Positions 1 to 27,507 of a stretch of DNA of 27,507 nt are shown piece after piece. The position numbers and the translations under genes were made by a program. Location: the IMG/VR virus record IMGVR_UViG_3300046534_001112, positions 1 to 27,507 of that record; one strand, given 5' to 3'. The stretch is from a virus. Within the stretch, counting starts at the first letter, position 1. The number at the start of each line of letters is the position of its first letter. The notes beneath the pieces are model-generated. The model was not told where the DNA came from, did no database searches, and worked only from the letters and a program-made list of their open reading frames with translations.

Positions 1-286
1 TGGCATGGAGGCGTTTTTTCTCGTTGCCCATTATACGGCAGACTTTTAGGCCGGCGAGGTGCGACCATTTCTCTACCTCCCTATGCCATACGTTTTCGGC
101 CACCTTTTTAGGTGCTACCACTAACGCGGTGTCCACGGACAGTTCGTCTTGGAGCTGCTTAAAGGCTGTTAGAGCCGAGATCGTTTTGCCCAACCCCATT
201 TCGAGCAGTAGTCCGGCCGACTCGTTCTCTATGAGGTGGGTAACGCAATGGAGCTGGTACGCGTGGAGGTTCTTAAAATGTAGCAT
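1..286 (-). CDS. SNF2/DEAD-like DNA helicase, N-terminal part (runs off window)
   Basis: Translated by hand from ATG at 286 to the window edge (95 codons, still open). The N-terminus MLHFKNLHAYQLHCVTHLIE resembles the Q-motif region of phage SNF2-family helicases. It is followed by a Walker A motif (LLLEMGLGKT, about residues 26-35) and a motif Ia-like stretch (TALVVAPKKV). The family uses ATP hydrolysis to translocate on or remodel DNA and is common in phage replication modules beside VRR-NUC and family A polymerase genes. The start overlaps the end of the VRR-NUC gene by 14 nt, so the two are probably translationally coupled. The helicase C-terminal domain lies outside the window, so subfamily cannot be decided. 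Confidence 0.85.
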   Translation of the reverse strand, partial: MLHFKNLHAYQLHCVTHLIENESAGLLLEMGLGKTISALTAFKQLQDELSVDTALVVAPKKVAENVWHREVEKWSHLAGLKVCRIMGNEKKRLHA

Positions 287-569
287 GGGCACGTATAAAT
301 TTGTTTATTTTTTCTGTGGTGTCGATCACTTCAACGGCAAAGCCGAGGGCGATTAGTTTACGGTGTATTTGGCCTTGTTTCTTCGTCGGTTTCTGGCCGG
401 TAGTTTTCACCTCCGCGAAGGCGATACGCCCGCCCGGGAACAAACAAATCCGGTCCGGTAGCCCTTTTACGAAGATGGCCGGCCACTTAACCGCCCACCC
501 GCCTACGGCAGCGATACGGGCGACTAAGCGGTTTTCCAAGTCTTTTTCGCTTTCTTTTACGGTGGGCAT
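273..569 (-). CDS. VRR-NUC domain nuclease
   Basis: 98 residues, close to the length of stand-alone phage VRR-NUC proteins. The PD-(D/E)xK-type core is visible as G36-L-P-D39 followed by FAEVK (E53, K55), and then a lysine/glutamine-rich segment and helix (about residues 59-80). VRR-NUC proteins are predicted structure-specific or Holliday-junction nucleases; in phages they accompany replicative helicases. The gene starts 2 bp after the VapE-like gene and its 3' end overlaps the helicase start, so all three form one leftward unit. Function is inferred from the motif and the neighbours; the substrate is unknown. Confidence 0.85.
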   Translation of the reverse strand: MPTVKESEKDLENRLVARIAAVGGWAVKWPAIFVKGLPDRICLFPGGRIAFAEVKTTGQKPTKKQGQIHRKLIALGFAVEVIDTTEKINKFIRAHATF

Positions 570-571
570 AA

Positions 572-3034
572 TTATATTATTTCTCGGGCGTAATATCTTT
601 GGGTGCCATACGCTCCGAAACGTTTAGAAGTGCCGGCGGCGGACCAACCGTCCAAGCCTCGGAGTAGTGCGTTTATTTCTTTGGTCTTGTGTTGGTCGAT
701 CTTGCCCGGATCGTTACCAAAACACTCGGCCCAAACCTCGGCCACACAAACGTATTCGCGTTCTACGGTACCTATACTTTGGTCTTCAAAATCAAGACCT
801 ATTGCCGGCCCGGGGTGAGTGTCGAGGTACTGCCGACGTTCGTAGATGTCCAGCCCGGCCCAATCGGTGGGTAGATAGGTGTCGAGGTACCGCACTAGTA
901 GGCCGTGACGTTCGTCCAGCTCGGAGTGGGCGCGTCTCTCCGTCTTGGCGAGGGCTTCGGCCGCACCGGTCAGGTAAAGGCGCTCACCAACTTCGTAGGC
1001 ATCGACAGCTTCGGCCCAAATCTGGCCAATCTCCTCTTGGGAAATATCCCAAACGGATTTCGTTACTTTACGCGGGTGGACGTCGACCGGCATAAACCGG
1101 CGGTTATTATTATCGGCCTGCAGAAAGTCGGTTTTATTGGTTGTGGCGATAAAAATACATTGGCGCGGGAAGTCCTCTTGTACGCGGGCGTAGGCCGGCC
1201 GGAAAGAGTCGGTTTGTATCGTGATGAAATGTTTCACCGCCTCGACGTCCGCTTTACGCATGCCCGATAGCTCCGCCATTTCGATAAGCCAAGCGCCTTG
1301 TAGTTGCTCGAATGCTCGGGTACCTTGAACCGTGTGGAATGAGTCGGAGGACCACCCGTTTCCAAGCTTTCGGATGAAGGTACTTTTGCCCGTGCCCTCG
1401 TCGCTAACCAAGACCATTACTAGATCAAATTTACACCCCGGTTCCCGCACACGGGCCACGGCCCCGGTCAGTACCTTACGCATGGCCTCCCGTGTGTATT
1501 CGTTGTCGGCCGCTCCGAAATAGTCCACTAAAAGCGAGTCCATGCGGGCCGTACCGTCCCACGTTAGTCCGTCGAGGTAATCCCGTACCGGGTGAAACGT
1601 ATTTTTTTCAAACTCCAACGCCATACAATCGTCAATCTTGCCCGTCGATGCAATAGCGTATACGGTTTCGATGTAGTTACGAAGGCCAGAGTAATCGACG
1701 CTCTTAATGGGCTCGGGCGAAGTAATTACGCGCCACGGAACGGCCCGCATTAGGTACCTCTTAAAATCAAAACTGTTGTAGGCGAATACCTCACCGATGT
1801 GCGGGTCGTGGGATAAAATAAGATTTAGATTAGTGGCGGACGATTTGTAGCTACCACGGCCGTCCATATCTAGTTTTGTCATCCACTCCAACGGGTCCGC
1901 CGGCTCCTCCTCCGGGTTGTCCGGCACCGTTGGTGCCTTGGGGCCCGGCTTGGCAGCCTTTACGGCCTCCTCGTATCCGTCGGCGAAATCGTAGTCGAGC
2001 GCGGCGATAGTCTCCGCACCTACCGTGCGACGCACGGCCGGGTCTTTTAGTGCGAGCGCCTCCATGGCCTTGTAACTTAGCCTTTTGGCTCCGGTACTCG
2101 TCGTGTCGACGTCGAGGTGTGCGAATTTGTGCATCCGCACAACGTCGAACGCATTACAGAGGTGCCCGCTGATTGGGTCCGTTCCGTGATGGCTGTATAC
2201 GTAGAGGTCGTCGTATGCGATCACACCCTTACCCGTAGATCCATGGAGGTAGGTATATCGGTCGTCGCCTACGCGTTCGTACTCCTCGTGGAGATACTCC
2301 GCAATAGCTTCGTGAATGTCGTACGTTTTGCAGAAAGTACCAACTACTCCAAATTTCTCTCTCGGGTCCGCTTGTTTTTCTACGTCTGCCTTAACGCCGG
2401 CGTATTGGGCCTCGGCGGTGGGCCACAAGCTCGTATCCGTCCAGTCTTTGTACGAGGCCAAGGTGGCGTCCACATCTACCCATGGGCCGTCTTGCGTCTC
2501 CACGTAGTAGTTTACGTCGCTTGGATTAGAAGGCCAGAACATTAGCCGTTCGGGCTGGAAGCTCGTTTTGTCGAAAAGGTCTACGTTTAGCCGGCCGGCG
2601 ATCCGGCGTGCCACGGCCTCGTACTCCGCCGGCACGCACTCCCGGCTAAGTGGCATAATAAGCCGGTACTTTGGGGTTTTTTCCGTGTGGCTGTGGGTGG
2701 AGTGTAGTACCACCGCATTACCGAATATCATAGTAATATCGTCCCATAAATTGAGGTGCCCGAAGTCTATATCTAAGGTTATTAGCTGTCTCGAAACTAC
2801 GTTTTTAGGTTTACGCGTTCCGCCCCGGAGGTACCCGCCGACGTATCCGCCGACGTCTTTTATTTTGCTCCTCTCGTCCCGGGTAGACTTGGCATACTCC
2901 CGTGCCGTCTCGGTAGTTTTATGCTCCGTACTTAAACGCGCTACAAGTTCCGACCATCGGACCTCTTTATTATCCCACTTTTTGGACCATGCCTTGCGGC
3001 CTTCCGCTATATTAATCGTACCGTCGTTTTTCAT
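572..3034 (-). CDS. Primase-like plus VapE-type P-loop ATPase (replicative primase-helicase)
   Basis: 820 residues in two parts. The N-terminal third has a DxD pair (D88, D90 in TLDID), a histidine-rich segment near 111-117 and RLMFWPS near 163, as in archaeo-eukaryotic-primase-like or BT4734-type N-terminal domains. The C-terminal half is a virulence-associated-E/D5-like ATPase: Walker A SDEGTGKS (544-551), a Walker B-like GAWLIEMAEL (580-589) and a sensor-like IFIATTNKTDFL (about 627-638) followed by an arginine pair (R645, R646). A proline/acid-rich linker near 361-382 joins the halves. Such proteins prime and unwind DNA for phage or mobile-element replication. It starts 11 bp after the polymerase gene and ends 2 bp before VRR-NUC. 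The primase assignment is weaker than the ATPase one. Confidence 0.85.
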   Translation of the reverse strand: MKNDGTINIAEGRKAWSKKWDNKEVRWSELVARLSTEHKTTETAREYAKSTRDERSKIKDVGGYVGGYLRGGTRKPKNVVSRQLITLDIDFGHLNLWDDITMIFGNAVVLHSTHSHTEKTPKYRLIMPLSRECVPAEYEAVARRIAGRLNVDLFDKTSFQPERLMFWPSNPSDVNYYVETQDGPWVDVDATLASYKDWTDTSLWPTAEAQYAGVKADVEKQADPREKFGVVGTFCKTYDIHEAIAEYLHEEYERVGDDRYTYLHGSTGKGVIAYDDLYVYSHHGTDPISGHLCNAFDVVRMHKFAHLDVDTTSTGAKRLSYKAMEALALKDPAVRRTVGAETIAALDYDFADGYEEAVKAAKPGPKAPTVPDNPEEEPADPLEWMTKLDMDGRGSYKSSATNLNLILSHDPHIGEVFAYNSFDFKRYLMRAVPWRVITSPEPIKSVDYSGLRNYIETVYAIASTGKIDDCMALEFEKNTFHPVRDYLDGLTWDGTARMDSLLVDYFGAADNEYTREAMRKVLTGAVARVREPGCKFDLVMVLVSDEGTGKSTFIRKLGNGWSSDSFHTVQGTRAFEQLQGAWLIEMAELSGMRKADVEAVKHFITIQTDSFRPAYARVQEDFPRQCIFIATTNKTDFLQADNNNRRFMPVDVHPRKVTKSVWDISQEEIGQIWAEAVDAYEVGERLYLTGAAEALAKTERRAHSELDERHGLLVRYLDTYLPTDWAGLDIYERRQYLDTHPGPAIGLDFEDQSIGTVEREYVCVAEVWAECFGNDPGKIDQHKTKEINALLRGLDGWSAAGTSKRFGAYGTQRYYAREII

Positions 3035-3045
3035 GAACTCGTGTG

Positions 3046-5025
3046 TTAATCTTTTTTATAAAATGGGGTAACGTATCCGTCGGCCCCCAATGGAAGGTCG
3101 GCAGCCCATACCGGGGGGATGGCCATAATACGACACATATTTTGTAGTTGCCCTACGGAGTCATGTAAAGGTACCTCGGCCCCGGCTTCGTCGTGAACGT
3201 GGAACACGGTACGGAATCCCTCTTTGTCGAGCTCTTGGAGTGCATGGGCTAACAAGTCGCGCGCCACGGCTTGTACAATGTTCTCCGTTAGTTTGCCGCC
3301 GTAGGTGTCTAGGTATATCCATTGCCGGGCGGCGTTCGTGCCCCGGTATTGGATGGACTCTTTGCCGAACTTGTTAAGCCCAAATTTAGGGGCCCAATAG
3401 AACAAAGAACGCCCGGAGGGCAACTTAACCGTAAGGGCCGCGCGGTCGTAATGAAATTCGAGATTTTTAAGAAATCCCCCGGTTACTGTCTTACGGGGGG
3501 ATTTCATGGCCCGGGTTGCGCACTTTTCGACCTCGTACCAAAAAGCTTTTATCCTCGGATTAGATCGGCGCCACACGTCTACAATACCTTTCATTTCTGG
3601 CTCCGACAGACCCATAGCCTCGCCGCCCATCGTTTTAAGGGCCCCGACGCTGCCTTGGTACCCCAAGGCGAGCTCCGCAACTTTGCCTTTAGCCCGTAAT
3701 CCGCTCTCTTTAGTTACGGCCTCGATGGGCACATTAAACATTGACGCGGCCGAAGCCTCGTAGATCTTACCGTGCGTTCTAAATACCTCCATTCTCCATT
3801 CCTCCCCCGCCAACCAAGCCAGTACCCTCGCCTCTATGGCGGAGAAATCCGCTACCGCGAAAGTGTGCCCGGGCGGGGCGATAAGCATGGTGCGGATAAG
3901 TTGGGAGAGTGTGCCGGATACGTCGGGGTACTTAGCTTGGAAACAGGCCGGGGAGTCGTAGGCGAGCGCCTCCCGGACGTCCTCTATATCTATGCCTTTT
4001 TTAGAAAACTTGTTTTGCGGTAAGTTTTGCACTTGAATAAGCCGGCCGGCCCAACGTCCCGTCCGGTTGGCTCCGTAGAACTGGAATAGTCCCCGGGCTC
4101 GGTTGTCGTGGCCCGCACATAAGGGCATGGCTTTGTATTTCTTAGTGGAGGACTTACCGAGTTGTTGGCGGAGTCCTAAAACCTCCCTAACGTCCGCCGA
4201 CACATCCCCGGAAAGTAGGTCTAAAACAGCACCTTTGTCAAGCGTTTTTATATTTATGCCGAGTTGGTCGCTAAACCACTTTTTGAGTTGTGCCGGGGAG
4301 TTAGGGTTGGCGAGGCCGGTAAGCCTCTTAGCTCTTAACTTTAATTCGAGGCTGTTACCCTCGTCTATAATGACCGCTTTGGCGGCACCGTCGAGGTCTA
4401 AAAGTACGCCTCGGTCGTTTATCTTTTGATCTAGTACGTAGTTGCGGCGCTCCCAAATAGGGACGGTGTAGCCGCGTAGGCGCCGGCATATTTCGCGCTC
4501 GGCCTCGACGTCACCTATGCAGTACGTTTTGAACTCCTCCCACTTTTCGAGATCGTGGCGCGGGTAGTTACGGCGTCGCCCTCCGTTGGCCTTGGTAGGC
4601 TTACACGGGATGCAAAAGTATTTGATTAGTTCCCGGCCTGACTTAAGCTTGGCTTTGCCCGAGTCCCCTAAACGGAGGGCGGCGGACACTTGGCCGAGGG
4701 CAAGAGGTAGGCCGCAATAGGCCGCTTTGTTGGCGCTACAAACCCATTGCTCCGCCGGGATATCGAAACCGTAGGCGCGGAACGCTTGGCGCTCAAATAC
4801 CGCTTGGTGTGCGAACTTTTCCACCTCGGGGTTTAGTAGCGCGTCAGTAAATCGGAGGGGTAATTTTTCGCCCGAGGCGAGGTCGACGACGGTAACCGGC
4901 TCCGAGCCGAACGCGTACGCAACCAATATTATTTGAAAGTCTAAACTTTGGGTGTACCGGTATGCCCCGGCGGTCCGTATGTCGATGGAGCTAAACGTTT
5001 CCAAGTCGATATGCACTTGTGACAT
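3046..5025 (-). CDS. Family A DNA polymerase with 3'-5' exonuclease
   Basis: 659 residues, shorter than bacterial Pol I because there is no 5' nuclease domain, as is usual for phage enzymes. The proofreading domain shows D7-L-E9 (Exo I) and Y168...D172 (Exo III). The polymerase domain shows motif A VADFSAIEARVLAW (D393), motif B RAKGKVAELALGYQG (R444, K448, Y456) and motif C HVHDE (H611, D612, E613). All catalytic residues expected for both activities are present, so it should be an active replicative polymerase. The tyrosine at the motif B aromatic position is typical of the family. The gene sits between the DUF2815 ssDNA-binding protein and the primase-helicase. A hairpin precedes it at 5056-5087. 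Confidence 0.95.
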   Translation of the reverse strand: MSQVHIDLETFSSIDIRTAGAYRYTQSLDFQIILVAYAFGSEPVTVVDLASGEKLPLRFTDALLNPEVEKFAHQAVFERQAFRAYGFDIPAEQWVCSANKAAYCGLPLALGQVSAALRLGDSGKAKLKSGRELIKYFCIPCKPTKANGGRRRNYPRHDLEKWEEFKTYCIGDVEAEREICRRLRGYTVPIWERRNYVLDQKINDRGVLLDLDGAAKAVIIDEGNSLELKLRAKRLTGLANPNSPAQLKKWFSDQLGINIKTLDKGAVLDLLSGDVSADVREVLGLRQQLGKSSTKKYKAMPLCAGHDNRARGLFQFYGANRTGRWAGRLIQVQNLPQNKFSKKGIDIEDVREALAYDSPACFQAKYPDVSGTLSQLIRTMLIAPPGHTFAVADFSAIEARVLAWLAGEEWRMEVFRTHGKIYEASAASMFNVPIEAVTKESGLRAKGKVAELALGYQGSVGALKTMGGEAMGLSEPEMKGIVDVWRRSNPRIKAFWYEVEKCATRAMKSPRKTVTGGFLKNLEFHYDRAALTVKLPSGRSLFYWAPKFGLNKFGKESIQYRGTNAARQWIYLDTYGGKLTENIVQAVARDLLAHALQELDKEGFRTVFHVHDEAGAEVPLHDSVGQLQNMCRIMAIPPVWAADLPLGADGYVTPFYKKD

Positions 5026-5055
5026 AAGATACTGTTAAATTTTTGTTAAATAACT

Positions 5056-5087
5056 CCGACCGGTAAGGGTGTAGCCAAACCGGCCGG
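5056..5087 (-). other. Hairpin in the leader of the polymerase gene
   Basis: Inverted repeat CCGACCGGT (5056-5064) and ACCGGCCGG (5079-5087) with a 14-nt loop. In minus-strand RNA all nine positions pair, one as G-U. No T-run follows on either strand, so it is not a standard terminator. It lies about 30-60 nt upstream of the polymerase start, in the 89-bp gap after the DUF2815 gene. It could attenuate, process or stabilise the message. Confidence 0.5.
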
Positions 5088-5114
5088 GGTTAATAATTCG
5101 AGAGAATTAAGCTT

Positions 5115-5666
5115 TTAGACCAAGCTGTCGTCCTCGTCTCCGAAGTCTCCCGCCATGGATGCACCGCCGCCACTCATACGCGTGCCCTCGTCTACGATCA
5201 TTACGTTATTAAGGTAGCACGAGACGCCCTTATTAGCGCCTACGTTATAGGCCCCGAATCCGAGCCCTACGCGGGCGTAAACTCCTCCGTACACGTCTTC
5301 GTCTTCGGCAGCGCGTCGGAACTCGTCGCCGGTCAGCTTAACCGCAACACCCGGGCGCCGGGTAGATGTGGCGTTTACGTAGTAGGCCGACGCGTACGCG
5401 TCGTCGTCGGGGTACTCCTCGTCGCCATCTTTCAACGGGTGGAGCCACATTTTGGGCAACTTGCCCTTAAAGGTTTTTTCTTTGCCCTCTTTGAAGACCC
5501 GGTCGACCTCCGCGTTAATCGCGTCGATAGTTTTCGTGTCGGATTTGGGGATTATTACCCGCGTCGAAAACTTTGCTTTACTGTCTTCGTCGAACGCATG
5601 GGCCTCGAAAAGATGGGGAAAGGATAATCTGGATTTGCCGGTTACTACGGCGGACTTAGTAGCCAT
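5115..5666 (-). CDS. DUF2815-family ssDNA-binding protein
   Basis: 183 residues, the typical length for DUF2815 proteins, which are related to the T7 gp2.5-like ssDNA-binding/annealing group. Family features seen are the opening with SRLSFPHLFEAHAFDE, the charged middle with KMWLHPLKDGDEE, the GVYARVGLGFGAYN segment, and a glycine-rich then acidic C-terminal tail (GDFGDEDDSLV), as in SSBs that recruit partners by their tails. It lies directly upstream of the polymerase gene and near the DUF2800 nuclease, a pairing that recurs in phage genomes. The ATG at 5666 follows an AT-rich leader; no clear promoter was found between it and the terminator at 5702-5732. Confidence 0.85.
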   Translation of the reverse strand: MATKSAVVTGKSRLSFPHLFEAHAFDEDSKAKFSTRVIIPKSDTKTIDAINAEVDRVFKEGKEKTFKGKLPKMWLHPLKDGDEEYPDDDAYASAYYVNATSTRRPGVAVKLTGDEFRRAAEDEDVYGGVYARVGLGFGAYNVGANKGVSCYLNNVMIVDEGTRMSGGGASMAGDFGDEDDSLV

Positions 5667-5701
5667 AAGATAAATGGTTTAGTCGTGTAAAAAAAAGTGG
5701 A

Positions 5702-5732
5702 TAAAAAGGCCGGCAGCCTAAACGGCCGGCCT
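5702..5732 (-). terminator. Rho-independent terminator (probably bidirectional)
   Basis: Perfect 8-bp inverted repeat AGGCCGGC (5707-5714) and GCCGGCCT (5725-5732) with a 10-nt loop. On the minus strand it is followed by a run of T (complement of 5703-5707). On the plus strand the sequence after it (CTAGTTTTTAG) also holds a T-run. It lies between the small gene at 5782-6027 and the replication genes, so it should end or reduce the leftward unit that starts at the 6.37-kb promoter. Confidence 0.75.
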
Positions 5733-5781
5733 AGTTTTTAGTTTGTCGGTACGGGGCGCCCTTTAATTTCGGCGGCGGCCC

Positions 5782-6027
5782 TTATGCCACCTCGAAAGGT
5801 TGGCTGTTTTCGATGAGCCAAGAGGTGACGAACGCGAGAGTGGGGGAGTCCGCCCAAATGTTGTCCCAAGAGCGGGCACGGGTAGGCCGGAGTCCGCCCG
5901 GGTCAGTAAAGTAAACCTTACGGGTAGAGAAAACTACTACCGTAGTGCCGGGCTTCGCTTCGGCGAGCGTTACGAAAATGGCATCGGCAGCGGTAAGCTC
6001 AATGTTCGGGGAGGTAGTGTTTGCCAT
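5782..6027 (-). CDS. Small protein of unknown function
   Basis: 81 residues starting at ATG 6027. It begins MANTTSPNIELTAADAIFVT; the middle has alternating hydrophobic residues (TTVVVFSTRKVYFTD) suggesting beta strands, and the end is a helix-like WADSPTLAFVTSWLIENS. No family recognised. It follows the 95-residue gene by 12 bp and is followed by the terminator at 5702-5732, so it is the last gene of that short unit. Confidence 0.65.
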   Translation of the reverse strand: MANTTSPNIELTAADAIFVTLAEAKPGTTVVVFSTRKVYFTDPGGLRPTRARSWDNIWADSPTLAFVTSWLIENSQPFEVA

Positions 6028-6039
6028 TTCATCTAAATT

Positions 6040-6327
6040 TTAGCGGTGGGTTACTTGGTAAGCGTTCTTAATTTGGATCGTGTTGTAGTCCGTTAGGACT
6101 AAACGTTTACCGTGACCCCGGGATAGCCGGGTTACTTGGTATGTGGATAGTTGCACCTTCCTTACCTCGCCCCGGTAGTGTGCTTGCTGGTAGTCTTCAA
6201 CCAGTTCCACCACCTCTAAATCGGTGCCGGTGTCTTGGAGTATCGCGAAGAGGTGAGTAGTTTTCTCTACGCCGTTTCTCATTTCGTATGCGAGGGTTCT
6301 AATATCTAGGTTAAGGAAGCACTTCAT
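6040..6327 (-). CDS. Small protein of unknown function, first gene after promoter module 1
   Basis: 95 residues from ATG 6327, about 40 bp downstream of the conserved promoter module at 6342-6398. The sequence is rich in charged residues with a basic C-terminal third (RLSRGHGKRLVLTDYNTIQIKNAY) and a central acidic patch (DLEVVELVEDYQQ). No membrane segment or signal peptide. Its position directly behind a strong promoter copy suggests an early-expressed protein. Function unknown. Confidence 0.7.
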   Translation of the reverse strand: MKCFLNLDIRTLAYEMRNGVEKTTHLFAILQDTGTDLEVVELVEDYQQAHYRGEVRKVQLSTYQVTRLSRGHGKRLVLTDYNTIQIKNAYQVTHR

Positions 6328-6341
6328 TTTGATTATATTTA

Positions 6342-6398
6342 GAAAGCTAACCGCTTTCGTTAGTACAAATATACAACCACTTAACCCACTCTTGCAAC
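6342..6398 (-). promoter_or_regulatory. Promoter module, copy 1, with 5' hairpin
   Basis: On the minus strand: -33 box GTTG (6395-6398), exactly 21 bp, then -7 box TATATTTG (6366-6373), fitting the Bacteroidota consensus. Seven bp further comes a hairpin with 6-bp arms GAAAGC (6353-6358 on the complement) and GCTTTC (6342-6347) and a 5-nt loop. The same arrangement recurs at 9896-9952 and 12058-12114, with the spacer and most flanking bases conserved. It drives the 95-residue gene starting at 6327. Upstream of the -33 box this copy diverges from the other two. Confidence 0.8.
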
Positions 6399-6440
6399 TA
6401 TTACAAATATTTTCTTTAAACTTTGTTTAAATGGGGGTCT

Positions 6441-7598
6441 TTAGTCTGGAAAATCGGCGTCCATACTGCCGAGGCCGTATACGTCTCGTTTGTCACTTTC
6501 TGGTACGAGGATCGGAGATCCCGGACGTTTCACAACCAAATGTCCCAATATCTCCTCGAAACGGTCGACGCTCATAAGGTCGGACACGTCGCCGATACCT
6601 TTAAGTTTAGACGTGATGTAGTCGGGCTTTTTGAAGTCCTCGTGATCCAAAACGGCCTCTACCCTTTCCTTATCCGTCCACGAGCGGTTACTTCGCCCCT
6701 CTACTAGTTTGTGGCCGGGCATGGCCCTACCCTTCAACGCCTCCGATATCATATACTCGCCGGCAGCCTTGGCCCATTTCGATAGGGCCGGAAGGGCCCG
6801 GTAGGTCTCGGTCAGTTCGTCGTTAGAAAGTAGCCGTGGGTCCGCAAAGTCGAAACGTTCGATACTGGTAGCCAGCCGGCTAAACGCTCGACATTTCGCC
6901 TTTACGGGACACCATTGGCAATGCTCTCCGGCCTCGGGTTGGCCCCCCGGTAGGTGGGCCGTCTCGATGGCCGGGAGTACCGTGTTTGTCGCCCACGCTC
7001 TTAAGTCAGTAGTGCGGATTTCGTGGCGGTCGATGTGGTCCATGCGAGGCTGTATCACATTTAGGGAAACCCACTCGATATCGTAGACCATATCGTAGTG
7101 CTCCAACATCGCGGACGCGTAGAGCATAAGTTGGGCGTTGTCTTTGGCGAACACCTTAACACCTTGGCCGTACTTAAAATCTGTGATGTTAAGGGTATTG
7201 CCCGACACCAAACCAAAATCTACACGGGCTTGGCTACTAATGCCCAAATGTTGGAGGCTAAAGCGGCCCTCTACTAAGGCCGTGCCTTTGCCCTTTGTGG
7301 CCGTGTAACTTTCTAAGCACTTCGCTACGTAGTACTCCACGAAGCGTTCCATTTTGGTACCCCCGTAAAGTTCGAGGGCTTGGAGCTTACGTTTCGTTAC
7401 GGCTGCCGTGTCCGTGTCTATTAGGCCAAGTCTCCATCGTAGGTACATCTCGGCGAGGCCGTGGGCTACGTCGCCCTCCCGGGCGAACTTACTTTGTTTT
7501 CCAGATGGAAAACCTAAACTAAGCTCCACGGACGGCGGGCAATTTATCCAACGGTCGGCACCTGACGGCGCAAAATTAAATTTGGGGTTACGTTCCAT
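6441..7598 (-). CDS. DUF2800 family, Cas4/RecB-like exonuclease
   Basis: 385 residues, the usual size for DUF2800 proteins. The opening (FNFAPSGADRWINCPPSVEL) contains C20 and the end of the nuclease core contains C227, C230 and C236 (HCQWCPVKAKC). This is the four-cysteine pattern that binds an iron-sulfur cluster in Cas4/AddB-type nucleases. The catalytic PD-(D/E)xK residues are visible as H46 (DVAHGLAE), D127 (ARVDFG) and D140-F-K142. The likely role is end-processing of DNA for recombination, paired with the DUF2815 ssDNA-binding protein. Its ATG overlaps the stop of the upstream gene (TAATG), indicating translational coupling. Confidence 0.85.
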   Translation of the reverse strand: MERNPKFNFAPSGADRWINCPPSVELSLGFPSGKQSKFAREGDVAHGLAEMYLRWRLGLIDTDTAAVTKRKLQALELYGGTKMERFVEYYVAKCLESYTATKGKGTALVEGRFSLQHLGISSQARVDFGLVSGNTLNITDFKYGQGVKVFAKDNAQLMLYASAMLEHYDMVYDIEWVSLNVIQPRMDHIDRHEIRTTDLRAWATNTVLPAIETAHLPGGQPEAGEHCQWCPVKAKCRAFSRLATSIERFDFADPRLLSNDELTETYRALPALSKWAKAAGEYMISEALKGRAMPGHKLVEGRSNRSWTDKERVEAVLDHEDFKKPDYITSKLKGIGDVSDLMSVDRFEEILGHLVVKRPGSPILVPESDKRDVYGLGSMDADFPD

Positions 7599-8485
7599 TA
7601 CTTGGCGAGGTTGGCGGCGAAATCATAAACGGCTCGGTAGTCCTCCGTTTTCAGCTCTCCTATACGGCTGGCTTTCGCTCCGTTTTTAGTGTTGTGGTCC
7701 CGTCCGGCGATAAATGCACGTATTTTTTTGCGGCGGTCGTCGCCCTCCGGTGTGCCCTTGGGCTCTACGGCAGCCAAAACGGACTCGGTGAGCGTCTCTT
7801 GGGTAATCTCGTTGCCGTCGTTGCCCTCGTTGGGCATAGCTTCGTCGGCCTTACGGTCGTGGATGGCTTCGGCTTCGGCTTTAGCTTTTTTGATCTCCGA
7901 ATTAGTGTAGCTTTTTACGTGGTCGTGGATGGCTTCGGCTTCGGCTTTAGCTTTTTTGATCTCCGAATTAGTGTAGCTTTTTACGTGGTCGTGGATGGCT
8001 TCGGTATAGTCTTCGGCACTCTCGCCCGTTTCACGGTTGCGAAAACCACCAACCTTTCCGGCTTTGTCGGCCGCAACCTCGGCCTTAGTCCTACGGGTGC
8101 GGGTGTTCGTCTTAACGGTTTCGATAAGGTTGGCAACCTCGGCGGTGTGGCCCTCCGTGGAGTCGGCGGCCTTAGCCGGGGCCGGAACGTCTGCAATAAG
8201 CGATTGTAGAACCTTTACGGTCTTTTCGGCGGGCGTACCTTGGGCGCCGTCTTGCATGGCGGTGTCGATAATCTCCCGGATACGGTCACGGCCCAAGGTG
8301 AGGAATCCGGAAAGTTGGCCCGCCATTTCGTCCAACTTTTCCTCGTCGGTCTTTTCGTCGGTCTTAGCGGCTACGGGTTTGGCGTATCGGGCGAGGGCTC
8401 CGGCGAAGTCGGAAAGGGCCGCCATGTGGTCTACATTGTCCGAGGACAGGTCTAACGTGAGGTGGACGTTCTTATTTTGGGTCAT
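7598..8485 (-). CDS. Coiled-coil protein with a perfect 22-residue duplication, unknown function
   Basis: 295 residues from ATG 8485. The N-terminal part (MTQNKNVHLTLDLSSDNVDH) is followed by long helical, charged stretches. Residues 162-183 and 184-205 are identical 22-residue repeats (EAIHDHVKSYTN then SEIKKAKAEA), and a third copy begins (EAIHD, 206-210) before the sequence diverges. The C-terminal 50 residues are basic (RRKKIRAFIAGRDHN) and could bind nucleic acid. No family recognised. It lies between the Cro-like gene and the DUF2800 nuclease, overlapping the latter by one base, so a role in recombination or replication is possible but unproven. Confidence 0.75.
   Translation of the reverse strand: MTQNKNVHLTLDLSSDNVDHMAALSDFAGALARYAKPVAAKTDEKTDEEKLDEMAGQLSGFLTLGRDRIREIIDTAMQDGAQGTPAEKTVKVLQSLIADVPAPAKAADSTEGHTAEVANLIETVKTNTRTRRTKAEVAADKAGKVGGFRNRETGESAEDYTEAIHDHVKSYTNSEIKKAKAEAEAIHDHVKSYTNSEIKKAKAEAEAIHDRKADEAMPNEGNDGNEITQETLTESVLAAVEPKGTPEGDDRRKKIRAFIAGRDHNTKNGAKASRIGELKTEDYRAVYDFAANLAK
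7855..8004 (-). repeat. In-frame 66-bp tandem repeat
   Basis: Positions 7855-7920 and 7921-7986 are identical 66-bp units, and 7987-8004 repeats the first 18 bp. The unit is 22 codons long, so the reading frame is kept. Perfect identity at synonymous positions indicates a recent duplication or active copy-number change. Confidence 0.95.
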
Positions 8486-8525
8486 AGTGGGTGGTATTTT
8501 TAATCTTTTGATTTAACAGTTTACG

Positions 8526-8544
8526 GCCGGATTGATTATCCGGC
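8526..8544 (-). other. Hairpin spanning the stop codon of the Cro-like gene
   Basis: Perfect inverted repeat GCCGGAT (8526-8532) and ATCCGGC (8538-8544) with a 5-nt loop. The stop codon of the 8536-8961 gene lies inside it. No T-run follows, so it may protect or process the 3' end rather than terminate. Confidence 0.5.
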
Positions 8545-8961
8545 GGTAGTGCGGTAATTTTCGACCTCGGCCGCGATAACGCCAAGGTACTCGGATAATG
8601 TAATCTTTTCGGCCGGTGTGTCGATCTCTTTGCAGAAATCCGTGTTTGTGTTGTGGATAAGCGTAACACCCTCGTCCGGGTAGAACTCGGCGCGAAAGGT
8701 CCCGCCCATGAAAATAACCACCGCCCCGGCTCCGGCGCTGCCGGTGTACGGACCAATGGTGTAGAGCTCGCCCGGGTGTACTCCGAGGTATGCCGCAACC
8801 GTAGACACTTGGTCCGTAGACATCGTAGCCGTGGTCTTATCTGAATATAAACGCCAAAGGGCGTTATATCCTGCATCGTGGTCCGGGAAAAGGGCCGCCG
8901 CGAGGGCGTCCTTATCTACGTTGTGGCGCTTAATTACTTCGGCGAGGTCTACTTTATACAT
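8536..8961 (-). CDS. Cro/XRE-like helix-turn-helix protein
   Basis: 141 residues from ATG 8961. The reading frame continues upstream to a TTG at 9000, but the promoter -7 box (8985-8992) overlaps that stretch, so the ATG is preferred. The N-terminal 65 residues (MYKVDLAEVIKRHNVDKDAL, then GYNALWRLYSD and VSTVAAYLGVHPGELYTI) match the helix pattern of XRE/Cro-type DNA-binding domains. The C-terminal half (GAVVIFMGGTFRAEFYP) looks like a small beta domain of unknown role. It is the first gene of the unit that continues into the coiled-coil protein and the DUF2800 nuclease, so it may autoregulate that unit. Confidence 0.7.
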   Translation of the reverse strand: MYKVDLAEVIKRHNVDKDALAAALFPDHDAGYNALWRLYSDKTTATMSTDQVSTVAAYLGVHPGELYTIGPYTGSAGAGAVVIFMGGTFRAEFYPDEGVTLIHNTNTDFCKEIDTPAEKITLSEYLGVIAAEVENYRTTAG

Positions 8962-8984
8962 GGTGAGTTTTGGTTGGTGGTCTG

Positions 8985-9017
8985 CAAAAGTAGATACCAA
9001 AGTACCACAATCACAAA
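8985..9017 (-). promoter_or_regulatory. Bacteroidota-type promoter for the Cro-like gene
   Basis: On the minus strand: TTTG (9014-9017), 21 bp, TACTTTTG (8985-8992). The -7 box matches TAnnTTTG exactly. The predicted transcription start lies 15-20 nt before the ATG at 8961. The -7 region TACTTTTGCA is the same as in the regulator promoter at 14706-14737. The hairpin of the triplicated module is absent here. Confidence 0.7.
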
Positions 9018-9077
9018 TTTTTTAATGGATTAGTTTATATTAGTTCTTAAGGTGCCCCGATATAGCCGCCCGGGCGT

Positions 9078-9371
9078 TTATTCGGACAGTCCGCTATATA
9101 AGATCGACAACGTGCGAACACGGAACTCCCAAGACTCTTTCGAGCCCTGCGCGGCGGTTAACGCGGCCTTAGCCTTTTTTCTCGCCTCCATAAGAACCTC
9201 TAAGCTCCAAAAGCTAGAGCCGGACTCGTATATTTTATGGTGTACGGAGTGGTTTTTACACGCGTACTCTAGCTCCGCTTCGGCTAGACCAAATGTCCAA
9301 AATCGTAACGATTTCTTAGCCGCTTCAAGCTCGCTACCTATCTTGAGGTAAAGTTCTCCCGTAATACTCAT
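9078..9371 (-). CDS. Small helical protein of unknown function
   Basis: 97 residues from ATG 9371. The sequence is mainly helical and charged (GELYLKIGSELEAAKKSLRF, then EVLMEARKKAKAALTAAQ), with one cysteine and no membrane segment. No family recognised. It is the last gene of the unit behind promoter module 2, followed by about 60 bp before the next promoter. Confidence 0.6.
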   Translation of the reverse strand: MSITGELYLKIGSELEAAKKSLRFWTFGLAEAELEYACKNHSVHHKIYESGSSFWSLEVLMEARKKAKAALTAAQGSKESWEFRVRTLSILYSGLSE

Positions 9372-9403
9372 ATCTCTTTAATTTAGGGTAGTTTAAAATT
9401 GGT

Positions 9404-9520
9404 TTACTCCTCCTCGGCTGGCACCTCGGCCAAGGCCGTTTTTAGGGCGACGTCGTGGGTGTCGCCTAATTTGATTAGAGCGATATAGAGGGCGTATTGT
9501 GCTGTGGTAAGGTCTTTCAT
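9404..9520 (-). CDS. 38-residue protein, unknown
   Basis: Short frame from ATG 9518-9520 to TAA 9404-9406, reading MKDLTTAQYALYIALIKLGD, then THDVALKTALAEVPAEEE. It would form an amphipathic helix with an acidic tail. Support comes from its place in line with the neighbouring genes (32 bp before the next one), codon use like its neighbours and the lack of another candidate in this gap. Function unknown. Confidence 0.5.
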   Translation of the reverse strand: MKDLTTAQYALYIALIKLGDTHDVALKTALAEVPAEEE

Positions 9521-9545
9521 TGTGTGGGTGTGTTTTGGGATGGCC

Positions 9546-9568
9546 GCCGGGAGGTTGCAACCCCCGGC
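9546..9568 (-). other. Strong intergenic hairpin
   Basis: Arms GCCGGG (9546-9551) and CCCGGC (9563-9568), plus an inner perfect palindrome GGTTGCAACC (9553-9562) and a single bulged A at 9552. It lies between the genes at 9579 and 9520. No T-run follows, so it is more likely an RNA-processing or stability element, or a weak attenuator. Confidence 0.5.
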
Positions 9569-9578
9569 AAGTTGGTTT

Positions 9579-9881
9579 TTAGTCGGCGAGGGTTGCGTTA
9601 TAGACGTCCCCGGAAGGGTATACGACCATGCCGGTAAGTTCGTTAGTTTTACGTGCGGTCAGTTGGCGAAGTTCGTGGCCCTCTACGACGATGTGGTATA
9701 CCGCCCGCATATAGGAGTTGCCCGGGACACAAACCATTTTCACACCGTACTTGCGCGCGTAGTGCAATGCGGCCTCGCAAGCGGCCATTTTGTCCCCCGG
9801 GCTTTTTTTCCAAGTACTTACCGGTGCTACCATCTTTTTAGCGTCTAAAGTGCCGGCGATCTTATTTTCTTGGATAGTCAT
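9579..9881 (-). CDS. Small protein of unknown function, first gene after promoter module 2
   Basis: 100 residues from ATG 9881. The frame is open six codons further to a TTG, but that lies inside the leader hairpin, so the ATG is chosen. It begins MTIQENKIAGTLDAKKMVAP and contains SPGDKMAACEAALHYARKYG and KMVCVPGNSYMRAVYHIVVEG, suggesting a small alpha/beta fold. No family recognised. The leader is nearly identical to that of the gene starting at 12043. Confidence 0.7.
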   Translation of the reverse strand: MTIQENKIAGTLDAKKMVAPVSTWKKSPGDKMAACEAALHYARKYGVKMVCVPGNSYMRAVYHIVVEGHELRQLTARKTNELTGMVVYPSGDVYNATLAD

Positions 9882-9895
9882 GGTGGTTAAGTTTA

Positions 9896-9952
9896 GCAAG
9901 CTACTTGCTTGCGATAGTACAAATATACGACCACCTAACCCACTCTTGCAAC
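9896..9952 (-). promoter_or_regulatory. Promoter module, copy 2, with 5' hairpin
   Basis: On the minus strand: GTTG (9949-9952), 21 bp, TATATTTG (9920-9927), then a hairpin with arms at 9907-9912 and 9896-9901 (GCAAGC/GCTTGC) and a 5-nt loop. Compared with copy 1, one stem pair changes from A-U to C-G with pairing kept. It drives the gene starting at 9881. Confidence 0.85.
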
Positions 9953-9953
9953 T

Positions 9954-9988
9954 ATTACAAAGATTATCTTTGTAATTAGTTTAATTAC
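9954..9988. promoter_or_regulatory. Two overlapping palindromes upstream of promoter copy 2
   Basis: A perfect 10-bp inverted repeat ATTACAAAGA (9954-9963) / TCTTTGTAAT (9967-9976) with a 3-bp spacer overlaps a second perfect one, GTAATTA (9972-9978) / TAATTAC (9982-9988), also with a 3-bp spacer. They lie just upstream of the -33 box and are repeated at 12116-12150. They are candidate activator or repressor sites; they may also act as 3' hairpins for the gene ending at 10010. Confidence 0.55.
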
Positions 9989-10009
9989 TTCGCTAAAACG
10001 TAGCGTTTA

Positions 10010-10342
10010 CTACCTTTTCCGATGGCGTCGTTTAATTATGTTTATGTAGTCATTGTACGCATTGACAGCGAGGCGTAAGCTTTGCTCCGAATATCGCGCC
10101 CACCGTTTCCTACCTAAGAATCTTTTTCCTAACGCCCTCGCCAGCGTTACGGAGTCCGCCGCTACGCTAAGTACAACTATGTAGAGCTCCCCGTTTGCCA
10201 TCTCCATTTTAGTCTCGTAGGATAGACAGTAGTAAGGGCCGTTAGCGATCTCTACCGTAATTAGCCCTTCGCCTTGGGTACAAGGCTGTGCACAAACCGG
10301 TAAGGTCAGTACGAAAAGTATGAATATCGTTATTAGTCTCAT
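10010..10342 (-). CDS. Small secreted protein of unknown function
   Basis: 110 residues from ATG 10342. The upstream in-frame extension runs through repeat R1 and is rejected. The N-terminus MRLITIFILFVLTLPVCAQ is a clear signal peptide with cleavage likely after CAQ. The mature part begins PCTQGEG, has a few cysteines (PYYC) and ends in a basic tail (KRRHRKR). No family recognised. It is the last gene of the repeat-separated array. A secreted phage protein outside the lysis block could act in the host envelope, for example in exclusion of other phages, but nothing in the sequence proves this. Confidence 0.7.
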   Translation of the reverse strand: MRLITIFILFVLTLPVCAQPCTQGEGLITVEIANGPYYCLSYETKMEMANGELYIVVLSVAADSVTLARALGKRFLGRKRWARYSEQSLRLAVNAYNDYINIIKRRHRKR

Positions 10343-10356
10343 AGTGTAGTTATTTC

Positions 10357-10391
10357 GGGTTGGTGCGGTGGGCCAGTCCGCAGGGTGGCCC
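10357..10391 (-). repeat. Intergenic repeat R1
   Basis: Plus-strand core GCGGTGGGCCAGTCCGC followed by AGGGTGGCCC. It is the same element as R2-R6, about 35 bp, placed between two small genes. In the transcribed (minus) strand the arms GCGG and CCGC enclose nine bases, and an outer GGGC can pair with the GCCC inside that loop. Confidence 0.85.
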
Positions 10392-10395
10392 ATTC

Positions 10396-10590
10396 CTATT
10401 TAGTGCGGGTTTCAATTTTTGTTTTCATTAAGTGAATAAATTCAGAATAAGTTTTAGGCTTTTCGCATTCTTCTAAAGGTTTTCTGAGGTCGTCGTGTCC
10501 GTTGAATCTTTGTACCGTTACTTTAGTATTATATCCTAAATCACAACCATAGCTGTTGCTTGCTCTACATCCGTTACAAGTTTTTTTCAT
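10396..10590 (-). CDS. Small cysteine-rich protein, unknown
   Basis: 64 residues from ATG 10590; the in-frame extension upstream runs through repeat R2 and is rejected. It opens MKKTCNGCRASNSYGCDLGY, giving CxxC plus two further cysteines, a possible zinc site. The C-terminal half is charged (YSEFIHLMKTKIETRTK). By eye the gene is clearly more AT-rich than the GC-rich genes around it, suggesting separate origin. Function unknown. Confidence 0.7.
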   Translation of the reverse strand: MKKTCNGCRASNSYGCDLGYNTKVTVQRFNGHDDLRKPLEECEKPKTYSEFIHLMKTKIETRTK

Positions 10591-10606
10591 TTTCGTTGTC
10601 TTTTCA

Positions 10607-10641
10607 GTTGGTGCGGTGGGCAAGTCCGCAGGGTGGCCCGG
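10607..10641 (-). repeat. Intergenic repeat R2
   Basis: Full copy: GTTGGT, then GCGGTGGGCAAGTCCGC, then AGGGTGGCCCGG. It differs from R1 at only one or two positions over about 33 bp, although the genes on the two sides are unrelated. Confidence 0.9.
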
Positions 10642-10658
10642 TTGTGTTGTGCGGGTGA

Positions 10659-10892
10659 CTACAATTCCACTAAATCAAAAAAGCCTTTAGGTAGTTGACT
10701 TTGCGCCACTTTTAGGCAATCTTCGCACATAGACATAGAGCCTTTAAGCCCATCGGTTCCTTCATTCATTTCTGTCGCAATGACTTTAGGTGGGGAAACA
10801 CACCTAATCATTTTGTGCCCGCCGCCGTATGTCATAAAATTTTGACCGTTAGGCTTTTCTGCTTGGCATCTTTCTTTATCTATTGGGAACAT
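10659..10892 (-). CDS. Small protein with zinc-ribbon-like cysteines
   Basis: 77 residues from ATG 10892. Cysteines at 9 (KERCQAE), 31 (IRCVSPP), 56 and 59 (MCEDC) form a spaced pattern like small zinc-binding proteins. It ends SQLPKGFFDLVEL. Base composition is AT-rich relative to flanking repeats and neighbours. No family named with confidence. It sits between R3 and R2. Confidence 0.65.
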   Translation of the reverse strand: MFPIDKERCQAEKPNGQNFMTYGGGHKMIRCVSPPKVIATEMNEGTDGLKGSMSMCEDCLKVAQSQLPKGFFDLVEL

Positions 10893-10919
10893 AATCTTAT
10901 TTGGATTTATTGAACTAAA

Positions 10920-10948
10920 GCGGCGGGCAAGTCCGCAGGGTGGCCCGG
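10920..10948 (-). repeat. Intergenic repeat R3
   Basis: Copy GCGGCGGGCAAGTCCGC followed by AGGGTGGCCCGG. It lacks the GTTGGT edge of R1, R2 and R6 but keeps the core and its pairing. Confidence 0.85.
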
Positions 10949-10971
10949 CTATTAAAATTATTGATATGCAG

Positions 10972-11166
10972 CTACAATGAGGTAAACGTTTCTGGGTAAT
11001 CCCTACGCAACACCCTCGCGCCTAATAGGTCTTGTAATTTATGGAAGCTGCCTACCCATTCGGTTATTTCCATTGGGTGCGTTCCGTCTAATTCTATGAA
11101 ATTATTGTGTGCTTCTACAAGTAAATTCATAATCTTTTGTTCTTTCTCTGTAAATGGTTTTTTCAA
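10972..11166 (-). CDS. Small conserved-type phage protein, unknown function
   Basis: 64 residues from ATG 11166, opening MKKPFTEKEQKIMNLLVEAH and ending GARVLRRDYPETFTSL. The combination of a helical N-terminus, THPMEITEWV and a C-terminal LRRDYP resembles short hypothetical proteins often seen in Bacteroidota phages; this is recollection of a pattern, not a search result. AT-rich like the two genes after it. Function unknown. Confidence 0.7.
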   Translation of the reverse strand: MKKPFTEKEQKIMNLLVEAHNNFIELDGTHPMEITEWVGSFHKLQDLLGARVLRRDYPETFTSL

Positions 11167-11180
11167 TTTAGCTTTTTTTT

Positions 11181-11200
11181 GGTCCGCAATGGGGCCCGGC
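11181..11200 (-). repeat. Intergenic repeat R4 (half copy)
   Basis: Only one half is present: GGTCCGCAATGGGGCCCGGC on the plus strand. The GCGGTGGGC half is replaced by a T-rich stretch. The remaining part matches the same half of R6. Confidence 0.7.
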
Positions 11201-11208
11201 CATTAAGA

Positions 11209-11421
11209 TTACGCCAACTTATTATCGGCGAGCCATAAAGTGTGCTCCTCGTCTGCGCGTATGGCCGTTACCGCTCGGATAATATACCCATCGTTTACGT
11301 GTGCCTCGCCTACTGTTATGGCGTTTTCCGGAGATGTTGCACGCACCATCCCGGACACTAATACGGTGGTATTTCGGCGAGTGTGGTAGGCTATCGACAC
11401 TACGTAATTGTGCATGGTCAT
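11209..11421 (-). CDS. Small protein of unknown function
   Basis: 70 residues from ATG 11421 (a second ATG two codons later is equally possible). It has a beta-strand-like N-terminus (MHNYVVSIAYHTRRNTTVLV), a helical middle (SPENAITVGEAHV) and an acidic end. GC-rich with codon use like the main phage genes, unlike the three AT-rich cassettes downstream. No family recognised. Confidence 0.65.
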   Translation of the reverse strand: MTMHNYVVSIAYHTRRNTTVLVSGMVRATSPENAITVGEAHVNDGYIIRAVTAIRADEEHTLWLADNKLA

Positions 11422-11426
11422 TTATT

Positions 11427-11451
11427 GGGTTGAAGCGGTGGGCAAGTCCGC
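11427..11451 (-). repeat. Intergenic repeat R5 (partial copy)
   Basis: GGGTTGAA followed by GCGGTGGGCAAGTCCGC; the GGGTGGCCC half is replaced by unrelated sequence. Complement to R4, which keeps the other half. Confidence 0.8.
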
Positions 11452-11472
11452 GATTAAGTCCATTTAGGTGGT

Positions 11473-11739
11473 TTACTTACCGGCCACCGTTACGGTGCCT
11501 CGGCCGGACGCCCGGTAGGCTTCTTCTAGCAAAGAGGTCTCGGTAAAGTACTGGGAGGTCATTCTTACGGTCTGACCTATGAGCTCGGCCGTTATGAAAT
11601 GGCCGACCGCCCGTGTGGGGTCGGCATAAATCATACCGTTAATGGTGGTGAGTCTACCGAGCGTGGCTTTGGCGGCGGCGGTAGATACGGCGGTGATAAT
11701 TACGGTGGCCGATACGGAGTATATCATTACGGTGTTCAT
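11473..11739 (-). CDS. Small protein, paralogue of the 11813-12043 product
   Basis: 88 residues from ATG 11739. It shares the opening MNTV-IYSVS, AAAK-LGRL, NGM-Y, a conserved S-YFT-TSLLE block and the ending GRGTV with the 76-residue neighbour. The main difference is an extra hydrophobic stretch (ATVIITAVST) after the first ten residues. The pair is a tandem duplication separated by repeat R6. No known family; the product is probably a small soluble protein. Confidence 0.7.
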   Translation of the reverse strand: MNTVMIYSVSATVIITAVSTAAAKATLGRLTTINGMIYADPTRAVGHFITAELIGQTVRMTSQYFTETSLLEEAYRASGRGTVTVAGK

Positions 11740-11755
11740 GGTATTGTTCTTTATT

Positions 11756-11790
11756 GGGTTGGTGCGGTGGGCAAGTCTGCAATGGGGCCC
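11756..11790 (-). repeat. Intergenic repeat R6
   Basis: Copy GGGTTGGT, then GCGGTGGGCAAGTCTGC, then AATGGGGCCC. One arm base is changed (CTGC for CCGC), which would leave a mismatch in the minus-strand hairpin. It separates the two paralogous genes. Confidence 0.85.
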
Positions 11791-11812
11791 TTTAGGTGGT
11801 CGGGGTTGGTTA

Positions 11813-12043
11813 TTAGGCTACCGTTCCGCGCCCGGCTGCGCGTCTGGCTATCTCTAGCAAAGAGGTCTTGGTAAAGTACCGGGAGGTAATTTTAACTTTG
11901 TCTCCGCTAAGTATCCCGGCCGCCAACGTGCTAGAATTTGCGTGGTTGCGGCTGGTATAGACCATCCCGTTAAATGATGCTAATCTACCGAGTGCGCTTT
12001 TCGCGGCGGCACGTGATACGGAGTATATGGTTACGGTGTTCAT
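11813..12043 (-). CDS. Small protein, first gene of the repeat-separated array
   Basis: 76 residues from ATG 12043; six further codons to a TTG fall in the leader hairpin and are rejected. It begins MNTVTIYSVSRAAAKSALGR and ends TSLLEIARRAAGRGTVA. It is paralogous to the product of 11473-11739. Its leader is almost identical to that of the 9881 gene although the proteins differ, so the promoter-leader was duplicated separately from the coding parts. Function unknown. Confidence 0.7.
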   Translation of the reverse strand: MNTVTIYSVSRAAAKSALGRLASFNGMVYTSRNHANSSTLAAGILSGDKVKITSRYFTKTSLLEIARRAAGRGTVA

Positions 12044-12057
12044 GGTAGTTAAGTTTA

Positions 12058-12114
12058 GCAAGCTACTCGCTTACGATAGTACAAATATACGACCCCCTAA
12101 CCCACTATTGCAAC
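12058..12114 (-). promoter_or_regulatory. Promoter module, copy 3, with 5' hairpin
   Basis: On the minus strand: GTTG (12111-12114), 21 bp, TATATTTG (12082-12089), then hairpin arms GTAAGC (12069-12074) and GCTTGC (12058-12063) around a 5-nt loop. At the second stem position this copy has a U-G pair where copies 1 and 2 have A-U and C-G. It drives the repeat-separated array. Confidence 0.85.
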
Positions 12115-12115
12115 T

Positions 12116-12150
12116 ATTGCAAAGATTATCTTTGTAATTAGTTTAATTAC
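12116..12150. promoter_or_regulatory. Two overlapping palindromes upstream of promoter copy 3
   Basis: ATTGCAAAGA (12116-12125) / TCTTTGTAAT (12129-12138), imperfect at one position, overlaps a perfect GTAATTA (12134-12140) / TAATTAC (12144-12150). Same layout and distance to the -33 box as at 9954-9988. Confidence 0.55.
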
Positions 12151-12154
12151 TTTG

Positions 12155-12937
12155 CTAAAACAGCCTTTCGGCTGCCGCCTTATGACATTCAGCTATTCGG
12201 TTTTCGCCCAAAGCAAAGTATTCCCCCTCTTGCTCCATACAAATATATTTGCGCTCGGTATTAAGGCAAGCCACAGCCGTGGTAAATGAACCGGCGCAGT
12301 TGTCCAAAACCGTTTCACCTTCGTTGGTGTAGGTTTTAATGAGGTACTCGAATAGGGGTACGGGCTTTTGGGTTGGGTGTAATCCTCTGCCAGTCCTTAC
12401 GTTAAAGCGTAACTGCGTTGTCGGGAACTTATGGGTATATGTTTTTACGGTGTCGCCGAACTCTTTGGATTTTTCGGTTATGGCTAACCGTATTGCCTTG
12501 TTTTTACTCTGTCCATTTCCGCCACTTTTTATAGGCTTATCCCTTTTTACCATTTGAGGGAAATACAAAGGCTGCTTTCCCGTCTTGCTAAAAACAATTA
12601 CCTCCTCGTGGTCCTTTAACGGTTGCCGCTTTGCTTGTACAAAATTGGCGGCAAACTTTTTATCCCAAATAAAAGAGTGCGCAAACCCTTTTAAATTACT
12701 CATTATCAACGCACTGGTAAAAGGTTGGCTGCCAAACAACACAATAGCCCCATTATCCTTTATAACCCTCTTGTACTGCCCCCAAAGTGGACCGAAAGGT
12801 ATTACGGTGTCCCACTTGCAATCGGTCGTACCATAAGGCAAATCGCAAAGTATCATATCAATACTTCCGTCTGGTATTTCTTTCATCAGTTCCAAACAAT
12901 CGCCTTTGTGAATGGAACTTGTTTTAGGGTTAATCAT
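12155..12937 (-). CDS. DNA adenine-type methyltransferase (beta-class order)
   Basis: 260 residues from ATG 12937. The catalytic motif IV is DLPYG (residues 32-36), near the N-terminus, after KGDCLELMKEIPDG. The AdoMet-binding motif I lies near the C-terminus (VLDNCAGSFTTAVAC, about 210-224), preceded by HPTQKPVPLFEYLI. This order defines beta-class N6-adenine or N4-cytosine methylases; DLPY favours adenine. The second glycine of the usual GSGT is replaced by F (SFTT). No restriction enzyme lies beside it, so it is probably an orphan methylase that protects or marks phage DNA. Base composition is more AT-rich than the replication genes. The start is 12 bp after the lysozyme gene. Confidence 0.88.
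   Translation of the reverse strand: MINPKTSSIHKGDCLELMKEIPDGSIDMILCDLPYGTTDCKWDTVIPFGPLWGQYKRVIKDNGAIVLFGSQPFTSALIMSNLKGFAHSFIWDKKFAANFVQAKRQPLKDHEEVIVFSKTGKQPLYFPQMVKRDKPIKSGGNGQSKNKAIRLAITEKSKEFGDTVKTYTHKFPTTQLRFNVRTGRGLHPTQKPVPLFEYLIKTYTNEGETVLDNCAGSFTTAVACLNTERKYICMEQEGEYFALGENRIAECHKAAAERLF
12157..12174 (-). terminator. Terminator-like hairpin embedded in the end of the methylase gene
   Basis: On the minus strand CAGCC-GAAA-GGCTG followed by TTTT (12174 down to 12157). The stem lies in the last codons and the T-run merges with the stop codon. Copy 3 of the promoter module begins about 40 bp further on, so this would separate two transcription units. The stem is short (5 bp) but has a stable GAAA loop. 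Confidence 0.55.
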
Positions 12938-12949
12938 GGGTTGGTTCTT

Positions 12950-13636
12950 TTAAAAAGATTTTCGACTATGGTTGTTAACGATCCGTTGAAGGTCCACGGC
13001 GAGCTCTTGGCGCTCCTCGGCAGACGTTAGGAGAAAGGCCGCCTCCGAGTTCCGCCTATTGGTCAGGCCGTCCAGCACCTTGCCCGCCGACTTATTGTAC
13101 ATGGGCATTACGGCGGCCACCTTGGCGAGATCTCCCGACCTTATAGCGCGGTTAAGGCGGGGCCCGAAGCGGCTAACGTTGTAGTCCATGACGGACAGGA
13201 CCAATGCCGGCCACTCGTCGACGCATGGGTACCTCCTCCGTATATCCTTATGGACGATATCGAAAACCCGTGTGGTCCTTATATCGGCCTCCTTTTTACT
13301 TATCGTCTCCGTGCGGGATAAGGCTTTGGTTCCCCAACCGTTGCGGTATGCGTTTACGTCCCACGTGGCTTTTGGCGTTAGCGCCTCCCACCTCTTAACC
13401 ATTAGCATCGCTATCTCTTTGTCGGAGTATTGCGGAGAGCATGGGGCCGGGGCCGGTAGGTTCGGCAGTCCGTAAAGCCTTATCGGTGACGTCGTAGGGT
13501 ACATACTGCTGGCTGGTAGGCTTTTTAGTCGGTAGGTCGGGGAGCCCGAGAGATAATTGCGCGTCGAAATCGTATTCATCTTCGCAAGAGTTGAAGATAC
13601 GAGAACTAGGAGTATTACGTTTATTAGACATTTCAC
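12950..13636 (-). CDS. GH24-like lysozyme (endolysin) with N-terminal signal-like segment
   Basis: 228 residues if started at GTG 13636. The catalytic region reads RWEALTPKATWDVNAYRNGW then GT: a Glu, nine residues later an Asp (WDVN), ten later a Thr, the E-D-T triad seen in phage-type muramidases with the WDVN-x-(5-8)-GT pattern. Downstream VDEWPALVLSVMDYNVSRFG and the basic C-terminus fit the GH24 fold. It cuts cell-wall glycan at lysis. The N-terminus MKCLINVILLVLVSSTLA looks like a signal peptide, suggesting Sec export. However, residues 20-65 are not well formed, and a second frame is open here from ATG 13631, so the true N-terminus is uncertain. Confidence 0.75.
   Translation of the reverse strand: MKCLINVILLVLVSSTLAKMNTISTRNYLSGSPTYRLKSLPASSMYPTTSPIRLYGLPNLPAPAPCSPQYSDKEIAMLMVKRWEALTPKATWDVNAYRNGWGTKALSRTETISKKEADIRTTRVFDIVHKDIRRRYPCVDEWPALVLSVMDYNVSRFGPRLNRAIRSGDLAKVAAVMPMYNKSAGKVLDGLTNRRNSEAAFLLTSAEERQELAVDLQRIVNNHSRKSF
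13395..13631 (-). CDS. Overlapping out-of-frame ORF at the lysozyme 5' end
   Basis: 78 residues from ATG 13631, five bases after the GTG of the lysozyme frame and in a different phase. It reads MSNKRNTPSSRIFNSCEDEY, then an acidic and proline-rich stretch with LGLPDLPTKKPTSQQYVPYD, and stops where the lysozyme catalytic part begins. Composition looks like a natural soluble linker domain. Three possibilities exist: a separate small protein, the true N-terminus of the lysozyme joined by a frameshift, or a chance frame. Sequence alone does not decide. Confidence 0.35.
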   Translation of the reverse strand: MSNKRNTPSSRIFNSCEDEYDFDAQLSLGLPDLPTKKPTSQQYVPYDVTDKALRTAEPTGPGPMLSAILRQRDSDANG

Positions 13637-13676
13637 GAAGTTATATTTGGTTAAGGATACCGGCAGGGCCGGGGCG

Positions 13677-13684
13677 CAAAGGTA
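13677..13684 (-). promoter_or_regulatory. Possible -7 box for the lysozyme-methylase unit
   Basis: TACCTTTG on the minus strand fits TAnnTTTG and lies about 40-50 nt before the candidate starts at 13636 and 13631, between the regulator stop and the lysozyme. A matching -33 box at 20-21 bp is not seen (GTAG instead of TTTG), so the promoter may be weak or need an activator. Confidence 0.35.
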
Positions 13685-13688
13685 GGGG

Positions 13689-14603
13689 TTAAAGGGCCAT
13701 GTTGTCTACGAACCCCCATTTGCCCGAAGGTAGGAACACGGCCGTTACGTCGTGTTCCACGCAAGCGGCCCGGAGTTGGTGGAGTCTTGGGTTCGGTGAA
13801 GGCACAAAAAGAGGCTTGGTAGTGCCGTCTATTTGTTTTTGGTCAAAAGTAGTCCCCGATAAACCCTGCCGGAAGTGGTGAGGGCTAGGTAGGCTACTTG
13901 GATCAAACACGGCGGCACTCCCGGTCTCCGTAATCAATATAGCCACGCCGAGGGTACCACTAAGTTCACGGCACAGTAACGCGGTCAGCCCTCTGTCTTT
14001 GGCGGGTTCGCCCGACATTAGCATACTTACGACACCTTGTACTATATTAAGGGATTTGGCAACCTTGGATTGGGTAATGTTAGCGTAAACCAACACCTCC
14101 GATAGACTTATATGCGTCTTGGGGTTAATAGGAGTATCGGCGCGAACTGGTACAAGGCCTTTCGGTGTGGTGTAGTTACGGCCGTCGAGCGCGTAGTACA
14201 CCTCGACACTTAATAGGTCGCATATCCCGGAAACAAGCGGCGCCCTCTTCGTGTGTAGCTCGGGCCACGTATCCTCTATATCCCGCGCAACGTGGCGAGG
14301 TAGAGGCTTTGAGGGTATCCGGCTGCCGAAGTCGTCAAGGTTCCAACCTTTCATACGCCGGAATTGCCCAAGGGTCATACCGGGGAGCTCCGACGGTGGG
14401 AAAGGTTCGGCCACCCGGAGGCCGTCGGCGGTTTGTAGTGTGGGCCAACCTAAGTGTTTAAGGATGGCGACCGTGGAGGCCGTTGGACCGTTGGGCCATT
14501 GGTTCTCACAGTTGAAAACGGTGGCCGTGGAGAGACCGACGCCCCGGGCAAAATCGGCCCGGGAAAGGCCGGCGATTTGGCGTAGTTTTTTCGGATTAAG
14601 CAT
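13689..14603 (-). CDS. Phage regulator with three helix-turn-helix segments
   Basis: 304 residues from ATG 14603. Three separate regions look like XRE-type HTH domains: residues 5-50 (KKLRQIAGLSRADFARGVGL then STATVFNCEN), 76-115 (MTLGQFRRMKGWNLDDFGSR), and 166-205 (ISLSEVLVYANITQSKVAKS then IVQGVVSMLMSG). The last about 80 residues lack a recognisable peptidase motif, so it is not a LexA/CI-type self-cleaving repressor. It faces leftward next to the control region with repeated TGTTGACAA sites, one of them 20 bp before its own start. This suggests an autoregulated switch protein. The first HTH is the best supported. Confidence 0.7.
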   Translation of the reverse strand: MLNPKKLRQIAGLSRADFARGVGLSTATVFNCENQWPNGPTASTVAILKHLGWPTLQTADGLRVAEPFPPSELPGMTLGQFRRMKGWNLDDFGSRIPSKPLPRHVARDIEDTWPELHTKRAPLVSGICDLLSVEVYYALDGRNYTTPKGLVPVRADTPINPKTHISLSEVLVYANITQSKVAKSLNIVQGVVSMLMSGEPAKDRGLTALLCRELSGTLGVAILITETGSAAVFDPSSLPSPHHFRQGLSGTTFDQKQIDGTTKPLFVPSPNPRLHQLRAACVEHDVTAVFLPSGKWGFVDNMAL

Positions 14604-14622
14604 GTAATTTATTAAAAATTCC

Positions 14623-14631
14623 TGTTGACAA
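14623..14631 (+). promoter_or_regulatory. Putative operator site 1 (TGTTGACAA)
   Basis: TTCC then TGTTGACAA, ending 28 bp upstream of the regulator coding region and downstream of its promoter. The 13-bp block TTCCTGTTGACAA is identical to site 3. Confidence 0.5.
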
Positions 14632-14705
14632 ATTAGTGGTGGTGGCGGGCGATTTTTACGTATATATGGCCATTTTAACCTAAAACGCTATTTACGGCCG
14701 TGCTG

Positions 14706-14737
14706 CAAAAGTACATCGTTTTCGATTACCTACCAAA
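14706..14737 (-). promoter_or_regulatory. Leftward promoter of the regulator gene
   Basis: On the minus strand: TTTG (14734-14737), 20 bp, TACTTTTG (14706-14713), an exact TAnnTTTG match with CA following, as in the promoter at 8985-9017. It leaves a leader of about 95 nt before the ATG at 14603 that contains operator site 1. Confidence 0.7.
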
Positions 14738-14804
14738 TTTATATAGGTTTTCTTTTGAGTATTTGCGTTGTAGTGGGTATTGGGTGACGGTTGGCAGGTC
14801 GGAT

Positions 14805-14833
14805 TTGTCAACACGGAAAATTCCTGTTGACAA
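14805..14833. promoter_or_regulatory. Inverted operator pair (sites 2 and 3)
   Basis: TTGTCAACA (14805-14813) and TGTTGACAA (14825-14833) face each other; GGAA and TTCC inside extend the symmetry, with one extra C on the left. It is the only place in the window where the motif is paired, about 70 bp upstream of the regulator -33 box. A dimeric or multi-HTH regulator could bind here. Confidence 0.6.
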
Positions 14834-14912
14834 CTGAAATGACCAAAACCCGCATAAACAAAGGGTTTAATAAATTTTGTACTAAAAGCTAAATCTAAAT
14901 ATATACTAGTCA

Positions 14913-14995
14913 AATTAAAGTAGAGTTACTAAATAAGTAATAGAGATACAGTAAAATAGGGATTACTGATTTAGTAATCGTACTTTACTTTAATT
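14913..14995. promoter_or_regulatory. Nested palindromes in the control region
   Basis: Outer 10-bp arms AATTAAAGTA (14913-14922) and TACTTTAATT (14986-14995) enclose two inner palindromes with 5-bp spacers: TTACT-aaata-AGTAA (14926-14940) and GATTACT-gattt-AGTAATC (14961-14979). The two inner centres are 37 bp apart. The inner half-site ATTACT/AGTAAT recurs. This could be a second regulator's operator, an origin, or both. Confidence 0.6.
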
Positions 14996-15016
14996 GGGTG
15001 GTGGGCTTCTTATTTC

Positions 15017-15025
15017 TGTTGACAA
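15017..15025 (+). promoter_or_regulatory. Putative operator site 4 (TGTTGACAA)
   Basis: TTTC then TGTTGACAA, about 100 bp upstream of the gpZ-like start, so it is placed to control rightward transcription. Same orientation as sites 1 and 3. Confidence 0.5.
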
Positions 15026-15127
15026 TTTATAAAAATCGCCTTTACCTAGCAAAAATATATACGGATTTTATGAGTGTTATTTTCGCGCCTTTTTCGACCA
15101 TTGTTTTACTTTTCGTATCTTGCCAAC

Positions 15128-15727
15128 ATGGCCCAAATAGACGTCAGCGACGCGGTACGGACATTTCGAGGACTGCACACCGATTTGACCGGTGCGCAGT
15201 TTGATAAGAACGTGGCGGGCGCATTGAACCACACCGCCCGTAAGGTGAGGACCCGTACTAGCATAGAGGTGCGAAGGTTATATCGAATTAAAGCTAAAGA
15301 CGTAAAGAAATCTATATCGTTAGGGCCTGCCATGGTGACCAATCTAACCGCGACGATACGGATATCAGGTAAGCGCCTACCCATTAGGGCGTTCCCACAT
15401 AGGCAGACCCGCAAGGGCGTGTCCGTGTCTATCCTTAAGGGCCCCCGGAGGGTCATACACAAGGCTTTTGTATCGTCTATGGGGAATGGACACCAAGGGG
15501 TGTTCGCCCGGGGGGAGTATAAAGCTAAAGGGTTCGGATTTAGGTACAAGAGGACGGCACCTAGTAGGGGTAATGATCTTGGCATTAGTGAACTACTGAC
15601 TACAAGCGTACCACAAGCCGCCGCGCGTAAGATCATATTACAGAAACAACGCCGAGGTGTGGAGGCGGACTTTCCTAAAAGGTTGTCCCACCTGTTAGGT
15701 CGCGCGTCGGCACGCGTAAGGTCTTAA
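15128..15727 (+). CDS. Prophage minor tail protein Z (gpZ)-like
   Basis: 199 residues from ATG 15128; the upstream in-frame GTG at 15074 would add an unlikely hydrophobic N-terminus. The pattern FDKNVAGALNHTARKVRTRT, then RLYRIKAKDVKKSI, then a glycine/arginine-rich middle with an AFVSSMGNGHQGVFAR-type segment and a C-terminal ISELLTTSVPQ fits the gpZ family (tail completion or tail-tube-linked protein). The protein is strongly basic. It is the first rightward gene, far from the other tail genes and separated from the terminase block by a 200-bp gap, an unusual place for a tail gene. Confidence 0.7.
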   Translation: MAQIDVSDAVRTFRGLHTDLTGAQFDKNVAGALNHTARKVRTRTSIEVRRLYRIKAKDVKKSISLGPAMVTNLTATIRISGKRLPIRAFPHRQTRKGVSVSILKGPRRVIHKAFVSSMGNGHQGVFARGEYKAKGFGFRYKRTAPSRGNDLGISELLTTSVPQAAARKIILQKQRRGVEADFPKRLSHLLGRASARVRS

Positions 15728-15928
15728 GGCATACTTAAGTGCCTGACTTCCATAAAATTAGCGCGGGTCCTTCCCCGAAAAGGAGCGATGCGGGTAGTCT
15801 AGCCCCGGAAACGCACTAGTTTAAAATTCTGAAATGGCAGGGACGACCAAATTATATTTGGCGCGTTAAAATTTGGAGTTGTCATTTAGGCCGCACTATA
15901 TTTGCCCCGAAGCAAAACACAAATCCAA
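15728..15928 (+). other. Structured intergenic region before the packaging genes
   Basis: 201 bp without a gene. It holds GGCA/TGCC arms right after the gpZ stop, a hairpin TCCTT/AAGGA near 15770-15785, a longer-range pairing TGCG/CGCA enclosing GGG/CCC near 15788-15814, and the promoter at 15872-15904. No T-run terminator, tRNA or known riboswitch was recognised. Lying just ahead of the terminase genes it could hold a packaging site. Confidence 0.4.
15872..15904 (+). promoter_or_regulatory. Rightward promoter of the packaging/head unit
   Basis: TTTG (15872-15875), 21 bp, TATATTTG (15897-15904), the same -7 octamer and spacing as in the three leftward modules. A second TATATTTG at 15853-15860 lies upstream but lacks a good -33 box. 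The first ATG follows 25 bp later at 15929. The module hairpin is absent. Confidence 0.75.
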
Positions 15929-16309
15929 ATGAGAACATCCACCCTCGACTCCTCGGAATTAGATACGCTATTTATAGAGCTTGACGATTTAACATCGCTA
16001 GTGACCCAATACACTAAAGATTACGAACGGGCAACCCAACGGTTGCAGTACTCGAACTCCGAGTACTTCGGCGTTCAAAATAAGCTCCAAGAGCTCCTCG
16101 CTAAACATATCGGTCAAAATGCGATCCCGGCAGACAACGGACCTAATTACCTGCAACACGCCGGGAAATTGTGGACGTACTGGTACACCTTAGAAACCGG
16201 CGACATATCCATGCTTATACCGGCCGAGGACCTGTTGGAGATCCGCCCGGAGGCTACCGGTACGACCCTGCGCTCCCGCGCAACCAAAACCCTTGGGACT
16301 AATGAATAA
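15929..16309 (+). CDS. Small protein with N-terminal coiled coil, unknown
   Basis: 126 residues from ATG 15929; an in-frame TTG at 15902 lies inside the -7 box and is rejected. The first 70 residues are helical with heptad-like spacing (LFIELDDLTSLVTQYTKDYE, then LQYSNSEYFGVQNKLQELLA). The C-terminal part has tryptophan and tyrosine (KLWTYWYTLETGD). No family recognised. It is the first gene of the rightward unit and overlaps the next gene by 8 nt. Confidence 0.7.
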   Translation: MRTSTLDSSELDTLFIELDDLTSLVTQYTKDYERATQRLQYSNSEYFGVQNKLQELLAKHIGQNAIPADNGPNYLQHAGKLWTYWYTLETGDISMLIPAEDLLEIRPEATGTTLRSRATKTLGTNE

Positions 16310-16556
16310 GATAACCCCCGAACTGATTGAGAGCGCCATTATCTCCGAGGAGATAATGAATACGACCCGGTCTACCATCGTTATCCTAACCCTGCGTAAT
16401 GGGTTCGAGGTCGTCGGCACCTCCGGCGTGGTAGATCCCGCAAGGTTTGACCTTACGATAGGGTACGACGTGGCCTACCGGCGTGCGGTTTCCAAAGTGT
16501 GGGAACTGGAAGGGTACCTACTTCAAGATAAACTCCGCATGGCTAATGGACAATAA
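16302..16556 (+). CDS. N4 gp49/Sf6 gp66-family protein
   Basis: 84 residues from ATG 16302, overlapping the previous gene by 8 nt. The core ILTLRNGFEVVGTSGVVDPA followed by FDLTIGYDVAYRRAV and KVWELEGYLLQDKL matches the conserved pattern of this small phage family (NGF-V-G-S, DP-F, G---AY--A---W-LEGY-L). Its molecular function is not known; it is common near head or late genes. The DP-F and LEGYLL blocks make the family call good. Confidence 0.8.
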   Translation: MNKITPELIESAIISEEIMNTTRSTIVILTLRNGFEVVGTSGVVDPARFDLTIGYDVAYRRAVSKVWELEGYLLQDKLRMANGQ

Positions 16557-17169
16557 ACCCAAGGCCAAAAGAGGTAGGGGCCGACCGCCCGGCGCTAAGA
16601 ACAAAAACAAAGCTAAAACCGTTACGACCACCGAGCTCGCCAAGATACTCGGAGTATCTACGGGCAAACTACGGACGGCCATAGCCACCGGACGGGTGCC
16701 CGCTACGTGCTATACCAAAGACGGAGGCCGCACCGGCACGTATCGGTTTGACGAAAAATCAGCAGTACGGGAGTACCGGGAAAACGCGAACCACAAAAGT
16801 ATCAATAAAAAATATTTGGCGGCTAACCCGGGCCTCGACCCAAGCGCGGCGGCCCCCACGGATAAAACGAAGATGGGCAAGGGCCAAGCCACGCTCACCC
16901 AAATTCGCCAAGATACCGAGCTCCTAAATTACGAGAAAAAATTGCTTGAGTTGGAGCAGCTCAAAGGTACCCTCGTCGTTAAGGCGGAGGTATATATGGA
17001 GCTATATGCGCACGGCCAACGGGTACGCCAAGCGATCCAAAGCGTACCTAAAAGAACCATCGACGATATCCGGGCCGCGTCCAATCGTACGGAAGCGGCC
17101 AAGATTCTCTCGGACGCTCTGGACGACGCGTTGCGCGTCCTCGCCGACGCTGACCACTTAAAAATATAA
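16546..17169 (+). CDS. Terminase small subunit-like protein
   Basis: 207 residues from ATG 16546, overlapping the previous gene by 11 nt. An N-terminal basic segment KAKRGRGRPPGAKNKNK contains an AT-hook-like RGRP core. It is followed by a helix-turn-helix (TTELAKILGVSTGKLRTAIA, about residues 28-47) of the Nu1/MerR-like winged type, then a coiled coil (TELLNYEKKLLELEQLKGTL) for oligomerisation. Small terminases bind the packaging site on the DNA and regulate the large subunit. The large subunit follows two small genes later. The assignment rests on HTH, coiled coil and position. Confidence 0.75.
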   Translation: MDNKPKAKRGRGRPPGAKNKNKAKTVTTTELAKILGVSTGKLRTAIATGRVPATCYTKDGGRTGTYRFDEKSAVREYRENANHKSINKKYLAANPGLDPSAAAPTDKTKMGKGQATLTQIRQDTELLNYEKKLLELEQLKGTLVVKAEVYMELYAHGQRVRQAIQSVPKRTIDDIRAASNRTEAAKILSDALDDALRVLADADHLKI

Positions 17170-17174
17170 ACGTA

Positions 17175-17396
17175 ATGGCTAAAATATACATTCAAGATTT
17201 ACGGGCTAAATTCTCCGGTAAGCCCGAGGTGGAAATACCAGAGGGGGCCACCCTACGTTTTGAACTCCCGAGCGGGAATATGTGCGTAAGCGTAGAGGAC
17301 GGGGTTCTAAAGATTAGAAAGCATGGCTCCGGCCTAAGTTACGACGATCAAATAAACCTCCGTCCGGTAGTACAAAACCGGATCGATATAAGTTAA
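17175..17396 (+). CDS. Small protein of unknown function
   Basis: 73 residues from ATG 17175, five bases after the small terminase. It is beta-rich (KPEVEIPEGATLRFELPSGN then MCVSVEDGVLKIRKHG), suggesting a small barrel. No signal or membrane segment. Function unknown; gpA-type phages often have small genes between the terminase subunits. Confidence 0.65.
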   Translation: MAKIYIQDLRAKFSGKPEVEIPEGATLRFELPSGNMCVSVEDGVLKIRKHGSGLSYDDQINLRPVVQNRIDIS

Positions 17397-17400
17397 TAGA

Positions 17401-17586
17401 ATGACCAACAAAAAACTATTCACCTTCGCATGGTTCGCGCTCACACTTACGGTATGCCTCGCGATTGCGGTAGGCGAAAAATGGACCTCCCGGCTCTCCG
17501 AGGTCTTTACCTTCATAGCATGCGCCGCCGGGGCCGGTAGCGCCATGCTCGGCCTATGGGCCGGATTAAAAGATTTAGATAACTAA
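17401..17586 (+). CDS. Two-helix membrane protein, holin candidate
   Basis: 61 residues from ATG 17401. Helix 1 is about residues 6-24 (LFTFAWFALTLTVCLAIAV), helix 2 about residues 34-54 (VFTFIACAAGAGSAMLGLWA). A short polar turn with EKWTSR lies between. Size and topology fit small class II-type holins, but the lysozyme is on the other arm, so the role is not secure. Its stop is directly followed by the ATG of the large terminase with no gap. Confidence 0.65.
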   Translation: MTNKKLFTFAWFALTLTVCLAIAVGEKWTSRLSEVFTFIACAAGAGSAMLGLWAGLKDLDN

Positions 17587-19476
17587 ATGACCCAACCCGT
17601 ACACCTCGCCGGCTTTCTGGACGGGCTCCGCCCGGCCGTCCACCTCCTTCCGTCGGAGTGGGCGGATGAACGTCGTTTTTTATCTTCAAGCGCGGCGGCC
17701 GAGCCCGGCCGGTGGAGGACTGACCGGACCCCGTATCTACGGGAGATAATGGACTGTTTCGATATTTATAGCGAGGTGCAAGAGGTGGTCATAATGAAGG
17801 GCGCCCAATTAGGACTTACTGAGGCCGGCTTCAACGTGGCGGGCTATTTCATCGATATGGACCCGTGCCCAATTATGTACGTTATGCCTACCGACGCCAC
17901 CGTTAAGCGTAACTCTAAGCTCCGATTTGACCCAATGGTTCGGGAGAGTCCTACGCTCGCCGCTAAGGTCTCCGCCGGTAGCTCGCGTAGCAAGTCCAAT
18001 ACCATGCTGCAGAAAGATTACCCGGGCGGAACTATGATTTTCCAAGGGGCCAACACGGCCTCCGGCCTCCGCTCCGTGCCGATCCGCGTTTTGATTTTCG
18101 ACGAAACCGACGCCTTCCCCTCCGATCTCGACGGTGAGGGCTCACCCATCGAATTAGGCTTGGCACGTACCCGCACCTTTGAGGGCACCAAAAAGGTACT
18201 TAAGATATCCACGCCGACGCTCGCCGATACCTCCGTCATAGCTGCCGAATTTGCGAGTACGGACCAACGGTACTACCACATACCTTGCCCCCATTGCGGG
18301 ACGTTCCAAGTGCTGGAATGGGAAAACATTATTTTCGATTCTGACGCCACGCGCGTAACCGAAGCCCACTACCAATGCGAGGGGTGCGAAGTGCTCATTG
18401 AGGAGCGCCATAAAACTAAAATGTTAGCTGCCGGCCAATGGATCGCGACTAACACGGACGGACACGACCCACAGCGTAGGGGGTACCACATCAATAGTTT
18501 TTACTCCCCTCTCGGGTGGTTCTCTTGGGTGTCCGCCGCTAACCAATTCCTAAAGGCTTTTAGGGAACACGATCAAGCAAAAATGAAAGTTTTCGTGAAC
18601 ACGGTACAAGGTAAAGCGTGGGAGGAGACCACCGTAACGCCCCGCGCCCAAGATCTATACGAGCGCCGAGGCGGCTACCGGTCCAAAGAGGTGCCGGCCC
18701 AAGTCACCACACTAACCGCCGGCGTAGACATCCAAGGCGACCGCATAGAGGTGGAGGTGGTCGGGTGGGCACAAGGTATGCGGGCGTACTCCATCGACTA
18801 CGTGGTACTTCCGGGCAACACGAACCAACCGGAAGTTTGGGCCCGACTTTCCCAACTCCTATACACCCCGTACGAACGGGCCGACGGGGCGACCATCGGA
18901 CTCTCACGTATGTGCGTAGACTCGGGCTTTAACACCCAAGAGGTCTACAACTTTTGCCGGGAACATCCCGGGCAAATAGTCGTACCCGTTAAGGGTCAAG
19001 ACAACGATAGACAGAAAGTAATGATACGCCCGCCGCAAGTCGTCGACGTAAAAGCCAACGGTAAGAAAGTTGGCAAAGTTGGTCTTTGGAATTTAGGGGT
19101 AAGTATGATAAAGCAAGAGGTGTACGGCCGCTTAATGCTCGGCCTAACCGCCGCCGGGGACACACCCCCGGGCTATTGCTTTTTTCCCGAAGACTACGAT
19201 ATGACATATTTTAATATGCTCGCCTCGGAGCGCCTTGCCAAGAGATTAACGCCCCAAGGTTACTATAAATTTGTGTGGGAAAAGATACAAGCCCGTAACG
19301 AAGCCCTCGATTGTAGGGTGTACGCCCGGGCGGCGGCGGCCATGCTCGGCCTTGACCGTTGGCGGGACGAACATTGGGAACGTGCCAAGGCCAATGCGTA
19401 CGCCCCGAAGTCCCCTACCGACGCGAAAAAGACGAAACAGAAACCCAAACCCCGAAAGGATAGTATTTGGGGATAA
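17587..19476 (+). CDS. Terminase large subunit, gpA family
   Basis: 629 residues. The ATPase domain has a gpA-type Walker A variant KGAQLGLTE (71-79) after EVQEVVIM, and Walker B VLIFDETDAFP (168-178, D172/E173). A zinc-finger-like set CPHC (234-237) and CEGC (264-267) follows, as in this family. The nuclease domain begins near GVDIQGDRIEVEVVGWA (D381). The C-terminus is lysine- and proline-rich. The protein cuts and pumps DNA into proheads as the packaging motor. Length and domain order are full, with no damage. It follows the membrane-protein gene immediately and precedes a structured gap and the gpW-like gene. Confidence 0.95.
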   Translation: MTQPVHLAGFLDGLRPAVHLLPSEWADERRFLSSSAAAEPGRWRTDRTPYLREIMDCFDIYSEVQEVVIMKGAQLGLTEAGFNVAGYFIDMDPCPIMYVMPTDATVKRNSKLRFDPMVRESPTLAAKVSAGSSRSKSNTMLQKDYPGGTMIFQGANTASGLRSVPIRVLIFDETDAFPSDLDGEGSPIELGLARTRTFEGTKKVLKISTPTLADTSVIAAEFASTDQRYYHIPCPHCGTFQVLEWENIIFDSDATRVTEAHYQCEGCEVLIEERHKTKMLAAGQWIATNTDGHDPQRRGYHINSFYSPLGWFSWVSAANQFLKAFREHDQAKMKVFVNTVQGKAWEETTVTPRAQDLYERRGGYRSKEVPAQVTTLTAGVDIQGDRIEVEVVGWAQGMRAYSIDYVVLPGNTNQPEVWARLSQLLYTPYERADGATIGLSRMCVDSGFNTQEVYNFCREHPGQIVVPVKGQDNDRQKVMIRPPQVVDVKANGKKVGKVGLWNLGVSMIKQEVYGRLMLGLTAAGDTPPGYCFFPEDYDMTYFNMLASERLAKRLTPQGYYKFVWEKIQARNEALDCRVYARAAAAMLGLDRWRDEHWERAKANAYAPKSPTDAKKTKQKPKPRKDSIWG

Positions 19477-19495
19477 GATACCGGCGTGTAGTTCG

Positions 19496-19558
19496 CCCCG
19501 CCGTAGCGCGTTAGTTTTGCTTCAAACACGCCTAACAAGCCACAATCGGCGGGGTTTT
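19496..19558 (+). terminator. Two-helix structure with T-run after the large terminase gene
   Basis: Perfect 8-bp arms CCCCGCCG (19496-19503) and CGGCGGGG (19547-19554) followed by TTTT. Inside the 43-nt loop, GTTAG (19510-19514) and CTAAC (19532-19536) form a second helix. It resembles a terminator with an elaborated loop; part of the transcription may end here. A TAGTTTTG box inside (near 19512) could be a -7 element but lacks a -33 box. Confidence 0.5.
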
Positions 19559-19597
19559 ATACGTTTTATGCCTACCTTTAGCCAAAATTACATATAG

Positions 19598-19825
19598 ATG
19601 GCAGCTACCACACCCCCCAAACTATATACCGAAGCTATGTACTTGGCGCTTGGTAAGGCCGTAGCCGAGGGCGTAAAGCAAGTCCAGTACTCCGACAAAA
19701 TGGTTACGTACCGCTCACTCGCCGAGATGAGAGAGATACTAGCACTAATGCGGGCGGAACTGTACCCGGAGAGTCCATTGGGATCCCGGAGTCGCCGCGT
19801 CGGGTATTACAGTTCTGGAAAATAA
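19598..19825 (+). CDS. gpW-like head-tail joining protein
   Basis: 75 residues from ATG 19598, between large terminase and portal as is gpW in lambda. The pattern of a first helix (MYLALGKAVAEGVKQVQYSD), a small beta turn (VTYRSLAEM), a second helix and a basic C-terminus (GSRSRRVGYYSSGK) matches the gpW fold family of about 65-75 residues. gpW closes the portal pore and provides the tail attachment site. It ends 7 bp before the portal start. Confidence 0.75.
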   Translation: MAATTPPKLYTEAMYLALGKAVAEGVKQVQYSDKMVTYRSLAEMREILALMRAELYPESPLGSRSRRVGYYSSGK

Positions 19826-19832
19826 ACACCCC

Positions 19833-21350
19833 ATGAATTTAATTGATCGCACCATAGCCTACGTGGCCCCACGCGCCGCACTAAAACGGATGCAAGCCCG
19901 AGCCGCCATTGGCGGCCTCGACGAACTGGTACGTAAGTTTGACGGCGCCACGCGCGGCCGACGCGGCAAAGGTTGGGACGCCCGCGCAACCTCGGCAAAT
20001 ACCGAAATCGAACGGGAGGGCTCCATTGTGCGGTATCGCGCCCGGGACCTCGTACGAAACAATCCGTGGGCCCGCAAGGCTGCACAAGTGGTGAAAACGA
20101 ACGTAGTAGGATCCGGCATAAAAGCGAGCCTCCGCGCCGAGGGTAAGAGCAAAGCCCAACGGCGTTTCGTCGAGACCGCTAAAACTCTCTGGAAAAATTG
20201 GGCGGAAACCACCGCATGCGATTTTTACAAGCGCAAAAATCTATACAGTATCCAGCGCCAAGTAATGCAGCACGTTTTCGTGGATGGCGAGGTGCTGGTA
20301 CGGCAGCGTAGGAACAAAAACCTAACCATACCGGTAGAGCTCCAAGTTCTGGAAATTGACTACCTAGACACCACTAGAACCGTTACGCGGATTTCGGAGG
20401 GCGGCGGGTACATCGACCAAGGCGTCGAAATGGACGGCGACGGGCGCGTAGTGGCATACTATCTATACCAACAACACCCGGGCAATAACACCGTGTGGCA
20501 AAGCCTCGTATCCATCCGCGTACCCCGGGAGGAGATACTGCACATATACCACGAGGAACGCGCGGGACAGATACGGGGAGTCTCCGAAATGGCGGCCTCT
20601 ATGTTACGCCTACGGGACTACGACGAATACGAGGACGCGCAATTGATCCGGCAAAAAATCGCGGCATGTTTCGCGGTGTTCATCCACGGTGACGAGTCAG
20701 GACTACCGGGCGAGGACGGAGGCGATGGCTACGATTTCGAGCGATTAGAGCCCGGTATGATTGAACGTTTACCGGCGGGTAAAGAGGTGTCGTTTGCATC
20801 TCCTCCCGAGACTTCCGATTACGACCCTTACACCCGACGCGTACTACAAGGCGTTTCGGCCGGCATGGGCGTCACGTACGAGTCCATGACAAACGACTAC
20901 TCCAACGTAAATTTTAGTTCGGCCCGTATGGGGTGGATAGAAACCGGACGTAGGTACGCCGAATTTCAAGCCGACGTCGTACAAGTACAACTTTGCGCCC
21001 CGGCGTGGGAGTGGTTCTTACAAGCCGCCCGCGTAGCGGGGAAATTACCCGCTAGGGGAGAATTTATTGTGAGTTGGACGCCACCCCGGCGCGAAATGAT
21101 CGACCCGGTAAAGGAAACCGAGGGACTAAGCGCGCAAGTACGTGCCGGCTTTGTCGCGTGGCAAGATGTAGTCCGCCAACTCGGGGGTGACCCGGAGGAG
21201 GTAGTGGCCAAGATGAAAGAGGACCGGGATATTTTCGACACCCTCGACGCCAAGTTTACTACCGACCCCCGGTGGGACCCCGCCCGTAAACCGGAAGCCG
21301 ACCCGGAGGCGGGAGTGAAACCCGCGAAGGCCAAAAAACCTACCGAATAG
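19833..21350 (+). CDS. Portal protein, lambda family
   Basis: 505 residues, full length for the lambda-type portal family (Phage_portal_2). Seen features: a basic N-terminus, GSIVRYRARDLVRNNPWARK near residue 65, VVGSGIKASL near 90, an HVFVDGEVLVRQR segment near 145-157, and IYHEERAGQIRGVSEMA near 240. The later YESMTNDYSNVNFSSARMGW motif is highly characteristic. The C-terminus is charged and proline-rich. The portal forms the dodecameric vertex through which DNA enters and to which tail parts attach. It lies between the gpW-like and capsid genes, as expected. Confidence 0.93.
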   Translation: MNLIDRTIAYVAPRAALKRMQARAAIGGLDELVRKFDGATRGRRGKGWDARATSANTEIEREGSIVRYRARDLVRNNPWARKAAQVVKTNVVGSGIKASLRAEGKSKAQRRFVETAKTLWKNWAETTACDFYKRKNLYSIQRQVMQHVFVDGEVLVRQRRNKNLTIPVELQVLEIDYLDTTRTVTRISEGGGYIDQGVEMDGDGRVVAYYLYQQHPGNNTVWQSLVSIRVPREEILHIYHEERAGQIRGVSEMAASMLRLRDYDEYEDAQLIRQKIAACFAVFIHGDESGLPGEDGGDGYDFERLEPGMIERLPAGKEVSFASPPETSDYDPYTRRVLQGVSAGMGVTYESMTNDYSNVNFSSARMGWIETGRRYAEFQADVVQVQLCAPAWEWFLQAARVAGKLPARGEFIVSWTPPRREMIDPVKETEGLSAQVRAGFVAWQDVVRQLGGDPEEVVAKMKEDRDIFDTLDAKFTTDPRWDPARKPEADPEAGVKPAKAKKPTE

Positions 21351-21384
21351 GTTTTATACGTAAAATATCCGTATTATTGCCGCA

Positions 21385-23415
21385 ATGAAAGTAGAAACTT
21401 TTAACCGTAACGCAACCAACGACGACGCCAACGACCCGCTAACCACGCGGGCGCTTGGCGCCACCTTCCGGCCAAGCTCCGTTAACGTGGACGCCCGGAC
21501 GGTGGAGGTAGTCTTTGCGTCCGACATTTCCTATACCCGAAACGATTGGTACACCGGAATGGCGTACGACGAGGTACTAAGTATGGACCCGGCCCACGTT
21601 CGACTCGAACGTATGCAATCAGGTGCCCCGCTTTGCGATAACCATAACCGGTTCGGGCGGACTTTAGATTGCGTTTTCGGCGTAGTCGAGGAGGTCCGGT
21701 TGGAGGGTTCGCAAATGGTCGGCGTTATTCGTTTCTCGAAACGAGCCACCGCCGAGGAAATTTTTCAAGACGTTATCGACGGCATCTTGCGTAATTTCTC
21801 CATCGGTTACCGTGTGTATGCCTACGACCGCGAGGCCGCCACCGAAACAAAAATTGAAACCCGCACCGCCGTAAGTTGGGAGCCTTTCGAGCTCTCCATA
21901 ACCCCGGTGCCCGCTGATTACACGGCGCAAGTAAGGACACAAAACAAAAATTTATTAAACCCCCAAAATAAACCTACCGTAATGGACGAGGATATTCTAA
22001 CCCCGGGCGCAACGCCTACCGTAGCCCCGACGGCTCCCGTCGCTACGGAAACCCGCACCGGCGCCCCCGCGCCGGCAGCCACGCCCGCACTAGTGCCGGC
22101 GATTGTTAACCCGCCCGTAGTCGCTACGGATATCGTAACCCGCACCGCCGCACAAGTGGACGTTGCCAACCCGGTTTCCGTGATGCAACTGGTACGCATG
22201 GCGGGATTACCCGTAACCGTCGCCGAGGATCTCGTGGGCCGCAACCTCTCCGCGTCAGCAGTAACCGCCGAGGTTACCCGTCTCTATGAGGCCGCCGGGA
22301 GTGCCAACGTAACCGACCGCCCGGCCGCCGTAACGGGTGGCGACGAGGCGGTACGATCCGCCGCCGATATGACCAACGCCATTTTGCACCGCTCCGGCGC
22401 TGCCGGCGTCGAGCTTACCGATGGCGGCCGCCGTTTCCGTAGCCTTAATATGCTTCGCATGGCGGGCCAATTTCTGGAAGGTCGCGGTATTCGTACCTCC
22501 GAAATGGGTAACCGTGAAATCGCGAAGCGTGCTATGCAGTACCGTTTCGGAGGAGCTCACACGAGTTCCGATTTCCCTACGATCTTAGGTAGCGCCATTA
22601 ACATCTCGCTACGCAAGGCGTACGAGTTGCAACCGCGCACCTTTATGCCGTTCTCTCGTCGTGAACTCCACGCCGACCTCCGCGAGCACTCTAAAGCCCA
22701 ACTTTCCGGGCTCGTGGGCAACTTCGGCAAGGTGAAAGAAGGTGGCGAGTACAAAAGTGCGACGTTCACCGAGGCGGTGGAGTCCTACAAGGTCGAAAAG
22801 TACGGCGAAGAAGTGCCGTACACCTTGGAAATGATTATCCAAGACCGCCTCGACGCGTTTAGCCGTATCCCTACTGCTCTCGCCGCGAAGGCCGCGCAAC
22901 TGCAAAGCGATCTCGTTTACGGTGTCCTTTCCGCGAACGCCAATATGGCGGACGGTAACGCGCTGTTTAGTGCCGCCCACGGCAACAACGCCGCCTCCGG
23001 CGGTGCCATTACCGAGGCGAGCTTGAACGCCGCTCGCACGGCCATGATGTTGCAAAAGGACCTTAACGGGGACTTTATCGGCGTAAGCCCTCGATTTATC
23101 GTAGTCGGCCCTACCCGTATGTTGGAGGCACAAAAAATGCTCACGGGCATTACCGCCAACACGACCGGAGCCGTAAACGTTTTCGCCGGATCGCTTACCC
23201 TTATCGTCGAGCCTCGTTTGGGCTCGGCGTGGTACTTAATGGCCGACCCCTCCAGCGTCGACACCATTAACTACGCGTTCCTCGATGGCGAGGGTGAACT
23301 TTTCACCGAGACCTACCAAGACCCGTCTACTGACTCCACGAAGGTTAAGGCCCGGATGTTTTTCGGAACCAAAGCCATCGATCACCGAGGTATGTACCGC
23401 AACGCCGGAGCATAA
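21385..23415 (+). CDS. Prohead protease-major capsid protein fusion
   Basis: 676 residues with two parts. Residues 1-185 look like an HK97/U35-type prohead protease, with histidine 87 (PLCDNHNRFGRTLD), serine 139 (LRNFSIGYRV) and the conserved WEPFELSITPVPAD. A proline/alanine/threonine-rich linker (about 195-260) is followed by a helical region like a scaffold or delta domain (about 260-390). The rest is an HK97-fold capsid: RKAYELQPRTFMPF, GEEVPYTLEMIIQD, NALFSAAHGNNAASGGAITE, and LGSAWYLMADPSSVDTINYA. The fusion would supply protease, scaffold and shell in one chain that is later cut. Such fusions are known alongside gpA-type terminase and lambda-type portal. Confidence 0.9.
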   Translation: MKVETFNRNATNDDANDPLTTRALGATFRPSSVNVDARTVEVVFASDISYTRNDWYTGMAYDEVLSMDPAHVRLERMQSGAPLCDNHNRFGRTLDCVFGVVEEVRLEGSQMVGVIRFSKRATAEEIFQDVIDGILRNFSIGYRVYAYDREAATETKIETRTAVSWEPFELSITPVPADYTAQVRTQNKNLLNPQNKPTVMDEDILTPGATPTVAPTAPVATETRTGAPAPAATPALVPAIVNPPVVATDIVTRTAAQVDVANPVSVMQLVRMAGLPVTVAEDLVGRNLSASAVTAEVTRLYEAAGSANVTDRPAAVTGGDEAVRSAADMTNAILHRSGAAGVELTDGGRRFRSLNMLRMAGQFLEGRGIRTSEMGNREIAKRAMQYRFGGAHTSSDFPTILGSAINISLRKAYELQPRTFMPFSRRELHADLREHSKAQLSGLVGNFGKVKEGGEYKSATFTEAVESYKVEKYGEEVPYTLEMIIQDRLDAFSRIPTALAAKAAQLQSDLVYGVLSANANMADGNALFSAAHGNNAASGGAITEASLNAARTAMMLQKDLNGDFIGVSPRFIVVGPTRMLEAQKMLTGITANTTGAVNVFAGSLTLIVEPRLGSAWYLMADPSSVDTINYAFLDGEGELFTETYQDPSTDSTKVKARMFFGTKAIDHRGMYRNAGA

Positions 23416-23442
23416 CCGCCGACCGCTCCACGAGCACCGCAT

Positions 23443-23485
23443 AACGGGGCCGCCGCCACATACGGGGGCGGCCCCGTTTTCTTTT
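23443..23485 (+). terminator. Strong rho-independent terminator after the capsid gene
   Basis: Perfect 12-bp arms AACGGGGCCGCC (23443-23454) and GGCGGCCCCGTT (23467-23478) with a 12-nt loop, followed by TTTTCTTTT. It stands between the capsid and decoration genes and should limit read-through, giving more capsid than downstream message. Confidence 0.9.
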
Positions 23486-23513
23486 CAAAACCAAAACTTA
23501 ACCTTTTTCTAAG

Positions 23514-23834
23514 ATGAAAAATTACATCCAAGAGGGCCGCCACATCGACGTATCGGCCCCCGCAAACGCCACCTCTGGCAACCTCGTAGTTATCGGCAGC
23601 CTCGCCGGCGTAGCGAACACCACCGTACTTTCCGGTGAGAGTCTCTCGATATCTTGCGACGCTGTTTTTGAGCTCCCTAAAAGCGCCATCGCACTAGCCG
23701 TAGGCGCTCCCGTGTACGCCGCCGCCGGCGTCGCCCAACCCGTAACCGCCACCGACTCCGATACCAAAGTAGGCATCGTCGTACGTGCGGCCATCATCGG
23801 AGACGCCACCGTATGGGTGCGAATCAGCATTTAA
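23514..23834 (+). CDS. DUF2190 family capsid decoration/stabilisation protein
   Basis: 106 residues from ATG 23514. The opening MKNYIQEGRHIDVSAPANAT, GNLVVIGSLAGVA, and the later beta-rich VGIVVRAAIIGDATVWVRI fit DUF2190, a small beta-barrel family that follows capsid genes in many phages and decorates the shell. Length is as expected. It is preceded by the terminator and an A/T-rich leader, so it may have its own promoter, not recognised here. Confidence 0.8.
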   Translation: MKNYIQEGRHIDVSAPANATSGNLVVIGSLAGVANTTVLSGESLSISCDAVFELPKSAIALAVGAPVYAAAGVAQPVTATDSDTKVGIVVRAAIIGDATVWVRISI

Positions 23835-23844
23835 ACAGAACCTT

Positions 23845-24216
23845 ATGCCCTCCCGCTTTGAAGCCTACCAATTTGGCGTATTTACCCGAGTGCTCGGTAC
23901 CATGGGTACCCCCGCACATTGGACGTCCGTAGATGGTACTTTGACGTGGGAGGGCTTGGTACTTTTTCAGAACCCCACGGAACAATACCGGCTCGCCGGC
24001 ATGCCCTCGGAGACCGGCCGCTACGTCGTCGAGTATTACTTCGGACAACTGGACGGACTAAAGGAAATTGTAGATCGTCAAGAGAACGACGATAACGAAG
24101 TTATCAGCGTGGACGGCATCGACTACCAAGTTACGTCCGTCGAACGCGTGCATGACGGCAGAACGTACCGCGCCGATGTGGTACCGGTACGGATTGACGA
24201 CACGTATAACGTTTAG
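23845..24216 (+). CDS. Head-tail adaptor-like protein (tentative)
   Basis: 123 residues from ATG 23845; the upstream in-frame extension overlaps the previous gene and is rejected. It is beta-rich with LTWEGLVLFQNPTEQYRLAG and GIDYQVTSVERVHDGRTYRA. Position between the decoration protein and the Gp37-like protein is where head-tail joining or tail terminator proteins are coded. No motif is decisive. Confidence 0.6.
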   Translation: MPSRFEAYQFGVFTRVLGTMGTPAHWTSVDGTLTWEGLVLFQNPTEQYRLAGMPSETGRYVVEYYFGQLDGLKEIVDRQENDDNEVISVDGIDYQVTSVERVHDGRTYRADVVPVRIDDTYNV

Positions 24217-24220
24217 CCTT

Positions 24221-24754
24221 ATGACCCGATACGATGAAATTGAGGACGGCTTTGTAAACCGCTTGGCGGTACTTCGCACTTACGAGTGGGAAGTGCAAGC
24301 CTTTCCAGATAATAAAGCACGTTTCGAACTGCAAGCGGGCAAACCTAGAATTACGGTAGCCTACAATAATAGCTACTACGGGGATAGTAATAGCCCCGGC
24401 CGGCCGGCCATTTTGTCCATGGGTGGCACTATGGCCCAAGAGCAATTCGTGGAGATTGTGGTAGCCATAGAAAGTAAGTCGCTCCGGGGCCCCCGGGGTG
24501 TCTACCAAGGCTACGAATATATTCGTACCTTACTCCTCGGGTGGTCACCCTCCCCCGAGTTCCGTAAGGCTTCGTTTCTCCGGGAGGAGTTCGAGGAACA
24601 CGACGCCGGGAGGTTTAAATTCTCGCTCGTCGTACTAACTTCTAGACTCGTAATTGAGTCACAAACCGAGATCGGACCCGGTGGGTTAAACCCCGAGGAC
24701 GACCCCGAAACCCCGCCGCTTTTCCTAGAGGGGAGCGCCGACATAACTTGCTAA
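24221..24754 (+). CDS. Gp37-like minor tail protein
   Basis: 177 residues from ATG 24221, five bases after the previous stop. The order of features matches the Gp37 family: an N-terminal helix (YDEIEDGFVNRLAVLRTYEW), VQAFPDNKARFEL, a strand pair PRITVAYNNSYYGDS, AQEQFVEIVVAIESKSLRGP, a helix YEYIRTLLLGWSP, and a final strand FSLVVLTSRLVIE. Proteins of this group act at the tail tip or tail end in Mu-like and related phages. A proline/acid-rich tail follows. Confidence 0.65.
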   Translation: MTRYDEIEDGFVNRLAVLRTYEWEVQAFPDNKARFELQAGKPRITVAYNNSYYGDSNSPGRPAILSMGGTMAQEQFVEIVVAIESKSLRGPRGVYQGYEYIRTLLLGWSPSPEFRKASFLREEFEEHDAGRFKFSLVVLTSRLVIESQTEIGPGGLNPEDDPETPPLFLEGSADITC

Positions 24755-24756
24755 CC

Positions 24757-25293
24757 ATGGCGGACATTACCCCCGTAAAAATATCGCAACTTAGCCTCAC
24801 CGAGTTCGTAAACCCGGGGGATAATTTTGTGTTAAGTCGTAACGGCGTAACCGTCCGGGTGTCTTTTGAGAAAATCGGTCAAGCCCTTACCACTCTCACC
24901 GGGGGCGTAGGTAGCTTTAGCCTAACGAGTGGCGTATTGACGGCGCGCGGTGAGTACTTCGGCGCAACCGCCCCGACCCTATCCACTTCCGCCGCCGGCA
25001 ACTACGTACTAACCGTTCCCGCCGGGACGCGGGTAATATCGTTTACAGTCTTCGGTAACAACGCGGTATTGAATGGGTCTAACGAGTTTGTACTACGGAT
25101 CGACAACACCGCCAACGCAATCCAGAGGAGCTATACCGTATCCCAATACGTCGCCAACACCGGCGCGGCTGCCGATAAATTCAGCCTCGGGACCAATGAA
25201 ACAGAAACGTTTCCAACTACCAACGTAACACAACTACTATTCCCCGGAATGAACGGCTACGGAACAACCGGCTTTCGTTTAGTTCTGGCTTAA
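24757..25293 (+). CDS. Tail appendage protein with fibre-type N-terminal anchor (tentative)
   Basis: 178 residues from ATG 24757, the second base triplet after the previous stop. The opening ITPVKISQLSLTEFVNPGDN then FVLSRNGVTVRVSF resembles the short 'KISxL...GDxF...NGxTxxV' motif at the start of many phage fibre or appendage proteins. The rest is beta-rich, threonine- and asparagine-rich, and could be a small receptor-binding or chaperone-like domain. It directly precedes the large SGNH fibre. Confidence 0.55.
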   Translation: MADITPVKISQLSLTEFVNPGDNFVLSRNGVTVRVSFEKIGQALTTLTGGVGSFSLTSGVLTARGEYFGATAPTLSTSAAGNYVLTVPAGTRVISFTVFGNNAVLNGSNEFVLRIDNTANAIQRSYTVSQYVANTGAAADKFSLGTNETETFPTTNVTQLLFPGMNGYGTTGFRLVLA

Positions 25294-25306
25294 AAAATAC
25301 CCTACA

Positions 25307-27507
25307 ATGCGTAAAATAATCCTCTTAGCCCTCGTCTTGGTTATCGTCACATCCGCCGACCTTTTCGGACAGTTCCGTTTAGCCTCGGATGGCTTTGTTT
25401 CCCAATTTAGCAACCCAAACGACAGCACTTATATTGTTGACGTTGACCTATTTTCTGACCTTACGGGTACGGGGTATGTCCCGACCGGTATAACCACCGC
25501 CTACCGCGTATTTAGCCAGCGCGGTCAGTTGTACCGGATCAGCGCAACGTCAAACCTTACGTTTAGTTCTGCACGCTTAACGCTGGTAGAAATCGACAAC
25601 GACCAAGTTAATACCGAGGGTTTACCAACCGGCCAAATACAAATCTTTGACCCGGGAGCGGTAGGGGCAATACCACAAGTACCTTTTGGCACGACCGGCG
25701 CAACGTCTGTTTTGCAAGCGGCCGTCGTGTCGTACAATAGTATTATCCCGTCAGTATCCGCAGGAGTGAGCGCCGCACAGGTAAAGGTAGACGTGGATTC
25801 GGCGCTGGTAGCTGCAAAGGGGTATGCCGACCTAAAAGAACAAAGAGATTCAAGGGGAAGCATTAGCCAAGGGGCAAACATGGCATACAAGATAGGAGTA
25901 GACACATTCAAGCAACCTAACATTTGGCTGGTTGGCGACAGTAAGTTAAACGCAGTACATACAATATCGAAAATACAAGCCAACTACGGCGCGGCCTATG
26001 GCTTTGCAGGGACTGGCTATATGTCATTAAGCACAAAAAATAACGGGCGGTTAGGACTAATACCAAGGGCCACCTCGTCCGCTCCGGTAGAATACCCCGG
26101 AACGGTTTTCGCAAAATATTCCTTAGACGGACAGGCCCAAGAATTAACAGGAACGGGGGAAGTAAGGATAGAGCTAAATACCAATTACACAACCTACACA
26201 GATGATCTAACTTGTACCTATTGGGACTACGCAAAGATTAGCTATCTACGCCACCCATCGGGGGGAAACATTAAAATTATCGTAGACGACATTACGTTGG
26301 CAACGATTGACGCAAACGGGGCGGAGGCTAAAATGATCTACGAAATAACCGGACTTGCGGACACTTCGCACACCCTTAAGATTGAGAATGTAAGCGGGAC
26401 AAATTACACCTTAGATGCGTATTTTTTGAGGACTAACGCTAAAGGAATTATCGTGAACTGTTTGTCCAATTCGGGGTATGACGCTGAACTGTTCAATACT
26501 TTGCTGGACTTTCCGAACAAGGAAATGCTTTCTAGTTACCCTCCCGATGCGGTGGTCGTAAGATTAGGAACAAACGACAGTAATAGGGACTTTACACCTA
26601 CTGCCTTTGTTGCGAACGTTGCGCGGATAGTGGACACCTTACAAAATTACGGGCCGAGTTCGGATGTTTTACTAGTCGGTATTGAGGGAATGGCACTAGG
26701 AACTATCTATACCGATACGGAGTACAACGCAAAGCTAAAGAGTTCGGCAGATGCTAGATATTGGCGGTTTGCAAATCTGTACGACATAGTTCCCGACGCT
26801 GCAACTTTCCAAAGCCGGGGTTTCTCAACGGACGCCGTACATGAAAGTAGGGAAGGTTCGCACCTGATTGGTAATTTTATCTTTAGTGCTATTCAGAACA
26901 ATGGAGGAGCCAGCAGTTTACCGCAAGACCTTCAAGCAGCCACAGACGTAGGGGCGGTAACGGATAATCCAATTACAATAAACGCAAATCTGAACCTGCA
27001 AGACGCCAACGGGAATATCAGGATCGGACTACAAGCGGGGGAAGATCTTACAACAGGTACGTTCAATATAATGCGTGGCTACCAATCAGCACTCAACACA
27101 ACTACCGGCGGCTACAACGTCTTCGACGGCTACCAAGTAGCTTTTAGAAACACCACAGGAGAAAAGAATGTAGTCATAGGAGGGCAATCTTTTTTCAACA
27201 ACAGAACAGGGTCGCAAAACTTTGCGCTCGGCGCCCAAGCCGGGCAGTTCGCTACCGGTAGTGTGCCTCTATTTACGGCCAATCAGTCCATGTACGTCGG
27301 CCCTATGACCGAGGCAGCGTATGACAACCCTATCAATGAAAACGTTTTTGGGTTTGACGCAATAGGAAACGGATCAAACAGCTTTACTTTTGGGAACGAT
27401 AACACGGATTCAACTTTCCTAAAGGGGACTGTTCATTTTAACGCTGCGCCTGACCTAAATAGCAATTATTTAGGTGGTCTTTTAGACCCAGTAAGTAACC
27501 AACAAGG
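25307..27507 (+). CDS. Tail fibre/spike with SGNH hydrolase domain and signal peptide (runs off window)
   Basis: Translated by hand from ATG 25307; 733 codons and still open at the edge. It begins MRKIILLALVLVIVTSADLF then GQ, a clear signal-peptide-like N-terminus. An adaptor region follows to about residue 190. The SGNH/GDSL hydrolase core has block I GDS (210-212, nucleophile S212), block III GTND (421-424) and block V DAVH (509-512). A beta-sandwich-like insert of about 170 residues lies between blocks I and III. After residue 540 come glycine/asparagine repeats (TTGGYN, TTGEKN, RTGSQN) like trimeric fibre shafts. The likely role is binding and de-O-acylating host surface glycan. Codon use turns A-rich (ACA, GCA, AGA) from about 25.8 kb, suggesting acquisition of the receptor part from another source. 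Confidence 0.85.
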   Translation, partial: MRKIILLALVLVIVTSADLFGQFRLASDGFVSQFSNPNDSTYIVDVDLFSDLTGTGYVPTGITTAYRVFSQRGQLYRISATSNLTFSSARLTLVEIDNDQVNTEGLPTGQIQIFDPGAVGAIPQVPFGTTGATSVLQAAVVSYNSIIPSVSAGVSAAQVKVDVDSALVAAKGYADLKEQRDSRGSISQGANMAYKIGVDTFKQPNIWLVGDSKLNAVHTISKIQANYGAAYGFAGTGYMSLSTKNNGRLGLIPRATSSAPVEYPGTVFAKYSLDGQAQELTGTGEVRIELNTNYTTYTDDLTCTYWDYAKISYLRHPSGGNIKIIVDDITLATIDANGAEAKMIYEITGLADTSHTLKIENVSGTNYTLDAYFLRTNAKGIIVNCLSNSGYDAELFNTLLDFPNKEMLSSYPPDAVVVRLGTNDSNRDFTPTAFVANVARIVDTLQNYGPSSDVLLVGIEGMALGTIYTDTEYNAKLKSSADARYWRFANLYDIVPDAATFQSRGFSTDAVHESREGSHLIGNFIFSAIQNNGGASSLPQDLQAATDVGAVTDNPITINANLNLQDANGNIRIGLQAGEDLTTGTFNIMRGYQSALNTTTGGYNVFDGYQVAFRNTTGEKNVVIGGQSFFNNRTGSQNFALGAQAGQFATGSVPLFTANQSMYVGPMTEAAYDNPINENVFGFDAIGNGSNSFTFGNDNTDSTFLKGTVHFNAAPDLNSNYLGGLLDPVSNQQ

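Follow-up and report, generated by a model that had tools for sequence, protein, structure and literature searches.

The DNA analysed here (the window) is an IMG/VR record of an uncultured phage whose minus strand carries the genes for a primase-helicase, a DNA polymerase, a Gp2.5-like ssDNA-binding protein and an exonuclease, and whose plus strand carries those for terminase, portal, a head-protease fusion and tail proteins. In positions 21385-23415 the head protein and the maturation protease appear to form a single fusion of 676 aa (phrog_4523). Another IMG/VR contig, 3300046534_000979 (G004; L231), belongs to the same phage and overlaps both ends of the window, by 127 and 180 bases. Together the two contigs suggest a circular map of approximately 46.5 kb, a size obtained by arithmetic and not by assembly. 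Judged from promoter type alone, the host would belong to the phylum Bacteroidota.

Seven small open reading frames follow one another on the minus strand between positions 12043 and 10010, as an earlier note on this DNA had claimed, and each of the six gaps between them bears a copy of one repeat (Table 1). For gene 4, homologous small proteins were found in Vibrio phages and other phages at no more than 49% identity (phrog_13916); the label 'DNA ligase' carried by that family looks like a propagated misannotation when set against a product of 64 aa. Relatives of gene 2 were also searched for, and none was found beyond the sister contig 3300047667_000909 (G001). The description of the genes as mostly unrelated needs one exception, the paralogous pair of genes 1 and 2, with 57% amino acid identity. 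Their similarity extends into the repeat that follows each gene, and part of the array therefore represents a tandem duplication of a gene together with its repeat.

The three genes at 10396-11166 were indeed AT-rich, with the G+C contents given in Table 1 against an average of 53.6% for windows of matching size in the rest of the genome. Such AT-richness was reached by only 0.5-1.9% of the genome windows. The remaining four array genes had 47-55% G+C, and the base composition of the array breaks at the repeats.

Table 1. Features of the array and related features (window coordinates unless another contig is named; R1-R6, repeat copies).
Feature	Position	Strand	Remarks
Window			IMG/VR virus record, 27.5 kb
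Promoter/operator repeat before array	12040-12161	-	promoter 12113-12082, TTGCAA...TATATTTG, Bacteroidota-type
Array gene 1	11813-12043	-	76 aa; no family; paralogue of gene 2
R6	11756-11790	-	full-length (GGGCCCCATTGCAGACTTGCCCACCGC), one stem position mutated; ATG of gene 2 24 nt on
Array gene 2	11473-11739	-	88 aa; no family; paralogue of gene 1
R5	11427-11461	-	3' half intact (GCGGACTTGCCCACCGC); 5' half degraded (GGACTTAATC)
Array gene 3	11209-11421	-	70 aa; 51% GC; no family
R4	11182-11197	-	5' half only (GGGCCCCATTGCGGAC); A-rich leader replaces 3' half and leader
Array gene 4	10972-11166	-	64 aa; apparent TTG start; 38.5% GC; phrog_13916 homologue
R3	10920-10946	-	full repeat
Array gene 5	10659-10892	-	77 aa; 41.5% GC; no relative found
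R2	10607-10639	-	full repeat; site where sister genome G001 turns to other downstream sequence
Array gene 6	10396-10590	-	64 aa; 33.8% GC; no clear relative
R1	10357-10391	-	full repeat, one substitution: ACTG for ACTT
Array gene 7	10010-10342	-	110 aa; hydrophobic N-terminus; no family
Second promoter/operator copy	9878-9999	-	closes array, opens next transcription unit (gene 9579-9881)
Overlaps of window with G004	27381-27507 and 1-180		matched to L231
G002 promoter-leader repeats	14466-14559, 14923-15016, 16350-16443 of L226		

Copies of a promoter/operator repeat of approximately 95-120 bp, with the pattern TTG-N21-TATATTTG, precede three minus-strand transcription units. The copy before the array is 94% identical to the one that closes it, and further copies were located at 6338-6430 of the window and in G001 (L025 9754-9847). 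Transcription from one promoter had been proposed for the array, and in agreement with this neither a Bacteroidota-type promoter nor a terminator-like site was found on the minus strand inside it; one promoter of this type lies before the first gene. The copies at 9878 and 12040 also contain a near-perfect palindrome of 23 nt (ATTACAAAGATTATCTTTGTAAT; 12116-12138 in the latter), probably the site bound by a phage repressor with joint control over several early operons.

The repeat in the gaps is an element of approximately 30 bases which in gene sense reads ACCGGGC-N5..8-GCGG-[A/C]CTT-GCCC-A-CCGC. Its 17-bp core was present in five copies (10365, 10613, 10920, 11435 and 11764), all in a single orientation; when the window was shuffled by dinucleotide 100 times, no shuffle reached this number (mean 0.65). 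With these five cores and the half copy R4, the claim of one element in one orientation in all six gaps held. R4 and R5 were both said to keep only one half of the element; this was correct for R4, where an A-run leader follows the 5' half in gene sense, and nearly so for R5, whose 5' half is degraded and not lost. One further copy, R7, was detected in the same phage outside the array. By including six copies from contig 3300046534_001019 (G002; L226) and one from contig 3300047666_000648 (G003; L046) alongside R1, R2, R3, R5, R6 and R7, a set of 13 good copies from three phage types was obtained, in which 14 columns were invariant. An Rfam search of the array gave two chance-level matches only (E 3.3 and 4.7), neither of them on a repeat.

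All 13 good copies are intergenic and lie on the gene-sense strand, after a stop codon and ahead of the next gene. Between the end of the element and the following ATG lie 22 nt for R1 and R2, 27 nt for R3, 13 nt for R5 and 24 nt for R6; outside the array the figure is 22 nt for R7, 25 nt for the G003 copy and 22 nt for one of the G002 copies, so that 8 of the 13 stand 13-27 nt ahead of an ATG. The other G002 copies are placed differently, three at 70-86 nt from an ATG and two directly 5' of a terminator hairpin. The element is thus mainly start-associated, with exceptions in G002. R7 precedes a gene weakly matching replication/recombination families and is located away from the accessory array. 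The traits of start-associated phage repeats in general, namely numerous short and nearly identical copies in intergenic gaps only, one orientation at a short and fixed distance from the start codon, and retention before different gene families in different phages, are all shown by the family described here, which is real and well conserved.

Within the element two G+C stems of 4 bp each can be drawn, GGGC/GCCC and GCGG/CCGC, and these interleave. Pairing was found in 98.1% of the stem cells, compared to 37-58% when the partners were slid against each other, and the mismatches consist of an A-C break in two copies and one G-U in one copy. Nearly all conserved columns belong to the stems or to the short L2/L3 loops, and the L1 spacer (5-8 nt) is free in both sequence and length. 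There were no compensatory double changes, because the stems hardly vary, and the covariation test accordingly has little power. Considered as single hairpins, most copies gained nothing in stability over shuffled sequence (z from -2.2 to +0.5). Possible folds are an H-type pseudoknot and a pair of alternative hairpins.

Scans of IMG/VR for the element identified G001, G004, G002 and G003. The terminase genes are common to G002 and G003, and the window shares with G003 a tail protein (91% aa identity) and the methyltransferase adjoining the array (87% aa identity over the 89 aa present at the G003 contig end). At E 1e-4 neither G002 nor G003 yielded a homologue of any array gene. The element thus recurs beside genes without detectable homology to those of the array, and its conservation exceeds that of the neighbouring genes. 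This is what the earlier note had expected from other phages, the same repeat with different genes, and the opposite of the pattern it had named as contrary to its proposal, the same genes separated by decaying repeats. Through the small terminase subunit, G002, G003 and one short contig without the repeat were recovered as relatives. None of the relatives identified through their DNA polymerase (42 loci) or through their methyltransferase (79 loci, not counting the sister) carried the repeat. Wider pattern matches in IMG/VR beyond the contigs named above were judged by their context, G+C-rich and mostly coding sequence, to be due to chance. A pattern scan of genome contigs gave, among the matches listed, G+C-rich chance matches, and a BLAST search of isolated phages with the repeat gave partial chance matches only.

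A comparison with the sister contig bears most directly on gene exchange. G001 and positions 10613-27507 of the window differ by one mismatch in 16,895 bases, yet directly downstream of the R2 core G001 departs from the window for 35 bases, at its contig end. These 35 bases carry an R1-type leader (CACCAACCCGAAATAACT) followed by a different gene start, and were not found elsewhere in IMG/VR. The abrupt change at R2 supports the cassette idea, on the strength of 35 bases at a contig end, where misassembly may be responsible. R1 and the G001 copy are units of element and leader of one type before unrelated genes. Similarly, R2 and R7 are 87.5% identical over 56 nt of element and leader, with the alignment ending at the ATG and the genes downstream unrelated, and R5 and R6 are like units of element and leader before unrelated genes. 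In G002 a promoter-leader repeat of 94 nt continues into the coding sequence of two genes that are otherwise unrelated, covering their first six codons (MQTTMT). These shared units and promoter-leader repeats are best read as footprints of modular joining at gene starts, and the repeat has the look of a reusable module for gene starts, a place where small genes are exchanged. A genome pair differing by one base per 17 kb yet switching gene exactly at a repeat would make the link between repeat and exchange directly testable from reads.

The kind of element is already known from phages. In Cluster K mycobacteriophages, SAS and ESAS are short repeats in one orientation just before the starts of non-structural genes of unrelated families, and their function is open (PMC3203893). 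SAS is a motif of 13 bp, GGGATAGGAGCCC, which occupies the ribosome-binding position at 3-7 bp from the start, and ESAS contains imperfect inverted repeats with a variable spacer (PMC3203893). The present element resembles them in being short, in one orientation and before the starts of unrelated genes. Unlike SAS it has no GGGATAGGAGCCC at the ribosome-binding position, is approximately 30 bp long with two interleaved stems and stands approximately 22 nt from the start, and it occurs in phages with Bacteroidota-type promoters. Motifs of 18-30 bp were described in the short intergenic gaps of Microbacterium phage clusters EC, EG and EI, those of EC and EG being 14-30 bp ahead of starts; the EG motif, a simple 18-bp palindrome, persists where neighbouring genes differ between phages (PMC7302621). 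In the same way the present element is retained while the surrounding genes differ, but its sequence is another one and the Microbacterium motifs come from phages of actinobacterial hosts. By sequence, length and phage group the present family differs from these known cases. All start-associated phage repeats in the literature searched came from actinobacteriophages, and a family in phages with Bacteroidota-type promoters, a setting in which Shine-Dalgarno pairing is seldom employed, offers an independent case.

In the T4-type phages, PeSLs (promoter early stem-loops) are said to lie between small early genes and to be tied to the shuffling of those genes (Arbiol 2010, Comeau 2014). As far as papers citing that work describe them (e.g. 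PMC4503421), each PeSL joins a terminator stem-loop to an early promoter. On these second-hand descriptions the likeness is one of effect, a repeated intergenic module between small genes, and the difference is that the window repeats have neither promoter nor terminator, although two G002 copies do adjoin a terminator. A possible counterpart here of the gene shuffling ascribed to PeSLs is the single abrupt junction at R2, with its 35 bases at a contig end. In G002, two terminators precede promoter-leader repeats, which gives PeSL-like composites of element, terminator and promoter. The REP/BIME elements of enterobacteria are G+C-rich, extragenic and potentially hairpin-forming, and are located between the genes of operons. 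These properties are shared by the present element, which differs in being phage-borne and in its single orientation tied to gene starts. Integron attC sites were dropped as a candidate, since RYYYAAC/GTTRRRY boxes were by inspection absent at the required ends.

The function of the element may be depicted as follows. On balance we hold it probable that the repeat serves expression in phage early and accessory operons, as an intercistronic element associated with gene starts, and that exchange takes place between its copies. It would be transcribed within a polycistronic mRNA, after one stop codon and usually approximately 22 nt before the next ATG, and would act in the leaders of the genes downstream, presumably in the control of translation or of the mRNA. 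Its stems, folded in either of the ways given above, could keep the upstream reading frame and the leader apart, or serve as a binding site for a factor of phage or host. With the same module of element and leader at every start, homologous recombination between copies could swap, add or remove small genes with expression left unspoilt, and the outcome would be a run of unrelated genes, repeats that are hybrids or halves, and differences between strains at a repeat. The conserved orientation, the steady distance to the ATG and the position of R7 before a replication/recombination-type gene suggest that expression at each gene start is the primary job and exchange a consequence. Counted against this explanation are the zero compensatory changes, the unremarkable hairpin energies, the position exceptions in G002 and the exchange case of only 35 bases. 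A bolder form of it, in which a new RNA pseudoknot of Bacteroidota phages insulates and sets translation at starts and serves as a socket for swapping small host-takeover or counter-defence genes within an otherwise clonal population, is put forward tentatively and is doubtful in its full extent.

The lack of covariation, together with a primary sequence conserved far beyond pairing (the 14 invariant columns), would also be expected of a site in double-stranded DNA to which a phage protein binds (a regulator, a nucleoid-type or a replication protein), found near starts since these hold the only non-coding DNA. For ESAS, on a like lack of pairing support, Pope et al. proposed DNA-binding proteins (PMC3203893). 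Such a site is nevertheless unlikely here, because every copy shares the strand of the genes, the gap that separates the 5' GGGC block from the 3' block varies by 3 nt, which is awkward for a rigid site, and the promoter repeats are without any copy of the element.

The earlier note had read the repeats as homology points for swapping or adding gene cassettes, and this was partly supported. As the main function, a recombination point or homology tag of the kind claimed for T4-type PeSLs appears distinctly improbable: a stretch of 27-30 bp is short for exchange by homology, a pure tag needs neither the distance of approximately 22 nt to the ATG nor a fixed strand, and R7 stands outside the accessory array. 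What it does account for is the presence of other genes between the same repeats in other phages, the half and hybrid repeats, the AT-rich block bounded by repeats with its breaks in composition, and the abrupt G001 junction. A non-autonomous mobile element (a REP- or MITE-like palindromic unit) spread by a transposase is very improbable, for although the repeat is short, G+C-rich, extragenic, multi-copy and potentially hairpin-forming and occurs in phages with different genes, it has a strict gene-linked orientation and a fixed start distance, target-site duplications are not apparent, and a pattern search of 395 genomes from the phylum to which a Bacteroidales MAG belongs yielded only a single match, within the MAG itself and apparently due to chance.

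Directly before the repeat copy in G003, a gene at L046 8-328 encodes an anti-restriction domain, DarA_C (Defence against restriction A), matched at E 1.6e-11, hinting that genes bounded by the repeat may include counter-defence functions.
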